Notes under the pieces: generated by a model | Told to the model about the DNA's origin: nothing | Seen by the model: the letters and a program-made list of their open reading frames with translations, nothing else | Database searches by the model: none | Part shown: positions 1-64,000 of the stretch, in pieces | How positions within the stretch are numbered: position 1 is the stretch's first letter | Layout of the letters: the number at the start of each line of letters is the position of its first letter | Translations under genes and position numbers: made by a program | DNA from: Fulvivirgaceae bacterium JP3-4 | GTDB lineage: Bacteria > Bacteroidota > Bacteroidia > Cytophagales > Cyclobacteriaceae | Assembly (NCBI GenBank): GCA_029309925.1 | Contig: JARKND010000001.1 | Location: 930,001-994,000, forward strand | DNA length: 64,000 nucleotides | Direction: 5' to 3'

Positions 1-58
1 AGTGTGTTCTTCTCTTATCCCTTCGGGTTTTCGAGGTTTTTCGTTTCGGATTTGGCAT
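1..58 (-). CDS. rpmF: 50S ribosomal protein L32 (5' part, cut by window edge)
   Basis: The first 19 codons of ribosomal protein L32 are visible, reading MPNPKRKTSKTRRDKRRTH, which matches the highly conserved basic N-terminus of bacterial L32. The gene runs off the left edge. It starts 12 bases after the stop of the YceD-family gene, the usual yceD-rpmF arrangement in bacteria, and the two are probably cotranscribed from the promoter at 628-658. Confidence 0.93.
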   Translation of the reverse strand, partial: MPNPKRKTSKTRRDKRRTH

Positions 59-70
59 ATCAACAACAGT

Positions 71-592
71 TTATTTTAACTTCTTCAATTGCTCCCAGCG
101 TGGGTCAATATCCTGCTCACCTTCGTCACCGGAGTCGCTTCCGGAACTATAGATGATCTTTCCCTCAGCTTCTTCATCGAGCTCAAGCTCGCCTTCGTAG
201 CGCGGATGAAGCTTTTTCATCGGGATCGCAAGCGCAATGAACTCATACATATATTGTCCGAGTTCAAGGTGATCTGAGTCGCGGTGAATCATGATAATTT
301 CATCACTCAACTCCTCGTTCGCATCGCCATATTTGAAGATGACTTTCTTATCAATCTTCAGCGGATGCTGAAACGGGTCCAGACTGCGGTCGCAGATCAG
401 CTTTACCTTGCCACTTATTTCAAACCGGGCTTCGATCATGGTTTCGTGCTTGTCAAGCGTAACCACTGCCTTTAAATCACCTTCGGAAACAATTCCGTCT
501 CCGTAATGCCTGAAGAACTCATCACCGATATGAAAGTCATATTGATGCTGCTTATTGCTCAGGCCAATGATATTGATCTTAAAATCCTTCAT
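71..592 (-). CDS. YceD/DUF177 family protein
   Basis: A 173-residue protein of the YceD (DUF177) family, which is linked to 23S rRNA accumulation in bacteria and plants and lies next to rpmF almost everywhere. The family core is visible in the middle (LICDRSLDPFQHPL, with the conserved Cys near residue 67, and a later acidic stretch). The C-terminus ends in the typical DPRWEQLKKLK. Position directly upstream of rpmF supports the assignment. A Bacteroidota promoter lies 36-66 bases upstream. Confidence 0.9.
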   Translation of the reverse strand: MKDFKINIIGLSNKQHQYDFHIGDEFFRHYGDGIVSEGDLKAVVTLDKHETMIEARFEISGKVKLICDRSLDPFQHPLKIDKKVIFKYGDANEELSDEIIMIHRDSDHLELGQYMYEFIALAIPMKKLHPRYEGELELDEEAEGKIIYSSGSDSGDEGEQDIDPRWEQLKKLK

Positions 593-627
593 TCCAACTC
601 AACACCAGGCTTTAAAAAATAAGTCGG

Positions 628-658
628 CAAATTTAGAAAAATTGGTTGGAAACCGCAA
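628..658 (-). promoter_or_regulatory. Promoter of yceD-rpmF
   Basis: On the minus strand a perfect -7 element TAAATTTG (628-635) follows a -33 TTG (656-658) at 20-base spacing, matching the Bacteroidota consensus TTG-N17-23-TAnnTTTG. Transcription would start near 621, giving a leader of about 30 bases to the yceD start at 592. Confidence 0.6.
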
Positions 659-728
659 AAGAATTCAAAAAATGAGGGTTTGAGCGTTAAAAAGCCGGAT
701 TCCGGGAGTGTAGACGTTCATTTTTATA

Positions 729-797
729 GCCACTAAACTCCAAGACTCAAAGAAACACGAAGAATCTGGCTGAACTTTGTGTGCTGAATCTTATGGC
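729..797. repeat. Intergenic heptad inverted-repeat element (word CACTAAA-like)
   Basis: Left arm is built of 7-base words in phase: CACTAAA, CTCCAAG, ACTCAAA, GAAACAC, GAAGAAT (731-765). The sequence at 775-797 is an imperfect reverse complement of 729-752, roughly 17 of 24 positions. It lies just downstream of the TerB-like gene on the minus strand and may act as its transcript end. It belongs to the group of 7-bp-period elements found elsewhere in this window. Confidence 0.5.
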
Positions 798-804
798 TTT
801 AAAG

Positions 805-1194
805 CTACACGATGAATTCCTTCACCAAATGCTGCTTGAATTCGTCACGCGTTTTTTTACCGTAATTCTCAATGATGAAATCGACCACACCCTTCTTGAA
901 GCCGAGCTTGATAGCGATGTTCTTGCAGAAAATGATCTCACTCTCAAAGACGTTGTGATCGGCAAATACCAGCTCGATAGTTGATAAAAGGTACTCTAGT
1001 TTCTGCTCGTGCGACAGCGCGCCAAGTGTGTCAATGGGTTCCGGATTTCGAATCAGGTCGTTGACGGAGTCTTCAGGAAAGTTGCGTTCTTTTGCAATCC
1101 TGAATATCATCTCCCGCTCTGCCTTCGCGAAATGTTTATCGGCTTCCGCCAGTTGGATCAGAATATTCAGTTGCTTTTTAGTGACGATATCCAT
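805..1194 (-). CDS. TerB-like (tellurite-resistance TerB family) helical protein
   Basis: A 129-residue, all-helical, charged protein without signal peptide. The pattern of an ILIQLAEADKHFAKAEREMI helix, a middle acidic segment around VFADHNVFESEI and a final helix resembles the TerB-like metal-binding fold, in which a conserved acidic residue follows 'AD' in each half. Bacteroidota carry many stand-alone TerB-like proteins of unknown role; nothing nearby suggests tellurite resistance. A perfect -7 element (1214-1221) sits just upstream, so it is its own transcription unit. Fold assignment moderate, function unknown. Confidence 0.6.
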   Translation of the reverse strand: MDIVTKKQLNILIQLAEADKHFAKAEREMIFRIAKERNFPEDSVNDLIRNPEPIDTLGALSHEQKLEYLLSTIELVFADHNVFESEIIFCKNIAIKLGFKKGVVDFIIENYGKKTRDEFKQHLVKEFIV

Positions 1195-1213
1195 TTAACG
1201 ATAAGCTTGAATC

Positions 1214-1221
1214 CAAATTTA
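1214..1221 (-). promoter_or_regulatory. -7 promoter element of TerB-like gene
   Basis: Minus-strand TAAATTTG matches TAnnTTTG exactly, about 20 bases upstream of the ATG at 1194. No clear -33 TTG was seen. Confidence 0.45.
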
Positions 1222-1284
1222 TAAAATAAACCTTTGTTCGCGGCATGCGGCAGTTAAATGGTAGTTTGAAGTACTCAATAAAGG

Positions 1285-2301
1285 TTATTTTTCTTTGGAC
1301 GGTTCGGTTCTGTATCTGAAAATATCCCCGGCACGGTAGATGGCTTCCCGCAGGGAACTTTCACTCGCCTGGTTCTTTCCCGCGATGGCGAACGCTGTTC
1401 CGTGATCCGGTGACGTGCGGACTACCGGCAGCCCGGCAGTGAAGTTGATGCCATCATCAAATGCAATCGACTTGAACGGTATCAATCCCTGGTCGTGGTA
1501 CATTGCGAGCACTCCATCATATTTTAGATAAGAGGCGGAGCCGAAGAAACCGTCAGCGGGAAAAGGTCCAAAGACGAGTCGACCCTTATTTCGCAGATCA
1601 TTCACAACGCCCTTGACTACCTGCTCATCTTCCTGCCCGATCAGCCCATTATCTCCTGCATGCGGGTTAAGCCCAAGCACGGCAATCTTCGGCTTCACAA
1701 ATCCGAAATCTTTCTTCAAAGAATTTTCCATCAGCGCAAGCTTGGTTTCTATTCTCTCCTTTGTCAGCAGGGACGACACCTGACTCACCGGCACATGCTC
1801 CGTGACCAGGCCAACCTTAAGCTTTTCGCTTACCATAAACATGAGACTGTCCTGGCTTCCAAAAAATTGCGTGAGGTATTCCGTGTGACCTTTGAACGGG
1901 AACTCCTGGCTGTGGATCATCTTCTTATCGATAGGAGCTGTAACAAGCGCATCGAGGTAGCCGTCCTTCAAATCTTCGCAGGCATTTTTCAGCGCGGTGA
2001 ATGCTGCCTTGCCAGCTTCGGCAGTAGGTTTGCCTGCATTGACCTCCAGTGTCTCTTCCCAACAGTTAACAACATTGATGCTCTTGTGAGCGAGCTGCCC
2101 TTTCGTGCGGACCTGCGTATAATTGAACTCCTCGATGTTCAGCAACTTTTTGTAATGTGAAATTACCTTGGCTGATCCGTATACAACAGGCGTGAAGAGC
2201 GCGAGGATTCGGTTATCGGAAAGTGCCTTGATCACAACTTCGGGACCGATCCCGTTCGGGTCGCCCAGTGTGATACCAATGCGTGGCTTTTGCTGCGTCA
2301 T
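1285..2301 (-). CDS. pdxA: 4-hydroxythreonine-4-phosphate dehydrogenase
   Basis: PdxA oxidises 4-phosphohydroxy-L-threonine in the DXP-dependent route to pyridoxal 5'-phosphate, using NAD and a divalent metal. Start placed at the ATG at 2301 (MTQQKPRIGITLGDPNG...) giving 338 residues, the usual family length; a longer ORF would run into the rsmA start. Visible motifs are the N-terminal GITLGDPNGIGPE, the metal- and substrate-binding GHTEYL, NPHAGDNG and the C-terminal YHDQGLIPFK. It is divergent from rsmA with about 80 bases between the two starts. Confidence 0.96.
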   Translation of the reverse strand: MTQQKPRIGITLGDPNGIGPEVVIKALSDNRILALFTPVVYGSAKVISHYKKLLNIEEFNYTQVRTKGQLAHKSINVVNCWEETLEVNAGKPTAEAGKAAFTALKNACEDLKDGYLDALVTAPIDKKMIHSQEFPFKGHTEYLTQFFGSQDSLMFMVSEKLKVGLVTEHVPVSQVSSLLTKERIETKLALMENSLKKDFGFVKPKIAVLGLNPHAGDNGLIGQEDEQVVKGVVNDLRNKGRLVFGPFPADGFFGSASYLKYDGVLAMYHDQGLIPFKSIAFDDGINFTAGLPVVRTSPDHGTAFAIAGKNQASESSLREAIYRAGDIFRYRTEPSKEK

Positions 2302-2384
2302 TATTGAGATAGATTGCTGCGAATTAACGAAAAATAAAAGGATTTTTTGGATTCGCGGAAATACGGTCTCAAATTCAAACCGAA

Positions 2385-3197
2385 ATGAAGCCATACAAAG
2401 GTGATAAAGTAAGACCGAAGAAATCGCTCGGTCAGCACTTTCTGCACGATGAAACAGCCGCCAAAAAGATTGTCAACGGACTGATCGTTAATGAGACTCC
2501 GGTTACTTCCGTCCTTGAGATCGGACCGGGAATGGGTGTCCTAACCAAATACCTCGTTGCAGAACCTCGTGTTGAGCTGAAGGTGGTCGAAATAGACAGG
2601 GATTCGGTCGCATACCTCAAAAAGAACTTTTCATCGCTTGAAGGGCGCATTATTGAAGGTGACTTTCTCCAATTGAATCTCGATCAGGTGTTCACGCATC
2701 CCTTTGCTGTGATCGGCAATTTTCCTTATAACATTTCATCCCAGATTTTCTTCAAGATCCTAGGGCATCGCGACCGGGTTTCGCAGGTTGTGTGTATGCT
2801 GCAAAAAGAAGTTGCCGACCGGATTGCCGAAGAGCACGGCACAAAGACATACGGGATACTGAGCGTTCTGCTGCAGGCCTATTATGAAATAGATTATTTG
2901 TTTAAAGTTCCTCCGGGAGCTTTCACGCCTCCACCGAAAGTGATGTCGGCTGTTATCCGACTCAGACGTAACTCGCGTGAGAAACTTGGCTGTGATGAAG
3001 CAATGTTTGTGAAGGTGGTGAAGCAGGGATTCAATACGAGACGCAAGACCTTGCGCAACGCTTTAAAAAATTTAAATTTGGCTGCGGATGTTGCGGCTCT
3101 TCCTATTATGGACAAGCGGGCAGAGCAACTTTCAGTAGACGATTTTATTTCGCTCACCAAATTAATTGAGGACAATCGTGGAGGAACCAATAGTTGA
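2385..3197 (+). CDS. rsmA: 16S rRNA (adenine1518/1519-N6)-dimethyltransferase (KsgA)
   Basis: RsmA dimethylates two adjacent adenines in the helix 45 loop of 16S rRNA late in 30S assembly. The 270-residue protein shows the N-terminal KKSLGQHFLHD, the SAM-binding LEIGPGMGVLT, and the catalytic motif IV as NFPYNISS, where most homologues have NLPY. It overlaps the next gene, mgtE, by 20 bases if that starts at 3178. Pairing with pdxA across a divergent promoter resembles the pdxA-ksgA pair of many bacteria. Confidence 0.96.
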   Translation: MKPYKGDKVRPKKSLGQHFLHDETAAKKIVNGLIVNETPVTSVLEIGPGMGVLTKYLVAEPRVELKVVEIDRDSVAYLKKNFSSLEGRIIEGDFLQLNLDQVFTHPFAVIGNFPYNISSQIFFKILGHRDRVSQVVCMLQKEVADRIAEEHGTKTYGILSVLLQAYYEIDYLFKVPPGAFTPPPKVMSAVIRLRRNSREKLGCDEAMFVKVVKQGFNTRRKTLRNALKNLNLAADVAALPIMDKRAEQLSVDDFISLTKLIEDNRGGTNS

Positions 3198-4539
3198 GTT
3201 CGAGCTGACGAAGGATTTCAGAGACAGGTTCCAGCAGGCACTGGACGCGCGTGATGCTGCGTTCATTCGCGAGAGTCTGGACGGAGTTAAAGCTGCTGAC
3301 ATCACTTCACTCCTTTACGAATTCAATGCTGAAGAGTCAAAGTATGTGATGGATCTGCTCCCGCTGGAGTTGCAGGCTGAAATCATTTCTGATCTCGACC
3401 CGGAGACACGAAAAAATTTTCTGAAGATCTATCAGCCTTCTGAGATCTCAACATTCCTCAATCAACTTGCTTCTGATGACACGGCCGACATTCTTCACGA
3501 GCTGCCAGTCAAGGAACGCGAAGAAGTCTTGTCAGGACTTGAACCTGAGTTAAGAGCCCAGGTTACCGAGCTGCTCCGCTACGAGGAAAATGTAGCCGGT
3601 GGACTGATGGCGAAGGAGCTTATCAAGGCGCGGCAGCACTGGACCGTGGTGCAATGTGTTGATGAGATCAGGAAGCAAGCCGAAAACGTTTCTAAATTTT
3701 ATGCCGTATATGTGGTCGACAATGACGATAAGCTGATTGGGCGGGTTGCGCTTCAGGATCTGATCATTTCCGATGCGCGGACGGTTGTGGGTGATATTTG
3801 TGAGAAAGACATCATCGCGGTTGAAACATACCTCGAAGATCGCGAAGTGGCAGAGATCATGTCTCGCTACGACCTGGAATCCGTGCCTGTCGTCAATGTG
3901 GCAGGTCAGCTTGTAGGGCGGATCACCATCGATGACGTTGTTGATGTGATCACAGAACAAGCGGAAGAAGAACGTCAGGCGATGACCGGTATCAGCGAAG
4001 ATGTGGAAGAGGATGACAGTGTGTGGCGAAATACACGCGCACGTCTTCCATGGCTGCTCATTGGTATCCTGGGTGGTTTGATGAACGCAAAATTTATGGG
4101 CTTGTTTGAAGCGCAGCTGATTTCACTCACGGCAATCGCATTCTTTGTTCCGCTCATTCAGGCAACGGGGGGAAATGTCGGCATTCAATCGTCATCGCTC
4201 ATCGTACAAAGTCTTGCCAATCCGAATTTTGTGGATGAAGGTTTGTGGAAGCGCCTTCTCAAAGTTTTTTTTGTAGCGATCCTCAACGGACTTTTTTTGT
4301 CGGTGATCGTACTGCTTGCAAACATAGTTTTATTTCAGGAGTATGAACTGTCAACGGTAGTTGCTATTGCGCTGTTCAGTGTTGTTCTGTTTGCGTCATT
4401 CATCGGAACGATTACACCGTTGATCCTGAATCGTTTTGGATTTAACCCTGCGCTTGCTGCAGGACCGTTTATTACTACCATCAATGACCTCCTCGGTTTG
4501 AGTCTTTATTTCCTTATAGTTCGTATAATGCTGATTTGA
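3178..4539 (+). CDS. mgtE: Magnesium transporter MgtE
   Basis: A 453-residue MgtE-type Mg2+ channel of the inner membrane. In order: an N-terminal helical domain (to about 130), two CBS domains (about 130-260) that sense cytosolic Mg2+, and a C-terminal five-helix pore domain from about 285, with the pore motif around PLIQATGGNVGIQSSSL. No ATG is available at the N-terminus. The GTG at 3178 (translated MEEPIVEFEL) fits homologues better than the TTG at 3166. It is translationally coupled to rsmA upstream and to the dehydrogenase gene downstream (TGATG overlap at 4537-4541). Confidence 0.94.
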   Translation: MEEPIVEFELTKDFRDRFQQALDARDAAFIRESLDGVKAADITSLLYEFNAEESKYVMDLLPLELQAEIISDLDPETRKNFLKIYQPSEISTFLNQLASDDTADILHELPVKEREEVLSGLEPELRAQVTELLRYEENVAGGLMAKELIKARQHWTVVQCVDEIRKQAENVSKFYAVYVVDNDDKLIGRVALQDLIISDARTVVGDICEKDIIAVETYLEDREVAEIMSRYDLESVPVVNVAGQLVGRITIDDVVDVITEQAEEERQAMTGISEDVEEDDSVWRNTRARLPWLLIGILGGLMNAKFMGLFEAQLISLTAIAFFVPLIQATGGNVGIQSSSLIVQSLANPNFVDEGLWKRLLKVFFVAILNGLFLSVIVLLANIVLFQEYELSTVVAIALFSVVLFASFIGTITPLILNRFGFNPALAAGPFITTINDLLGLSLYFLIVRIMLI

Positions 4540-5477
4540 TGAGTCGCAAGAAGCTGCTGATTATTGATCCGATGCACCCGAGTTTGTTTTCAATGCTCAC
4601 AGCGATTGGCTGGGAGCATGATTACCGCCCCGATATTTCAACGGATGAAATAAAAAAGATCATCGGCAACTATAATGGCCTTATTGTGCGCAGCAAAACA
4701 ATTGTCAACCGCGATTTGCTTGGTGATAATCCAGCGATAAAGTTTGTAGGCAGGGCAGGTGCAGGTGTAGACAATGTGGACGTGGAATATCTGAAAGAAA
4801 AAAACATTGAGATCATTCATGCTGCTGAGGGAAACCGCGATGCTGTCGGAGAGTTTACGGTTGGAATCCTGCTCGGGCTCATGCGAAACATACCGCGGGC
4901 GGACCGCGAGGTACGAGACTTTATTTGGGAAAGAGAACGCAACAGGGGCGAAGAGCTTAATGGCAAAACCGTTGGCATTATAGGATGCGGAAATATGGGA
5001 CAGGCATTTGCTAAAAGGTTGGCTGGTTTTGGATGTAAGGTTTTAGCATACGATAAGTATAAATCGGGTTTTGGAAACACCATTTGCGAGGAGGTTTCAA
5101 TGCAAAGGATCTACGATGAGTCCGATATTCTGAGTCTTCACATTCCGCTTACGCGTGAAACCAGGCGAATGGTGACTGAGGAATACCTCAACCGCTTCAG
5201 GAAGAACATCATCCTGGTGAACACCGCAAGGGGTGAGATTGTCGGATTAGATGCAATCGTTAGAGGAATTGAGTCCGGAAAACTGCGGGGTGCCGCGCTT
5301 GATGTGCTGGAGAATGAAAAGCTAAAAGCACTTTCCACTGAACAAAAACAAGCGTTCGAATACCTGAAAGGTAAGTCTAATGTAATATTCACCCCACACA
5401 TTGCAGGCTGGACATACGAATCGCATGTGAAAATTAATGTAGCTTTGGTGGAGAAAATCAAAATGCTGGGTGTGTAG
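4539..5477 (+). CDS. D-isomer-specific 2-hydroxyacid dehydrogenase (phosphoglycerate-dehydrogenase-like)
   Basis: A 312-residue NAD-dependent dehydrogenase of the D-2-hydroxyacid family. The Rossmann motif reads GIIGCGNMG near residue 150, followed by the family signatures around LHIPLT, NTARGEIV (catalytic Arg) and the catalytic His in TPHIAGWT. It lacks an ACT domain, so it is the short form. Substrate cannot be told from sequence; 3-phosphoglycerate, glyoxylate or hydroxypyruvate are possible. The ATG at 4539 overlaps the mgtE stop by one base, so the two are coupled. Confidence 0.88.
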   Translation: MSRKKLLIIDPMHPSLFSMLTAIGWEHDYRPDISTDEIKKIIGNYNGLIVRSKTIVNRDLLGDNPAIKFVGRAGAGVDNVDVEYLKEKNIEIIHAAEGNRDAVGEFTVGILLGLMRNIPRADREVRDFIWERERNRGEELNGKTVGIIGCGNMGQAFAKRLAGFGCKVLAYDKYKSGFGNTICEEVSMQRIYDESDILSLHIPLTRETRRMVTEEYLNRFRKNIILVNTARGEIVGLDAIVRGIESGKLRGAALDVLENEKLKALSTEQKQAFEYLKGKSNVIFTPHIAGWTYESHVKINVALVEKIKMLGV

Positions 5478-5527
5478 TTGGAATTTGATTTTTTAGTTAT
5501 TTTCAATCCTGACGAAGTCTGGCTCCT

Positions 5528-6373
5528 ATGGGTTTTTTACAAACGAGAATGAAAAAGTGGACCGAGTTTTACAACTCGATCATCGAGAAGCCTCTGTTGA
5601 CTTCAACCATTGTTCTCATCTTCATGGCGGTGCTTGTCATCAGCCTTAGTCTTCAATATTATATCCGTGATTTCGACACGTTCATCCAGCAGGTGCTGGC
5701 AGAAGCGCACGGTATGATCTTCGATATTGCCGTGATCGGTATCCTGATCTTTTGGCTTAACCAGAATGGTGAAATCCGTCAACGCATTCGTACGTATAAA
5801 GATGAAATCGATGACTTCCGTCTTTGGGAATCGGAAGAAGCTGCGTTCCGTACAGTGGGTAATATCAAAAGGTTGAACCGCCATAAGATCCACGAAATCA
5901 ACCTGGTGAATTGCTATTTGCCACGGACGAACCTTAACTACTGTAACCTCGCGGGATCAAACCTCAATTCATCAAATGTATCACAGTCTTCGCTGATCGA
6001 AGCGAATCTGGAAAATGCGCGCCTCAACCAGACAAACTTCGAAAACTCTAATCTGAACTCCACGAATCTTAAGAGCGCCTACGCCAGTGGCGCAAATTTC
6101 AAAGATGCATTTCTCATCAAATCACAATTTGAAAATGCCTTTCTTATCAAAGCAAATTTCAACAATGCATTTCTGATGGAAGCTAATCTTCAGAATTGCT
6201 ACCTGATGGGTGCGGATTTTGAAAATGCCAGTTTGTATAAAGCAGATTTGCGCGGTGCGAAGGGGCTGACAGTCGAACAGCTTTCGAAAGTGAAAACGCT
6301 TTACCTGGCGAAGTTTGATGATGAAATTCTCGAACAGATCAAGACAAACCTGCCGGAATTGGTGGGAACTTAA
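5528..6373 (+). CDS. Membrane-anchored pentapeptide-repeat protein
   Basis: A 281-residue protein with two hydrophobic helices near the N-terminus (about residues 24-43 and 62-78), a short charged linker, then about 18 tandem pentapeptide repeats of the form A(N/D)LxX from about residue 125 to 255. Such repeats fold as a right-handed quadrilateral beta-helix and act mostly as a scaffold. It resembles ion-channel-like pentapeptide proteins of Bacteroidota; no enzymatic residues are seen. It follows the dehydrogenase gene by 50 bases in the same direction. Function unknown. Confidence 0.85.
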   Translation: MGFLQTRMKKWTEFYNSIIEKPLLTSTIVLIFMAVLVISLSLQYYIRDFDTFIQQVLAEAHGMIFDIAVIGILIFWLNQNGEIRQRIRTYKDEIDDFRLWESEEAAFRTVGNIKRLNRHKIHEINLVNCYLPRTNLNYCNLAGSNLNSSNVSQSSLIEANLENARLNQTNFENSNLNSTNLKSAYASGANFKDAFLIKSQFENAFLIKANFNNAFLMEANLQNCYLMGADFENASLYKADLRGAKGLTVEQLSKVKTLYLAKFDDEILEQIKTNLPELVGT

Positions 6374-6377
6374 TTTT

Positions 6378-6407
6378 TTGCTTTCGTAGTTTAAAGTATT
6401 ACCTTTG
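6378..6407 (+). promoter_or_regulatory. Promoter of greA
   Basis: A -33 TTG (6378-6380) and a perfect -7 TACCTTTG (6400-6407) are separated by 19 bases. Transcription would start near 6413, exactly at the base of the first leader hairpin. Confidence 0.65.
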
Positions 6408-6412
6408 TATAC

Positions 6413-6450
6413 GACAACGGTCTCAGCGATGAGGCCGTTGTTTGCTTTTT
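6413..6450 (+). terminator. First terminator-like hairpin in the greA leader
   Basis: Arms 6415-6425 and 6430-6440 form an 11-bp stem with one G-U pair and a GCGA (GNRA) tetraloop, extended by an A-U pair (6414-6441). A T-rich tail (TTTGCTTTTT) follows. It could end transcripts arriving from the pentapeptide gene, or attenuate greA itself because it begins at the predicted start site. Confidence 0.6.
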
Positions 6451-6487
6451 CGCCTCCGTGAATAAAAACGGGGCGAATTTTATTTTT
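6451..6487 (+). terminator. Second terminator-like hairpin in the greA leader
   Basis: Arms 6451-6459 and 6468-6475 form an 8-bp stem with one bulged T (6455) and an 8-base A-rich loop, followed by AATTTTATTTTTC. It lies directly after the first hairpin and 19 bases before the greA start codon. Confidence 0.5.
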
Positions 6488-6505
6488 CAACTAACGATCA
6501 TCGTT

Positions 6506-6979
6506 ATGAGCAAGATTTCATATTACACCAAAGACGGTTTGGAGAAAATCAAAACCGAACTGAATACGCTTAAGACAAAAGGTCGTGCTGATATAGCGCG
6601 TCAGATTGCAGAAGCTCGCGATAAAGGTGATCTCAGCGAAAACGCAGAATACGATGCCGCGAAAGATGCACAGGGCCATCTGGAAGCGAAGATTGCGCAA
6701 CTTGAAGATCTCCTGAGCAATGCCCGCTTGCTGGACGAAACAAACATCGATACTTCCAAAGTCTCTATATTATCCAAGGTTACAATCAAGAACCGTAAGA
6801 ACGGAGCTTCTGTAACTTACACGCTTGTATCCGAAGAGGAAGCTGACCTGAAATCAGGCAAGATCTCAACGATGTCGCCTATTGGAAAAGGTCTTCTTGG
6901 AAAAAAGAAAGGTGACACGGCAAAGATCAAAACGCCTGCCGGTGAAATGGAATTCGAGATTGTCAACATAGGCATTTAA
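6506..6979 (+). CDS. greA: Transcription elongation factor GreA
   Basis: GreA rescues backtracked RNA polymerase by stimulating cleavage of the nascent RNA. The start was set at the ATG at 6506 (MSKISYYTKDGLEKIKTEL), giving 157 residues, the family's normal length. The N-terminal coiled coil carries the signature DKGDLSENAEYDAAKD (tip acidic residues D and E that hold catalytic Mg2+), and the C-terminal FKBP-like domain contains SPIGKGLLGKKKGD. It is followed after 10 bases by a HIT gene. The leader holds two hairpins. Confidence 0.97.
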   Translation: MSKISYYTKDGLEKIKTELNTLKTKGRADIARQIAEARDKGDLSENAEYDAAKDAQGHLEAKIAQLEDLLSNARLLDETNIDTSKVSILSKVTIKNRKNGASVTYTLVSEEEADLKSGKISTMSPIGKGLLGKKKGDTAKIKTPAGEMEFEIVNIGI

Positions 6980-6989
6980 CCCGGGAATT

Positions 6990-7385
6990 ATGGCGAGTAT
7001 TTTCACGCGCATCATCAACCGTGAGATTCCGGCCTACATCGTTGCCGAGAATGATCAGTACATTGCATTTCTTGACATCAATCCGCTCGTGGTGGGACAT
7101 ACGCTGGTTATTCCGAAAAAAGAAATCGATTTCATATTTGATCTGGATGATGAGACGCTGGCCGGCCTGAACCTTTTTGCCAAGAAGGTTGCGCTCGCGA
7201 TTAAGAAATCGATTCCATGTCGGAGAGTCGGAGTGGCGGTGATCGGGCTTGAAGTGCCGCATACACACATTCACCTCGTGCCGATGAATTCAATGAATGA
7301 TCTTAATTTCACAAGATCAAAACTCAGCCCGTCAAAAGAGGAGCTGGCCGAGGCTGCAGAAAAAATCAAAAAAGCTTTTGTTTAA
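6990..7385 (+). CDS. HIT family protein (histidine-triad nucleotide hydrolase)
   Basis: A 131-residue histidine-triad protein of the Hint/HinT branch, which hydrolyses nucleoside phosphoramidates or similar AMP derivatives. The catalytic motif is HTHIHLVP near residue 90; the N-terminal SIFTRIINREIPA is typical. It is ten bases behind greA, a frequent Bacteroidota pairing, and its stop codon overlaps tail-to-tail with gpsA within TTTAAA (7381-7386). Confidence 0.94.
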   Translation: MASIFTRIINREIPAYIVAENDQYIAFLDINPLVVGHTLVIPKKEIDFIFDLDDETLAGLNLFAKKVALAIKKSIPCRRVGVAVIGLEVPHTHIHLVPMNSMNDLNFTRSKLSPSKEELAEAAEKIKKAFV

Positions 7386-8440
7386 AGGAAGTCGATGTCC
7401 ACGTGTAGTGGATATCTCATGAGGTAATCCAGCGCTTGTTTTACCGTGAGGTCTTCAAACAACACCTTGTAAAGCGTTGTGGTGATAGGTGCGCGTACGT
7501 TATAGTGCTCTGCACACTTCTTTGCAATCTGCACGGTGTTTATACCTTCTGCAATTTCGTCTGTGCTTGACAGGATATCACGAAGCGTTTCTCCTTTTGC
7601 GAGTCGATAACCAACATTAAAGTTACGGCTGAGCGAACTGTTGCAGGTCGTGACCAGATCGCCCACGCCAGCGACACCAAGAAATGCTTTCGTATTTCCG
7701 CCCAGTGCGCGGCCGAGGTAAACCATCTCTACCATCCCGCGGCTGATGAGAAGACCTTTTGCGTTTTCTCCATAGCCCATGCCGCTTAACGCGCCAGCTG
7801 CAATGGCTATCACATTTTTCAACACGCCCGCGAGTTCAACACCAACAAGGTCATTGTTTCCATAAACCTGGAAACGATCATTGCGAAGCAACCGCTTTCC
7901 GATTTGAATTACTTCGTTGAACGGGCTGGCAATTACCGTTGCAGCTGGCTGGCCCGCGGCAAGCTCTTTGGACAGATTAGGTCCGGCAAGACATCCAACC
8001 CGCACCACCACGCTTTCTTCACGAATCACTTCACTCATGGTTTTTACGTGGTTGCGATCAAGTGTTTTCACGCTCGTCAGCGTTTGTCCGGCCGGCAGCT
8101 GTATATCAAAACCTTTTGTTCCATGGATGAGGAGGTGATAGGGATGCAGGTAATTCGACAGGTGTTTCATCATCGAACGAAAGTGTGCTGACGGAACGAT
8201 CGGAAAAATAATATCGCAGCTTTGTGCTACATGCGCCATGTCGCTGACAGGCTCAATGTTCGGATGCATCCGATGTCCGCGGTTCTCGCCCGAATTGGAT
8301 ATGCGTTCGATCACTGATTCGTCCCGGGCATAAAGCAGTACTTTTCGCTGGGGGGCCAGCAGGTTTGCCACTGCGCTGCCGAAGTTGCCAGCACCAATTA
8401 CGCCTACCGGCTTATCATCAGATAAACTTTTCAAGGTCAT
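7382..8440 (-). CDS. gpsA: NAD(P)-dependent glycerol-3-phosphate dehydrogenase
   Basis: GpsA reduces dihydroxyacetone phosphate to sn-glycerol-3-phosphate for phospholipid synthesis. The 352-residue protein has the N-terminal Rossmann motif GVIGAGNFGSAVA, the motif SGPN-like AGPNLSKELA, and the catalytic lysine segment ELAGVLKNVIAIAAG. Its start overlaps the end of the PlsB-like acyltransferase gene by 23 bases, so G3P production and its acylation are coupled. Confidence 0.95.
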   Translation of the reverse strand: MTLKSLSDDKPVGVIGAGNFGSAVANLLAPQRKVLLYARDESVIERISNSGENRGHRMHPNIEPVSDMAHVAQSCDIIFPIVPSAHFRSMMKHLSNYLHPYHLLIHGTKGFDIQLPAGQTLTSVKTLDRNHVKTMSEVIREESVVVRVGCLAGPNLSKELAAGQPAATVIASPFNEVIQIGKRLLRNDRFQVYGNNDLVGVELAGVLKNVIAIAAGALSGMGYGENAKGLLISRGMVEMVYLGRALGGNTKAFLGVAGVGDLVTTCNSSLSRNFNVGYRLAKGETLRDILSSTDEIAEGINTVQIAKKCAEHYNVRAPITTTLYKVLFEDLTVKQALDYLMRYPLHVDIDFL

Positions 8441-10112
8441 AGCCGGAGAGCCTGTTGTGATAGTAGTAGAGTGTATTTAAGTCTTTCGTAATGATATCGC
8501 CTTCTTTGTTGAACAGCAAAGGGCGCTTCAAGTGAAAGATCCCCACATTTTCTAACCCGTGACGAATGACAAGATCTATTTTTCCTTTGAGATGAGTTGC
8601 ATGGTTAACTTTACCTTCTTCCTTCAACTGGTAAATTTGTTTTCGAACCGTTTTGCATGCTGCCTTAAATTCTTCGTAGGGCAGCGACAGATCTTCTTCC
8701 GGCAATCGCAACAACTCAAACAAATCAAGTTTAGGATGCTTGCGCTGCCACATTTCAAATGCAACGAAAGCAACAAGGTGACTCGCAAAAACACGATTGA
8801 TGCGATGATACTCGGAAACAATCTTCGCACTGAGCATCCGCGTGTACTGATCTTCGCGTTGCTTATCTACTACAAGTTCTTTGTTCGTAACAAAGTAATC
8901 GCGCGTGTTGATTTTCCTGCCGTTTGAATCAAGACTGTATCCCTCATCATCAACATAGTTGCCCATCACATCCAGCGCTTTTCCGATGGAAACTGAAATA
9001 TTTGAACCCTTCGTAAAGAATTTGAAGAGAAAGCGAATCAGCTGGAAGCTTCCGTACTTATCGTGTTCGGGAAGGTAGCGATCCTGACCTTTCACCGAGA
9101 GGTACTCGTCAATAAGGTCCGGAGCCTCAAGCACGAAGTGGTAGTTCAATGTTACGGGGACAATGAAGATCTTCCGGACATCTTCGCTGTTAGGGTTGCG
9201 CACGTAGAGGTTGCGCTGCGCTTCAATTGTTGAACCCAGCAGTCCAAGCTTGAGCTGCTTTTCAATCATGCCAGAACGCGAGCGCGTCCCGCCCGGGAAG
9301 AATAAACTGTGCGCGCCTTTCTCGATCGCCAGTGTTGAATAAGCCTTCAGCGTTTCGAGGTAAGGCAGATTCTTTTTTCTCCGGTCGACCTTGTAGGCAC
9401 CGAGGCTGTTCATGAAGTAGGCGAAAATCTTGATATTGAAAAGATTCAAACCTGCGCCATATATAAATGCGGGAAGACCGAGAGAATGGATGACCCATCC
9501 GATCAGCACCGAGTCTAGGTTGCTGAAGTGAGTTGGAACCATCACCACAGTACCCTTCAAAGCAAGCTTTCGAAGCTGCTTTACTTTCCCAACAATGTGA
9601 ATTTTATCACGGAGTGTATACTGGTTTCGGAAAATTGCTCCGAATTTTTTCACGCGGGCTCCGTTCAGCAGACGGACGAACCAGAATTTTACAACCTCCC
9701 GCGTGAAGCGGAAAGAACTTGGCTTGAAATTCCCAGCAATTTCTCCCGCATAACGATGAATGATGCGGTACAGGATATTGTCGGCCCGCGACTGAGCTTC
9801 TTCCGAAGTTTTATCGGTTAACGAAACCAATTCATCCTTGATTCCCGACCAGAACTGCGGTTCATCAGCAGGGTCAACCCGCCAGCGGTTCCGCTTCATG
9901 CGTTGCTGTTCGCGATAGACGGTAGCTTCAAGTTCGTCAAGAAGTTGCTTTGTAGTTGGTCGAAGTTGTTTCGCCTGGCGAAATGCTTCCTGCGAAACCT
10001 CCTCGATGAACTCCTTCCGGTTTTTACTCAACTGGTATACAGGCCAGTCAGGGATACCATCCAGGATCGGTTTATACTTCTTGTTCTTGTTTTTCTTTTC
10101 TGCAACTTCCAT
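8418..10112 (-). CDS. PlsB-like glycerol-3-phosphate/1-acylglycerol-3-phosphate acyltransferase
   Basis: A 564-residue membrane-associated acyltransferase of the LPLAT/PlsB superfamily. The HxxxxD motif appears as THFSNLDSV and the phosphate-binding motif as FFPGGTRSRSG. It has long N- and C-terminal extensions beyond the catalytic core, as in the large Bacteroidota PlsB-like family. The ATG at 10112 (MEVAEKKNKNKK) is preferred to the upstream TTG at 10133. With gpsA in the same operon, the likely substrate is glycerol-3-phosphate, but lysophosphatidate cannot be excluded. Confidence 0.85.
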   Translation of the reverse strand: MEVAEKKNKNKKYKPILDGIPDWPVYQLSKNRKEFIEEVSQEAFRQAKQLRPTTKQLLDELEATVYREQQRMKRNRWRVDPADEPQFWSGIKDELVSLTDKTSEEAQSRADNILYRIIHRYAGEIAGNFKPSSFRFTREVVKFWFVRLLNGARVKKFGAIFRNQYTLRDKIHIVGKVKQLRKLALKGTVVMVPTHFSNLDSVLIGWVIHSLGLPAFIYGAGLNLFNIKIFAYFMNSLGAYKVDRRKKNLPYLETLKAYSTLAIEKGAHSLFFPGGTRSRSGMIEKQLKLGLLGSTIEAQRNLYVRNPNSEDVRKIFIVPVTLNYHFVLEAPDLIDEYLSVKGQDRYLPEHDKYGSFQLIRFLFKFFTKGSNISVSIGKALDVMGNYVDDEGYSLDSNGRKINTRDYFVTNKELVVDKQREDQYTRMLSAKIVSEYHRINRVFASHLVAFVAFEMWQRKHPKLDLFELLRLPEEDLSLPYEEFKAACKTVRKQIYQLKEEGKVNHATHLKGKIDLVIRHGLENVGIFHLKRPLLFNKEGDIITKDLNTLYYYHNRLSGYDLEKFI

Positions 10113-10159
10113 CGGGATCGCAAAATAATACAAATTCTATCACTGGTGTATAAAAACGA

Positions 10160-10402
10160 TCAGGCGATCCGGTGCTGCGCCTGTGCCAGCGATGCCGCCA
10201 TCTGTTCGAAGCGCGCAATGCATTGACTTACAAATTCTTCATCAACAAGCTGAACAACTTCCTGCTCGTGGTTCAGGTCGTATTCATTGAGCTTGAACGT
10301 CTGTTCAAAGAAGCCGCGCTCTACTTTAATAATGTAGCGGTTGTTCCAGGCAAAAAGGGTGATTTTGCAGGAGGGATGAGCAATTTCTTTGATGACTCGC
10401 AT
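10160..10402 (-). CDS. Conserved hypothetical protein, 80 residues
   Basis: A small soluble protein with an N-terminal beta-rich half (CKITLFAWNNRYIIKVERG) and a C-terminal helical half. No known motif or signal peptide. It lies between the PlsB-like gene and the 58-residue ORF on the same strand, and short gaps suggest one operon of small proteins with plsB and gpsA. I recognise no family beyond small hypothetical proteins of Bacteroidota. Confidence 0.65.
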   Translation of the reverse strand: MRVIKEIAHPSCKITLFAWNNRYIIKVERGFFEQTFKLNEYDLNHEQEVVQLVDEEFVSQCIARFEQMAASLAQAQHRIA

Positions 10403-10444
10403 ACCAGGGAAAAGTCAGCAAAGGTAATTAAGATTGGGATATTA

Positions 10445-10621
10445 TCAGCTGAGATCCGAAGGGGGCGCAAGGCGCGTTTTTACAGTTTCAAGTTCCTGTT
10501 CGAGATTCTTATAGACAGGGCTGCTGCTGAGGTTATCTTGCTTCATTTGCCGAATGATCTTCTGAAGTTCAGCTTCTCGTTTTTTAAGAAGCGCCTTCAT
10601 CATCATGGGATCAGGTTTCAT
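10445..10621 (-). CDS. Small helical protein, 58 residues
   Basis: An ORF starting MKPDPMMMKALLKKREAE and ending in APPSDLS. It is lysine- and glutamate-rich with a heptad-like helix over residues 8-50, so a short coiled coil is likely. No signal peptide or catalytic motif. It ends 42 bases before the 80-residue gene on the same strand and may be its operon leader gene. Supported by codon pattern and context only. Confidence 0.5.
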   Translation of the reverse strand: MKPDPMMMKALLKKREAELQKIIRQMKQDNLSSSPVYKNLEQELETVKTRLAPPSDLS

Positions 10622-10965
10622 CTTTTGCGGATCGGGGGATTGGTGTGACGCAATTTATTTATTTATACACAAATGCTAAAGGCCAAACGTCATTTCTTCA
10701 CCGTTTTTTCGATTCATACGCGAAAGCAGATGCAAGTAAGCTGTTCGGGTTAAAAAACTTAACCGAAATAAAATAATATTGCGCAGTGTACCGGGTATGA
10801 TTTTGTTCCACCTAAGCTGCCGTATTTTACGCGTTCGATTTTAAAAGAAATCGCTAAAAACCAGACTAATTTGTGGATTTTACCGTTACCTTGAGTACGT
10901 TAGTTGGGGAATAATCCGGGTCAAATCCCGACACCGCGCGAAAGAGTAAATTTTCTTTTCCTTGA
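10622..10965. other. Gene-free stretch upstream of the surface protein gene
   Basis: No ORF or RNA gene is evident. It contains a stem-loop GGTTAA/TTAACC (10748-10764) and a second short stem CGGG/CCCG (10917-10930) 35 bases before the 10966 start. No exact TAnnTTTG element was found on the plus strand, so the promoter of the large gene is unassigned. Confidence 0.5.
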
Positions 10966-13911
10966 ATGAATTTGAGTTCACCATTTTCTAAACTTTTGTT
11001 TGCAGGTATCCTGTGGCTCGGGATTTCTATCTCTGCCTACGCGACACATCTTCGCGCAGGAGAAATCACAGTCGAGCGTGTCAGCTGTAATAGTCTGACC
11101 TTCAGGATCACGATTACCGTGTTCACGAACACCAAGAATACAAGCGTATTGTTTGGGGGCGAAGATGACTGGCTGGACTTTGGTGACGGTTCTAAGCCGA
11201 TACTGGTTCCTGAAACACCGAATACGTTGCGTCCGGACCTGGGCGAGGGAATTGCAACAGCTTCCTTTACAATTGAGTATACCTATCCGGGATTCGGTGA
11301 GTACATCATCAGCTACAGCGAGCCCAACCGGAACGAAGGCGTTGTAAACATGGACCTATCCGTCAACACACGCTTTTATCTCGAGACAAAAATTCTTGTT
11401 GATCCATTCTTTGGCTGCAATAACACACCAAAGCTCCTGGTACCACCAATCGACCGTGCGTGTACTGGCGTTGCCTGGTTCCATAACCCAGGTGCTTACG
11501 ATCCTGATGGCGACAGCATCTCATACGAACTGGTAGTACCGTTTAGAGCGGAAGGTCAAACTGTTATCAATTATAAAGACCCAAGCGATCCAAAATTTTA
11601 TACAAATTATGAGATTGGAAATGAGGCAGGGACGGGAAGGCCAACCTTCAATATCAACCCGACTGACGGAACACTCACGTGGGATGCACCGGGATTGGCC
11701 GGAGAGTACAACGTGGCTTTTATTGTCAGGGAATGGAGAAACATCGGAGGTCAATGGTACTCCAACGGCTTTGTTCGCAGGGATATGCAGATCATTGTCG
11801 ATGACTGCGATAACGAACGACCTGACCTGGAAGTGCCTGAAGACATCTGCGTGGTAGCAGGCACTGTGATTGATGAGACGATTTTTGGAACAGATCCCGA
11901 CAACGATCCGGTAAAGATCGAAGCGTTCTCTGAAATCTTCGAGTTTGCTGTCGCACAATCGCCAGCAACATGGAAACCCGATGACGGAGTTTTCAGACCA
12001 TCATCGCCTGCGTATCAGCTTAAGTTTCAATGGCAAACAAAATGCGAGCACGTCAAGGAGCAACCTTACCAGGTTGTATTCAAGATAACCGATAACTCAA
12101 AAGAAGGCGCTAATCTCGTTACGTTCAAGACCTGGAAGATCCGGGTTGTTGGTCCCCCTCCTGAATGGGCAAATGCCACTGTTGATTTGCAGACGCGTGT
12201 CAGCACGGTGACGTGGGATCCTTACTTCTGTCAGAATGCAGAGACCATGCAAGTGTGGAGACGGGTTGATAGTTTTGAGTTTGAGCCCGACTCGTGCCAG
12301 ACGGGAATGCCGGAGTTTCTGGGCTATGAGATGATTGCGACTGTCAACGCAAAGACGACTACGCAATTTATTGACAATAACAATGGAGCCGGACTGGCCG
12401 CAGGCGCTCAATATTGCTACCGCCTTGTCGCAATATTTCCTTTGCCAAAAGGGGGTGAAAGTTATGTTTCAGAAGAGATTTGTCTCGATCCGATCCTGGC
12501 TGACGAACCGGTTATCACGAATGTTTCAATTGAAAGAACTGCATCCAGCTCCGGTCGGATTGTGGTTCGTTGGACGGAACCCTTTGAGATTGACAAGACG
12601 CAGTTCCCCGAGCCGTATCAATACGAAGTTTACCGAGCAGAAGGTTTTGCGGGAAATACGAATCTGACAAAAGCCCATCCAGGCCTTTTGAGCGACACTT
12701 TCCTGATAGATGAAGAAACGAGCCTCAATACACGTGATATCATTTACAACTATCGTGTGATTCTCTGGGCGAAAAGTGCGACCAATCCGCAGCCTGCCAG
12801 AATTGATACATCGTCAATAGCCTCAACGGTTCGGCTGAACGCACAGAGTGAAGTCGGCCAAATCCAGCTAAACTGGTCAGCATTCGTCCCTTGGTCAAAT
12901 ATCGTTCAGACAAATCCGAACAAACATTTACTCTTCCGCGGTCCGAAAGCTTCAACAGAAGCAGATCTGGTGCTCATCGCTGAAATCGATCCGACAACAG
13001 GTGGAATGACTTACCTCGATCAGGGTCAGCATAACAACGTGCCGCTTAAGGATTCTGAAGAGTATTGCTATCGCGTAATGACGCGGGGCGCATACGGGAA
13101 TCCTTTCCTCAAAGAACCGCTTGAAAATTTCTCACAGATTGTTTGCGCACAACCTAACGATACGATTCCGCCCTGCACGCCTACGCTGGCTGTTCAGCTG
13201 ACAAATTGTGAGGAGTTCTTTGCAACACAGCCGTGCAACATCAGCAGTTTTAAAAACACACTTTCGTGGACGCGCGCGACATCGGACACGTGTGCTGCAG
13301 ATATTCAGGGTTATAAAATCTATCGCTCATCCTCGACCGATGGTGTGTACGTATGGCTTGACAATATTGGTGAAGAAGGGATTGTGCGCGATACTTTCTT
13401 CATAGACGATGGCGAAAATCATATCGGACTTCCATCACTGGCTTTCTGCTACAAGGTTTCAGCCGTAGATCGGTCTGGCAATGAGAGCGAGTTGAGTGAA
13501 GCATCGTGCAACGACAATTGCCCGTATTATGAACTGCCTAACGTGTTCTCTCCGGATGATAAGAACGGATGTAACGACACTTTCAGCGCGTGGCGGACTC
13601 CAGAAGCTTATGGAAGCACTGATGAGAGCAGCGGGCAAGTAACCTGGAAGTGTGGTGAAGTAGATACAAAAAAATGTGCGCGATTTGTCGAGTCTGTAGT
13701 CTTTCACGTTTATAACAGATGGGGCAAAGAAGTCTACTCATACGAATCAGGCAGTGAACGATCAATTTATATTGACTGGGATGGAAGAGATAATGAAGGC
13801 CGTGAACTTGCGGCTGGCATCTACTACTACTCTGCAGATGTTGTGTTTGATTCTGTAGACCCTGCGAAAGCAAATCAAACAGTCAAAGGCTGGGTTCACC
13901 TGCTCCGCTGA
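10966..13911 (+). CDS. Secreted gliding-motility-associated C-terminal domain protein (T9SS type B sorting)
   Basis: A 981-residue exported protein. A signal peptide (residues 1-26, cleavage after AYA) is followed by PKD- and cadherin-like regions (DPDGDSISYEL, GTDPDNDPVKIE), several fibronectin-III-like segments with conserved Tyr-Cys-Tyr patterns, and a C-terminal 100-residue domain starting NVFSPDDKNGCND and ending VKGWVHLLR, which contains VYNRWGKEVY and WDGRDNEGRELAAGIYYY. That C-terminal pattern is the gliding-motility-associated (CHU_C-type) sorting domain recognised by the type IX system. Likely a cell-surface adhesin; ligand unknown. Confidence 0.92.
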   Translation: MNLSSPFSKLLFAGILWLGISISAYATHLRAGEITVERVSCNSLTFRITITVFTNTKNTSVLFGGEDDWLDFGDGSKPILVPETPNTLRPDLGEGIATASFTIEYTYPGFGEYIISYSEPNRNEGVVNMDLSVNTRFYLETKILVDPFFGCNNTPKLLVPPIDRACTGVAWFHNPGAYDPDGDSISYELVVPFRAEGQTVINYKDPSDPKFYTNYEIGNEAGTGRPTFNINPTDGTLTWDAPGLAGEYNVAFIVREWRNIGGQWYSNGFVRRDMQIIVDDCDNERPDLEVPEDICVVAGTVIDETIFGTDPDNDPVKIEAFSEIFEFAVAQSPATWKPDDGVFRPSSPAYQLKFQWQTKCEHVKEQPYQVVFKITDNSKEGANLVTFKTWKIRVVGPPPEWANATVDLQTRVSTVTWDPYFCQNAETMQVWRRVDSFEFEPDSCQTGMPEFLGYEMIATVNAKTTTQFIDNNNGAGLAAGAQYCYRLVAIFPLPKGGESYVSEEICLDPILADEPVITNVSIERTASSSGRIVVRWTEPFEIDKTQFPEPYQYEVYRAEGFAGNTNLTKAHPGLLSDTFLIDEETSLNTRDIIYNYRVILWAKSATNPQPARIDTSSIASTVRLNAQSEVGQIQLNWSAFVPWSNIVQTNPNKHLLFRGPKASTEADLVLIAEIDPTTGGMTYLDQGQHNNVPLKDSEEYCYRVMTRGAYGNPFLKEPLENFSQIVCAQPNDTIPPCTPTLAVQLTNCEEFFATQPCNISSFKNTLSWTRATSDTCAADIQGYKIYRSSSTDGVYVWLDNIGEEGIVRDTFFIDDGENHIGLPSLAFCYKVSAVDRSGNESELSEASCNDNCPYYELPNVFSPDDKNGCNDTFSAWRTPEAYGSTDESSGQVTWKCGEVDTKKCARFVESVVFHVYNRWGKEVYSYESGSERSIYIDWDGRDNEGRELAAGIYYYSADVVFDSVDPAKANQTVKGWVHLLR

Positions 13912-14159
13912 CGAAGCCCCGTATTGTTTTTGCTGTCTTTGCACCTTGCATCCACATTATCCAGCATGATCCGTCAGGCAAGTTTGCTTTTGCATCGCAA
14001 AATCGTGGTAGCCAAAAACTGTTCATTGGAACAATCGCTACAACATTTTTTTTTGACGGCAGGCTTTGGATGCTATTACTACTTGACCTCACGCGCTCGC
14101 TTTAGCGGCCAGCACTATTCTTCCATTATCGTCCCTCCTTCGATTTCATGAGATTTTTA

Positions 14160-14167
14160 TATTTTTG
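14160..14167 (+). promoter_or_regulatory. -7 promoter element of fabD
   Basis: TATTTTTG matches TAnnTTTG exactly, 22 bases before the fabD ATG at 14190. No clear -33 TTG at the right distance. Confidence 0.4.
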
Positions 14168-14189
14168 CCACTCTATATTCGGAACCTAA

Positions 14190-15077
14190 ATGAGCGTTTA
14201 CATGAAAGCATATGTTTTTCCAGGACAAGGATCACAGTTCCCAGGCATGGCAAAAGACTTATATGACAACAACCCAAAAGCAAAAGAGTTGCTGGAAAAA
14301 GCTAATAGTATCCTTGGATTCCGAATTACCGATACCATGTTCAGCGGAACAGCAGATGAACTCAAGCAGACGAAAGTGACCCAGCCAGCAATTTTTTTAC
14401 ATTCGGTTGTTCTTGCACTAACCAGTGAAAGTTTTGCGCCTGATATGGTGGCAGGTCATTCGCTGGGTGAGTTCTCTGCGCTTGTGGCAAACAAAACACT
14501 TTCGTTCGAAGACGGACTCACGCTTGTTTATAAACGCGCGCTCGCAATGCAACGAGCTTGTGAAATCAATCCATCAACAATGGCGGCCATACTCGGGCTC
14601 GCAGATGAGAAGGTTGAAGAGATCTGTGCATCAATTAAGGATGAGATTGTGGTAGCCGCAAACTACAATTGCCCTGGTCAGCTTGTAATTTCCGGAACGA
14701 TGAAAGGCGTTGAAATAGCGTGCGAAAAAATGAAGGCTGCCGGAGCCAAGCGCGCACTTCCTTTGCCAGTGGGTGGTGCGTTCCATTCTCCACTGATGGA
14801 ACCAGCAAGGGAAGAACTCGCGAAAGCGATCGAGAGCACAACATTTTCAAAGGCAATTTGTCCTGTATATCAAAATGTCAATGCCGCTCCATCATCGGAG
14901 AATTCTGCAATAAAGAAAAACCTCATTGCGCAGCTTACCGCTCCTGTTCGCTGGACACAATCGGTGCAACGAATGACAGCCGATGGTGCTAAACTGTATG
15001 TTGAATGCGGACCTGGAAAAGTTCTGCAGGGCCTCGTCAAGAAAATCTCACCTGACGCTGAAGTAGCAAGTCTATAA
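14190..15077 (+). CDS. fabD: Malonyl-CoA:ACP transacylase
   Basis: FabD loads malonyl groups from CoA onto acyl carrier protein for fatty-acid chain extension. The 295-residue protein shows VFPGQGSQFPGM, the catalytic serine in GHSLGEFSAL, the arginine motif KRALAMQ and the catalytic histidine in GGAFHSPLM. Many homologues begin at MKAYVFPGQG, which would be the ATG at 14202. It stands alone here, with fabF-acpP 47 kb away, and overlaps folK tail-to-tail by six bases. Confidence 0.96.
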   Translation: MSVYMKAYVFPGQGSQFPGMAKDLYDNNPKAKELLEKANSILGFRITDTMFSGTADELKQTKVTQPAIFLHSVVLALTSESFAPDMVAGHSLGEFSALVANKTLSFEDGLTLVYKRALAMQRACEINPSTMAAILGLADEKVEEICASIKDEIVVAANYNCPGQLVISGTMKGVEIACEKMKAAGAKRALPLPVGGAFHSPLMEPAREELAKAIESTTFSKAICPVYQNVNAAPSSENSAIKKNLIAQLTAPVRWTQSVQRMTADGAKLYVECGPGKVLQGLVKKISPDAEVASL

Positions 15078-15572
15078 CTGAAGTCTTTCCACTGAAAGGG
15101 GATCTTCGCATTCCGACAATAGCACGCTAATCGGTTTCCGCAGGATCGGATGAACAAAGTCTGGCGCTATTTCAGCCATAGGAGCAAGTGTAAAACGCCT
15201 CTTGTGTAACGCGGGGTGCGGTACCTCCAACTTTTCTGTTTTGATGACGATGTCATCGTAAAAAAGGATATCAATGTCGATTAATCGCGGACCCCACTTG
15301 ATTTCGCGCTGCCGCCCCATTTGTTTTTCTATTGTCAGGACTGCTTCAAGGAGTTCGTGCGGTGTTCGCTCCGTCAGCACCTCAGTAACCTGGTTAAAGA
15401 ACTCAGGCTGATCTGTTTTACCCCAGGCAGCGGTTTGATAAATCCCGGACTCACAAATGATTTTTCCTGCTGTAATTTCCAACTGTTGTTTCGCGACTAA
15501 CAGGTTAGTATGACGGTCACCGAGGTTAGTGCCTAACAATAAAAACACGCGTTTGTTTAACGGTTGCTGCAC
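15072..15572 (-). CDS. folK: 2-amino-4-hydroxy-6-hydroxymethyldihydropteridine pyrophosphokinase
   Basis: FolK transfers pyrophosphate from ATP to 6-hydroxymethyl-7,8-dihydropterin in folate synthesis. The 166-residue protein has the N-terminal LLLGTNLGDRHTNL and the family signature GPRLIDIDILFYDD, including the two metal-binding aspartates. Divergent from sppA across about 60 bases. Confidence 0.96.
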   Translation of the reverse strand: MQQPLNKRVFLLLGTNLGDRHTNLLVAKQQLEITAGKIICESGIYQTAAWGKTDQPEFFNQVTEVLTERTPHELLEAVLTIEKQMGRQREIKWGPRLIDIDILFYDDIVIKTEKLEVPHPALHKRRFTLAPMAEIAPDFVHPILRKPISVLLSECEDPLSVERLQL

Positions 15573-15633
15573 GATGCAAACATACTTTTTTATTCCATCG
15601 AGTATTGCTTATTTTGAGCCTAAATAGTGAATT

Positions 15634-17403
15634 ATGAGTTTTGGTAAAGCGTTTCTGTCGTCCTGTCTCGGTGCACTCGTTGCCATGATCGTCTTTTCGA
15701 TGATCGCGGTGTTTTTTGTTATCGGACTCGTAAGCAGTGCCGGGTCAGATGACAAAGTAGTGATTGCCGACAACTCAGTTCTTCACTTGAAACTCGATGC
15801 ACAGATCAACGAACTTCAGCAAGACGATCCTTTCGCAGGGCTGCCCGTTTTAGGCAACAGTGTGCCCAAGATCGGCTTGCTGCAATTAAAGGAAGCCATC
15901 CAACACGCGAAGGATGACAACAGCATAAAAGGAATTTACCTTGAAGTCAGCTATCCAATGACAGGGTTTGCCTCACTGGAAGAAATCAGGGAATCGCTGA
16001 TTGATTTCCGCGAAAGCGGTAAGTGGGTTGTAGCCTATAACGAAGTGATGTCGGAGGGTGCTTATTATCTCGCGTCAGCGGCATCAGAGGTATATCTCCA
16101 TCCGGAAGGTGAAATTGAATTCAACGGTCTTACAGCAGAAATTGGTTTTTACAAAAATCTTTTGGATAAACTGGAAATCAAGCCACAGGTTTTCCGCGTA
16201 GGCGAATTTAAGAGTGCCGTGGAGCCGTTCCTTCTCGAAAAAATGAGTGCAGAAAATCGCTTTCAGCTTCAGGAAATGGTGAATTCGATCTATGATCATG
16301 TTCTTACAAGGATATCTGAATCGCGCAAGGTACCGAAGGATGTGCTGAAAAATGTTTCAGACAAGATGCAGATTCAAAATGCATCAGCTGCGGTCGAGTT
16401 TAAGCTTGTTGATTCACTGCTGTACCTCGATCAGTTCCAGGCGAATCTGCGCAAGAGACTCGGGGTGGATGACACCGATGATATCAAGCTGGTCAAGTAT
16501 AACAAATACAGAAAGAGTTATTCGAATTATAAAAGCTCGAAGAATGAAATTGCGGTTATCGTTGCCGAAGGCGCAATCATGCCCGGGTCAAATGATGACT
16601 CAGAACAGGTGATCGCTGCTGATCGGTTTGTAGACGAAATCCGAAAAGCGAGGGAAGACGATGATGTGAAAGCTGTTGTATTGCGTGTCAATTCTCCCGG
16701 TGGTGAGTTCCGCTCATCAGACATGATATGGCGTGAAATCGAACTGACGAAGAAAGTAAAGCCAGTCATTGCTTCAATGGCTGACTATGCTGCCTCAGGC
16801 GGGTACTACTTATCTATGGGATGCGATACAATCGTGGCGCAGCCTCATACCATCACCGGATCGATCGGTATTTTTGGAATCCTGTTCGACATGAGCGGAT
16901 TTCTCGGCAACAAACTGGGGATCACGTTCGATGAAGTTCGGACCGGTGACTTTGGCGATACGTACACAGTAACAAGACCGCTGACGCAGGTGGAAAAGAA
17001 TTTCATCCAGAAAAATCTTGAGGATCACTATAACACTTTTACACAGAAGGCAGCCGATGGCCGCGGTGTAAATCAATCAGATATCCAGCAGGTGGCTTCT
17101 GGCCGTGTGTGGACAGGTGCGCAGGCAAAAGAGCGCAAGCTCGTTGACGTGCTCGGTGGTTTCAACGATGCGGTGGAGATCGCTGCAAAGGAAGCCAATG
17201 TGGCAGATGATTATAAAGTTCGCTACTATCCGAGACAGAAACCATTCTTCGAACAATTGGTAACGCAGCTTGAAGAAAACGCTACGGCCGGGCGCATCGA
17301 CAGCGAACTCGGTGATTTAAAGGTGTACTATCAGCAGCTGAAGAAAGTTCAGCGATATAATGGTGCTGAAGCAATTCTGCCATTCGAACTACAAATTCAT
17401 TAG
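15634..17403 (+). CDS. sppA: Signal peptide peptidase SppA, 67K type
   Basis: A 589-residue inner-membrane serine protease that degrades cleaved signal peptides. One N-terminal TM helix (about residues 10-34) is followed by two S49 domains. The general-base lysine is in the first domain (VGEFKSAVEPF) and the nucleophilic serine in the second (DYAASGGYYLSMG). Size and double-domain layout match the E. coli-type tetramer. It precedes bioB by seven bases. Confidence 0.95.
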   Translation: MSFGKAFLSSCLGALVAMIVFSMIAVFFVIGLVSSAGSDDKVVIADNSVLHLKLDAQINELQQDDPFAGLPVLGNSVPKIGLLQLKEAIQHAKDDNSIKGIYLEVSYPMTGFASLEEIRESLIDFRESGKWVVAYNEVMSEGAYYLASAASEVYLHPEGEIEFNGLTAEIGFYKNLLDKLEIKPQVFRVGEFKSAVEPFLLEKMSAENRFQLQEMVNSIYDHVLTRISESRKVPKDVLKNVSDKMQIQNASAAVEFKLVDSLLYLDQFQANLRKRLGVDDTDDIKLVKYNKYRKSYSNYKSSKNEIAVIVAEGAIMPGSNDDSEQVIAADRFVDEIRKAREDDDVKAVVLRVNSPGGEFRSSDMIWREIELTKKVKPVIASMADYAASGGYYLSMGCDTIVAQPHTITGSIGIFGILFDMSGFLGNKLGITFDEVRTGDFGDTYTVTRPLTQVEKNFIQKNLEDHYNTFTQKAADGRGVNQSDIQQVASGRVWTGAQAKERKLVDVLGGFNDAVEIAAKEANVADDYKVRYYPRQKPFFEQLVTQLEENATAGRIDSELGDLKVYYQQLKKVQRYNGAEAILPFELQIH

Positions 17404-17410
17404 AAATTAA

Positions 17411-18382
17411 ATGACTGAAATCCGAAATACGTGGACCCGGCAGGAAATTGCTGAAATCTACAACACCCCCGTACTTGACTTGATCTATCAGGCCGCAACG
17501 ATTCACCGCGAATTTCACGAAGTGGGAGAGGTTCAGGTCTGTACACTTTTGTCTGTGAAAACAGGTGGCTGTCCTGAGGATTGTGCTTACTGCCCACAGG
17601 CCGCGCGGTATCACACCAACGTGAAGGTGCATAAGCTCCTGGAGGTAGATGAAGTCCTTGGAAAAGCAAGAGAAGCTAAGGATTCGGGCAGTACACGTTT
17701 TTGCATGGGCGCAGCATGGCGCGAAGTGCGCGATAACCGCGACTTTGATAAAGTCATTGATATGGTGAAGGGCGTAAACGCCATGGGTCTCGAGGTTTGC
17801 TGCACACTGGGAATGCTCACACATGAGCAGGCAACAAAGTTGAAAGACGCAGGACTCTATGCTTACAATCATAACCTCGACACCAGTGAGGATTTTTACG
17901 GAGATATTATTAGCACCCGTACTTATAACGACAGACTTGAAACACTCGAAAATGTGAGACAGGCCAAGATCTCTGTTTGTTCAGGAGGTATCATCGGGAT
18001 GGGCGAGAAGGAAACCGACCGTATAGGCATGCTTCACACCCTTGCCACGCTGCCGGAACATCCTGAGTCCGTTCCTGTAAACGCGCTGGTTCCCGTTGAG
18101 GGTACTCCGCTTGAGCTCCAGGAGAAAGTTTCCGTATGGGAAATGGTCCGCATGATTGCTACCGCGCGCATTATTATGCCAAAGGCGATGGTCAGACTTT
18201 CTGCCGGTCGCGTTCGCATGAATCTGGAAGAACAAGCGCTTTGTTTCCTTGCGGGAGCGAACAGTATTTTTGCGGGTGACAAATTGCTCACAACGCCCAA
18301 CCCTGGCTATGTAAAGGATTCCGAGATGTTTCAGGTGTTGCAACTTAAGCCCCGGCCTTCGAATAAACCTGTTCACGCCTGA
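17411..18382 (+). CDS. bioB: Biotin synthase
   Basis: BioB is a radical-SAM enzyme that inserts sulfur into dethiobiotin. The [4Fe-4S] motif CPEDCAYC lies near residue 55; downstream are conserved cysteines and [12 protein letters not shown] that contact dethiobiotin and the second cluster, and RLSAGRVRM near the C-terminus. The 323-residue length is normal. No other biotin genes are in the window. Confidence 0.97.
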
Positions 18383-18424
18383 CGAATCATATCGCCTTGC
18401 GCGTCACTTCAACGGCTTGTCTCG

Positions 18425-18496
18425 CCTGCCGGCAACCCTTTTCGCGATGACAGCCTGAGTTTGCGCTTCATCCGAGCGGCAGGTATACTTTTTTTA
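18425..18496 (+). terminator. Possible terminator after bioB
   Basis: CCTGCCG (18425-18431) pairs with CGGCAGG (18477-18483) and a run of seven T follows (18490-18496). The 45-base loop is long, so confidence is low. Confidence 0.3.
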
Positions 18497-18542
18497 TTTC
18501 CCTGAGTCAATTTTTCATTCTCTTGAGTGAAGCTGAAACGCT

Positions 18543-21419
18543 ATGGGAAAACTTTTTAAAATACTCTTTGCCTTAAGTCTGATCGTCAACTCCACTTACG
18601 CGCAAGTCGATACCACTTTAATCTACAGCAACGACCGGCCGTATGGTTCGCTGGATATCAGGATTGCAAAGTCATCAAGCAATTATTATTTCCTTGTTGA
18701 AGACAAGACCTTTTCTTTTCGTAAGAATGCAGGCGCAAATACCGACACCTATCTGGATATGACATCATGGGATTCGTCTCCCTATGCCCAAGGTCACATG
18801 AAGGAAAAAACAAGCACTGCTGATCTCTTTGTAATGAACTACCGCCTGCTGAAGCCGGAAAACTATAGCGCAACGTATTCGCCTGGCTACCCTTTGGTTG
18901 TTATTTTCCACGGACTGGGCGAACGCGGCAATTGCTGGGACAATAGATGCTACCATGCGGACGGAGCATGGACGCCAAACACAAATTCACCCGCTGCGCC
19001 AACAGATCCGACTTCGCAGCTCCTCAATAACGATCATCAGCTCACAAACAGTGGTAACGCTCATCTTCGCGCGCGTAACGAAGCGAAAGGCAAGCTGCCA
19101 AATGACGCGACACTGAGTCAGAAGGCTTTTCCCGGATTCGTGCTTCAACCACAAAACCTTAATGGTTGGACTGTATCGACAGTACAGGATGCGATACGGC
19201 TCACACGATTGATCGCAAAGAAGTATAATATTGACGAAAACAGGATTTATGTTCATGGACTTTCGAACGGTGGACAAGGTGCCTTCGAAGCGCTGAAGCG
19301 TGCGCCATGGATGTTTGCGGCCGCAGCGATGATGTCACCCATTGGCGATGCGCTTATCAATCAGCAGGGAATGGCTGGAAGTATTGCACACATTCCGATG
19401 TGGATCTTTCAGGGTGGCCAGGACAAGAATCCATATCCACAGAAAACAGAATCCATGATCCGGAAATTTCGCGATGCTGGTGCGGTTGTGCGTTACACAC
19501 TTTATCCGGAGTTGGGTCACGGCACCTGGGCAAGTGCTTACCGTGAGCCCGATTTCTTTAGCTGGTTCCTCGGGAAAAATCTTACTAACCTTCACTTGTA
19601 TGCGGGGCAGGGTGTGATTTGCGGAACGACAGGAGTGAAACTTCAGCTTCCGCAGGGTTATCTGGCATATCAATGGCAATTGAACGGGCAGAATATCTCC
19701 GGAGCAACTACCGGAACTTTTACTGCAACCACCGCTGGCAAATACAGAGCACGTTTTGCAAGGGTCGCGAATCCAAGTGAGCAACAGTGGCAGCCTTGGT
19801 CGCAGGAGGTCCAGGTCAATGCAGGTCAGGCTTTGCCTCAGGCACAGATCATTCAGAAAAATACCGTGTTACTCCGCGACCCCAATGGAGGAAATGAAAC
19901 AACACTCGAAGCAAAAGGATCATACGACCGATATCATTGGTTCAAGAATGGAGCCCGTGTCGATTTTCCTGGTGATGATGATGATTCACTTTCGTCAGTA
20001 ACGATCAATGCAACGATGGGAGCAGGTCAATACACGTTGGTTGTTTCAAATTTTGACGGATGCAGCAGCCCTGCCTCCGCACCAAAAAATATCATGTTCA
20101 ATGATCAGGCTGCGATGACAATCACCGCGCCATCAGGTGTCAACGGTAGTGTTGTATCGGGCGTGGAAGTTACATTAACGTGGACAGACGCGTCAGCCAA
20201 TGAGACGAATTTTGAGATCTGGAGACGGAGGAAAATTAATAATACTACGTTTGCGCCCTGGGAATTTGTCGCACTCACGCCTGCAAATACAACCTCTTAT
20301 AAAGACTCAGGCCTACTTTCGTCTACGTCATACGAATACAAAGTTCGCGCAGTCAGCAGCAATGCGCGTTCAGAGTATTCGCCTGCCGGGGCAGCGGGCT
20401 TCGCATTGACAACTACGGTTGATACCCAGGCGCCCTCTGTGCCAGCCCGGCCAGATGCTCAGGTCATCGGTGTGTCTAAGGTTAGAGTCTCATGGGCACC
20501 CTCTACCGACAATAGTGGTGTGAAGGACTATGTGATTTATTTTGGAGAAGATTCCGTTATTACTACAAACTCGGATACTGTCTTCGTGGTGACAGGGATG
20601 CCGACAAACGGTGAGTTTAAGGTGACCGTCAAAGCACGCGATAATTCCGGCAATCTGAGTGCTGCAAGTCAGCAGGTCAACGTCAATACCTATGTAACAG
20701 GCTTATACTACGAGCACAGTACCGGTGCGTGGCCAGACCTCGATTCGATCAACTGGACCTACGCGGAATTCACCGGGAGAGTTCCTGAGTTTACCCTGGC
20801 TCCGAGAACTCAGGAGGAATTCTTCAACTTTAAGTTTGATGGATTTTTGTTCATAGAAAATGAAGGTAATTACGAATTCAGGGTAGGCTCAAATGATGGG
20901 AGCCGCATGGTGCTGAGTAATGAAGTGATTATCGAGAACGATGGTATACATGATTTTAAGGTTGTGGCCAGCGCTGCCAAAGCTAAAGCGAAAGGAGCGC
21001 ATCGTGTTACTGTATACTTCTTTGAATACACGGGAGTGGATAGTCTGCTGGTGGAATACAAAGGTCCGGACACACAGGGTCAGTGGTCGAAAATTCCACG
21101 GGAAAAACTTAAGAGTGCCGAACAGCTGGTAACTGCCATCGGGCCAGACAACGGACCTGAAGACAGTTTCAGCGTAGATGTATATCCAAATCCGACCTCC
21201 GCGGATAATATTCACCTTGCCGTGACCACTGTCATCGATGACCCGGTATCGATTCACCTCATCGATCCAATAGGGCGTACGTTGATTCGGAAAATCTTTC
21301 AGCGTGACGAAACTGAAGATGTGCGACTCTCCCTCGAGGGAGATTTGCGTCCCGGAGTTTATTTCATTGAAGTAATCCAGCGAAACATAGCAGTCAGGCA
21401 GCGTATCGTTATCAGGTAA
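18543..21419 (+). CDS. Secreted multidomain esterase with Ig, FN3, PA14 domains and T9SS tail
   Basis: A 958-residue exported protein. Signal peptide (to about residue 20), then an alpha/beta-hydrolase domain of the polyhydroxybutyrate-depolymerase/feruloyl-esterase type with nucleophile Ser241 in HGLSNGGQ, catalytic His326 in LGHGTW and a likely Asp in GGQDKNPYP. Then two Ig-like and two FN3-like segments, a PA14-like domain from about residue 720 (GLYYEHSTGAWPDL, FRVGSNDGSRMVL), and a C-terminal T9SS type A sorting domain (VDVYPNPTSADN ... PGVYFIEV). PA14 suggests binding of a glycan, so a role in polysaccharide ester removal is plausible. Paralogue of the next gene. Confidence 0.88.
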   Translation: MGKLFKILFALSLIVNSTYAQVDTTLIYSNDRPYGSLDIRIAKSSSNYYFLVEDKTFSFRKNAGANTDTYLDMTSWDSSPYAQGHMKEKTSTADLFVMNYRLLKPENYSATYSPGYPLVVIFHGLGERGNCWDNRCYHADGAWTPNTNSPAAPTDPTSQLLNNDHQLTNSGNAHLRARNEAKGKLPNDATLSQKAFPGFVLQPQNLNGWTVSTVQDAIRLTRLIAKKYNIDENRIYVHGLSNGGQGAFEALKRAPWMFAAAAMMSPIGDALINQQGMAGSIAHIPMWIFQGGQDKNPYPQKTESMIRKFRDAGAVVRYTLYPELGHGTWASAYREPDFFSWFLGKNLTNLHLYAGQGVICGTTGVKLQLPQGYLAYQWQLNGQNISGATTGTFTATTAGKYRARFARVANPSEQQWQPWSQEVQVNAGQALPQAQIIQKNTVLLRDPNGGNETTLEAKGSYDRYHWFKNGARVDFPGDDDDSLSSVTINATMGAGQYTLVVSNFDGCSSPASAPKNIMFNDQAAMTITAPSGVNGSVVSGVEVTLTWTDASANETNFEIWRRRKINNTTFAPWEFVALTPANTTSYKDSGLLSSTSYEYKVRAVSSNARSEYSPAGAAGFALTTTVDTQAPSVPARPDAQVIGVSKVRVSWAPSTDNSGVKDYVIYFGEDSVITTNSDTVFVVTGMPTNGEFKVTVKARDNSGNLSAASQQVNVNTYVTGLYYEHSTGAWPDLDSINWTYAEFTGRVPEFTLAPRTQEEFFNFKFDGFLFIENEGNYEFRVGSNDGSRMVLSNEVIIENDGIHDFKVVASAAKAKAKGAHRVTVYFFEYTGVDSLLVEYKGPDTQGQWSKIPREKLKSAEQLVTAIGPDNGPEDSFSVDVYPNPTSADNIHLAVTTVIDDPVSIHLIDPIGRTLIRKIFQRDETEDVRLSLEGDLRPGVYFIEVIQRNIAVRQRIVIR

Positions 21420-21542
21420 TACGCTTACCTGATGTGAGGAATTTCGCGAACCCTTTGGGGTTTCACGATATAGTTTGATATCGTTTGCATGAGGAATGGA
21501 AATTTTCCCCGCTAATGTATTCTTCCTCTTAAAGGCTACGCT

Positions 21543-23153
21543 ATGAAAAGACTCTTTACACTTATCACATTTTGCCTGTGCTCTTTATACTCGCTGTCGC
21601 AGGTAAAGTCGAATTATATTTACAGCACATCGATGCCCTATGGCACACTCGACCTTCGGACGAAGATCAGCAGCACCAACTACTATTACCTGAACGAGAA
21701 CCAGACTTTTTCTTTTCGTGAGAGTTCTCCGGGCATCAGAACGAACACTTACATGGATATGACGAGCTGGGATTCGTCACCCTACACGCAGGGACACCTC
21801 AGATGGAAAAATGGGACAAGCGACAAATTCGTTTTGAACTACCGGCTGCTTAAGCCCAATAATTATCAATCAACGTATGCAGAAGGATACCCGCTCATTG
21901 TGATTATGCATGGAGCCGTTGAGCGCGGTAACTGTTACTATAATGCGTGCTACCATTCAAACTTTTCCTATGATCCAAACAGAAATTCTCCAGCCGCGCC
22001 TAAGACGAGCACGCACAAGCTTCTCAACAACGATCATCATGTGAGCATCGGAGGCAAACAGCATCTCGATGCCAGAACGCTTGCAGGAACGAAGCTGCCG
22101 AACGACCCAACACTTGCATCGCGGGCCTTTCAGGGTTTCGTGCTGATGCCGCAGATGATGAATATCTGGGATTCGTTAAACGTCCAGGATGTGATTCGGA
22201 CGGTGCGGCTTTTGCAGGAAAAATACAAGATTGATCCTAACCGGATTTACATTCACGGACTTTCGATCGGGGGCTATGCGGTTTACCAGGCGATTAAGAG
22301 AGCACCATGGATGTTTGCCGCAGCGCTTCCGATGTCAGCGGTGACCGAAGCCGCTTACATCTTTAAGCACAATCAACAAAACAAGGTGGCACACATTCCG
22401 CTGTGGGTGTTTCAGGGCGCAACAGACACCAACCCGACACCATCATTCACGCAGAATGTCATTAATAAATTTAAAGCGGCAGGTGCCACACCGCGTTACA
22501 CAGTGTACTCGTCCACAGGGCACATTGTATGGAACAAAGCGTATGCAGAACCTGATTTCTTTTCATGGATGAAGACGAAGAATAAGGCTGACCTGCATGC
22601 TTACAAAGGCATTACTACTATAATTAAAAGCAAGAGTCAGTATCCGAAGCTGATGTTGGCTGAAGGATTCTTTGCATATCAATGGGAGAAGAATGGGGTG
22701 ATTATTTCCGGAGCAGCGTCCAATACCTACACCGTTACAACACCGGGCAAATACAGGGCACGATTTTCAAGAATCTCGTCAGCTCCCACGGCATCGCAAT
22801 GGAACCGGTGGTCACTTCCCGTTACTATTACAGAGACTACTGCCACTACAGCTGCCGGGGAACTTGTTGAGGTGGTTGATTTGACAACGGAGGAGCTATC
22901 AGCTGATGTGTATCCGAATCCAACCTCATCAGATCGAATCCAACTCAAACTGCAGGTGCCAGGGGAAGGCGCAGTTCACATCCAGATAGTTGATCAGATT
23001 GGACGGTCATATTTTACGGATCGCCTGGTTGACGTGCCAGGTGAAGGTCGCGTGGAAGTGAGCGTACCCGGTGGTCTTGCTGACGGAATGTACCTGCTCC
23101 ATATCAGCCACGGGGAGCGTAAAGTTGTTCAGCGAGTTATGATCAAGAATTAG
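21543..23153 (+). CDS. Secreted esterase with Ig-like domain and T9SS tail (paralogue of upstream gene)
   Basis: A 536-residue shorter version of the preceding protein. Signal peptide, the same N-terminal block (TSWDSSPY... RGNC....CYH), hydrolase domain with nucleophile Ser241 in HGLSIGGYA and His327 in TGHIVW, one Ig-like domain (FFAYQWEKNG) and a T9SS type A tail (VYPNPTSSDRIQ). It lacks the second Ig, FN3 and PA14 regions, which points to tandem duplication followed by domain gain or loss. The separating 123 bases hold no gene. Confidence 0.87.
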   Translation: MKRLFTLITFCLCSLYSLSQVKSNYIYSTSMPYGTLDLRTKISSTNYYYLNENQTFSFRESSPGIRTNTYMDMTSWDSSPYTQGHLRWKNGTSDKFVLNYRLLKPNNYQSTYAEGYPLIVIMHGAVERGNCYYNACYHSNFSYDPNRNSPAAPKTSTHKLLNNDHHVSIGGKQHLDARTLAGTKLPNDPTLASRAFQGFVLMPQMMNIWDSLNVQDVIRTVRLLQEKYKIDPNRIYIHGLSIGGYAVYQAIKRAPWMFAAALPMSAVTEAAYIFKHNQQNKVAHIPLWVFQGATDTNPTPSFTQNVINKFKAAGATPRYTVYSSTGHIVWNKAYAEPDFFSWMKTKNKADLHAYKGITTIIKSKSQYPKLMLAEGFFAYQWEKNGVIISGAASNTYTVTTPGKYRARFSRISSAPTASQWNRWSLPVTITETTATTAAGELVEVVDLTTEELSADVYPNPTSSDRIQLKLQVPGEGAVHIQIVDQIGRSYFTDRLVDVPGEGRVEVSVPGGLADGMYLLHISHGERKVVQRVMIKN

Positions 23154-23539
23154 ACGCCAACCGGCAGGTAACCCCGTTTGGTTGCTGCTATTAGCGCTAA
23201 ATCAACATGCCGTATTACCAGCGTTAAAAGATGCCAAAAATAGGGTGTAAAAGGCTTGTTTTTGACTTAAAATCACCCCCAGGGTGGTTATTTTTCATGT
23301 AAGTTTTGAAGCGGTAATAGTAGAAAAGTACTATTAAAGTAACACTTTAAGTGGCTTCTTACTTTGGCTTTTGTCCGACCGGTCATCCGGCAGCCTGCTT
23401 TCGTGCCGGCCAGCTGCGGCATCCACCCCTACCACATAGCAAGGCGTTCCGGTACGACTATGGTGTTTTAGCCCTCTGGGTGCCGACTGCCAGTATAAAC
23501 AGCTGTTTGGCTGAATATCTATGATTGGGGACAATAGCC
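23154..23539. other. Gene-free stretch with GC-richer core
   Basis: No convincing ORF. A hairpin terminator candidate lies at 23274-23295. From about 23350 to 23520 the sequence is richer in G and C than its surroundings and holds a perfect 12-bp palindrome AAACAGCTGTTT (23497-23508) and GCCGGC-type motifs. A 66-residue ORF on the minus strand here looks spurious. The core could encode a structured RNA, but no known class is recognised. Confidence 0.4.
23274..23295 (+). terminator. Possible terminator after the second esterase
   Basis: CACCC (23274-23278) and GGGTG (23282-23286) form a short stem with CCA loop, followed by GTTATTTTT. It lies 120 bases after the esterase stop. Confidence 0.35.
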
Positions 23540-23695
23540 TTAGTTTTCCTCAGATACAAGTCCGCCAACCGCTTCTGATTTTGAAGTTGTCGCGACAGTG
23601 TTGTCAACCGATTTCTGTTCGTGTGTTGCAACGTAGGTAAATGAAAGGGTTACAATAGCTGTTAGAATTACCAACAATGTCATCTTGATTTTCAT
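23540..23695 (-). CDS. Tiny exported protein with C-terminal GGLVSE motif, 51 residues
   Basis: Starts MKIKMTLLVILTAIVTLSF, a signal peptide or membrane anchor without a lipobox cysteine, followed by a Ser/Thr-rich stretch and the C-terminus SEAVGGLVSEEN. The motif GGLVSE matches GGGVSE of the three lipoproteins upstream on the same strand, at the same distance from the C-terminus, so it is taken as the last member of the cluster. The tail after VSE is only EN. No known family recognised. Confidence 0.6.
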   Translation of the reverse strand: MKIKMTLLVILTAIVTLSFTYVATHEQKSVDNTVATTSKSEAVGGLVSEEN

Positions 23696-23754
23696 ATACG
23701 TGGTATTTTTGGTGTTCGTATTTGGATTAAGGAATATTGAGTGAATAGCGGTGA

Positions 23755-23895
23755 TTACTTATCAGGGAATTCGCTAACGCCACCACCACCAGTGCCAGTA
23801 CCAGTCGTTTGTGGTTCAACTTGTTCTTCAGTGCATGAAGTGATTGTAACACTTGCCGCGAATCCAATCAGGATAATGTAGAGTAGCTTTTTCAT
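23755..23895 (-). CDS. Tiny lipoprotein, 46 residues, tail FPDK
   Basis: A lipoprotein signal peptide (MKKLLYIILIGFAASVTITS) ends at a lipobox cysteine, Cys21. The mature part is CTEEQVEPQ, then TGTGTGGGGVSE, then FPDK. It is 59 bases upstream of the 51-residue gene on the minus strand. Mature sequence is only 26 residues, too short for a folded domain. Near-identical to its two upstream neighbours except for the last four residues. Function unknown. Confidence 0.72.
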   Translation of the reverse strand: MKKLLYIILIGFAASVTITSCTEEQVEPQTTGTGTGGGGVSEFPDK

Positions 23896-23952
23896 AATCG
23901 GTTTAGGTTTTTTTGGTTTGTGTTTAGGATTAGATACTGAAATCGGTAACTA

Positions 23953-24087
23953 TTAAGGCCATTCGCTAACGCCACCGCCACCAGTTCCGGTTCCGGTGCT
24001 CTGAGGTTCAACTTGCTCCTCTGTGCACGAGGTTATAGTAAGGCTGGCTGCGATGCCAATGAGAAGGATGTAGAATAGCTTTTTCAT
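23953..24087 (-). CDS. Tiny lipoprotein, 44 residues, tail WP
   Basis: Lipoprotein signal peptide with lipobox ITSC (Cys21), mature sequence CTEEQVEPQ followed by TGTGTGGGGVSE and the tail WP. Codons for the shared mature part differ at several third positions from its neighbours, so the protein sequence rather than only the DNA is conserved. Spacing to the neighbours is 57 and 48 bases. Confidence 0.72.
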   Translation of the reverse strand: MKKLFYILLIGIAASLTITSCTEEQVEPQSTGTGTGGGGVSEWP

Positions 24088-24135
24088 TTCGGTTTGGTTT
24101 TATGGTATCCGTATGTATTTACCCTTAAGTATTCG

Positions 24136-24285
24136 TTAAGGACAATTCGATGCAGTGCATTCGCTAACGCCACCGCCACCTGTTCCGGTACCGGTATTTT
24201 GTGGTTCAACTTGCTCTTCAGTGCATGATGTAATTGCCAGGGCGGAGGCAACGGTGATCATAAGGATTGACAATAGCTTTTTCAT
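24136..24285 (-). CDS. Tiny lipoprotein, 49 residues, tail CTASNCP
   Basis: First gene of the cluster. Lipoprotein signal peptide ending ITSC (Cys21), mature CTEEQVEPQ, linker TGTGTGGGGVSE, and a seven-residue tail CTASNCP whose two cysteines could form a small disulfide loop. It starts 153 bases from the divergent histidine-kinase gene. No exact TAnnTTTG promoter was found; GCATCTTTG on the minus strand near 24387 is a one-mismatch candidate. Confidence 0.72.
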   Translation of the reverse strand: MKKLLSILMITVASALAITSCTEEQVEPQNTGTGTGGGGVSECTASNCP

Positions 24286-24438
24286 TCTTTAGTAGTGGTT
24301 AAGGTTTAAGCGAAAACTTTAAAATATTGGTTTAGTATTATTCTGTCTTTTGGACTATTTTTATTGGTCGTGATTGACAGTTCAAAGATGCACGGTCGCC
24401 ATTGACTTTACTGAGTAATAATTTTTTATACCTAACCT

Positions 24439-26565
24439 GTGTACTTTATAAATTTTAAGTTCGAAAAATCAGGTCTACTGTTAGGCACGCTTGTGTTGTT
24501 GATTTTTTGCTGCCTGGCTTCGAACGCCCAGAATCAACGGAGACTCGATTCGCTGAATCAAGTACTTGAAAGTGCATCTGGTGCCACGAGGACAGATGTG
24601 CTCTTCGAACTTGCTGCTGAAACTGCCTCTAAAAACAATTCGTTATCCCTTCAGTATGCTTTGGACGCTTACGATAATGCTTCGAGCTACGCAGATACTT
24701 TCAGGATCATAAAAAGTCTGCGGGTAAAAGGTCAGGCTTTCCGAAGGGTCGATAAATTAAATGAATCAATCCGCGCTTTTGCTGAAGGAATGCAGATCGG
24801 AAAAAGGCATGTGACCAACAAAGACATCTTTAAAGAATACAGGAACTGTCTTAACGGTATCGCAATCACCTATCAGTTTCAGGCCGATTACGAAAAAGCT
24901 CTTGAATTTTATTTGATGGCCCTTGACCTGCTGGAATCACAAGGCAATAAAGGGGAGACAAGTATAGTCCTGAACAACATTGGTCTCGTCTATTTCAAGC
25001 TATCTGATTTCACCCGTGCACTTCAATATTATAAAACGTCACTCGCATACAAGCTCGAGAGCGGCAACCATTTTGACATGGATCGCCTGTACATCAACAT
25101 TGGCCTGTGTTACAACCAGGTACAGGATTTTCAGGAGGCGGAAAGAAATTTTCAGAATGCGTTTGCCGTTTGTCGCGAAAACTGCAGCGATGCAATCAAG
25201 GTAGAAGGCCAATATGGTCTGGGTGTTTCGAAGTACGGGCAAAAGCAATATGAGGATGCTTTGAAGCACCTCACTGAATCATTGAGGTTCGCGAAGCAAA
25301 GCTCAAACACGCGTTTTATTGGCGAGAACCTGATCCTGATCGCTCGGGTTAACATGGATATGGACAACCGGAATCAGGCACTCAAAGCGCTGAGCACCGC
25401 AGACAGTCTGATTGTCGCAACGAATTATAACGAGTTACTGATTGACTTGTACAGACAGTATTCGGTTCTGTATATGCAGCTCAGGGATTTCGAAAGGGCA
25501 ACGCTCTACCAGCGCAAGTACATTACACTCAACGACAGCATTTACAGCAAAGAGCTGATCAGCGGTATTGCTAAAGTTCAGACGAAGTATGCCGAGCGAG
25601 AAAACCTGAAGATGATCGCTGATCAGGATGAAGTGATTGAACGTCAGCGAAGCCTTAACTTCGCCATCGTCATCATTGCCTTGCTGGCTGCATTACTCAT
25701 TTTCGTTCTCTTCAGAGCGAATCGCGTTCGCAAAAAAGTTAACCTGGCACTCAGCGATGCCAAAGCAATCATTGAAGATCAGAATCGCCAGCTTTTGAGT
25801 TCGAATTACAATCTCGACCGCGAGCTGAAAGAGAAAAACACCGAACTGCAGAAGGCCAACGAATCGTTGTTACGCGTTAACGATGAGCTCGATAATTTCA
25901 TTTACAAAACTTCTCATGATATCCGGGGGCCACTGGCAAGTCTCAAGGGCATGTGTAACGTTGCGCTTATGGACGTAAAAGATCCGCTTGCGTTGAACTA
26001 CCTGAAGAAGCTTGATATTACCGCAGAAAAACTAAACACGATCCTCACACGATTGCTCATTGTCAACCAGATCAACAACTCTGCACTTGGGCAAGACCGG
26101 ATTGATTTCGATACAATTGTCAATGACGTGTTATTGCTCGAAAAGAAAAAGGGTTTACCATCGAGACTGAAGGTAAAAAAATCGATCGATCCGCTGATCG
26201 AATACTATTCTGACAAGGAGTTTGTTCGCATCATCTTTGAAAACCTGATTGACAACGCCATCAAATTCTATAATGACTCACAGCGTGTCGAACCGTTCGT
26301 TGAGATCATCGTGTCGCAGGAGGAAAATCAAATCCGTATCCGCGTCATCGACAATGGCATCGGTATAAGTGAGGTTCACCCTGACAAGATATTCCAGATG
26401 TTCTCGCGCGCGTCTGAGCGTTCCGAGACCGGAGGGATTGGTTTGTACATCACGAAAACTGCGACTGAAAAGTTGGGTGGTTCGGTGAATTTGAAAACAA
26501 GTCCTGAAGGGTATACTGAGTTTTACGTTCTCCTCCCGCTGTCGACATCCAAAGTGATGGTGTGA
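24439..26565 (+). CDS. TPR-containing sensor histidine kinase, orphan
   Basis: A 708-residue sensor. N-terminal signal/anchor segment (about residues 12-30), a long periplasmic region of about seven TPR repeats (residues 60-390), one TM helix (about 410-430), a coiled coil, then HisKA with the phospho-accepting histidine in KTSHDIRGPLASL, and HATPase_c with N box LIDNAIKFY, G1 DNGIGIS and G2 GGIGLYITK. No ATG exists near the N-terminus; the GTG at 24439 is the best start. No response regulator gene is adjacent. The TPR sensor could bind peptides or proteins in the periplasm; it is divergent from the tiny lipoprotein cluster. Confidence 0.9.
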   Translation: MYFINFKFEKSGLLLGTLVLLIFCCLASNAQNQRRLDSLNQVLESASGATRTDVLFELAAETASKNNSLSLQYALDAYDNASSYADTFRIIKSLRVKGQAFRRVDKLNESIRAFAEGMQIGKRHVTNKDIFKEYRNCLNGIAITYQFQADYEKALEFYLMALDLLESQGNKGETSIVLNNIGLVYFKLSDFTRALQYYKTSLAYKLESGNHFDMDRLYINIGLCYNQVQDFQEAERNFQNAFAVCRENCSDAIKVEGQYGLGVSKYGQKQYEDALKHLTESLRFAKQSSNTRFIGENLILIARVNMDMDNRNQALKALSTADSLIVATNYNELLIDLYRQYSVLYMQLRDFERATLYQRKYITLNDSIYSKELISGIAKVQTKYAERENLKMIADQDEVIERQRSLNFAIVIIALLAALLIFVLFRANRVRKKVNLALSDAKAIIEDQNRQLLSSNYNLDRELKEKNTELQKANESLLRVNDELDNFIYKTSHDIRGPLASLKGMCNVALMDVKDPLALNYLKKLDITAEKLNTILTRLLIVNQINNSALGQDRIDFDTIVNDVLLLEKKKGLPSRLKVKKSIDPLIEYYSDKEFVRIIFENLIDNAIKFYNDSQRVEPFVEIIVSQEENQIRIRVIDNGIGISEVHPDKIFQMFSRASERSETGGIGLYITKTATEKLGGSVNLKTSPEGYTEFYVLLPLSTSKVMV

Positions 26566-26572
26566 CGCGGCC

Positions 26573-26869
26573 CTAGCGGAGCTCCTGCACTTTTTTCACG
26601 ACATCCTCGCTTGCCTTGGTTGCAATCCATAGATCATAGTTTGACTGCAAGTTCATCCAGTATTGTGGGGTTGTTTTGAATGCCTTAGCCAACTTGAGCG
26701 CCATCACTGCAGATATTCCTGCTTTTTGATTTATGATTGAAGATAGATTCGGCCTTGTAATCAAGAGGTGTTCTGAGGCCTGAGTTATATTCATTCCAAT
26801 TGGCTTTAGATAGTATTCAAAAAGTACTTTGCCCGGATGAGGCGGATTAGCCTGCGTCAGCTTCTTCAT
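26573..26869 (-). CDS. higA: HigA family antitoxin
   Basis: A 98-residue HTH_XRE antitoxin of the HigA (VapI) group, starting with the family-typical NPPHPGKVLFEYYLKP. The helix-turn-helix is around ITQASEHLLITRPNLSSIIN and the C-terminal half carries ALKLAKAF..PQYWMNLQ. It binds HigB toxin and represses the operon promoter. It follows the toxin gene by 11 bases, the toxin-first order characteristic of higBA. Confidence 0.92.
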   Translation of the reverse strand: MKKLTQANPPHPGKVLFEYYLKPIGMNITQASEHLLITRPNLSSIINQKAGISAVMALKLAKAFKTTPQYWMNLQSNYDLWIATKASEDVVKKVQELR

Positions 26870-26880
26870 ACCAGTGTCTT

Positions 26881-27162
26881 TTAGTGTGTGTCAACATAAT
26901 CAACATCAAATATTTTCCCATGGTCAAACCGAAATACAATCCGGTAATTTCCGGTGACATCGATTGAATAATATCCTTGATATGGTGGACCTTTCAAAAC
27001 GTGTAGTCGAAAGGAAGGAATGCGCAAGTCGTTTATGTCTATTGCCGAATGCATCATTGCAAGGATGTCTCTGAGTTTCCCGATACGCTCAGGTGGAAGT
27101 TTAGCGCTGTGGCCGGTCAGAAAAAGAGCTTTCAATGCCTTCGATTTAAAAGTAATTATCAT
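26881..27162 (-). CDS. higB: HigB family mRNA-interferase toxin
   Basis: A RelE/ParE-superfamily toxin, HigB type, that cleaves mRNA on the ribosome. The start was moved to the ATG at 27162 (MIITFKSKALKALF), giving 93 residues, the usual size; the longer ORF would read through the promoter. Visible family features are the mid-segment LRIPSFRLHVLKGPPYQGYYSI and C-terminal YRIVFRFDHGKIFDVDYVDTH. Located between the histidine kinase and metG, a common kind of insertion site for toxin-antitoxin modules. Confidence 0.92.
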   Translation of the reverse strand: MIITFKSKALKALFLTGHSAKLPPERIGKLRDILAMMHSAIDINDLRIPSFRLHVLKGPPYQGYYSIDVTGNYRIVFRFDHGKIFDVDYVDTH

Positions 27163-27200
27163 GCTATTACAGTTAGTCCTGTGTAAGCATGCTTCAGCGG

Positions 27201-27235
27201 AGTACAAAACTAATGTAATGCGTACTAAAACACAA
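27201..27235 (-). promoter_or_regulatory. higBA promoter with candidate operator
   Basis: On the minus strand a -33 TTG (27233-27235) and a perfect -7 TAGTTTTG (27205-27212) are 20 bases apart. The inverted repeat AGTAC (27201-27205) / GTACT (27222-27226) brackets the -7 element and is a candidate HigA operator. Confidence 0.5.
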
Positions 27236-27284
27236 TACACGATATTTAGTGTTCGGATATTGATGTTTGTTGTGTTGCGTTGCG

Positions 27285-27292
27285 TATTTTTG
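27285..27292 (+). promoter_or_regulatory. -7 promoter element of metG
   Basis: TATTTTTG matches TAnnTTTG exactly, 51 bases upstream of the metG ATG. A TTG at 27260-27262 is 22 bases away and may serve as -33. Confidence 0.45.
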
Positions 27293-27343
27293 CTGGCATT
27301 CTGCTTTGAAGCTCATACAGACAAAAGCATTGTTGACGGTTAA

Positions 27344-29428
27344 ATGAAAAAATTCAAGCGCTATACAATCACTTCCGCCCTCCCGTACGCCAACGGACCA
27401 TTACACATCGGCCATATTGCTGGCGCATACCTGCCTGCTGACACCTACGTTCGCTTCCTTCGACTGAGAGGCGAAGATGTGGTTTATGTCTGCGGCTCCG
27501 ATGAGCATGGTGTGGCGATCACACTGGGCGCCAAAAAGGAAGGATTGACTCCGAAAGCTTTCGTTGATAAGTATCACAACATCATGAAGAAGGCGTTCGA
27601 AGATTTCGGAATTTCATTCGACATCTATTCCCGGACCTCTAATGAAATCCATTATAAAACCGCGCAGGAGTTTTTTACGAAGATCAACGATCAAAATCTT
27701 TTTACGATAGACTCTTCCGATCAGTACTACGATGAGGAGGAGAAAATATTCCTTGCCGACCGGTATATCATTGGCACGTGCCCGAACTGTGCGAATCCGA
27801 ATGCGTATGGAGATCAATGCGAGAAGTGCGGCACAAGTCTGAGTCCGAAGCAGCTTATCAATCCGCGCTCGACAGTGTCAGGTAAAACGCCCGTCCTTCG
27901 CCCGACAAAACACTGGTATTTTCCGCTTGACAAATTCGAAGGCTGGCTCAAAGAGTGGCTCGTAGAGGGTCACAAGGATGACTGGAAGACAAATGTCTAC
28001 GGTCAGTGCAAATCGTGGATAGATCAGGGTCTGCAACCGCGCTCGATCACACGCGATCTCGACTGGGGGATACCTGTTCCCCTTCCCGAAGCAAAAGGGA
28101 AGGTACTTTACGTTTGGTTTGACGCACCAATCGGATATATTTCGGCAACCAAGGAACTCAAAGGCAAGGACTGGGAGAAATACTGGAAAGATCCTGAAAC
28201 ACGATTGATCCACTTCATTGGAAAGGACAACATCGTATTCCACTGTATCATTTTCCCTTCGATGCTCAAAGCGAATGGTGAGTTCATTCTTCCGGACAAC
28301 GTTCCTGCGAACGAGTTCCTGAATCTCGAAGGTGAAAAGCTGTCGACCTCGCGAAATCATGCCGTGTGGTTGCACGAATACCTGCAGGAGTTTCCCGGCA
28401 GGAGAGATGAATTACGCTATGTGCTAACGTCCATTTCTCCAGAGACAAAAGATGCGGACTTCACATGGAGCGACTACCAGAAAAAAGTCAATAGCGAGTT
28501 GGTTGCCATCCTCGGCAATTTTGTGAACCGCGTGATGGTGCTCACATGGAAATACTTTGACGGCAAAGTTCCGTCAGAAAAGGAAATTGCCGGCACGACT
28601 GAAAAACGCAAAAAAATTCTTGCATACTACAATCAGGCGCATACCGATCTTGACAAAACCGTGAAGGAGATGATCAATTGTCTGCAGACGTTCAAGTTCA
28701 GGGAAGCGCAGTTTCAGATGATGAACCTCGCACGCATTGGAAACAAGTTTCTGGCAGATGCTGAGCCCTGGAAATTAGCGAAAGAAGATATGGAAGCAGT
28801 TGCTGCCATCCTTAACTATGCGCTTACCGTAGTTGGAAATATTGCGGTCGCATGTGAACCGTTTCTTCCTGACGCAGCCAAGTCGATTAAAAAGCAACTA
28901 AACGCGTCCGGCTTGGACAAAAAGTGGAACGAACTATGGACAAAGGAGCAACTTGTTCACACGGTTCCGGAAGGGCATCAGTTGAATGCTGCAGAATTGC
29001 TTTATAAAAACATTGAAGACGAAGACATTGCCAGGCAAGTGTCGCGATTGAAAAAGACAGAGAGCAAGCCTATGGAAGCTACAAATCTAAAAGCAATCAA
29101 ACCTGAAGTTGTATTCGATGACTTTTCGAAACTCGACATCCGCATTGGTAAAGTTGTAGCGGCTGAGAAGATGGAGAAGTCAGACAAACTTCTCAAGCTG
29201 ACGATCAATGCAGGGGTTGACACAAGAACAATTCTCAGCGGCATCGCGAAGCACTACTCAGCAGAAGAGATGGTAGGGAAGCAGGTTGCGTTCATCGCCA
29301 ACCTCGCACCGCGCAAAATGATGGGTATTGAATCGCAGGGTATGATTTTGAGTGCTGAAGACAGTGATGGAAAACTGAGACTGATCAGACCGGACGAAAT
29401 AGTCAACCCCGGTTCGACAGTAAGCTAA
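27344..29428 (+). CDS. metG: Methionyl-tRNA synthetase
   Basis: MetRS charges tRNA-Met. The 694-residue protein has the class I HIGH motif in [10 protein letters not shown], a zinc-knuckle insertion CPNC...CEKC near residue 145-165, and the KMSKS-like motif GEKLSTSRN near residue 335. The last 105 residues are the C-terminal tRNA-binding/dimerisation (OB-fold) domain ([23 protein letters not shown] by segments). Preceded by its own promoter and divergent from higBA. Confidence 0.97.
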
Positions 29429-29431
29429 TCA

Positions 29432-29544
29432 ATTTTAAATTTGATATTTTAAATTTGAAATTTTGGTTCGATGTGAGGCGACCATCCAGACCACGGAATA
29501 GCCTCGGGTATTAAATTTCAAATTTCAAATGTAAAATTTCAAAT
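29432..29544. repeat. Heptad inverted-repeat element (word AAATTTG)
   Basis: Left arm 29432-29464 reads ATTTTAA, ATTTGAT, ATTTTAA, ATTTGAA in 7-base phase; right arm 29512-29544 reads AAATTTC, AAATTTC, AAATGTA, AAATTTC. The arms are inverted copies with about 29 of 33 matching positions. The 47-base centre has its own stem GAGGC (29475-29479) / GCCTC (29501-29505). It separates the convergent metG and pth genes and may stop transcription from both. Confidence 0.65.
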
Positions 29545-29560
29545 CTCAAAGGAATACTTT

Positions 29561-30121
29561 TCAGGTGTTGTAGAGACTCATCGTCTTCTCCGGCCCGATC
29601 ATACAAAACGATATAATCATCTCGTTCGCTTTTTTGATGATCTCGGGGAGCTTAGCGAATTCTTCTTGTGTGAAGTTGCTGAGAACAAAATCAACTTGCT
29701 GTCCTTTTCCAAACTCACTTCCGATACCAAAACGCAGACGGGAGTAGTCCTGACCGCCAAGCACGAGTTCAATATTCTTTAACCCGTTATGTCCGGCTGC
29801 GCTTCCTTTCGTTCTCATGCGAAGGGATCCGAATGGAAGAGCGATGTCGTCTACCACAACAAGTACATTTTCCTTTGGGATTTTCAGTTCATTCATCCAG
29901 TAGGCAATTGATTTCCCGCTAAGGTTCATGAACGTTGTGGGCTTGATGAGGTGAATCGTTTTTCCTTTCAATCTGAACTCAGTTTTGTCAGCAAGCCGGG
30001 CTGATGCAAAATCAACTTTGTGCTGATCTGCGAGCTGATCAAGAACGAGGAAGCCAATGTTGTGGCGTGTGAGTTCGTACTCAGGACCAATGTTGCCAAG
30101 ACCAGCGATCAAAAACTTCAT
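29561..30121 (-). CDS. pth: Peptidyl-tRNA hydrolase
   Basis: Pth recycles peptidyl-tRNAs dropped from ribosomes. The 186-residue protein starts MKFLIAGLGNIGPEYELTRHNIGF, with the catalytic histidine in TRHNIGF; the conserved aspartate is in VLVVVDDIALPFG and the GSAAGHNGLKNI motif follows. Downstream of rplY in the same direction, as in many bacteria, although about 220 bases with repeats and a terminator separate them. Confidence 0.96.
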   Translation of the reverse strand: MKFLIAGLGNIGPEYELTRHNIGFLVLDQLADQHKVDFASARLADKTEFRLKGKTIHLIKPTTFMNLSGKSIAYWMNELKIPKENVLVVVDDIALPFGSLRMRTKGSAAGHNGLKNIELVLGGQDYSRLRFGIGSEFGKGQQVDFVLSNFTQEEFAKLPEIIKKANEMIISFCMIGPEKTMSLYNT

Positions 30122-30156
30122 TTGAATTTTGGGTAGCTTGCAAAATAACCAAACCC

Positions 30157-30245
30157 GTTACAGGTTGCAAGTTGCAGGCCGCAGGCGTGTCGGTGTCGGC
30201 TAGAATCCTTCGAAGCATTGAAACTTGCGACCTGGAACTTGTAAC
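30157..30245. repeat. Heptad inverted-repeat element (word GTTGCAG)
   Basis: Left arm GTTACAG, GTTGCAA, GTTGCAG, GCCGCAG, GCGTGTC (30157-30191) is in exact 7-base phase. The right arm 30224-30245 (CTTGCGA, CCTGGAA, CTTGTAA) is an inverted copy, 17 of 22 matches over the outer part. Located between pth and rplY. Confidence 0.55.
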
Positions 30246-30248
30246 AAA

Positions 30249-30288
30249 CAAAAAGTCCCATCGTTTCCGACAGGACTCTTTGTTTTTT
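30249..30288 (-). terminator. Terminator downstream of rplY
   Basis: Arms 30249-30258 and 30273-30282 form a 10-bp stem with one mismatch and a 14-base loop. On the minus strand the stem ends in a T-rich tract (TTTTTGTTTG); the plus strand also ends in TTTGTTTTTT, so it may work both ways. Confidence 0.6.
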
Positions 30289-30313
30289 GCATTAGACCTG
30301 AGCGAGGCGTTTT

Positions 30314-30341
30314 GCCTACTGTCAATTGCCTACTGCCTACT
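30314..30341. repeat. Heptad direct repeat (word GCCTACT)
   Basis: Four 7-base words in phase: GCCTACT, GTCAATT, GCCTACT, GCCTACT, ending four bases before the rplY stop. No inverted arm was found. Same construction as the other heptad elements. Confidence 0.5.
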
Positions 30342-30344
30342 ACT

Positions 30345-31040
30345 TTATTTCTTACCCGCGTCCTTTTTCGGAGCTTCTGCTTTCTTTGCATCAGCGCCTG
30401 CAGCAGGAGCACCCGCAGCAGGAGCAGCACCGGCAGCAGCACCTTCAGCAGGAGCAGCAGCCGCGGCAGCAGCAGCATCTTCAGCAGCCATCTTCGCAGC
30501 GCGAGGAACTTCAACGGCAGCGATCGTAGCTTGTTTAGGATCGAGGAAGTCGAGGCCCGGAAACTTCATATCACCAACTTTAATTGCGTGGTGGAAGTCA
30601 AGCTCTGAAACGTCAACATCGATATGGTCTGGCATATCCTTAGGGAAGCCATACACTTTCAGTGCAGCTCTCTTACGGATAAGCGTACCACCTTTTGATA
30701 CACCGGGAGCGCTTCCAACAAGACGAGTAGGAATGCTCATCTTTACTTTGCGGTCGTCAGCGATCTTCAGGAAGTCAGCGTGAAGGATGATCTCACTCAC
30801 AGGATGGAATTGAACTTCCTGGAGGATAGCTTTGCTTTCTTCTCCTTCGATGTTCACGTGAACGAAGTGCGCTTCATTCGTGTAAACAAGCTCACGGAAG
30901 AGGATCATCGGAGAGTAGAAATGTACTTGCTGATCTCCACCATACAGTACGCAGGGAACAAGGCCTTCATCGCGAAGTTTTTGTGCGTCAACCTTGCCGA
31001 GATTTGCTCTTTTATACCCTATAATCTCAACAGTTTTCAT
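30345..31040 (-). CDS. rplY: 50S ribosomal protein L25/general stress protein Ctc
   Basis: A 231-residue CTC-type L25 that binds 5S rRNA. The N-terminal L25 domain (about residues 1-95) includes RDEGLVPCVLYGG and the C-terminal TL5-like beta domain runs to about 185. The last 45 residues are an unusual low-complexity tail of Ala, Gly, Pro and Lys (AAAAAAAAPAEG and similar). A tail of this kind is common in Bacteroidota L25 but its length is variable. Downstream of prs by 26 bases. Confidence 0.94.
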   Translation of the reverse strand: MKTVEIIGYKRANLGKVDAQKLRDEGLVPCVLYGGDQQVHFYSPMILFRELVYTNEAHFVHVNIEGEESKAILQEVQFHPVSEIILHADFLKIADDRKVKMSIPTRLVGSAPGVSKGGTLIRKRAALKVYGFPKDMPDHIDVDVSELDFHHAIKVGDMKFPGLDFLDPKQATIAAVEVPRAAKMAAEDAAAAAAAAPAEGAAAGAAPAAGAPAAGADAKKAEAPKKDAGKK

Positions 31041-31066
31041 GATTATATGATTTAGTTTTAAAAAAG

Positions 31067-31996
31067 TTACAATTTAATAAACAACGAGCTGATCGATTCG
31101 TTATCGTGGATCTTGCGGATCGCTTTTGCGAACAGGTCAGACATCGTCAATACTTTGATCTTTGGTGATTCTCTCTTCAATGGGATCGTGTCAGTCACCA
31201 CGAGCTCCTCGAGCACAGAGCCTTCAATATTTTCATACGCCTTGCCGGAAAGCACCGGGTGTGTACAAACGGCTCTGACAGACTTCGCTCCATTTTCTTT
31301 CAACAATCCGGCAGCTTTGCATATCGTTCCGGCAGTGTCTACCAGGTCATCGACTAGGACTACGTCTTTTCCATCCACTTCACCAATCAGGCGCATGGAC
31401 TCGATCTTGTTTGCCTCCTTGCGATGCTTATCACAAACAGCAAGTTCAGAATTGAAAAACTTTGCAAAGTTTCTCGCACGTTTGATCCCGCCTACATCAG
31501 GCGTTGCAAACATAATATCTTTCAGTCCTAATGATTTGAGGTAAGGCACGAAGATGTATGAACCATCAAGGTGATCGACTGGAATGTCGAAGAATCCCTG
31601 GATCTGATCGGCATGCAGGTCGCACGCCATAATTCTGTCTGCGCCTGCCGCAGAGATAAGGTTCGCGATCATTTTTGCCGCAATGGCTACCCGCGGCTTG
31701 TCCTTGCGATCCTGGCGCGCGTATCCAAAATAGGGAATGATAACGTTTACGTTATGCGCACTTGCACGCTTTGCAGCGTCAACCATGAGCAGCAGTTCCA
31801 TGAGGTTGTCAGCGGGAGCAAAGGTCGACTGAATGATGAATACATCATGGCCCCGAACCGACTCAGCTAAAAAGGGAGACATTTCGCCATCGCTGAATTG
31901 TTTATAGTCAACGCGTCCCAGTGGTTCACCGTAGGCGTTGGCGATTTTTTCAGCCAGATACTGCGTGGCTTGACCACTGAAGATTTTTACTCCCAT
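31067..31996 (-). CDS. prs: Ribose-phosphate pyrophosphokinase
   Basis: Prs makes PRPP from ribose-5-phosphate and ATP for purine, pyrimidine, His, Trp and NAD synthesis. The 309-residue protein shows QFSDGEMSPFLAESVRG, the ATP loop RQDRKDKPR, DLHADQIQGFFDIPVDHL and the PRPP-binding loop VVLVDDLVDTAGT. The ATG is 18 bases from the tRNA-Gln terminator hairpin, so the terminator also forms the prs leader. Operon prs-rplY likely. Confidence 0.96.
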   Translation of the reverse strand: MGVKIFSGQATQYLAEKIANAYGEPLGRVDYKQFSDGEMSPFLAESVRGHDVFIIQSTFAPADNLMELLLMVDAAKRASAHNVNVIIPYFGYARQDRKDKPRVAIAAKMIANLISAAGADRIMACDLHADQIQGFFDIPVDHLDGSYIFVPYLKSLGLKDIMFATPDVGGIKRARNFAKFFNSELAVCDKHRKEANKIESMRLIGEVDGKDVVLVDDLVDTAGTICKAAGLLKENGAKSVRAVCTHPVLSGKAYENIEGSVLEELVVTDTIPLKRESPKIKVLTMSDLFAKAIRKIHDNESISSLFIKL

Positions 31997-31997
31997 A

Positions 31998-32042
31998 GCT
32001 TTTAAAAACTAAATCCCGGTCTTTCGGAGGAAAAACCGGGAT
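31998..32042 (-). terminator. Terminator of tRNA-Gln, overlapping the prs leader
   Basis: ATCCCGGT (32013-32020) and ACCGGGAT (32035-32042) pair, extended by five more pairs to a 13-bp stem with one G-U pair and a CTCC loop. On the minus strand TTTAGTTTTT follows. It ends four bases after the tRNA. Confidence 0.75.
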
Positions 32043-32045
32043 ATG

Positions 32046-32118
32046 TTGACCTACCAGGGCTCGAACCTGGACTTTCTTGAATCAAAATCAAGCGTGTTGC
32101 CAGTTACACCATAGGTCA
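32046..32118 (-). tRNA. tRNA-Gln(TTG)
   Basis: A complete 73-base cloverleaf on the minus strand: acceptor TGACCTA/TAGGTCA, D arm GTGT/ACAC, anticodon stem CTTGA/TCAAG with loop TTTTGAT giving anticodon TTG (Gln, CAA), T arm CCAGG-TTCGAGC-CCTGG, discriminator A. The CCA end is not encoded (CAT follows the discriminator). Confidence 0.95.
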
Positions 32119-32127
32119 ATACCCGAA

Positions 32128-32165
32128 CTAATTCTGCGAATTAGCCCCAAAACGTTGATTTTGGG
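32128..32165 (-). other. Two hairpins in the tRNA-Gln 5' leader
   Basis: CTAATTC/GAATTAG (32128-32134, 32138-32144) and CCCAAAA/TTTTGGG (32146-32152, 32159-32165) are perfect 7-bp stems lying side by side between the promoter and the mature tRNA. They would be removed by RNase P processing. Confidence 0.45.
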
Positions 32166-32169
32166 TCTG

Positions 32170-32177
32170 CAAAGGTA
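32170..32177 (-). promoter_or_regulatory. -7 promoter element of tRNA-Gln
   Basis: Minus-strand TACCTTTG is a perfect TAnnTTTG match about 52 bases upstream of the mature tRNA 5' end. A -33 TTG was not found. Confidence 0.5.
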
Positions 32178-32215
32178 GAATTATTTTCGAAAAAAGGTAT
32201 GGCCGGGCTAATTTT

Positions 32216-32791
32216 TTAGAGGTCTTTTTCCTCCGCCAGCTGGGTTCCGCCTTCGAGGAATCCCTCCGCCCAGAACCGGTATTTGTCGAGAATTGAGATA
32301 ACGGCATTCTTCAGGTGGCGGCTGTTATTGAAATCGATTGATCCATACATAGTGGTTGCATAACCCTGCCAGATTGATCTGTTTTGCCGCCTGTCGTAGA
32401 ACTGGATTAGCAAAGTGCCGGTTTTGAGATTATACTTTTGTGGATCGTAGTTGAGATCTTCTTTCTGATTCCTTACCCATTCCTCAATATCTGGCTGGAT
32501 GTAACCGTTAAATTTGAGACTGTCGTTAAACATTTTGAAACCAATAATGAGGTGCGGTTTGTTTGACGCCTGCCGGTAACCGAGAAATTTCATCCTGGCA
32601 ACAATGGACTTTTCAATAACCTCATTGACCATTGTGGTATCAGTAATCCCCGCAGGTTTCATGATGTCGAAAGTGCGATACTTCTTAAAATTGCCTTTAT
32701 AGCTGTAGTCGTATTCTACGGGAAGTTCCTTGTATCCAAGACATGAAACGAACAATAAACCGACAACGAGAGGAGTCCAAAGTTTCTTCAT
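32216..32791 (-). CDS. DUF4136-type lipoprotein
   Basis: A 191-residue lipoprotein: signal peptide MKKLWTPLVVGLLFVS with lipobox cysteine at 17, then DYSYKGNFKKYRTFDIMKP, a segment IEKSIVARMKFLGYRQASNKPHLIIGF and a later WQGYATTMYG. This pattern of an N-terminal 'F..Y.TF' and a central 'PDLLV'-like strand matches DUF4136, small outer-membrane or periplasmic lipoproteins of unknown role. It follows the tRNA on the same strand order and lies downstream of purL. Confidence 0.8.
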   Translation of the reverse strand: MKKLWTPLVVGLLFVSCLGYKELPVEYDYSYKGNFKKYRTFDIMKPAGITDTTMVNEVIEKSIVARMKFLGYRQASNKPHLIIGFKMFNDSLKFNGYIQPDIEEWVRNQKEDLNYDPQKYNLKTGTLLIQFYDRRQNRSIWQGYATTMYGSIDFNNSRHLKNAVISILDKYRFWAEGFLEGGTQLAEEKDL

Positions 32792-32869
32792 AGGTCTACA
32801 GTATTGAAAAGTGAATTTGAATATAATTCAATTCCTACACCGGAACAAAAAGAACATGAAACCTTTTAC

Positions 32870-35800
32870 TTACCCGTTCTTTCTAAGCCATTCACGCGCG
32901 TTCACAAAGGCTTCAATCCACGGAGAGATAACATCATTTTTCCGTGTTCCCGGGTAATAGGCCCAGTTCCAAGGGAAAAGCGATCTTTCAATGTGCGGCA
33001 TTATTGCCAGGTGGCGTCCGTCTTTAGAATAAAGTGCGGCAACAGAAAGATCAGAACCTCCGGGTGTTCCGGGGTACTCCTTGTAAAAATACTGTGCCGC
33101 TATCTTGTAGCGGGATGCATCAGACGGCAACCTGAACCTTCCCTCACCGTGTGCCACCCACACACCGAGTTTCGAGCCGCCAAATGACTTCAGCATAACC
33201 GAATCATTATGCGGGATCTCAATCGTCAGGAACGTAGATTCAAACTTTTCCGAACTATTGTGGTGCATTTTCTCCTGCCAGTCGGGATAAAGAAGCCCAA
33301 GTTCCATCATCAGCTGACAACCATTGCAGACACCCAGGCTCAAAGTATCTTTTCGAGCGTAAAAATTATCGAGCGCTTGTTTCGCTTTCGCATTGTAGAG
33401 GAAAGCTCCCGCCCAACCTTTCGCAGAACCGAGAACGTCTGAATTGGAAAATCCTCCAACGAAGACAATGAGATTCACATCAGACAAATCTTCACGGCCG
33501 GAAACCAAATCGGTCATGTGAACATCCTTCACATCAAATCCTGCGAGGTGTAGACTGTAAGCCATTTCACGATCGCCATTCACGCCTTTCTCCCGGATGA
33601 TTGCGGCTTTCAGACCGGAGGGTTTATTGCGTTTTGGATCAATACCGTAGGGCGTAAGCTGCCCGCTGAAATTTTTCGGGAATGTGTAGTCGAGAACCTG
33701 GTGCTTGTAATTTTTATAGCGCGCTTCTGCATGCGCTTTCGGTCTTTGCTTGCTGTCGAGCAGGAAAGAAGTTTTGAACCATGTATCTCTCAGCTTATCA
33801 ATGTCAAGTTTTTCTGATGTGCTGCCCGACTTCAGGTTCATCGTACGATCTGATGTTACCTCAGCAATCACTTCGAAGGAAATGTTTTTCGCTCTGAGCA
33901 GTTCCGATGCTTTTTCACCGGAAACCTGCAGCAATACGCCAGGATTTTCTGCAAACAAGACTTTAATACGATCCTGCCCGAGTTTGCTGATGTCGACATT
34001 AAGGCCAACTTTTGGAATGGCAAACGTCATCTCAAGGAGCGCAGTGATCATTCCGCCTTCAGAAATGTCATGACCGGCAAGAATCAATCCCTCACGGATA
34101 AGTTGCTGTACCGCGCCAAACGCATCTGCAAAGTACGTTGCATCATTGACGGTTGGTGTTTCATTGCCTAGCAGATTGACTACCTGCGCAAAACTGCTTC
34201 CGCCAAGCTTGAACTGATCTTTTGAAAAATTGATATAAATGACCTTCGATCCTGCGATGGGCTGAAGCACTGGTGAAACGGTCTTCGTAAAATCTTCTGA
34301 CTCGCCAACTGCCGTGATGATTACCGTGCCTGGAGAATACACAACTTCGCCACCCGGATATTTCTGTGTCATCGACAACGAATCTTTTCCGGTGGGAATG
34401 TTGATGCCAAGGCTGATCGCAAAATCGCTCACCGCTTCAACAGCCTGATACAGTCTTGCGTTCTCGCCTTTATTTTTTGCAGGCCACATCCAGTTTGCGC
34501 TGAGTGAAATTCCTTTGAGTCCGTAAGTAAGGGGTGTCCACACAATGTTTGTCAACGATTCAGCGATGGCAAGTTTGCTTCCGGCAGCGGCATCGACAAG
34601 CGCAGCTCCGGGAGCGTGACCAATCGCAGTAGCAACTCCTTTTCGCCCGGTATAGTCGAGTGCCATGATGCCGAGATTGTTCAGCGGAAGCTGAATGGGA
34701 CCACACGTTTGCTGATGTACTACCTTGCCTGTTACAGACCTGTCGACTTTGTTTGTCAGCCAGTCTTTGCAGGCAACAGCTTCGAGTTGAAGAACATTGT
34801 CAAGATATTCGCTGAATTTTGAATCATCATACGTTACTGGTTTGTACGCGATCGGTTGTGTCGAATCTTCGAGAATAGTTTTAGGCGATGAACCGAAAAG
34901 ATGTTTCAATTGAAGGTCAACAGGGTTCGGGCCTTTTCCATTTTTTGTGAAAGTGAGCTTCTGGTCTCCGGTCGATTCACCCACCACATAGAAAGGCGCA
35001 CGTTCGCGTTCCGATACTTTTCTCAGCGTGTCAATATCCTTGTCGCGAATGGCGAGGCCCATGCGCTCCTGCGATTCGTTGCTGATAATTTCTTTGTCTG
35101 ACAGTGTCGGATCTCCGATGGGGAGTTTATCGATATGAATTGTTCCGCCTGTCTCTTCAAGCAGTTCTGACAGACAGTTAAGATGTCCGCCTGCGCCATG
35201 ATCATGAATGGTGATGATCGGATTTTCATCCGCTTCCACCATCGCACGGATTGCGTTCATCACACGCTTCTGCATTTCAGGATTTGAACGCTGAATAGCA
35301 TTCAACTCAATCGCATTACCGTATTCACCCGTGGCAACCGATGACACTGCTCCGCCACCCATTCCAATCCGATAATTATCGCCACCGAGCAACACTATCT
35401 TATCGCCCGGCTTGAGGTGTTCTTTTTTACTGTCCTGTGCTTTGCCGAACCCAACTCCACCGGCAAGCATGATCACTTTGTCGAAGCCGTATTTTTTATC
35501 TGCTTCAAAATGTTCGAAGGTGAGGACGCTTCCGCAGATGAGTGGCTGGCCGAATTTGTTTCCAAAATCAGAGGCGCCATCAGACGCCTTGATGAGAATT
35601 TCTTCAGGGCTTTGATATAACCATTTGCGTGCTTCAAATTTTTTCTCCCATGGTCTTCCGTTCTCGAGACGCGGGTAAGATGTGATGTAGACAGCAGTCC
35701 CTGCCAGGGGGAGAGAACCTTTCCCTCCGGCAAGCCGGTCGCGGATCTCGCCACCGGAACCAGTAGCTGCACCGTTGAAAGGTTCAACTGTGGTCGGGAA

Positions 35801-36550
35801 GTTGTGTGTTTCGGCTTTGATCGAAATAACCGAATCGATCTTTTCCGTTTTAAAAAAATCAGCAACGTCCTGTCGTGCAGGCGCGAATTGTTCGATTTCC
35901 GGTCCCTTGATAAACGCAACGTTGTCTTTATATGCGCTGATCAGGTGATTCGGATTTTCTTTCGAGGTTTGTTTGATGAGCTGGAACAGCGTCTGAACTT
36001 TTTCTTTGCCATCGATCACAAACGTGCCGTTGAAGATCTTGTGGCGGCAATGTTCAGAATTCACCTGCGAAAATCCGAACACTTCGCTGTCGGTGAGTTT
36101 GCGGCCAAGTTGCGCGCTGACACCTTCGAGGTAGTCAACTTCTTCTTTGCTGAGTGCGAGACCTTCCTTCTCATTGTATGCACCAATGTCTTCGACCGCT
36201 CTGATTGGCTCGGGCTGATGATGGATTGTGAAAAGATCCTGATCTAATTTTGTGTAAAGCACTTCAAGCATTCGGTCATGCTTTGCAGCGGCAGAATCGA
36301 CTACAGTAAACTCTTCAATTCGCTGGATACCGGTGATTGACATATTTTGCGTGATCTCAACGGCATTGGTGCTCCAGGGCGTCACCATTTCTTTCCGGGG
36401 GCCAACAAAAAATCCGATTACGGTGTTTTCCGCCAGCAGGTCAGCTCCGCTGAAGAGCCACGTAAGCTTTTGAATGTCTGCTTTTTGTAAAGGGTGTGCC
36501 GAGCCAACAGCGTAAAGTTTGTCGGCTTTCGAACGAAAGAATAAGATCAT
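32870..36550 (-). CDS. purL: Phosphoribosylformylglycinamidine synthase (large, single-chain)
   Basis: The fourth enzyme of purine synthesis: FGAR + Gln + ATP to FGAM. The 1226-residue chain includes an N-terminal PurS-like region, FGAM synthetase domains with AETHNFPTTVEPFNGAATG, the ATP-site GGDNYRIGMGGGAVSS and HDHGAGGHLNC, and a C-terminal class I glutaminase with nucleophile Cys in GVCNGCQLMMELG and His-Glu around MPHIERSLFPW. This is the single-chain form seen in Gram-negatives rather than the PurS/L/Q set. Confidence 0.97.
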   Translation of the reverse strand: MILFFRSKADKLYAVGSAHPLQKADIQKLTWLFSGADLLAENTVIGFFVGPRKEMVTPWSTNAVEITQNMSITGIQRIEEFTVVDSAAAKHDRMLEVLYTKLDQDLFTIHHQPEPIRAVEDIGAYNEKEGLALSKEEVDYLEGVSAQLGRKLTDSEVFGFSQVNSEHCRHKIFNGTFVIDGKEKVQTLFQLIKQTSKENPNHLISAYKDNVAFIKGPEIEQFAPARQDVADFFKTEKIDSVISIKAETHNFPTTVEPFNGAATGSGGEIRDRLAGGKGSLPLAGTAVYITSYPRLENGRPWEKKFEARKWLYQSPEEILIKASDGASDFGNKFGQPLICGSVLTFEHFEADKKYGFDKVIMLAGGVGFGKAQDSKKEHLKPGDKIVLLGGDNYRIGMGGGAVSSVATGEYGNAIELNAIQRSNPEMQKRVMNAIRAMVEADENPIITIHDHGAGGHLNCLSELLEETGGTIHIDKLPIGDPTLSDKEIISNESQERMGLAIRDKDIDTLRKVSERERAPFYVVGESTGDQKLTFTKNGKGPNPVDLQLKHLFGSSPKTILEDSTQPIAYKPVTYDDSKFSEYLDNVLQLEAVACKDWLTNKVDRSVTGKVVHQQTCGPIQLPLNNLGIMALDYTGRKGVATAIGHAPGAALVDAAAGSKLAIAESLTNIVWTPLTYGLKGISLSANWMWPAKNKGENARLYQAVEAVSDFAISLGINIPTGKDSLSMTQKYPGGEVVYSPGTVIITAVGESEDFTKTVSPVLQPIAGSKVIYINFSKDQFKLGGSSFAQVVNLLGNETPTVNDATYFADAFGAVQQLIREGLILAGHDISEGGMITALLEMTFAIPKVGLNVDISKLGQDRIKVLFAENPGVLLQVSGEKASELLRAKNISFEVIAEVTSDRTMNLKSGSTSEKLDIDKLRDTWFKTSFLLDSKQRPKAHAEARYKNYKHQVLDYTFPKNFSGQLTPYGIDPKRNKPSGLKAAIIREKGVNGDREMAYSLHLAGFDVKDVHMTDLVSGREDLSDVNLIVFVGGFSNSDVLGSAKGWAGAFLYNAKAKQALDNFYARKDTLSLGVCNGCQLMMELGLLYPDWQEKMHHNSSEKFESTFLTIEIPHNDSVMLKSFGGSKLGVWVAHGEGRFRLPSDASRYKIAAQYFYKEYPGTPGGSDLSVAALYSKDGRHLAIMPHIERSLFPWNWAYYPGTRKNDVISPWIEAFVNAREWLRKNG

Positions 36551-36575
36551 TTAATCAGTGGTCGATTAGAAGCTG

Positions 36576-36583
36576 CAAAAGTA
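36576..36583 (-). promoter_or_regulatory. -7 promoter element of purL
   Basis: Minus-strand TACTTTTG matches TAnnTTTG exactly, about 26 bases before the purL ATG at 36550. No -33 TTG at standard distance. Confidence 0.45.
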
Positions 36584-36668
36584 CTAGCAATTTGTCGTTT
36601 TTCGCTGCAAAAATTCTCATTTCTCAAACTGGTCTGCCCATAATGACCAAAACTGCTGTCTGGTCTAT

Positions 36669-36676
36669 TATCTTTG
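36669..36676 (+). promoter_or_regulatory. -7 promoter element of the 36695 gene
   Basis: TATCTTTG is a perfect TAnnTTTG match 18 bases before the ATG at 36695. A short inverted repeat GACCA/TGGTC lies upstream at about 36645-36665. Confidence 0.5.
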
Positions 36677-36694
36677 CGTCAGCAACGAAGCAAA

Positions 36695-37249
36695 ATGAAA
36701 AAATACTTTACTGTGGTGTTGATCCTCGCCACGCTGGCTGCCAACGCGCAATACGATCCTGATTACAAGAAAAATCAACCAGAAGCATCAAATTCTCCGT
36801 TCAATATTGGTCTTGGTATAGGCCTTGATTATGGAACGTTCGGGGCAAAAGCTTCAGGATTTCCAGTGAAGAACTTTGGTGTGTTTGCCGCTGTAGGATA
36901 CAACCTCGTGAATGTTGGATATAATTTTGGCGGTATCGGTCGCATACTACCGGGAAAGAAAATCTGTCCGTACCTCACAGCAATGTATGGCAACAATGCG
37001 GTGATCAAAGTAATTGATGCAAATCAGTACGACAAATCCTACAATGGTCCTACGTTTGGCGGAGGCATTGAGCTTCACTTCAGGAGCAATCAGAATTTTA
37101 TGAACTTTGGATTGCTTGTCCCGCTTCGCTCAGAAGAATTCTACGATGACTGGGACGCGCTGCGGGCAAACCCTGCTATTGAAACTTCCGAGCTGCTTCC
37201 GGTAGGGCTGAGCATCGGATATCATTTCACAATTGCCAGTCAGGATTGA
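36695..37249 (+). CDS. Exported outer-membrane beta-barrel-like protein
   Basis: A 184-residue protein starting at the ATG at 36695 (MKKYFTVVLILATLAANAQ), with a clear signal peptide cleaved after NAQ-type site. The mature part alternates aromatic and glycine residues in strands such as FNIGLGIGLDYGTFG and ends in IGYHFTIASQD, as expected for a small eight-stranded barrel with a near-terminal aromatic. Function unknown. Overlaps the hydrolase gene tail-to-tail by ten bases. Confidence 0.75.
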   Translation: MKKYFTVVLILATLAANAQYDPDYKKNQPEASNSPFNIGLGIGLDYGTFGAKASGFPVKNFGVFAAVGYNLVNVGYNFGGIGRILPGKKICPYLTAMYGNNAVIKVIDANQYDKSYNGPTFGGGIELHFRSNQNFMNFGLLVPLRSEEFYDDWDALRANPAIETSELLPVGLSIGYHFTIASQD

Positions 37250-38043
37250 ATGAAATAAGGAATTGATTGATTGATAAGGCCTGTGTGTCCACTTTCAACA
37301 ATCTCAAACCTGAATTTTTTTAGTCGTCTTAGGAAACGATCCATATTTTTCGGCTCAATCACCTTATCATATCGCCCCGCGATCAGCGTGAATCGAATGC
37401 TGTGGGTGTTGATGGCGTCAGCAACTTTTTGAAGGTCGGGCGTCAGGTGACGGAAGACGACCCAGGAGTAATAGACGCGGTTTCGTTTTTCTTCACTATT
37501 CATCTGGTACTCGGCAAATCGGATCAGCCCCTTGTCAACAAGACCCGAGCGGTTTAATGATTCTGCGATTTTCATAAAGCGCTCCGGGTGAAGTATCATA
37601 CTTTTAAAAAATTTTCGAAGCAAAAGGGGATAGGTTGCAAGACTGTACCAGAAATTCGTTTTGATACCATCCGGTGCAATAAGGATCACATCATCAATGC
37701 GATCGGAAAAGTTTTCTACTGCTGTAAGGGCAAATTTTCCACCGAGACTGAATCCGCCAATAGAAAAACGATTGATGTTGTTCTCGGTAAGGAAGTTTGA
37801 CAACGTTGATGTCCATTCGCGCTTCGACAACGTTTGTTCATCATGTGCCCACACGCTTCGCCCATGGAAATACAAATCGAACAGGTAGAAGGTGTAATGT
37901 CTTGCGAGTGATCTGGTCAGATAATCAAAAACTGATCGGTCCTGACCGAAGCCGTGAAATATTAACAAGTGTTTGGTGCCGGTTCCGGTCTTTGAGTAAT
38001 GAAGCCTGCTGCCCCTGTATGTCACAAACTTGTCATGAATCAT
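37240..38043 (-). CDS. Alpha/beta-fold hydrolase
   Basis: A 267-residue cytosolic alpha/beta hydrolase. Oxyanion motif HGFGQDRS near residue 30, nucleophile elbow GGFSLGGKFA with Ser near 98, acidic residue in AGRYDKVI near 220 and catalytic His in ESGHTGL near 254. A cap region occupies about 125-195. Substrate cannot be predicted. Divergent from the sigma factor gene across about 100 bases. Confidence 0.88.
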   Translation of the reverse strand: MIHDKFVTYRGSRLHYSKTGTGTKHLLIFHGFGQDRSVFDYLTRSLARHYTFYLFDLYFHGRSVWAHDEQTLSKREWTSTLSNFLTENNINRFSIGGFSLGGKFALTAVENFSDRIDDVILIAPDGIKTNFWYSLATYPLLLRKFFKSMILHPERFMKIAESLNRSGLVDKGLIRFAEYQMNSEEKRNRVYYSWVVFRHLTPDLQKVADAINTHSIRFTLIAGRYDKVIEPKNMDRFLRRLKKFRFEIVESGHTGLINQSIPYFIQS

Positions 38044-38141
38044 GCTGTAAATCCGCTGCGGGTGCTCAACTTTACAACAAAATTTTGAGTTTTATAAAAT
38101 AATAACATAAGCCTGCCGTCTCTGGGTAAAACAGAGCAGGT

Positions 38142-38696
38142 ATGGACCTGGCCATGCAGATAAAAGAAGAGACATTCCTGAAGGAGAAGGACCGGTTGCT
38201 GAGTTTCATTCGCAATCGGGTATCCTCAACGGAGGAGGCGGAAGATATTCTGCAGGATGTTTTTTATCAGTTTGTGGCAGGTTTTGATTCTATCGATTCG
38301 CTCGATCGCGTTACCTCGTGGTTGTTTTCGGTTGCCCGTAATAAGATTATCGATCGTTACAGGCGTGATGCAGCGCGTCCAAAACGAGCAGACCTTGCAT
38401 TGCAAACAGGAAGCGATGACGATTCTCCCATAACACTTTCGGAAATTTTGCCGGACTTTGGCAATACTCCCGAAGACTCTTATTTAAGAGACATGTTGTG
38501 GGAGGAAATTATGGAGGCACTTGATGAATTACCGGCAGATCAAAGAACAATCTTCATCCAGAATGAAATTGAAGAAAAAGGGTTCCGCGAAATTGCTGAG
38601 GAGACGGGTGTTTCGATAAATACCTTGCTGTCCAGGAAGCGATACGCGATTCTGGCGCTGCGCAAGCGTTTGCAAAAGCTCTATGATGAACTATGA
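38142..38696 (+). CDS. ECF-type RNA polymerase sigma factor
   Basis: A 184-residue sigma-70 ECF factor with region 2 (AEDILQDVFYQF, VTSWLFSVARNKIIDRYRR) and region 4 (LPADQRTIFIQNEIEEKGFREIAEETGVSINTLLSRK, described in parts). An alternative start is the second Met at residue 5. A hairpin (CTCTG/CAGAG, 38120-38136) ends just upstream of the ATG. The next gene, 22 bases downstream, encodes a small membrane protein that may be its regulator. Confidence 0.92.
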   Translation: MDLAMQIKEETFLKEKDRLLSFIRNRVSSTEEAEDILQDVFYQFVAGFDSIDSLDRVTSWLFSVARNKIIDRYRRDAARPKRADLALQTGSDDDSPITLSEILPDFGNTPEDSYLRDMLWEEIMEALDELPADQRTIFIQNEIEEKGFREIAEETGVSINTLLSRKRYAILALRKRLQKLYDEL

Positions 38697-38717
38697 AACG
38701 ATCATAAAGAAATTGTT

Positions 38718-39071
38718 ATGAACAAAGCATTGAAAATTTTGAAATGGACGGTCCTGGGGGTGGTGTTCGTCATCGCCTTCGGAGGAATTGTGATGCTGCT
38801 TTGGAATTGGCTGATACCGTCAATCTTCAACCTGCGAGAGATTTCGTTCTGGGAAGCGCTTGGCTTACTACTGTTAGGTAAATTGTTATTTGGCGGCTTT
38901 CATGGCAAAGACAGGTCGCGAAATGGAATGCGTTGGAAGCAACACTACTACAACAAGTTTTCTTCTATGACACCAGAGGAACGGGAGCGATTCAAAGAGA
39001 AGATGAAAGAAAAATGGTGCTACCGTGAAAAAAAGGCGTCAGACACACCTTCTGATCCCTCAACGGTTTGA
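38718..39071 (+). CDS. Small two-helix membrane protein, putative partner of the sigma factor
   Basis: A 117-residue protein with two hydrophobic helices (about residues 10-35 and 42-62), then a basic, glutamate-rich cytoplasmic tail including SMTPEERERFKEKMKEKW. It lacks the zinc-binding HxxxCxxC of classical anti-sigma factors. The tail resembles short helical segments in periplasmic or cytoplasmic metal-response regulators, but no family is assigned. Pairing with an ECF sigma gene suggests anti-sigma or target function. Confidence 0.7.
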   Translation: MNKALKILKWTVLGVVFVIAFGGIVMLLWNWLIPSIFNLREISFWEALGLLLLGKLLFGGFHGKDRSRNGMRWKQHYYNKFSSMTPEERERFKEKMKEKWCYREKKASDTPSDPSTV

Positions 39072-39153
39072 AAAGTGCGCTTCACGAAAGAATAACACAA
39101 AAAGTTACTGTTTGCGTCAACCCGAAAAGGTGAACGCCCGTTAAAGGAAACGT

Positions 39154-39183
39154 TGGAAACTTTTGAAATGTCTAAAGTTTCCA
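39154..39183 (+). promoter_or_regulatory. Palindromic operator candidate at the tetR-efflux promoter
   Basis: A perfect 10-bp inverted repeat, TGGAAACTTT (39154-39163) and AAAGTTTCCA (39174-39183), with a 10-base spacer. It fills the space between the -33 and -7 elements, so a bound TetR dimer would block RNA polymerase. Confidence 0.65.
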
Positions 39184-39191
39184 TAGTTTTG
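39163..39191 (+). promoter_or_regulatory. Promoter of the tetR-tolC-MFP-RND operon
   Basis: -33 TTG (39163-39165) and perfect -7 TAGTTTTG (39184-39191) with 18-base spacing. The tetR ATG at 39199 is only 8 bases from the -7 element, so the mRNA is probably leaderless or nearly so. Confidence 0.65.
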
Positions 39192-39198
39192 CAGCCCT

Positions 39199-39837
39199 AT
39201 GGAAGAAATCCAAACCAAAGAGAAAATCTTAAAAGGCGCTGAGGAGTTATTCACCAAATATGGTGTAAGGAGCATATCGATGGATGACATAGCACGTCAT
39301 CTGTCAGTTTCCAAAAAAACGCTCTACCAGCACTTTGCGGATAAGGAAGACATCGTCACTCTGGCGTGCAAAAACCACCTGGAACGCCATGCGAGTGAGT
39401 TTGAGGCCATTCGGTCTACTGCGAAAAATGCGATTGAGGAGCTTGCTAAACTGTCGGTAGCATTGAAACAAAACGTGCAGGATATGAATCCATCGCTGTT
39501 GTTCGATCTGCAGAAGTATCATCCGAAGGCGTGGAGTGAGTGGATTAACCATAAAAACAAGTATATCCGCACCTCGGTTGAAAGGAATTTAAAGCAGGGA
39601 ATTGAGGAGGGTTACTTCAGGCCCGAAATCAACCCGAAGGTAATTGCGGCAGTAAGGCTGGAATTAGTGCAGCTGGCATTTGACGAGAGCATTTTCCCAC
39701 GTGAGCATTTCCGCCTGGCGGAAGTTCAGATGCAGATATTCGATCACTTTGTATTTGGCCTCGTCACTGATAAGGGGCGGAAGCTATACCAGAAATATAA
39801 AGACGTTAACAATCATGAACCTTCAACAATCCTATAA
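39199..39837 (+). CDS. TetR/AcrR family repressor of the adjacent efflux operon
   Basis: A 212-residue TetR-family regulator. The N-terminal helix-turn-helix reads ARHLSVSKKTLYQHFADKED (residues about 33-52); the C-terminal ligand domain is variable. It is the first gene of an operon with outer-membrane, adaptor and RND permease genes, and a perfect palindrome covers the common promoter, so autoregulation and control of efflux by an unknown ligand are likely. One base separates its stop from the tolC-like ATG. Confidence 0.92.
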   Translation: MEEIQTKEKILKGAEELFTKYGVRSISMDDIARHLSVSKKTLYQHFADKEDIVTLACKNHLERHASEFEAIRSTAKNAIEELAKLSVALKQNVQDMNPSLLFDLQKYHPKAWSEWINHKNKYIRTSVERNLKQGIEEGYFRPEINPKVIAAVRLELVQLAFDESIFPREHFRLAEVQMQIFDHFVFGLVTDKGRKLYQKYKDVNNHEPSTIL

Positions 39838-39838
39838 C

Positions 39839-41287
39839 ATGAGATATATATACCTGCTAGTAACATTGATTTTTGCAGCTCCAGCGTTTGGCCAGACGCA
39901 GAATTCCGGAGGCCAGTCCTTTTCGCTCGAGCAGGCAATAGAGTATGCGTTGGCCAATAATGCCAATGCGAAAAACGCTACACTTGACGAGCAGATTGCA
40001 AACGCAAGAGTGAAAGAAACACGGGGCATAGGTTTGCCGCAGATTGATGCTTCCGTTGGAATAACGCACAACCAGAAGTTGCCAAGGTTTTTTTCCCAAT
40101 ACAATCCTGATCAGCAAGGTTTTATTGATTTGAGTTCCATCCCTGGAATTCAGGCTGGCGATGTTGTAGCGCTGCAAAACTTCTTTCAGTTGAAGTCTGC
40201 AGGAAACGCTTCACTTACGATCTCTCAGATTCTCTTCAACGGCTCATACCTTGTTGGATTGCAGGCGGCAAACGCTTATCGCGAGCTGTCAGTAAAAACG
40301 AATGCACAGACGAAAGAGAACATTGTTGAGCAGGTAACGAAAGCGTATTACAACGTTCTTATCAACAAAGATCGTGTGACACTGTTTGATGTGAACATTG
40401 CCCGCGTTGACTCACTGTTGAAAACGACAAAGGCCCTGAATGAGAATGGCTTTGCTGAAGCGATCGATGTTGACCGAATTCAGGTAACAGCCAATAACCT
40501 GAAAGCACAGCGGGACAATTTTTATAACCTTCAGGAACTTGGATTCCAGCTTCTGAAATTTCAGATGAACTATCCGATGGACCAGAACATCGATGTTCAG
40601 GGCGACATCGCATCGTTGCAAATTGATGAAAATTTGCTTGCGAGTTATTCAGAAAAGTGGGACTACTCACAACGCGCGGATTACAGCATCCTTGAGACTA
40701 ATCGGAAACTTCAGGCGCTTAATTTAAAAAATAAGTATGCCGAGTCGCTGCCGAGTCTTGTCGCTTTTGCGAATCTTGGCTATTCAACACAGTCGCCTAA
40801 CATAGGTGGTTTGTTTAAGACAGAAAGCAATATTCAGGAAATTCCGGAGTTTGGGATCGGGCCCGATAAGTGGTACTCTTTCTCATCATTTGGCGTGACG
40901 TTGAACGTTCCGCTGTTCAGTGGTTTGCAGAGGAGCTATCGCGTTCAGCAAGAGAAGCTGAATCTTCAAAAGATCGAAAATGGATTTTCGAGTTTGAAAT
41001 CCGCGATCGACCTGCAGATAAAGCAATCAGCAATTAGCTACCTCAATGCGGTTAATTCACTGAAGTCTCAGCAGGCAAATAAAGAGCTCGCGCAAAACGT
41101 TGCGCGCGTAACAAAGATAAAATATGAACAAGGTGTCGGCTCTAACCTCGAGGTGACTGAAGCCGAGAGTGCTTTGCGCGAGGCGCAGATCAACTACTAT
41201 GCTGCGCTATACGATGCGCTTGTCGCAAAAGTAGATCTCGACAAAGCTTACGGAAAACTGAACCCACAGAACGCACAGGACAAATAA
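39839..41287 (+). CDS. TolC family outer-membrane efflux protein
   Basis: A 482-residue outer-membrane factor. Signal peptide MRYIYLLVTLIFAAPAFG, then two repeated halves of long coiled-coil helices (for example EQAIEYALANNANAKNATL) and the C-terminal KIKYEQGVGSNLEVTEAE typical of TolC helices. The ATG at 39839 follows the tetR stop directly; an alternative ATG at 39815 would overlap tetR. It provides the exit duct for the RND pump. Confidence 0.93.
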   Translation: MRYIYLLVTLIFAAPAFGQTQNSGGQSFSLEQAIEYALANNANAKNATLDEQIANARVKETRGIGLPQIDASVGITHNQKLPRFFSQYNPDQQGFIDLSSIPGIQAGDVVALQNFFQLKSAGNASLTISQILFNGSYLVGLQAANAYRELSVKTNAQTKENIVEQVTKAYYNVLINKDRVTLFDVNIARVDSLLKTTKALNENGFAEAIDVDRIQVTANNLKAQRDNFYNLQELGFQLLKFQMNYPMDQNIDVQGDIASLQIDENLLASYSEKWDYSQRADYSILETNRKLQALNLKNKYAESLPSLVAFANLGYSTQSPNIGGLFKTESNIQEIPEFGIGPDKWYSFSSFGVTLNVPLFSGLQRSYRVQQEKLNLQKIENGFSSLKSAIDLQIKQSAISYLNAVNSLKSQQANKELAQNVARVTKIKYEQGVGSNLEVTEAESALREAQINYYAALYDALVAKVDLDKAYGKLNPQNAQDK

Positions 41288-41323
41288 CAACAAACTTTTA
41301 TGACCGCTACAAAACCTACATAC

Positions 41324-42457
41324 ATGAAATCAAATTTTTACTACCGCATTTCAGCGGTGCTGGTTGTTGCAAGTTTGCTTGCAGCATGCAGCGCTGCCAC
41401 AAAAGATGATGATAAAAAAGCTCGCCTTGAAAAACTCAAGACAGAGCAGGCTGAGCTCAGCAAAGAGATTGCTAAACTCGAAGAAGAGATTGCAAAAGAA
41501 AACCCTGACTCGGCAAACGTTAAATCGAAAGATGTAGGCGTGACAGAGCTAACTCCCAAAAAATTCAACCACTTCGTTCAGACACAAGGCACGGTTGAAT
41601 CTGAAAATAACCTTCTGATCAGTGCAAAGGCTGCCGGCACAATTACGCAGGTATTTGCAAGCGAAGGTGATCAGGTTTCAAAAGGTCAGACCATCGCGCA
41701 GATCGACAACTCTATCCTTATGAGAAGTATCGAGTCGATGAAATCTCAGCTTGAACTCGCCACTTCAGTATTCGAACGCCAAAAAAACCTGTGGGCCCAA
41801 AAGATCGGAACGGAAGTGCAATACCTTCAGGCAAAAACTCAAAAGGAAAGCCTTGAAAAGCAGATTGCCTCATTGCAGGAGCAGAACGAGCTCACTAAAA
41901 TCAAATCGACCATCACGGGAACGATTGATGATCTGATGATCAAGCTTGGCGAGAACGTTGCTCCCGGGATGCCTGCTGTTCGCGTGGTGAATTCCGCTGA
42001 TCTGAAACTTACTGCAAAGATCTCTGAAGCTTATGCTACGAAGATCAAAAAGGGCGACAAGGTATTGGTGAACGTATCTGAATTGAATCGCGAGATCCCG
42101 GCAGCAGTAACTTTTGCTGGCCGCACAATCGATCCGTTGTCACGTACGTTCGATGTTGAAGTTAAAATTCCTTCGGAGGCCGATCTTCGTCCAAACATGA
42201 CCGCGACAGCGAAAGTTATTTTTCACACAGAAAACCAGGCGCTGATAATCCCTATCAACGTGATCCAGGAGATCAATAATGAGAAAGTGGTTTATATCGC
42301 TGAGGCGAAGGGAAATCAGACAGTAGCTGTCCGCAAGGTTGTTACCGTTGACGGAGTTTATGGTGGCATGGCGCAGGTGAAAGGTTTAAAAGCAGGCGAC
42401 AAGGTGATCACTGTGGGCTACCAGGGTCTCAACGATGGAGACTATATTAAAATCTAA
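41324..42457 (+). CDS. RND efflux periplasmic adaptor (MFP), lipoprotein
   Basis: A 377-residue membrane fusion protein. Start at the ATG at 41324 gives a lipoprotein signal peptide with lipobox LAAC. A highly charged, coiled-coil N-terminal stretch follows (KKARLEKLKTEQAELSKEI), then the lipoyl/barrel-sandwich domain (VFASEGDQVSKGQTIAQID) flanking an alpha-hairpin, and the beta-barrel and membrane-proximal domains. It links the RND pump to TolC. The longer start at 41300 is also possible. Confidence 0.93.
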   Translation: MKSNFYYRISAVLVVASLLAACSAATKDDDKKARLEKLKTEQAELSKEIAKLEEEIAKENPDSANVKSKDVGVTELTPKKFNHFVQTQGTVESENNLLISAKAAGTITQVFASEGDQVSKGQTIAQIDNSILMRSIESMKSQLELATSVFERQKNLWAQKIGTEVQYLQAKTQKESLEKQIASLQEQNELTKIKSTITGTIDDLMIKLGENVAPGMPAVRVVNSADLKLTAKISEAYATKIKKGDKVLVNVSELNREIPAAVTFAGRTIDPLSRTFDVEVKIPSEADLRPNMTATAKVIFHTENQALIIPINVIQEINNEKVVYIAEAKGNQTVAVRKVVTVDGVYGGMAQVKGLKAGDKVITVGYQGLNDGDYIKI

Positions 42458-42487
42458 TGCAGTTCCGGAAATACAAAAGCCGAATTT

Positions 42488-45400
42488 ATGCAAGACATAG
42501 AAAAAGAATTTAAACCTACCAGTTGGGCAATCGATAACAAGGTGGCGATCTACGTAGCCACCGTGCTCATCTGTCTGATGGGTATCATAACCTATCTTCG
42601 ACTACCAAAAGAGAACTTCCCTGAAGTTGTTTTCCCTCAGATCTACGTGGCAACGCCATACCCCGGGTCACCAACCGATCTTGAAAACCTGATCACCAAG
42701 CAGATTGAAAAGCAGGTGAAGTCGATTGCGGGTGTGAAGAAGATTTCGAGTAATTCGATCCAGAACTTCTCCAACGTTATCATCGAGTTTGAAACTGATG
42801 TGGATGTCACCGAAGCGAAACGCGAGGTCCAGGATGCCGTTGACAAAGCAAAGCCTGATCTGCCAAGCGATTTGCCCGATGACCCTGTGGTAATGGATAT
42901 CGACATTTCAGAAGTGCCGATCATGTTTGTCAACTTATCGGGAGACTACGATCTGAAGACGCTGAAGCGCTACGCTGAAATGATGCAGGATCGGTTTGAA
43001 GCGGTGAAAGAGATCAGAAGGGTAGACATCGTTGGTGCACTCGACCGTGAGATCCAGATCAACGTTGACATGTACAAGGCTGCGCTTGCGGGAGTTGATT
43101 TCAGCGACATCCAGCAGGCTGTAGGAAGTGAAAACGTTCTCATTCCCGGAGGTCAGCTCGGAGTGGCAGGGATGAAACGATCGCTGAGTGTTACTGGCGA
43201 ATACAAAAGCGCTGAGGAGATTGCCAACACGGTGATCGGATCGATCCGTGGAGGAAAGATCTATCTGAAAGATATTGCTGAAGTGGTTGACTCACACAAA
43301 GAGCAGGAAAGCTACGCACGTCTGGATAAGAAAAACGTGGTAACGCTTAACATCATTAAGCGAAGCGGGGAAAACCTGATCGATGCTTCTGATAATATCC
43401 GCGCGGTCGTTGCCGAATACCAGGATGGAGTCCTTCCGAACGGACTTGATGTAACGATCACTGCTGATCAGTCTGACAACACGCGCGTAACGCTTCACGA
43501 CCTGATCAATACGATAATTATCGGTTTCGTGCTTGTAACGATCATCCTCATGTTTTTCATGGGTGTGACAAACGCGATCTTCGTGGGATTGTCAGTTCCG
43601 ATCTCCAGTTTTATCGCGTTCCTGGTATTTCCGGGCATCGGATTTTCCCTGAACATGATGACGCTGTTTTCGTTCCTGCTTGCGTTGGGAATTGTCGTAG
43701 ATGACGCGATCGTGGTGATCGAAAATACACACCGCGTTTTTGACAACGGAAAAGTACCAATTCGCAAAGCCGCGAAGATTGCAGCTGGTGAAGTATTCCT
43801 TCCTGTGTTGACAGGAACACTAGTGGTGCTTGCACCATTCATTCCGCTTGCATTCTGGCCTGGCGTAATCGGTAAGTTCATGATGTACCTGCCAATCACG
43901 CTTATCGTTGCCTTGCTTGCTTCGTTGTTTGTTGCCTACATTATCAACCCTGTGTTTGCAGCTGACTTCATGAAGCCGCATGATCACGATGAACACGACA
44001 AGCCAAAAGTCACGAAAGGATTTAAAGTGACATCGGTAACATTTGCTGGTATTGCGGTCGTCTCCTACATGATTGCATTTGGTCTCGGAAACTTCATTGT
44101 CTTCCTTTACCTGTTGTACGTGCTGAACCACTTTGTGTTGAACCGTGTGATTTCGAATTTCCAGACATCCACCTGGCCGAAAGTTCAGAATGGATACCGC
44201 AGACTGATAACCTGGTGTCTCACAGCATACCGCCCGATCTGGGTTGTTGTAGGGGTAGTGGGTCTGTTCATCTTCAGTATTGTATTCACTGCGATCAGAC
44301 AACCCGGTGTTGTATTTTTCCCAGGTGGAGATCCGAACTTCATTTATGCTTACATCCGGATGCCGATCGGTACAGATACCAAAGTGACTGATTCGATCAC
44401 AGCAGTTGTTGAAGACAGGATCATTAAGGTGATGGGCAAAGACAATCCGGTAGTGGAATCGATTATTTCAAACGTGGCCATCGGAGCAAGTGATAACCCG
44501 TTCGATGCAGGAACGCAGGCGAGCTCGCACTTAGGAAAAGTATCGATCGCATTCGTTAAGTTCTCTGAAAGAAATGGTATCTCTACGACCCAGTATATGG
44601 ACGAGATCCGCGAAGCGGTGAAAGGAATAAAAGGTGCTGAGATCGCTGTTGATAAAGAGGCCAACGGTCCGCCTACTGGTAAACCTGTCAACATTGAAAT
44701 TGCAGGTGACGACTTTGAACAATTGGTTCAAACTGCAAACCAGGTGCAGCGATATCTTGTCAACGCTCAGGTGCCCGGAGTTGAAGAATTGAAGTCCGAC
44801 TTCCAGAGCGACAAGCCGGAGATCGTGATCAACATCGATCGCGAAAAGGCGAACCGCGAAGGAATTTCGACCGGTGCGATTGGTAATGCCTTGAACACCG
44901 CGGTATATGGAAAAGAAGTGTCAAAATTTAAAGATGAAAATGACGACTACCCGATCCAGCTCCGTGTGAAGGAAAGTCAGCGCAACGATATCAACGCACT
45001 CATCAACCTTCCGATCACGTACCGCGACATGGGTTCGGGCGGAATCGTTCGCCAGGTGCCGCTGTCAGCGATCGGTACCATCGAGTACTCTAACAGCTAT
45101 GCAGGCGTTAAACGAATCGATCAGAAGCGGGTCATTACGCTGCAGTCGAACGTGCTGGGCGGATTCAACCCCAATGAAGTTGTTGCTGATATTCAGAGCC
45201 GTTTGAACAACTTTCCTGTGCCGGACGGTGTAACGGTGAAGATGACTGGTGAGCAGGAAGAGCAGGCAGAGACAATGGCGTTTCTCAGTCTCGCATTCGG
45301 CCTGGCCTTCGGATTAATGTTCATGATCCTGGTCGTACAGTTTAACTCTGTGAGCAAACCAGTAATCATTCTGCTTGAAATTGTCTTTAGTATCATTGGC

Positions 45401-45886
45401 GTCTTGATTGGTTTCTCATTGTTCAAGATGGAGATTTCTATCATCATGACTGGTGTCGGTATCATGGCGCTAGCCGGACTGGTTGTGCGAAATGGAATCC
45501 TGATGGTGGAATTCACGGAGTTGTTGCGCTCTCAGGGTATGCCGCTATACGAGGCCATCATTGAAGCAGCAAAAACGCGTATGACACCGGTTATCCTGAC
45601 TACCCTGGCAGCCACAACGGGTCTCATTCCGCTGGCAGTCGGCCTGAACATGGACTTCGTAACGTTGTTCTCTGAATTTAATCCGCACATTTATTTTGGT
45701 GGTGACAACGCAGCATTCTGGAAGCCGTTGTCGTGGACCATGATCTTCGGATTGATCTTCGGAACATTCCTGACATTGATCCTGGTGCCTGTGATGTATC
45801 TGCTCGTAACCAAACTGAAGGAGCGTATCTTCAAAAAGCGCCAGAATGAAGCCCCAGAGGCAGACGGAGCAGTAGCATTGAATTAA
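42488..45886 (+). CDS. RND-family efflux permease with an extra membrane segment
   Basis: A 1132-residue inner-membrane pump of the HAE-RND type. TM1 near residue 20, large periplasmic loop, then TM2-6 with the proton-relay aspartates in LGIVVDDAIVV. After TM6 there is a histidine-rich stretch (HDHDEHD, about residues 498-504) and a further hydrophobic segment of about 50 residues before TM7, which standard AcrB-type pumps lack. A second insertion (VTLFSEFNPHIYFGGDNAAF) lies before the last TM helix. Substrate unknown. Confidence 0.93.
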   Translation: MQDIEKEFKPTSWAIDNKVAIYVATVLICLMGIITYLRLPKENFPEVVFPQIYVATPYPGSPTDLENLITKQIEKQVKSIAGVKKISSNSIQNFSNVIIEFETDVDVTEAKREVQDAVDKAKPDLPSDLPDDPVVMDIDISEVPIMFVNLSGDYDLKTLKRYAEMMQDRFEAVKEIRRVDIVGALDREIQINVDMYKAALAGVDFSDIQQAVGSENVLIPGGQLGVAGMKRSLSVTGEYKSAEEIANTVIGSIRGGKIYLKDIAEVVDSHKEQESYARLDKKNVVTLNIIKRSGENLIDASDNIRAVVAEYQDGVLPNGLDVTITADQSDNTRVTLHDLINTIIIGFVLVTIILMFFMGVTNAIFVGLSVPISSFIAFLVFPGIGFSLNMMTLFSFLLALGIVVDDAIVVIENTHRVFDNGKVPIRKAAKIAAGEVFLPVLTGTLVVLAPFIPLAFWPGVIGKFMMYLPITLIVALLASLFVAYIINPVFAADFMKPHDHDEHDKPKVTKGFKVTSVTFAGIAVVSYMIAFGLGNFIVFLYLLYVLNHFVLNRVISNFQTSTWPKVQNGYRRLITWCLTAYRPIWVVVGVVGLFIFSIVFTAIRQPGVVFFPGGDPNFIYAYIRMPIGTDTKVTDSITAVVEDRIIKVMGKDNPVVESIISNVAIGASDNPFDAGTQASSHLGKVSIAFVKFSERNGISTTQYMDEIREAVKGIKGAEIAVDKEANGPPTGKPVNIEIAGDDFEQLVQTANQVQRYLVNAQVPGVEELKSDFQSDKPEIVINIDREKANREGISTGAIGNALNTAVYGKEVSKFKDENDDYPIQLRVKESQRNDINALINLPITYRDMGSGGIVRQVPLSAIGTIEYSNSYAGVKRIDQKRVITLQSNVLGGFNPNEVVADIQSRLNNFPVPDGVTVKMTGEQEEQAETMAFLSLAFGLAFGLMFMILVVQFNSVSKPVIILLEIVFSIIGVLIGFSLFKMEISIIMTGVGIMALAGLVVRNGILMVEFTELLRSQGMPLYEAIIEAAKTRMTPVILTTLAATTGLIPLAVGLNMDFVTLFSEFNPHIYFGGDNAAFWKPLSWTMIFGLIFGTFLTLILVPVMYLLVTKLKERIFKKRQNEAPEADGAVALN

Positions 45887-45902
45887 TGAACTAAAATACA
45901 GG

Positions 45903-45940
45903 GAAAGTCGTCTTATACACTAAGGCGACTTTCTTGCTTT
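45903..45940 (+). terminator. Terminator of the efflux operon
   Basis: Arms 45903-45915 and 45921-45933 form a 13-bp stem with one G-U pair and a 5-base loop, followed by TTGCTTTAT. Confidence 0.8.
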
Positions 45941-45942
45941 AT

Positions 45943-47193
45943 ATGCAACCCCGAATGATGACTTTCCTGTTTTTCCTCGTTTTCTTCCTGCTGGTGGATT
46001 ACTATTTGTTTCAGGCTGTGCTCACGGTAAGTAAAGACTGGTCTGCCGGCTGGAAAGCTGGCGTTCGCTACGGCTTCTGGATACCCACTGTAATTGCAAT
46101 TCTTGCACTCGCCTGGTGGATGTTCACTGACCCATATAAGATTTCAACCGCTACACGCAACTGGATACTCACAGGATTATTCGCAACCTACTTTTCCAAG
46201 ATCTTCGGCATCGTGTTCGTTTTTGTAGACGACCTGCAACGCGGTTTGCGCTGGGTTGCAAACATGTTTTATAATCCCGAGCCTGAAAAACTCGCTGGCC
46301 CTGCGATCTCGCGTTCGGAATTTCTTGCGAAGACTGCGCTTGTCGCATCAGCTATCCCGTTTGGGGCGATGGCGTATGGCATTATCTCGGGCGCGCACGA
46401 CTATCGCGTGAAGAGAGTGACCGTAAAACTCCCCAACCTTCCAAAGGCTTTTGACGGACTTACGATCGGCCACGTTTCTGATATCCATTCCGGAAGTTTC
46501 TTCAATAAGGTTGCTGTGAAGGGTGGCGTTGAAATGTTGTTGGATGAAAAGCCTGATCTGATTTTCTTCACCGGGGATCTCGTGAATAATGAAGCATCTG
46601 AAGTTAAAGATTACATTAATATCTTCGACAAATTCAAGGCACCGCTGGGAGTATATTCCGTTACCGGGAATCACGACTATGGAGACTATCACAACTGGCG
46701 CTCCATCGATGAGAAGCGCGCTAATTTTAAAAACCTGATCGAAGCTCATCGGTTGATGGATTTCCACTTGCTGATGAATGAGAATCATATCATCGAACAA
46801 GGCGGTGAAAAGCTTGCAATCCTTGGAAATGAAAACTGGGGAGGAGGAAGATTTGCAAAATATGGCAAGCTAAACCTGGCCCACAAGGGAACGGAGGAGG
46901 CTGCAGTGAAATTGCTGCTGTCACATGACCCGAGTCACTGGGATGCGCAGGTGCGCCCACTGTATAAAGACATCGATGTCCAATTCTCTGGTCACACGCA
47001 TGGTTTTCAATTCGGTGTTGAGATCGGTAATTTCAAATGGAGTCCATCGCAATATGCATACAAGCAGTGGGCGGGATTGTATCAGCAGGATCACCAATAC
47101 CTCTACGTAAACCGCGGCTTCGGATATCTTGGTTATCCCGGAAGAATTGGAATGCCACCCGAGTTGACGATCATGAAGCTTGAAAGAGCGTAG
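45943..47193 (+). CDS. Membrane-bound metallophosphoesterase
   Basis: A 416-residue protein with about four N-terminal TM helices (to residue 130) and a C-terminal calcineurin-like phosphoesterase domain with GHVSDIHSGSF, FTGDLVNNE, GNHDYGDYH, LSHDPSHW and FSGHTHGFQFG, which supply the dinuclear metal site. Similar proteins hydrolyse UDP-diacylglucosamine or other phosphodiesters; substrate here is unknown. A TTG at 45934 lies inside the terminator and is rejected as start. Confidence 0.9.
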   Translation: MQPRMMTFLFFLVFFLLVDYYLFQAVLTVSKDWSAGWKAGVRYGFWIPTVIAILALAWWMFTDPYKISTATRNWILTGLFATYFSKIFGIVFVFVDDLQRGLRWVANMFYNPEPEKLAGPAISRSEFLAKTALVASAIPFGAMAYGIISGAHDYRVKRVTVKLPNLPKAFDGLTIGHVSDIHSGSFFNKVAVKGGVEMLLDEKPDLIFFTGDLVNNEASEVKDYINIFDKFKAPLGVYSVTGNHDYGDYHNWRSIDEKRANFKNLIEAHRLMDFHLLMNENHIIEQGGEKLAILGNENWGGGRFAKYGKLNLAHKGTEEAAVKLLLSHDPSHWDAQVRPLYKDIDVQFSGHTHGFQFGVEIGNFKWSPSQYAYKQWAGLYQQDHQYLYVNRGFGYLGYPGRIGMPPELTIMKLERA

Positions 47194-47197
47194 GTCT

Positions 47198-47359
47198 GTG
47201 CGCATGTGCACTAGTGTTCATGTGCTCATGCCAGGGCGGCTCTGTAGTGTTGGACTTGTCATTCAGATTTGACAGGCGAGTCTCCAACGGGAGAATCAGC
47301 GCCACAATATTTGACCTCCCTTCGCACGAGCACCTGAGCACACGAGCACTTGAGCACAT
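47198..47359. repeat. Inverted-repeat element with 8-base words (GTGCTCAT/GAGCACnn)
   Basis: Left arm 47198-47229 is four words GTGCGCAT, GTGCACTA, GTGTTCAT, GTGCTCAT in 8-base phase. Right arm 47328-47359 is GAGCACct, GAGCACac, GAGCACtt, GAGCACat, the inverted form. The 98-base centre has no ORF. It separates the convergent metallophosphoesterase and gnd genes. Confidence 0.6.
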
Positions 47360-47362
47360 CTT

Positions 47363-48259
47363 TCATTTCTTCTCAACTGCGTGGCCACCGAATTCGTTTC
47401 TCAGCGCAGCTACGATCTTTCCTGAAAAAGTGTCTTCCTGCAAAGACCGATAACGCATCAGCAAGGAGAGCGCAATGACGGGTGTTGCAATTTGATTTTC
47501 CAACGCGTGTTCCAGGGTCCACCGGCCTTCACCAGATGAATGCATCAGACCTTTGATTGTGTCGAGATTCGGATCTTTTGAAAGCGCATTTTCCGTCAAC
47601 TCCATCAGCCAGCTCCGCACTACGGACCCATGGTTCCACACGCCTGCAACTTCTTTCAGGTTGAGATTGAAACTACTTTTCTGCATCACTTCGAAGCCTT
47701 CTGCAATAGACTGCATCATACCATACTCGATGCCATTGTGGATCATCTTCACAAAATGCCCTGCGCCCGAAGGCCCGCAGTATAAGTATCCTTTTGGCAA
47801 CGCGATGTCTTTAAAAAGCGGTTCGCAGATAGCAAACGCTTCCTTGTCTCCGCCAATCATTGCGCACACACCGTGCAAGGCACCTTCCGTTCCGCCACTT
47901 GTGCCGCAATCGAGAAAATGAATCTGCGAGGCCGCCAGCATCGCTGATCTTCTCATAGAATCTTTGTAATTCGAATTGCCCCCATCGATGATGATGTCGC
48001 CAGCGTTAAGAAGTGGTTTCAGCGACTCAATTGTTTTGTCTACCGCAGGCCCGGCAGGAATCATCAGCCAGATTATTCTCCGCCCGGAAAAACTTTTCAC
48101 CATGGCTTCCAGTGACGCTACTGTCTGGACACCTTTCTTATTGATTCCTTCAACAAGCGATGCATTCAGATCAAATGCACGCAGCTGATGTTTGTGATTG
48201 TGAATATTCTGAGCCAGGTTGAAGCCCATTTTTCCAAGGCCGATTAGTCCGATTTCCAT
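47363..48259 (-). CDS. gnd: 6-phosphogluconate dehydrogenase, decarboxylating (short, NAD-type)
   Basis: A 298-residue enzyme converting 6-phosphogluconate to ribulose-5-phosphate with CO2 release. N-terminal Rossmann motif GLIGLGKMG, substrate motif CGTSGGTEGA, catalytic Lys/His around GHFVKMIHNGIEYG. At about 300 residues it is the short GntZ-like form, often NAD-dependent, rather than the 470-residue dimeric enzyme. It begins three bases after the gntK stop. Confidence 0.93.
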   Translation of the reverse strand: MEIGLIGLGKMGFNLAQNIHNHKHQLRAFDLNASLVEGINKKGVQTVASLEAMVKSFSGRRIIWLMIPAGPAVDKTIESLKPLLNAGDIIIDGGNSNYKDSMRRSAMLAASQIHFLDCGTSGGTEGALHGVCAMIGGDKEAFAICEPLFKDIALPKGYLYCGPSGAGHFVKMIHNGIEYGMMQSIAEGFEVMQKSSFNLNLKEVAGVWNHGSVVRSWLMELTENALSKDPNLDTIKGLMHSSGEGRWTLEHALENQIATPVIALSLLMRYRSLQEDTFSGKIVAALRNEFGGHAVEKK

Positions 48260-48262
48260 AGG

Positions 48263-49738
48263 TTAGATCATTAAGTCTTTTGTGCAGTTATATACTTTGC
48301 GGAACGATTCAAAATTTTGTTGATATGCTTCGCGGTGAGCTGGTTGGGGAAGTACCTCCTTTATCGTTTTTGGTTTTATTGAATCAAGATTATCTACCAG
48401 TCCAGCCTCTTTCAGCCCCATGAACGCGGCACCTAATGCGGACGCATCATCGCTGTTGAGAAGGCATACTTTCAGGTTAAAGATGTCAGCAAGAATCTGC
48501 AGCCACGCAGCGGAGCGTACAAATCCACCACTGACATGGATCTGACGGATTGCAGAACCACCGCTCATGAGGTTTTCTGCGATATCAAAAAGTGCATATG
48601 AAATTCCTTCAACCACCGCCCTTGTGAAATGCTCCTGCCTGTGATGACTTTTTATGCCAAAGAAAACACCAAAAGCCTCGCTGTTCCAGATGGGTGCTCG
48701 CTCACCGAAGAGATAGGGAAGGAAGATAAGTCGCTCCGAACCTGCAGGTGCTGCGTTGATTGTGTCCAGTATGCGGTTATAATCATCGGCTGTTGCCAGG
48801 GGTAGCTTCAGAAAATTAGTTACGTACCATCGGAGCGCTACGCCTCCGTTATTTGTCGGGCCGCCACAAATGAATGTGTTGCTGTCAAGGCGATAGTTGA
48901 ATGTCATCGCTTTGAAATTGTACACAGGCTTGGTGCTTGCCACACGCACCGCGCCACTCGTTCCTATTGTAAGCGCAGCGATTCCAGGTTCCGTGGCAAA
49001 GCTTCCGAGGTTTGCAAAACATCCATCGCTGGCTCCGCTGATGATGATTGTTCTGGTCAATATTCCCAGCTGACTGCATATCTCCGGGTTCACGTTGCTG
49101 CGTTTGTAGTTTGTCGGTACAAGTGCAGAGAATTTCTCGTCTCCAACATTAACAAGTGATAAGGCATTCGAACTCCATTGACAGGTTTGGATATCCATCA
49201 TCCCTGTCGCAGAAGCGATAGAATGATCGATCTGGAAATCGCTAAAGAGTTTGAACCAGATATACTCTTTAATGGAAATGAATTTGTCTGTTTTTTGAAA
49301 GTGGGCACTCTTATTTTCTTTCAGCCAGAGGATCTTACACAAAGGAGTCATTGCATGAAGGGGTGTTCCGTTCTGTTCGTACAACAATTCGCCCAATGCC
49401 GACTCCTGGATACGTTTGGCGATTGAAGCACTCCGGTTGTCAGCCCAGATGATCATCGGGTAGACCGCATTTCCATCAGAAGTAACCGGAATAACGCTGT
49501 GCATGGCGCTGCTTAGCACGATTGCTTCGGGTGGAGATTTTAATTCAGTAGTGATTTTTTTTATGCACGTTACAAACGCGTTCCAGACGGTTTCCGGGTC
49601 CTGTTCGCAGAATCCCGGCCGAGGCGTTACGATGTCGTAATGAATCTGGCTCGAGGTAAGTGTTTCACCGCGGGCGTTGACCGCAAGTGCTTTTGTGCTT
49701 CCTGTACCGATATCGATGCCTATGACGTATGTGTACAC
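48263..49738 (-). CDS. gntK: Gluconokinase (FGGY family)
   Basis: A 491-residue FGGY carbohydrate kinase that phosphorylates D-gluconate. GIDIGTGSTKALAV (phosphate 1), SSAMHS and ADNRSA region for sugar binding, TIGTSGAVRV (phosphate 2) and HVSGGFVRSAAW (adenosine). Coupling with gnd three bases downstream gives gluconate to 6-phosphogluconate to ribulose-5-phosphate. The start is GTG (49738). A strong terminator of the doxX gene lies just upstream. Confidence 0.93.
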   Translation of the reverse strand: MYTYVIGIDIGTGSTKALAVNARGETLTSSQIHYDIVTPRPGFCEQDPETVWNAFVTCIKKITTELKSPPEAIVLSSAMHSVIPVTSDGNAVYPMIIWADNRSASIAKRIQESALGELLYEQNGTPLHAMTPLCKILWLKENKSAHFQKTDKFISIKEYIWFKLFSDFQIDHSIASATGMMDIQTCQWSSNALSLVNVGDEKFSALVPTNYKRSNVNPEICSQLGILTRTIIISGASDGCFANLGSFATEPGIAALTIGTSGAVRVASTKPVYNFKAMTFNYRLDSNTFICGGPTNNGGVALRWYVTNFLKLPLATADDYNRILDTINAAPAGSERLIFLPYLFGERAPIWNSEAFGVFFGIKSHHRQEHFTRAVVEGISYALFDIAENLMSGGSAIRQIHVSGGFVRSAAWLQILADIFNLKVCLLNSDDASALGAAFMGLKEAGLVDNLDSIKPKTIKEVLPQPAHREAYQQNFESFRKVYNCTKDLMI

Positions 49739-49754
49739 AGTCTTTTTTCCGTGA

Positions 49755-49791
49755 AGATAAAAGAAAAGGGCATCTGGTAAGATGCCCTTTT
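49755..49791 (-). terminator. Terminator of the DoxX gene
   Basis: A perfect 12-bp inverted repeat (49764-49775 and 49780-49791) with GGTA loop. On the minus strand it is followed by CTTTTATCTTC. Confidence 0.8.
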
Positions 49792-49818
49792 GGATTAGGT
49801 TTTGGTAATGAGAAATTT

Positions 49819-50268
49819 TTAATGTGTAGCTTCCATTTCTCTCCTCCGGATCGCGTCAATCGAAAAACGTCCGGCACCAAAGATTATAAACACGATCAAG
49901 CCAGCAAGTACAATGAGAGACACTTCAAGCTCCATGTGATTACCAACTGAGAACAGGCCTTTCGGGTAGTTCACCAGGAATACTGCACCAATAAGGATCG
50001 GAAGCTGAAGCGCACAGGCGATTCGGGTGAATAATCCTGCAACAATAAGAGGACCTGCAAGAATGTGCGCGAAAATGACGTAATGAGCGAGGAAAGCTCC
50101 GGCAAACCACACGTTGATTCCAGCCGTTGTGTTCTCCAACTCATTCATGTGTGTGATAAAATGAAGTCCTTTGTAGGTGATGAAAATTCCCAGGATCATT
50201 CTGAAAATATCGAGAAAGCCAGGGCGATGATTGTTACCCCACCTTTCAACATCGGTTAATACACTCAT
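49819..50268 (-). CDS. DoxX family membrane protein
   Basis: A 149-residue protein with four TM helices (LDIFRMILGIFITYKGLHF, the second with AHYVIFAHILAGPLIVAGLF, and two more). The DoxX fold is widespread and has no assigned catalytic role; homologues are linked to quinone or thiosulfate oxidation or to envelope stress. It lies alone between RRM and gntK genes with its own terminator. Confidence 0.85.
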   Translation of the reverse strand: MSVLTDVERWGNNHRPGFLDIFRMILGIFITYKGLHFITHMNELENTTAGINVWFAGAFLAHYVIFAHILAGPLIVAGLFTRIACALQLPILIGAVFLVNYPKGLFSVGNHMELEVSLIVLAGLIVFIIFGAGRFSIDAIRRREMEATH

Positions 50269-50490
50269 AAGCCATTTAAATTTGGTGGATACAAAGTTTA
50301 CCGAAAAAATCTGGCAATAGCTAACGAAAGTGTAACTATAGAGGCATCAGGAATTGGGCAGTTAAGGCATTAGTTAAGGCAGCCGTGTGCAAAGTGCATT
50401 TGATCGAACCGGAAAGTATATGGTTCAGCGCTTCAGGCGTATCCTTCAAAATGAATAGAATGATAAAAACGAAGCTCTTCCGATTGATAA

Positions 50491-50523
50491 AATAAAAAAA
50501 GCTGCCTCAATCAAGAGACAGCT
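50491..50523 (-). terminator. Terminator of the RNA-binding protein gene
   Basis: A 9-bp stem (50500-50508 and 50515-50523, one G-U pair) with a 6-base loop is followed on the minus strand by TTTTTTTATTTT. Confidence 0.8.
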
Positions 50524-50548
50524 ATGAACAAAAATTTATGGCAATCAA

Positions 50549-50872
50549 TTAATACTCGTTCTTGCGGTTGAATCCACCACCGCCTCCGCTTCTATATCCA
50601 CCGCCACCACCGCCACTGCGAGGTGCATCAGTTTTTGGTCTTGCTTCATTTACTACGAGTGTCTTTCCAAGGAAATTAAAACCGTTCAAGCTTGTGATCG
50701 CCTGGCGCGCAGCAGCATCATCAGCCATTTCGATAAAACCGAAACCGCGACTACGCTGTGTTACTTTGTCCATGATGATTTTGGCTGAAGAAACTTCGCC
50801 ATACTCTTCGAATAATCCCTTCAATTCCTGTTCGGATGCCTTAAAAGGGATGTTGGCAACATAAATGTTCAT
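50549..50872 (-). CDS. Single-RRM, glycine-rich RNA-binding protein
   Basis: A 107-residue RNA-binding protein. Start at the ATG at 50872 (MNIYVANIPFKASEQ). RNP2 is IYVANIP and RNP1 is RGFGFIEM, with an 18-residue-plus Gly/Arg-rich tail. These Bacteroidota/cyanobacterial Rbp-type proteins bind RNA and are often cold- or stress-induced. About 320 bases separate it from the next gene upstream, so a long leader is possible. Confidence 0.93.
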   Translation of the reverse strand: MNIYVANIPFKASEQELKGLFEEYGEVSSAKIIMDKVTQRSRGFGFIEMADDAAARQAITSLNGFNFLGKTLVVNEARPKTDAPRSGGGGGGYRSGGGGGFNRKNEY

Positions 50873-51192
50873 TGTTTTGAAAAATAAATGAGAAAATGAT
50901 TTACGAAAACTGACAAACTTTGACTGGAACTGCACAATGAAAATTGATGAGGCACAGAGAAAGATTAAATCAATTAACAAGTTAAAGGTAATAAAAAAAT
51001 AATGATAATGTGGTTCGGACCGTTTTTACTGAATTTCATAAATGAAATGGCGTTTTGATGCATTCAGAGGCATTTTCATAGCATTAAAGCTGCTTCAGCC
51101 ATCCCAAAAAAGGTCTATTAGCCGTTGTAACATTTAATCTTAAAACAAAAAAAGCGCATCACTGCGCTTGTGAGATCGGATGTATATGGCAC
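50873..51192. other. Gene-free stretch upstream of the RRM gene
   Basis: No ORF seen. The part next to 51192 carries the terminator of the head-GIN gene; the rest probably holds the promoter and leader of the RRM gene. A near-match TACCTTTA lies on the minus strand near 50985 but is not an exact -7 element. Confidence 0.4.
51141..51170 (-). terminator. Terminator of the head-GIN gene
   Basis: AAGCGCA (51152-51158) and TGCGCTT (51163-51169) form a 7-bp stem with a TCAC loop; on the minus strand a T-rich tail (TTTTTGTTTT) follows. Confidence 0.75.
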
Positions 51193-51918
51193 CTAGTAGG
51201 CCCGATCAACGCTGCCTGAACCGTATACTTTCTTTTGAGAGGTTTTGGTGTTGCCTTTGTGTTTGATCTGGCCGCTTCCAAGTACCATCGCATCAATCAT
51301 ATTGGTGACATTAAGCTCACAGGTGCCTGACCCCGTCACTTTAACTTTCGCATTTTCAAGGGGACAGTTGAAAGCGTTGATGGTACCCGAACCGCTGACG
51401 AGCGCATCAATCGATGAAGCGTATCCGCGAAGCGCAAGGTTACCTGAGCCTGACACTTCCGCTTTCAGAATGTCTCCTTTGATATCGAGGTCCATGCTGC
51501 CATTTCCATTTACTGCCAGCGTAAGATTATTTGCAGCAAGCGAGTTCTCGGAAATTATCTTTCCATTGCTGTTGACCTGCAGTTCTTCAATATTTTTCAT
51601 GCTGATGTACAGCTTCATCGTTGGGTTAAGTTTGATATCGTCAATTTTTGCCCAGAGGCTTTTGTTCGGGTTTTCGGGTTTCCGCTCGATGTTGATCATC
51701 AGCACTCCGTTCTCGACCTTGATATCGCTGACCGAAAAAATTTCTGTCAATGCCTCAACATTTACTTCCTGCTTGTTGGTTTGCTTGAGGTAAACGGTAT
51801 AGTTTGAATTCACATAAACGCTTTTAAATTCCGGCAGTTCGAGAGTCTTTTTTGTGACTTGAGAAAAGGCACCAATGTTTGCAAACAAAAGGACGAAGGC
51901 TAGTAGTCTCGTTTTCAT
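51193..51918 (-). CDS. Exported head-GIN domain (DUF2807) protein
   Basis: A 241-residue protein with signal peptide MKTRLLAFVLLFANIGAFSQ and a DUF2807 beta-helix region of repeated Gly-Ser/Gly-Thr turns: AVNGNGSMDL, VSGSGNLAL, VSGSGTINAF, VTGSGTCELN, VLGSGQIKH, YGSGSVDRAY. Such putative auto-transporter adhesin-head domains are common in Bacteroidota and of unknown function. Own terminator directly after the stop. Confidence 0.9.
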   Translation of the reverse strand: MKTRLLAFVLLFANIGAFSQVTKKTLELPEFKSVYVNSNYTVYLKQTNKQEVNVEALTEIFSVSDIKVENGVLMINIERKPENPNKSLWAKIDDIKLNPTMKLYISMKNIEELQVNSNGKIISENSLAANNLTLAVNGNGSMDLDIKGDILKAEVSGSGNLALRGYASSIDALVSGSGTINAFNCPLENAKVKVTGSGTCELNVTNMIDAMVLGSGQIKHKGNTKTSQKKVYGSGSVDRAY

Positions 51919-52057
51919 GGTATAGTTAGTCTAGAAGGTAAATTGCTCGGGTAAATACTGTCGATCCGGGAATAGTAATTGTAATTCAACAGGCGGGAAC
52001 TCACTTAAAATTAAGAAAAATTCCGTTCATCGACAGAATTGGCGTTCAACCACACAG

Positions 52058-52162
52058 CTAATGTTTTTTGCGAAAAATGGCTTTAAAGATCAGAATGAAT
52101 GCTATTCCTCCGATACACATTACCAACAATACTTCCGGGGTAATCTGATTTACTGCGTGCAT
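52058..52162 (-). CDS. Tiny single-pass membrane protein, 34 residues
   Basis: Reads MHAVNQITPEVLLVMCIGG, a hydrophobic stretch, and the basic end FRKKH. One TM helix with positively charged C-terminal end, so N-out topology. It begins two bases after the stop of the 679-residue HHH protein on the same strand, suggesting translation from the same mRNA. No family recognised. Confidence 0.45.
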   Translation of the reverse strand: MHAVNQITPEVLLVMCIGGIAFILIFKAIFRKKH

Positions 52163-52164
52163 TT

Positions 52165-54204
52165 TTAGAAACGTAAAACGACCTGAAATTTAACATCATT
52201 CTTTGTATTTCCATGAATGGATTCAGGGCCTGACCCGATTTCTTCGCGTTCTGAAAAATAGCTCCGGCTATATCGCACGTAAACGCTGAGGTGTTTTGAA
52301 AAACTGTACTGGAGCATCAATATGCTGCGTGTTCCGGTGCCATCGTAGAAGGGAAGAGAAAAAACAAGGTACACATCATTCTCATAAACATACTGGCGGT
52401 TGTCGAAATCGTCCGTTTCAAACAGCGCATAGTGTCCGGTAACCTGGAATTTTCCGAACTCGGCACCGATACCCTGAAGGAGCACAATTCCATCAGATGT
52501 CTTTCCATTAAACCGATAGGTGCTGTACTGAACCCGTGTCCGCATGCGCAGCGCGCCTTCGCTAAATGCCACCGATGCCCAGAAATTACTTTTCAAGCCG
52601 TCCTTCACAATGTACTGGATCGATTCGTCTGCAGTATTGCGTGACTTGTTTTCCTGCCGGGCCTGCGCAAAGAGTGTGATTTTTCTTGAAGGCGAAAACG
52701 TGACGCGTCCAAGCCATTCATGACCATAGGTGGGACCGTATCGCCTGAAGGCAAGCCACGGAAACCGAAACATATCGAAATAGCCTGCCGCGGTCCATCG
52801 CCTGTTGAACTTATATTTTACCCCCCAGTATATTCCCGTTTCATTCTGTGGCTGTGTGTTTTCAGAAAATGCGTTGCCGTAGAACAGGTAATAATCCGGG
52901 CGGTAGTTTCGGTAGAGAATAGATATGTCAAACGCAGGTGTCAATGACCCAATCGCTCCTGTCACAATCGCGCTGCCGGCCCGATGTGTTTTTGCGATTT
53001 CCCCAAAAAAGCAAAAGTTGTTGATGGTGTAGTTGTAGAAAATTGAAGCGTTCAGGTTCGACCGCCCTGAGAACGCAAACTGGTTGTAACTGTTCGGTAT
53101 ACGCTCCATCGGATGTTCAAAAGAAGTTTGTTGTACGATCAAGCCCCCATCGAATTGTTTCCGGTTGTAATGCACCACGGCTCCGCTCACAGTCTCAGTT
53201 GCATTTCGTTCACGGGCTATTTCACTTTCGTTGCGATGAAACCCGCTATATTGAAATGCCGTGATTGTCTTGCCTTCTTCCTCGACCGAGATAGATGCGT
53301 CACGTTTAATGTGTGAGACAAAGGCAGACATACGCAGATTCTTCATGAGTTCATACGTTGCTGCAAAGCCGCGGTAGAATCCGGATTCACCCGCGGAAGT
53401 GTGGGGCAGAAATCCGAGTGTTGTCCTTCGTGTGGTCGTGATCGTCTCGGCACTTTTTCCCAGACCGAATGCTCCGCCCAGAACAAGTCCCTGTGCAAAC
53501 TGTGCCTGATAATCGCCTGCAATCAGGTTTCGCAGCCTGCCTTTGTTGATCAGCTGCAGGTGAGCAGAACTGTAGTCACCGCCAAATTTTCGCTTTCGCG
53601 GATTCCACTGTATTGTTTCGCCCGCATCTTTTTCCAACGTAATGCCTACACTGTAATCGGATGGAATCGCGCTCCGGAAACGCATGAATATTTTCTGATC
53701 GGATCCCTGATATGCATTGGCGGCTGACGAGTCGCGATAACCCGCTTTCTCTTCAAGTGTTTTTTCCCAACGTGTAATCAGGTACGAATTGCCGCGACTC
53801 AACATGCGTTTTGCCAGCGAGGTGTTGATCAATGATTCATTGGCAACAACTTTTACGAGAGGAGCGAGCAGCGAAATTGTATTTTGATCAAGATCTTCTA
53901 CCGCCTGCAATTCATACACTGAAACAAATGAGCCGTGCTCGTTGCGATAGCGAAGCAGCGTTTGGATTTGACTTTCGTTAAGGAAATAGAATTGCCGCAG
54001 ATCATCTGCGTTTACTTTGTTAAGATCAATCGGATGCTGAAGCAACAGCGTCAGGTTTTCGTAGCGCGATTCCAGTTCAGACTCATCGTCTTCATTTTCA
54101 ATGGAAACAAGATCATCGGCAACCCGGATCAGGTCTGACTGCTTATCCTGTGCAGAGCCGGTCAGAGCTATCAGGCTTAGCGTGATGATCAGAGCGTATT
54201 TCAT
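52165..54204 (-). CDS. Outer-membrane protein with N-terminal helix-hairpin-helix domain
   Basis: A 679-residue exported protein. Signal peptide, then a ComEA-like HHH pair (residues 55-120; DLNKVNADDLRQFYFLN, YELQAVEDLDQNTISLL), then about 500 residues rich in alternating aromatic/hydrophobic strands typical of an outer-membrane barrel. The hairpin Gly residues of DNA-binding HHH (GIG) are replaced by FLN and DLD, so DNA binding is doubtful. Overlaps the upstream PorV-like gene by four bases. Related to a Bacteroidota family of unknown role. Confidence 0.75.
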   Translation of the reverse strand: MKYALIITLSLIALTGSAQDKQSDLIRVADDLVSIENEDDESELESRYENLTLLLQHPIDLNKVNADDLRQFYFLNESQIQTLLRYRNEHGSFVSVYELQAVEDLDQNTISLLAPLVKVVANESLINTSLAKRMLSRGNSYLITRWEKTLEEKAGYRDSSAANAYQGSDQKIFMRFRSAIPSDYSVGITLEKDAGETIQWNPRKRKFGGDYSSAHLQLINKGRLRNLIAGDYQAQFAQGLVLGGAFGLGKSAETITTTRRTTLGFLPHTSAGESGFYRGFAATYELMKNLRMSAFVSHIKRDASISVEEEGKTITAFQYSGFHRNESEIARERNATETVSGAVVHYNRKQFDGGLIVQQTSFEHPMERIPNSYNQFAFSGRSNLNASIFYNYTINNFCFFGEIAKTHRAGSAIVTGAIGSLTPAFDISILYRNYRPDYYLFYGNAFSENTQPQNETGIYWGVKYKFNRRWTAAGYFDMFRFPWLAFRRYGPTYGHEWLGRVTFSPSRKITLFAQARQENKSRNTADESIQYIVKDGLKSNFWASVAFSEGALRMRTRVQYSTYRFNGKTSDGIVLLQGIGAEFGKFQVTGHYALFETDDFDNRQYVYENDVYLVFSLPFYDGTGTRSILMLQYSFSKHLSVYVRYSRSYFSEREEIGSGPESIHGNTKNDVKFQVVLRF

Positions 54205-55016
54205 TTTTTCTTCGTCAGCACGGCAATGACTGTTGCCTGATGCGCTGCTCCGAGATATTCGCTAAACTGAAATGCATAGTCGAGTTTGAATTTCCGTAAT
54301 ATGAATCCCAATCCACCAAACCCCGATCGTGGATTGAGATTGAACCCCGTTCTCGCAAACACCTTTTTATGAAGCGCATATTCGAGTCCGGCTTTGGCAA
54401 GCGGGGAGTTTTCAAAGTCTTTCTCCACCTCGACAAGCGCGAGAACTTTTTCGCTGAGTTTGGATCCTACACCAACTTTAAAGCGTGTTGGTAAGCGTTC
54501 ATCACTGTTGGATGATAGTTTTGGCTGATTGATGTTTTCGATCACGGCACCGATCATGAGCTTTGGTGTGATGCTGGCGATACCCCCGAACGAAATAGTG
54601 AATGCCTGTGCTGATCCGAAGCCTTCAAGCCGATACTGGACATAGTTGCCTTTCAGGCCAAGCGATGCAATGCCGAACTTGTTTGCATACCCGATGCTGA
54701 TCAGCTGTTCATTGTACAAATCATCACCATACTTGAAAAAGCCTGCACCTGCAACACCCACAATGACCGGTAGCGAGGCCGTTGCCGCAATTCTGTTAAA
54801 GGGCTTAAATGAGGGGATTGTGTAAAATGCGACCGCAGCAGAAAGGTTTTTGATCTCAGCGAGTCCAGCTGGGTTATTAATGAGCGACCATTCGTCTGAA
54901 AGGCAGGCTGCAGCATTCCCAACAGCCATTGCGCGGCTGCCCATGACAATAGAATTACTCTGGGCCGATATGTAAGTTGCGGTGAGCGTGAATAATATGA
55001 TGAAAAAATATTTAAT
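54201..55016 (-). CDS. PorV/PorQ-like outer-membrane protein with non-standard start
   Basis: The ORF from the ATG at 54944 lacks a signal peptide, but in-frame codons upstream encode IKYFFIILFTLTATYISAQ, an obvious signal peptide. No ATG, GTG or TTG lies between the in-frame stop and this segment; the likely start is ATT at 55016 (or CTG at 55034), giving 271 residues. The body (MGSRAMAVGNAAACLSDEWSL, INNPAGLAE) matches the start of PorV/PorQ-type barrels. Its end overlaps the HHH-protein start by four bases, so the two are one operon. Confidence 0.7.
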   Translation of the reverse strand: MKYFFIILFTLTATYISAQSNSIVMGSRAMAVGNAAACLSDEWSLINNPAGLAEIKNLSAAVAFYTIPSFKPFNRIAATASLPVIVGVAGAGFFKYGDDLYNEQLISIGYANKFGIASLGLKGNYVQYRLEGFGSAQAFTISFGGIASITPKLMIGAVIENINQPKLSSNSDERLPTRFKVGVGSKLSEKVLALVEVEKDFENSPLAKAGLEYALHKKVFARTGFNLNPRSGFGGLGFILRKFKLDYAFQFSEYLGAAHQATVIAVLTKKK

Positions 55017-55018
55017 CG

Positions 55019-55034
55019 CTGTATTTTTATACAG
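55019..55034. promoter_or_regulatory. Palindrome between divergent genes
   Basis: CTGTAT (55019-55024) and ATACAG (55029-55034) with a 4-base loop form a perfect hairpin three bases from the ATT start of the PorV-like gene and 18 bases from the GTG start at 55052. It could be an operator or a start-region RNA hairpin. Confidence 0.35.
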
Positions 55035-55051
55035 AGAAAATTAATGAAGCC

Positions 55052-55672
55052 GTGATACTCAGAAAAGTATTTGTTGCAGTATTCTCCATCATGAACCTCA
55101 GCGGATATAGTCAGGACTTTATTAAGGATTACTATCCTAACAAAGTACTGAAATCGGAGGGCCGCAAAGTTGGTGATATGAAAGAAGGCGAGTGGAAATA
55201 CTATTATCCATCCGGCACACTCATGGCTCGTGAGATTTTTCTGAACGGAAATCTTAATGGCAAGGTTGAGTACTACTTTGACAACAAAAAGTTGCAGGCA
55301 ATTGAGCAATGGAATGACGGCCTGCTGCAGGATTCCGCCTGGTATTATCATCGCAACGGAAGGCCTGAACGCAGAGGAAAATATCACAACAGCCAATATG
55401 AGGGAGAATGGAAATACTTCTTTGACAACGGACAGCTTCAACGTGTCGTCCGCTACGCTGAGGGATTGCCGCATGGGCAAGTCCTCATTTATAACGAGGC
55501 TGGCGTGCTGGTTCAAAAAGGAAATTACAACGCGGGACTTGAATCAGGTTACTGGGAATTTTATGATGAATCAGGAAAGCTTGAATACAGCGGAAATTAT
55601 GACAAAGGCGTTCGGATTGGCGATTGGTATCGGTACGACCGCAAAGGAAATAAGAAACGCTGGAAGTATTAG
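55052..55672 (+). CDS. Exported MORN-variant repeat protein
   Basis: A 206-residue protein with a signal peptide-like N-terminus (ILRKVFVAVFSIMNLSGYS) and seven or eight MORN-like repeats of the type EGEWKYYYPSGTLMAREIF / NGQLQRVVRYAEGLPHG. This repeat type is often labelled 'YwqK family antitoxin', but no toxin gene is adjacent and the protein looks secreted. Starts at GTG (55052). It overlaps the BamA-family gene tail-to-tail by four bases. Function unknown. Confidence 0.8.
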   Translation: MILRKVFVAVFSIMNLSGYSQDFIKDYYPNKVLKSEGRKVGDMKEGEWKYYYPSGTLMAREIFLNGNLNGKVEYYFDNKKLQAIEQWNDGLLQDSAWYYHRNGRPERRGKYHNSQYEGEWKYFFDNGQLQRVVRYAEGLPHGQVLIYNEAGVLVQKGNYNAGLESGYWEFYDESGKLEYSGNYDKGVRIGDWYRYDRKGNKKRWKY

Positions 55673-57129
55673 AACTCTTTCTTGAGGTGAAAGAAGAATC
55701 CGTTTTCTCCCTCAACGTTAAAACTGTATTCGAGACGAAACACGATGTCGTATGAGCCAACGATGTCGAAACCAAATCCTCCACCGGCAATCAATTTATC
55801 CGAAAGCTCCACGTTCACGGGGACTTTTTCATAATCAGGATAATTTTTTACCATACCCGCATCGAAATACGTTTTGAAATAGACGGCAACCGGAATGTGC
55901 CTGAATTGTTCGATGGGCATATCAGCCCAGTGGTAAGTATTTGAAAAGATCTTTTTCTTCAATGTCGTCTTATTCAGTGCGTACATCGGTCCTTCGATGA
56001 CGTAGATCTCGTAGCCCCGCACAAATTGCTTCCGCAAACCGAGCGCACTGAAGTTGACATAAGAAAGGTCATCAGGTGTAGAGGCGTAAACGATGCTGTT
56101 ATTTGAAAGGTAGTAGTTTCTTTTCAGATCGATGTAGCGCGAGTACAGAACGCTGCCTTCCAATTTGTTTACATCATCATTGGGGAGAAGTCCTGTTTTT
56201 CTGAAATCAACGGCAAACTGGAAACCCTTGAGCGGGTAAGCAAAAAAATCACGGTGATCCGCATTGAACTGGTAGTTAAATGACGTGTACTCCAGTTCAC
56301 GCACACCTTCTCCTTTGATGAACATGGGGTTGTTATTCTTCACCGTATCAGAGATGTGTGTCTTGCGGTATTCTATCTTGGCAGCATGCGTCTTGTAAAA
56401 TGATCTGCGGTAGGTGTAGGTCAACCCCGCGACACGATCGGACTTCAGTATATAGTCGGACGGTAAGAAAACGTACTTGTGGCCCACAGTCCGAACAGCC
56501 AGGTTTTTCGTTTCAAGGTAACCTAAGTCAAGCGACAAGCCGTGCTTCTGCTTTTTGTCGATATAGGGAAATCGATAGAGGAGCTCGAACTTTCGTTGAA
56601 ATCCGAATTGTGCGTGAAGCCTGAGGGTTTCGTTCCTGCCACGCATGTTGTATTGATAAAGGCGTAACCCATAATTCACTCTGCGGAAATCATGGTCATA
56701 GTTTTCCCACCACTCGTTGAAATTTCGGTCGGCCAGTTCGAAGATGGGAGCGGGAAATGTATACCAGCGTTCATTCATGTCGACCACCAGATCAACCCGC
56801 TTTTCATCAAGCTCGAGTATTTTTATTTCAACGGTGTTAAAGAGCCGCGTGTTGATGAGCTTCTTCCTGTCGAGGTCAAGTATTCCCGCCAGGTCAGCGC
56901 TGTAAATAATGTCTCCTGGTTTTACACGGAGCTCCCGCAGAATGATCTGGTCACGGGTGATCCGGTTTCCAACAAGAAATATGCGGTTGATCTGGATGAA
57001 CTTTCTTGTAGTGTCAGTAGTGATGAGCTGTGTCTTGCGTGGGCGCTTTAACGAGTCACTGTCGTCCGTCACATGGTGTGATCCATGGCCGGTAAACAAA
57101 CTCAAAAATCCAAAAATCAGCGCCAGCAT
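55669..57129 (-). CDS. BamA/TamA-family outer-membrane protein (POTRA + barrel)
   Basis: A 486-residue protein with a short N-terminal export segment, one POTRA-like domain (about residues 45-120; IFLVGNRITRDQIILREL, RLFNTVEIKILELDEKRV) and a C-terminal barrel with the D15-type region ending FRLEYSFNVEGENGFFFHLKKEF. It is smaller than BamA and may be an accessory insertase or an outer-membrane assembly factor. Independent of lgt, 35 bases upstream, on the same strand. Confidence 0.85.
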   Translation of the reverse strand: MLALIFGFLSLFTGHGSHHVTDDSDSLKRPRKTQLITTDTTRKFIQINRIFLVGNRITRDQIILRELRVKPGDIIYSADLAGILDLDRKKLINTRLFNTVEIKILELDEKRVDLVVDMNERWYTFPAPIFELADRNFNEWWENYDHDFRRVNYGLRLYQYNMRGRNETLRLHAQFGFQRKFELLYRFPYIDKKQKHGLSLDLGYLETKNLAVRTVGHKYVFLPSDYILKSDRVAGLTYTYRRSFYKTHAAKIEYRKTHISDTVKNNNPMFIKGEGVRELEYTSFNYQFNADHRDFFAYPLKGFQFAVDFRKTGLLPNDDVNKLEGSVLYSRYIDLKRNYYLSNNSIVYASTPDDLSYVNFSALGLRKQFVRGYEIYVIEGPMYALNKTTLKKKIFSNTYHWADMPIEQFRHIPVAVYFKTYFDAGMVKNYPDYEKVPVNVELSDKLIAGGGFGFDIVGSYDIVFRLEYSFNVEGENGFFFHLKKEF

Positions 57130-57164
57130 TCTTGTTCACTTTGACTTCCACGCAACAAATAAGT

Positions 57165-58286
57165 TTAACTCTTACTTTCTGGTGTTGGTATTTCTTTTAC
57201 GCGGTATGAGTATATGAGAATAAAAACTCCGGCAATCACGAGCGGGATACTCAGGATCTGTCCCATGAACAATGGCAAATCGTTCTCAAATGATTCCTGA
57301 GGCTCTTTCAGGAACTCGTAAGCAAAACGAAGTCCGAAGCAGATAATCAGGAATAATCCCAGAAGTCTTCCGGGTGGGAGGTTCTCCTTGTATTTTGCCC
57401 ATATCGCGTACAGTAAGATGAAAAGCAGAATGCACGAAGCAGATTCATAAAGCTGCGCAGGGTGTCGCGCTATGCCGATGACTGAAAGCCGCGCTGCAAG
57501 ATTTCCGTCTTCCTGTGTAGCTATTTCAAATTCGGGTGTTTGTGACCGATCGAAGAATTCAGGCATTCTGAACGAAAGGTTCTGTGCGTAGGCCATGATC
57601 TGGTTAGCCTCTGCTTCTGAAACGCCTTTCTTGAAAAAGAAGTATACGCTCAACGGAATTTCTCCATTAGCTCCTCTTGGCAATGAATCATTTTGGTGAT
57701 AAACAATTGACTCAATCACTTCCTTGGTGTCCCAATCCTTCACAGCTTCAGTCAGGCGATTGACGAAAACCACACCAACAGCGGAGTTGGTTGGCTTGCC
57801 GATTATTTCAGAGTTGAAGAAGTTTCCAAAGCGGATCAGCGCACCGACTAGTGCAACGAGAATTACGATGCGGTCAACTACCTGAAGGTATGTTTGTCCC
57901 GGCTTCTTCTTCCTGCTGTATAACCACAGTGCGAAAAGAATACCAATAGCGGCCCCGTGACTTGCAAGTCCCTGCAAACCGATGAAGCGGAAGGGGCTGA
58001 ATTCGAACGGAAGGAAAATGCTCAGAGGCTCTTCCCAGATGATCTGCGGATCGTAGAAAATGATATGTCCCAGACGGGCGCCTACGATCGTTGCGATCAC
58101 CATGTAGATTGTTAAGGTATCGACATCATTCTCAGGCTTTCCTTCCTTGCGATACATGTAGTAGAGAATCTGCTGGGTGATCAAGAAGCCGAGTGCGAAA
58201 AACAACCCGTACCAACGGAGAGAAAATGTTCCGATGCTAAAAATCTCCGGACTTCCGTTCCAAATAATAAAATTCAACATAGCCAT
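57165..58286 (-). CDS. lgt: Prolipoprotein diacylglyceryl transferase
   Basis: Lgt transfers diacylglyceryl from phosphatidylglycerol to the lipobox cysteine of prolipoproteins. The 373-residue protein has seven TM helices and the conserved GLASHGAAIG, RFGNFFNSEIIGKPT and HPAQLYES. An insertion of about 90 residues between the RFGNFFNSE and HPAQLYE motifs explains the length above the usual 260-290. Start at 58286 or the Met two codons later (58280); the -7 element is so close that the mRNA is nearly leaderless. Confidence 0.95.
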   Translation of the reverse strand: MAMLNFIIWNGSPEIFSIGTFSLRWYGLFFALGFLITQQILYYMYRKEGKPENDVDTLTIYMVIATIVGARLGHIIFYDPQIIWEEPLSIFLPFEFSPFRFIGLQGLASHGAAIGILFALWLYSRKKKPGQTYLQVVDRIVILVALVGALIRFGNFFNSEIIGKPTNSAVGVVFVNRLTEAVKDWDTKEVIESIVYHQNDSLPRGANGEIPLSVYFFFKKGVSEAEANQIMAYAQNLSFRMPEFFDRSQTPEFEIATQEDGNLAARLSVIGIARHPAQLYESASCILLFILLYAIWAKYKENLPPGRLLGLFLIICFGLRFAYEFLKEPQESFENDLPLFMGQILSIPLVIAGVFILIYSYRVKEIPTPESKS

Positions 58287-58291
58287 AACGG

Positions 58292-58299
58292 CAAATATA
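58292..58299 (-). promoter_or_regulatory. -7 promoter element of lgt
   Basis: Minus-strand TATATTTG matches TAnnTTTG exactly, only 5 bases from the ATG at 58286, implying a leaderless or very short-leader transcript. The heptad repeat 58301-58342 occupies the -33 region. Confidence 0.45.
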
Positions 58300-58300
58300 A

Positions 58301-58342
58301 GCAGAAAGACAGAAGCGGAAAGCTCAAAGCATAAAGCTTAAA
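58301..58342. repeat. Heptad direct repeat (word GCnnAAA)
   Basis: Six words in exact 7-base phase: GCAGAAA, GACAGAA, GCGGAAA, GCTCAAA, GCATAAA, GCTTAAA. No inverted partner found nearby. Lies between nadE and lgt, overlapping the lgt promoter region. Confidence 0.55.
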
Positions 58343-58419
58343 GTCCATTTGCGCGATCATTTTCAGGGAAGAAATTCCAGTACCAGGGCGGGCGTCCGGA
58401 TACGAGGAGCAAAGGTAAC

Positions 58420-60261
58420 TTATAGATTATCAAGTAGTTCCAATTCTTCCTTAAAACTTGAAGAAAGTATCGGAAACCGGCACCAGCTTCGAGGGTCAAC
58501 ATTGATGTCATCGAGATGGAAGGATGGTGCAAGCCGTTCGCGCTTCCACTGGTTCGCAGACCAAAGCCTGAAGAACTTCCGGATGTATCCTTTCAGCCGC
58601 GCGGGCTCAACTGTCGTCTTCATGTCTTCAAAAACCTGAATGGGTGATTTTCGGTTTTGGATGGCATGCTTTTCAATTTCTGCGAGGATGGTATACGGCA
58701 TCAGGTCATCTTCATCGGTTTGATTTCTTTCAAGCGGTCTGAGCTCGGCAGTAGGCTGAAGGTTGTTAACTGCATTCAAACCAGGCTGATCCAGATTTTT
58801 TTCTGCCCACCTGAGCCACTGGAGAATAAAGACCTTGCTGAGCCCAGCGATGGGGGCAAGGCTTCCACTGGTATCGCCATCCATGGTTGCATAACCGACA
58901 TCTCCCTCACTTCTGTTTGATGTTGTAAGCAGTACAGCCCGTTTGATATTGGCGAGCATCCAGATAATCGGTGAACGCGTTCTCGCCTGGATATTCTGCA
59001 TAGCAATGTCGTCCGTCTCCCACTCCAATTTGCGTTGCAATGCCTTCTCGATTTTTGACGAGTATGAATTTACTTCATCGTCAATTTTCCATTCGTGAAA
59101 TTCTGCTCCGATAGATCCGGCCAGAGATTTCGCTGCATGCAGGGTTTGGTCAGATGAATTTTTCGTTCCCTGATAAGCGCACGTAAGAATTTTGCCTACC
59201 GCAGTTTTCCAATCTTCGCGGATCTCGCTTTCAATAAGTCCGAGCGACTCGCAGAAATTTTTCCAGCCTATTTCCTTAGGAACACGCTTCACCATTTCAG
59301 CAACCAACACCGCGCACATGCTGGAATCTGCTCCTCCGCTGAGCGACAGGGTAAACCCCTTCGCCTTGCTTTTTCTTAAGTAATCATAAAGTGCGAGAGA
59401 CTCGGCCTGCGCAAGCTCTTCATTTTTTTCTTTGTTGTCAGTGATCGCTGCACATTTCGACTGCTGCGGATCTTTGAAATCAATATCGCACGAGATTACA
59501 TTGAATTTTTTGAACGACAATCGCTTGTTGATGACGATGAGCTTTCCGTTCTGACCAATGATAATGTCGCCATCGTAGATCATGCGTCCCGCTTCATTGC
59601 CGAGAAGATTTACATACACGTAAACGCAATTGAATTTCCCTGATCCCTCGATCACTACTTCATGTTCGCGCAGCTCGCTTTTCCCCATGGAGAAATGACT
59701 TGCGCTTGGATTGAGAATCAACTCAACTGAACGTTCCTTCAGCCGATAACCTGGCCGGTTTGTCTTACGCCAGGCATCCTCACAAATCTCAAAGCCGATG
59801 GTGATGCCCTCAACTTCGTAAATGAGATCACCCGCAAGGGTATTCTGATAGTCATGACCAAGTGAAATAACTTTTCCGACAGGCCATTCTTCAAACCAGC
59901 GCGGCTCATAGTGCACCCCGTCACGGGCAAGATTCTGTTTCAATGTAACACCCAGGATCTTTTTATTGCTGATGACACAGGCTCCGTTATACGTGACATT
60001 ATCAATCAGGACAGGCAGGCCAATGGAAACGGTGATGTCTTCGGTATGTGGGACAATCGTCTGAAGCTTCACCCACGACACCTGCGACACCCAGGCTGCG
60101 AGAAAGAGATCTTCACAGCCATATCCCGTAAGGCACAGTTCGGGCAAACACAAAACGCGGATCTTCTGTCGTTTCGCTTCAGTGATTGCGGCTATGATAT
60201 TTTGAAGATTATTTTCCCAGTCGAGAGGAATCTGATTAACGGTGGCGCCCCCAATTCTCAT
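58420..60261 (-). CDS. nadE: Glutamine-dependent NAD(+) synthase
   Basis: NadE makes NAD from deamido-NAD, using glutamine as nitrogen source. The 613-residue protein combines an N-terminal nitrilase-type glutaminase (Glu in PELCLTGYGCEDLF, Lys in TLKQNLARDG, Cys in FEICEDAWR) with a C-terminal synthetase domain carrying the PP-loop LSGGADSSMCA and TSNRSEGDVGYATMDGD. Normal size for the two-domain form. Confidence 0.97.
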   Translation of the reverse strand: MRIGGATVNQIPLDWENNLQNIIAAITEAKRQKIRVLCLPELCLTGYGCEDLFLAAWVSQVSWVKLQTIVPHTEDITVSIGLPVLIDNVTYNGACVISNKKILGVTLKQNLARDGVHYEPRWFEEWPVGKVISLGHDYQNTLAGDLIYEVEGITIGFEICEDAWRKTNRPGYRLKERSVELILNPSASHFSMGKSELREHEVVIEGSGKFNCVYVYVNLLGNEAGRMIYDGDIIIGQNGKLIVINKRLSFKKFNVISCDIDFKDPQQSKCAAITDNKEKNEELAQAESLALYDYLRKSKAKGFTLSLSGGADSSMCAVLVAEMVKRVPKEIGWKNFCESLGLIESEIREDWKTAVGKILTCAYQGTKNSSDQTLHAAKSLAGSIGAEFHEWKIDDEVNSYSSKIEKALQRKLEWETDDIAMQNIQARTRSPIIWMLANIKRAVLLTTSNRSEGDVGYATMDGDTSGSLAPIAGLSKVFILQWLRWAEKNLDQPGLNAVNNLQPTAELRPLERNQTDEDDLMPYTILAEIEKHAIQNRKSPIQVFEDMKTTVEPARLKGYIRKFFRLWSANQWKRERLAPSFHLDDINVDPRSWCRFPILSSSFKEELELLDNL

Positions 60262-60327
60262 CGTGCATGCTTTCTATAAGGTGTGAACGAAGATTGAGAG
60301 AAAGAAGTTTTTCTGCAAGATAAAATG

Positions 60328-60970
60328 CAGAATATCGAACAGAGAACAAGGAATAGTGAATGGCGGAGTGTGGAAATATGGAAATATGGAATGTCGAACA
60401 AGGAATGAGAATAGTGAATTCGAAGGAATGCGGCTGTATACTTAAATGTTATGGGGACCTTTTGGTTTCTCCTTCCGGCTGGCTTTTTCTTCCTTTTCGC
60501 GCTTTAGATTTGCTTTCGATGTCTTGATGCTGGTTACAAAGATGGATATAAGTTCGTCACTTTCACGAAGGACCTTTATCAAAATTGGAGCGTTCTTAAA
60601 GTAGTTTTTCTTATAGATAACCTTTTGACAGATGAATGATTCGCGGATTTCCTTCAATGCTACTCCCATTTTGTGAATGAAGTCCTTCCTCGATTCGGCA
60701 GCTTGTGCTTCACCATACATCAGCGCTGGTGCAGTTCCTGACCTCACAAGTTGTCCCGCCAGGTGATTTGCACCTTTTGTATCAGGTAACATTTCGGTGA
60801 TGTTTAAATTGACGACTGCATAGTCAATCAATCGTTCTTCCAGATTAAATTCTCTCATCTTAATTGATCCAATTTTGCATCCTTGGCCGATTAAGATCTA
60901 CGGGTTACTATTTGGGATTTTGCATCCCTATTCAAAATTCACTATTCCCTGTTCCTTGTTCGATATTCTG
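60328..60970. mobile_element. Candidate element: four-helix-bundle gene between 34-bp inverted repeats
   Basis: The outer repeats 60328-60361 and 60937-60970 are inverted copies matching at 31 of 34 positions. The left arm continues in 7-base words (GAATATC, GAACAGA, GAACAAG, GAATAGT) with a second partial copy at 60396-60420; the right arm, read inverted, gives GAATATC, GAACAAG, GAACAGG, GAATAGT, GAATTTT, GAATAGG. Only the four-helix-bundle gene lies inside. No transposase and no target-site duplication were seen. Confidence 0.5.
60442..60858 (-). CDS. Four-helix bundle protein (23S rRNA intervening-sequence protein family)
   Basis: A 138-residue protein starting MREFNLEERLIDYAVVNLNI and containing the family's GANHLAGQLVRSGTAPALMYGEAQAAES region and a third helix KMGVALKEIRESFICQKVIY. 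This is the S23/IVP-type four-helix bundle group, whose members lie in 23S rRNA intervening sequences or as stand-alone genes; relatives include the Avd proteins of diversity-generating retroelements, but no reverse transcriptase is present here. The tail is rich in Lys/Glu. Function unknown. Confidence 0.9.
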   Translation of the reverse strand: MREFNLEERLIDYAVVNLNITEMLPDTKGANHLAGQLVRSGTAPALMYGEAQAAESRKDFIHKMGVALKEIRESFICQKVIYKKNYFKNAPILIKVLRESDELISIFVTSIKTSKANLKREKEEKASRKEKPKGPHNI

Positions 60971-60979
60971 TATTGAAAA

Positions 60980-61711
60980 CTAAGCAATCAGATTCAACTG
61001 CTCACAAGTTTTCAGCGCTGCGTCTTGCTCGGCCTTCTTCTTGCTATTCCCGTATCCAGTTCCCATGGCTTCATTGTCTACAAGAACCTGTGCGGTGAAT
61101 TCTTTGTGATTGCGTGCTTTCTTTACGTTGAGGATTTCGAAGCGCACTTCTTTGCCTTCGCGCTGAGCCCATTCGATGATCTTGCTTTTGAAGTTGGAGT
61201 TGGAGTTGACAAGCTCATCGAGATCGTAGTTTGGGGCAATTAATTTGTCGATGACGAATTTACGCGTTCGCAGGTAACCTTTGTCGAGATAGATGGCGCC
61301 AACGATGGCTTCGAGTGTGTTGCCCAGGATCACTTGCTGCAGGTGGGCATTCTTGTTGTCGAACTGCACAATGTTACCGACACCAATCTTTTTTGCAAGC
61401 GTATTTAATGCTTCACGGTTCACAATCCGTGACCGGATCTCTGTGAGAAACCCTTCAGGCTTAAATGGAAATTTTTTGAAGAGATAATCCGCGACAGCAG
61501 CTCCGAGAATCGCGTCACCGAGGTATTCCAGGCGCTCGTTCGATTCCTTAAATCCGTGGTCGTTTTCTTTGGCGATGGAGCTGTGAACCGTAGCGAGGCG
61601 GTAAATTGCCAGGTTTGATGGCGTGAGGCCCGCAATGTTCTGCACAGCCCTGATCAGTTTCAGGTCGTTTGCCGTTTTTCCCTTAGGAATTTTTAAAATC
61701 TTCCAAACCAA
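60980..61711 (-). CDS. rnc: Ribonuclease III
   Basis: RNase III cleaves double-stranded RNA in rRNA and mRNA processing. The 243-residue protein has the catalytic signature NERLEYLGDAIL near residue 60, the downstream acidic residues around TLEAIVGAIYLD, and a C-terminal dsRNA-binding domain (KSKIIEWAQREGKEVRFEIL and KKAEQDAAL). No ATG is available; the TTG at 61711 is the only usable start since an in-frame stop lies six bases upstream. Upstream of fabF in other genomes; here on the same strand after fabF. Confidence 0.94.
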   Translation of the reverse strand: MVWKILKIPKGKTANDLKLIRAVQNIAGLTPSNLAIYRLATVHSSIAKENDHGFKESNERLEYLGDAILGAAVADYLFKKFPFKPEGFLTEIRSRIVNREALNTLAKKIGVGNIVQFDNKNAHLQQVILGNTLEAIVGAIYLDKGYLRTRKFVIDKLIAPNYDLDELVNSNSNFKSKIIEWAQREGKEVRFEILNVKKARNHKEFTAQVLVDNEAMGTGYGNSKKKAEQDAALKTCEQLNLIA

Positions 61712-61785
61712 GCGTTACGTGCGATAAATTTCCAATTACAAGGTAATAAAAATTGGCTATTGGTAATTAGGTGGTAAAATCGAAG

Positions 61786-61887
61786 GTTTGTTGTTTGTGG
61801 TTTTGGTTTGTAGTTGCGCCCGATCAACTGGCATTGCAGGTGAAAGGGTAGAAACCCCAAACTACACACTATAAACTACACTGCAAC
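61786..61887. repeat. Heptad inverted-repeat element (word GTTTGTA)
   Basis: Left arm: GTTTGTT, GTTTGTG, GTTTTG, GTTTGTA, GTTGCGC (61786-61819). Right arm, inverted: TAGAAAC, CCCAAAC, TACACAC, TATAAAC (61849-61876), then TACAC, TGCAAC. Lies between fabF (ends 61890) and rnc, in the transcript between them. Confidence 0.5.
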
Positions 61888-61889
61888 GA

Positions 61890-63137
61890 TCAGACTTTCT
61901 TCAACAGGATTGAGAAATTGTGTCCCCCGAAGCCGAACGTATTGCTCAATGCAATATTGACTTCCCGCTTCTGCGCTTTGTTGAACGTCATGTTCAGTTT
62001 TGGATCGAGGTCCGGATCGTCAGTGAAGTGATTGATGGTAGGCGGTACGATCGACTCTCTCAGCGCAAGGATACACGCAATTGTTTCAACGGCTCCGGCT
62101 GCTCCGAGCAGGTGTCCTGTCATCGACTTGGTAGAGCTGATGTTCATTTTGTAAGCGTGCTCACCAAATACCTTCTGGATGGCTTTGATCTCACCGATAT
62201 CACCGAGCGGTGTAGAGGTGCCGTGTGTGTTGATGTAATCGATATCTTCCGGTTTGATACCGGCATCTTCGAGGGCATTGTACATCACCTGAATGATACC
62301 AGCGCCTTCCGGGTGCGGGGCAGTGATGTGGTACGCATCGGACGACATTCCGCCACCGATGACCTCTGCATAAATTTTAGCACCGCGCTTTTTCGCGTGC
62401 TCGTATTCTTCGAGAATGATAGCACCTGCTCCTTCACCGAGCACGAAGCCATCGCGGTCTTTGTCATAAGGTCTTGAAGCAGTTTCCGGAGAGTCGTTGC
62501 GTTCAGACAATGCCTTCAAAGCATTGAATCCACCGACACCTGCTTCACACACTGCTGCTTCTGACCCACCGGACACGATGATGTCAGCTTTGCCAAGTCG
62601 CAGGAATGTAAATGCATCATACAAAGCGTTCGTTGATGATGCGCATGCTGAAACCGTAACGTAGTTAGGACCGCGGAAGCCATATTTAATAGAAATATGA
62701 CCTGCGCTCAAGTCCGGAATCATTTTAGGAATGAAGAAAGGGTTGAAGCGAGGAGTGCCGTCACCTTTAGTATATGATTTTACTTCTTCCTGAAAGGTTA
62801 ACAACCCCCCGATACCTGAACCCCAAATCACACCGATGCGGTTGGGATTAAGTTCGGTCAGGGGGAGGTTTGAATCTTTGATGGCCTCATCCACGGCAAC
62901 CATGGCGTACTGCGCGAAAGGGTCCATCTTGCGGGCCTCTTTGCGGTCCATGAAATTACCGATATCAAAGTTTTTTACTTCGCAGGCAAACTTCGTTTTG
63001 AATTTTGACGAGTCGAAGCGCGTAATAGGCGCTGCACCGCTTTTACCGTTCTTCAGTCCATCCCAATACTCGTTCAAAGTATTGCCGATGGGTGTGAGTG
63101 CACCAAGCCCCGTAACGACTACTCGCTTCAACTGCAT
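61890..63137 (-). CDS. fabF: 3-oxoacyl-ACP synthase II
   Basis: FabF condenses malonyl-ACP with acyl-ACP. The start is the ATG at 63137 (MQLKRVVVTGLGALTPIG), giving 415 residues. Catalytic Cys in VSACASSTNA, His residues in NTHGTSTPLGD and SMTGHLLGAAG. Downstream of acpP by 37 bases on the minus strand, the standard acpP-fabF pair, probably one operon from the promoter at 63447-63478. Confidence 0.97.
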   Translation of the reverse strand: MQLKRVVVTGLGALTPIGNTLNEYWDGLKNGKSGAAPITRFDSSKFKTKFACEVKNFDIGNFMDRKEARKMDPFAQYAMVAVDEAIKDSNLPLTELNPNRIGVIWGSGIGGLLTFQEEVKSYTKGDGTPRFNPFFIPKMIPDLSAGHISIKYGFRGPNYVTVSACASSTNALYDAFTFLRLGKADIIVSGGSEAAVCEAGVGGFNALKALSERNDSPETASRPYDKDRDGFVLGEGAGAIILEEYEHAKKRGAKIYAEVIGGGMSSDAYHITAPHPEGAGIIQVMYNALEDAGIKPEDIDYINTHGTSTPLGDIGEIKAIQKVFGEHAYKMNISSTKSMTGHLLGAAGAVETIACILALRESIVPPTINHFTDDPDLDPKLNMTFNKAQKREVNIALSNTFGFGGHNFSILLKKV

Positions 63138-63174
63138 GTTCAAATGGATGTGGTTGATTAATGATAATCAAATA

Positions 63175-63414
63175 TTATTTCTTAACGTTTTGCTCAAGAT
63201 AGGAGATCGCCTGGCCTACAGTGGAGATGTTTTCGGCCTGATCATCTGGGATAGAGATATTGAATTCCTTTTCGAATTCCATGATCAACTCAACGGTATC
63301 TAATGAATCTGCTCCAAGATCGTTAGTAAAGCTAGCCTCAGGAGTAACTTCAGATTCTTCAACACCAAGTTTCTCGATGATGATCTGTTTTACTTTTTGT
63401 GCAATTTCAGACAT
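63175..63414 (-). CDS. acpP: Acyl carrier protein
   Basis: A 79-residue acidic carrier protein. The phosphopantetheine attachment serine is Ser37 in [10 protein letters not shown]; helices II and III follow ([19 protein letters not shown]). First gene of the acpP-fabF operon. Divergent from the IPExxxVDY-family gene. Confidence 0.98.
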
Positions 63415-63437
63415 GTTTTTACGGTTTAATGATTTAA

Positions 63438-63461
63438 AAATCTCTGCAAAGAAAGAGATTT
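63438..63461. promoter_or_regulatory. Inverted repeat over the acpP promoter
   Basis: AAATCTCT (63438-63445) and AGAGATTT (63454-63461) are perfect inverted copies around an 8-base centre that contains most of the -7 element. Candidate operator for acpP-fabF. Confidence 0.45.
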
Positions 63462-63478
63462 AGCGCAATATTGTCAAA
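63447..63478 (-). promoter_or_regulatory. Promoter of acpP-fabF
   Basis: Minus strand: TTTG (63475-63478), 20-base spacing, TTTCTTTG (63447-63454), a one-mismatch match to TAnnTTTG. Start of transcription near 63440, about 26 bases before the acpP ATG. Confidence 0.5.
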
Positions 63479-63529
63479 CTTTTTTGATCTTGGTCAAATT
63501 GGGCTAAAACGTGTGTTTTCGGTTAAAAA

Positions 63530-63949
63530 ATGAAGAAAAGCAGGTTAGTAATCGACTATGAATACAACTTCGAACTCATCGGAATCACTACGGCCGTTCG
63601 CGGTTACAGGCTGGCGTGGGAACTGAACCAGCGCCTCGGGATTACACTGGTGAAACAACCCGACCTGGTGGTCGGTTTTAAGAATCAGGAGGAGAAATCG
63701 TTCTCCTTTTATGCATTTGAAACGCCTCTCAATCGTTTGAAAGTCTTTAAAAACCGTCCAACCGATCAGGAAACGGGAAAGTATTTCCTGATCCCTGAGT
63801 TTCCTCACTTTGATTTCATAATTTTGGCGGCCATGGAAGAGCATAAGCATCAGCAATTGATTGATTTACTGAAATCTGTTCCGTCCATTCAACTGGTGAG
63901 TCCGATTGCCCTGGAAGGACTCAAATCAAAATCCAATTTCATTTTCTGA
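63530..63949 (+). CDS. IPExxxVDY family protein
   Basis: A 139-residue cytosolic protein of a Bacteroidota-specific family named for a short motif, here read as LIPEFPHFDF near residue 90. The N-terminal KSRLVIDYEYNFELIGI and a following 'W.LN..LG' helix also match. Function unknown; the family is usually found near acpP-fabF-rnc, as here. Confidence 0.85.
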   Translation: MKKSRLVIDYEYNFELIGITTAVRGYRLAWELNQRLGITLVKQPDLVVGFKNQEEKSFSFYAFETPLNRLKVFKNRPTDQETGKYFLIPEFPHFDFIILAAMEEHKHQQLIDLLKSVPSIQLVSPIALEGLKSKSNFIF

Positions 63950-63951
63950 TC

Positions 63952-64000
63952 ATGTTCCAACTTACACCAAAGAGCATCTCTACTTTATTGTTTATATCCT
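63952..64000 (+). CDS. Start of an unidentified gene, cut by window edge
   Basis: An ATG two bases after the preceding stop opens an ORF with residues MFQLTPKSISTLLFIS before the window ends. Sixteen residues are not enough to identify it; the sequence does not match the start of pyruvate kinase, which often follows the IPExxxVDY gene. Confidence 0.3.
   Translation, partial: MFQLTPKSISTLLFIS

Follow-up and report, generated by a model that had tools for sequence, protein, structure and literature searches.

The central feature of this locus is a cluster of four small genes on the minus strand, divergent from a histidine kinase gene on the plus strand. The window, that is, the whole stretch of 64,000 nucleotides that was analyzed, holds all five, and the ORF list places the four small frames where the sequence-only reading had put them. 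Three encode lipoproteins of a single family, here called A, with the lipobox cysteine at residue 21 in each, again as that reading had it. Copy 1, nearest the kinase (24136-24285, minus strand; ORF list, homologs and dN/dS), has 49 amino acids and the tail VSECTASNCP, which includes a cysteine pair; copy 2 (23953-24087, minus strand; ORF list), the query for the search of relatives, has 44 amino acids and the tail VSEWP; and copy 3 (23755-23895, minus strand; ORF list and repeat family D1) has 46 amino acids and the tail VSEFPDK. The three genes form 139-nt direct repeats at spacings of 192 and 198 nt, with 71% and 77% identity to the reference copy, and the exact degenerate pattern of the A core matches these three copies only in the whole 5.8 Mb genome. 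The fourth gene (23540-23695, minus strand; ORF list and profile searches) encodes a small exported protein of 51 amino acids that lacks a lipobox and ends in GGLVSEEN. Both features had been described correctly, but its inclusion in the same set as the other three was not supported: it represents a second conserved family, B, and has no other match in its own genome at E ≤ 10.

The kinase (24439-26565, plus strand; Pfam, structure model and co-occurrence) has 708 amino acids from a GTG codon, the exact start being uncertain. It matches TPR_12 (E = 7.9e-25) and other TPR models of Pfam, together with HisKA and HATPase_c, which bears out its description as an orphan TPR histidine kinase divergent from the cluster. 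Read by eye, the sequence begins with an N-terminal signal and has a single hydrophobic helix beyond the TPRs. An AlphaFold model (mean pLDDT 80.8, about 78-97 in the TPR part; pTM 0.52) resembles HK853-type kinases and the LGN/Pins TPR superhelix, the latter found in complexes with partner proteins. Related kinases occur in 100 of 375 Bacteroidota genomes at E ≤ 1e-50, a count in which some rows span the TPR part only or the kinase part only. Four weaker kinase-like matches in the window's own genome have no comparable small neighbor by eye. At L066 (5147-9387, genome G130), two such kinases in tandem adjoin one A-B pair. Tandem runs of TPR-kinase-like proteins also lie near the module at L027 (4282-9015), L028 (10913-16552) and L073 (10130-19000), those of L027 and L028 adjoining a kinase-like gene and a response-regulator-like gene (names by eye).

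No consensus promoter motif was found in the divergent intergenic region common to A and the kinase (24286-24438). Across 30 A-kinase intergenic regions the motif TAnnTTTG was not enriched, with one occurrence toward A and five toward the kinase against 5.4 expected per direction, and a stricter pattern with TTG was found once. Two paralogous large proteins are encoded between bioB and the cluster (18543-23153), the second combining a domain of the prolyl-oligopeptidase/esterase type with a type IX secretion C-terminal signal; both are absent from the neighbors listed for relatives. The interval between the kinase and metG (26573-27240) holds genes for a HigB-like toxin and an HTH antitoxin-like protein.

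Two conserved families linked to a TPR kinase

The sequence-only reading had staked its proposal on homologous tandem frames in related genomes and on a dN/dS well away from 1, and both expectations were borne out. Homologs are present in relatives, including one of the same genus (G002), and named hosts of the module include Chryseolinea, Ohtaekwangia, Pseudochryseolinea and Fulvivirga. Family A is laid out as one to five tandem lipoproteins of about 39-58 amino acids, with a pattern close to C-T-E-E-E-V-x-P followed by a tail that is often glycine rich; in an alignment of 56 rows Cys21 is invariant and Met1, Glu24 and Pro28 are nearly so. Family B proteins have about 46-59 amino acids, no lipobox and an end often resembling EPxGGFxxEDxF, and are normally encoded in single copy, with two copies in six held-out genomes. 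A profile of A searched against 341 genomes of the order gave matches at E ≤ 1e-12 in 13, all from the window's family. Weaker matches elsewhere in the order were mostly longer reading frames and were taken as lipoprotein signal peptides.

Between the A copies of the window the mature core has dN of 0.02-0.03 against dS of 0.57-1.46, so that the third-position differences do reflect selection on the protein, as had been suggested, and pairwise whole-gene dN/dS is 0.05-0.19. Twelve A pairs gave 0.02-0.21 and five B pairs 0.11-0.16. Both A and B are real genes, and the idea of a precursor-like family was upheld by conserved genes, purifying selection and tails that differ between species. The claim of variable tails stands at that level, but not within genomes: of the 33 genomes for which several A proteins were listed, 27 carry a single tail over the last six residues. 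Identical copies are undercounted here, since the listing for the first set of 33 genomes gave mainly distinct sequences. Different tails inside one genome, as in the window, are unusual, and the set is therefore not mainly a display of diverse tails.

A cysteine pair occurs in 10 of 145 distinct A proteins, window copy 1 included, and lies in the tail in nine; a disulfide loop is possible in these proteins, judging from sequence. Among the 21 rows that have one extra cysteine, the lipobox finder often picked an earlier cysteine within the signal peptide, which makes those rows and exact position counts rough, and the ten two-cysteine rows alone were used. A subgroup (L161, L166, L168, L171, L172, L182, L184 and L203) has cysteine pairs in its A tails, such as CQFGGPGC, CGGLPC and CDKGC, which parallel the CTASNC end of window copy 1. 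In G630 (L190, about 1750-2490), a four-copy A array switches frame at a run of G, which may be an assembly error.

The two families and the kinase occur together. Among 390 genomes of the family the kinase is present in 112 and B in 87, with the kinase present in 86 of the 87. The B count comes from 91 matches at E ≤ 1e-5, of which four (G141, G181, G192 and G539) were set aside as partial matches inside frames of 143-436 amino acids. The sole B genome without the kinase, G639, has been assembled into about 810 contigs. A first sample covered 196 genomes of the family, and there all 26 genomes with B (E < 5e-5) were among the 37 with the kinase. We attach no P value to this co-occurrence because the genomes are related. 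A few kinase genomes, such as G006, G109 and G021, gave no B.

Of the 111 kinase genomes read (the 112 minus G656), 105 have A in divergent orientation next to the kinase. In the first set this held for 36 of 37, the exception being G099, in which A was not found; in G172 and G087, A sits close to where the contig stops, and in the former it is truncated. By HMM, the second set gave 68 of 74, with G630 as a 69th. A is on a different contig from the kinase match in G563 and G668, and in G501, G551 and G524 the contig ends no more than about 350 bases from the kinase match. Among 26 TPR kinases outside the family (of 30 phylum-search loci), no convincing small lipoprotein neighbor was seen; a regex match at L288 was judged spurious.

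The genes usually follow the order folK-sppA-bioB-[B,A]-kinase-metG, which many loci share, as would be expected if the small frames were chance features or were carried along by synteny with no function in common. Such an account is extremely improbable. The dN/dS values are far below 1, B and the kinase are present and absent together, and in G006, G109 and G138 the kinase and A are kept among other neighbors, without metG or bioB; synteny alone is therefore an insufficient explanation. The suspected partnership of the cluster with the kinase is thus supported by the presence of the kinase in 86 of 87 B genomes and by a linkage that persists in three rearranged loci. No conserved third gene was seen traveling with the module in those three genomes.

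All four window proteins stay below the cut-off of every Pfam and NCBIfam model. The A proteins score 20.5, 22.7 and 20.7 bits against the PG1828-family lipoprotein model (NF050142, cut-off 50), over residues 1-27 only, and 18.0, 18.3 and 20.4 bits against the chryseobasin-related MNIO RiPP model (NF050125); both similarities are weak and mostly over the signal peptide. Short genes with a constant front and a changing end, plus that 18-20 bit match, might recall a RiPP precursor, for a modified peptide or a bacteriocin. We consider this very improbable: the match is below the cut-off of 40, the precursors carry Sec or lipoprotein signals, and the matched neighbors are housekeeping genes (folK, sppA, bioB, metG), with no modifying enzyme recognized among them.

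Partial coupling of the A and B tails

In a number of genomes A and B end alike. The last residues of A and B are SERV/SERI in G145, FERI/LERI in G089, SERI/SERI in G215 and SEKI/SEKI in L097; GPY/QAY in G178, GPF/QAF in G198 and SAKMF/SAQSF in G127; and VSE/VSE in the window. Held-out genomes supply further examples, such as SDRL/ETRL in G623 and KDDPGF/KDDTTF in G512. Shared residues often differ in codon (AGA versus CGC for Arg, AGC/AGT versus TCN for Ser), and some have the same codon, such as AAA for Lys in L097; the differing codons at many shared residues make recent gene conversion unlikely. Many pairs are unmatched, for example SPIKE and LQDSDQWK in G574, and A tails of the forms xDPK and xIKE.

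The coupling was measured by C-terminally aligned BLOSUM62 scores. With 33 genomes in the first set and permutation within clades, 0 of 20000 permutations reached the observed value at 4 residues, and p was 0.00005, 0.00135 and 0.0027 for 6, 8 and 10 residues. Swaps between sister genomes, paired by kinase identity in 31 genomes (G205 and G068, with a split kinase, were left out), favored own pairs 7:1, 9:3 and 9:4 for 4, 6 and 8 residues, with 7, 3 and 2 ties, and four control stretches in the 31 genomes were null (p 0.17-0.57). For L094, L095, L097 and L104 the clade label was assigned by resemblance; these match G496, G509, G517 and G595, whose genera agree with the labels. Kinase genomes without both a full A and a full B, for example G006, G109, G021, G164, G087, G172, G099 and G159, were not among the 33.

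The held-out set counts for more because the first set had prompted the idea of coupling. It comprised 63 genomes, with G509, G496, G517 and G595 left out as already used and G577, G599, G542, G601, G551 and G524 left out as lacking A or B; the unusual A calls of G660 and G664 were retained. Within-genus permutations reached the observed value in 297, 1665, 200 and 58 of 20000, the 6-residue test alone (1665/20000) not being significant. Swaps between partners paired by non-tail parts favored own pairs 13:2, 16:4 and 17:3, with 16, 11 and 11 ties (one-sided p 0.0037, 0.0059 and 0.0013), and four control stretches were null (5008-17330 of 20000). The coupling between A and B tails is partial.

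Partial Mantel correlations related tail similarity to the two parts of the kinase. In 31 genomes, B tails correlated with the TPR domain given the kinase domain at 0.42 and with the kinase domain given the TPR domain at -0.12; for A tails the values were 0.22 and -0.03. In 58 held-out genomes (G520, G646, G668, G639 and G563, without a whole kinase, were left out), they were 0.43 and -0.10 for B and 0.40 and 0.01 for A. The TPR link is not specific and its controls are not clean, because the signal peptides of held-out A and B follow the TPR domain too (0.36-0.37, and 0.26-0.29 with tails partialled out). With TPR domain, kinase domain and signals removed, the A-B tail correlation was -0.01 and 0.08. 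This sequence-based result is compatible with a reading of the tails by the TPR domain but is not proof of it.

A and B could instead be products of the kinase pathway that work elsewhere, for example at the cell surface; a third partner, perhaps a protease or an outer-membrane complex, would then read their tails. The coupling needs only some shared partner, and linkage and co-occurrence are also expected of an autoregulated target. This is a serious rival, though an improbable one: tails track the TPR rather than the kinase domain in both samples, with the reservation on controls given above, and the three rearranged loci showed no conserved third gene that might supply the partner.

A candidate signaling module and its known counterparts

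We propose that A, B and the kinase form one signaling module in which A and B are cognate extracytoplasmic ligands of the kinase, most simply as an autoinducing peptide system, and we give this reading a probability of roughly 0.57. A would be exported as a lipoprotein whose mature part, of about 24 residues, is too short to fold alone, acidic beside its lipid anchor and perhaps on the cell surface; B would be exported as a peptide anchored in the inner membrane or free in the periplasm. We infer a topology in which the TPR superhelix lies outside the cytoplasm and would read the glycine-rich C-terminal tails of A and B, presumably in its groove. Binding would then change the output of the kinase, whatever the sign of the effect, through the transmembrane helix, and the amount of A and B, or of tails processed and released from them, would report on the population or the state of the envelope as a self-made signal.

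The predicted locations of the two families bear on this. In A the lipid cysteine is mostly followed by Thr, Ser or Ala, with two or three acidic residues coming next (C-[TSA]-[EDK]-E-E), the polar-then-acidic arrangement directly after the cysteine that surface-export signals of Bacteroidetes lipoproteins have, given as SDDDD and SDDFE in a passage of PMC5080379. The resemblance makes surface display of A putative. B, with one hydrophobic stretch as read from sequence, may stay in the inner membrane.

Divergent neighbor genes are often autoregulated. A and B under the control of the kinase might act as anchored feedback proteins that hold its extracytoplasmic domain on or off, with no peptide release and no cell-cell signal. 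The lipid anchor of A would favor its staying attached, and the lack of a known processing step also favors feedback. We take this MgrB-like feedback seriously, as a rival of minority probability. A broadcast signal would account at least as well for tandem copies that share one tail within a genome, for the change of tails between species and for lipid-anchored A with its surface-signal-like residues.

If A and B are ligands, the module could go further and define a class of cell-cell signaling in Bacteroidota, with A as lipid-anchored propeptides, B as a second propeptide, matching species-specific tails, extracytoplasmic sensing by the TPR superhelix of a histidine kinase and tails that define pherotypes. 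It would then be a counterpart of RRNPPA signaling outside the cytoplasm. This broader proposal is tentative and on the doubtful side. The narrower one, that A and B in the Chryseolinea group are signals read by the kinase, is probably correct and would be a new style of peptide signaling in the phylum. No description of the module was seen among the papers listed by searches of a PMC collection, which lacks many subscription papers; confirmation would bring peptide signaling to a phylum for which those searches listed no such system. The module offers a candidate class of ligands for TPR kinases, with short tails that can be synthesized and swapped between environmental species. Even as feedback regulators, A and B would be two conserved families of small proteins below every Pfam and NCBIfam cut-off.

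A comparable receptor, and the one TPR kinase looked up in the literature, is FimS of Porphyromonas gingivalis, a histidine kinase with TPR motifs in its periplasmic sensor domain; PMC11053733 states that its signal is unknown and suggests a polypeptide ligand. The window kinase scores 123.5 bits against the FimS model (NF053520), whose cut-off is 600. Tiny exported proteins that act on a histidine kinase from the membrane or periplasmic side are represented by MgrB (47 amino acids), SafA and UgtS, which act on PhoQ as described in PMC10576120. The module differs from MgrB/PhoQ in having two protein families, often multi-copy, beside the kinase, and no Pfam or NCBIfam match at cut-off places the four window proteins with MgrB. 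To our knowledge, PhoQ has no TPR domain.

A functional parallel is RRNPPA signaling in Firmicutes, including Rap-Phr and PlcR-PapR. There, according to PMC9765709, a TPR receptor adjoins a short gene whose product is a precursor exported by Sec and carrying a lysine pair, the active part is at the precursor's C terminus, and loci sometimes have several adjacent propeptide genes whose peptides are identical or slightly different. The module likewise has a TPR receptor with a short exported precursor beside it (105/111), and its A arrays, which mostly repeat one tail within a genome and differ in tail from species to species, recall the Rap loci in the same source that have two adjacent propeptide genes, in some cases for identical peptides. 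The receptors differ in type: that of RRNPPA systems is cytoplasmic and mostly a DNA-binding regulator, whereas here it is a membrane kinase with HisKA and HATPase_c domains and, as read by eye, N-terminal and central hydrophobic stretches, its TPRs predicted from sequence to face outside; on receptor type, membership fails. Unlike RRNPPA precursors, those of the module are lipoproteins or membrane anchored, are encoded divergently from the receptor and occur in Bacteroidota. The C-terminal peptide of RRNPPA systems is released, re-imported and bound by the TPR domain; in the module, re-import would not be needed. By analogy, then, the module would work like RRNPPA signaling without being a member of that family, its tails read outside the cytoplasm.
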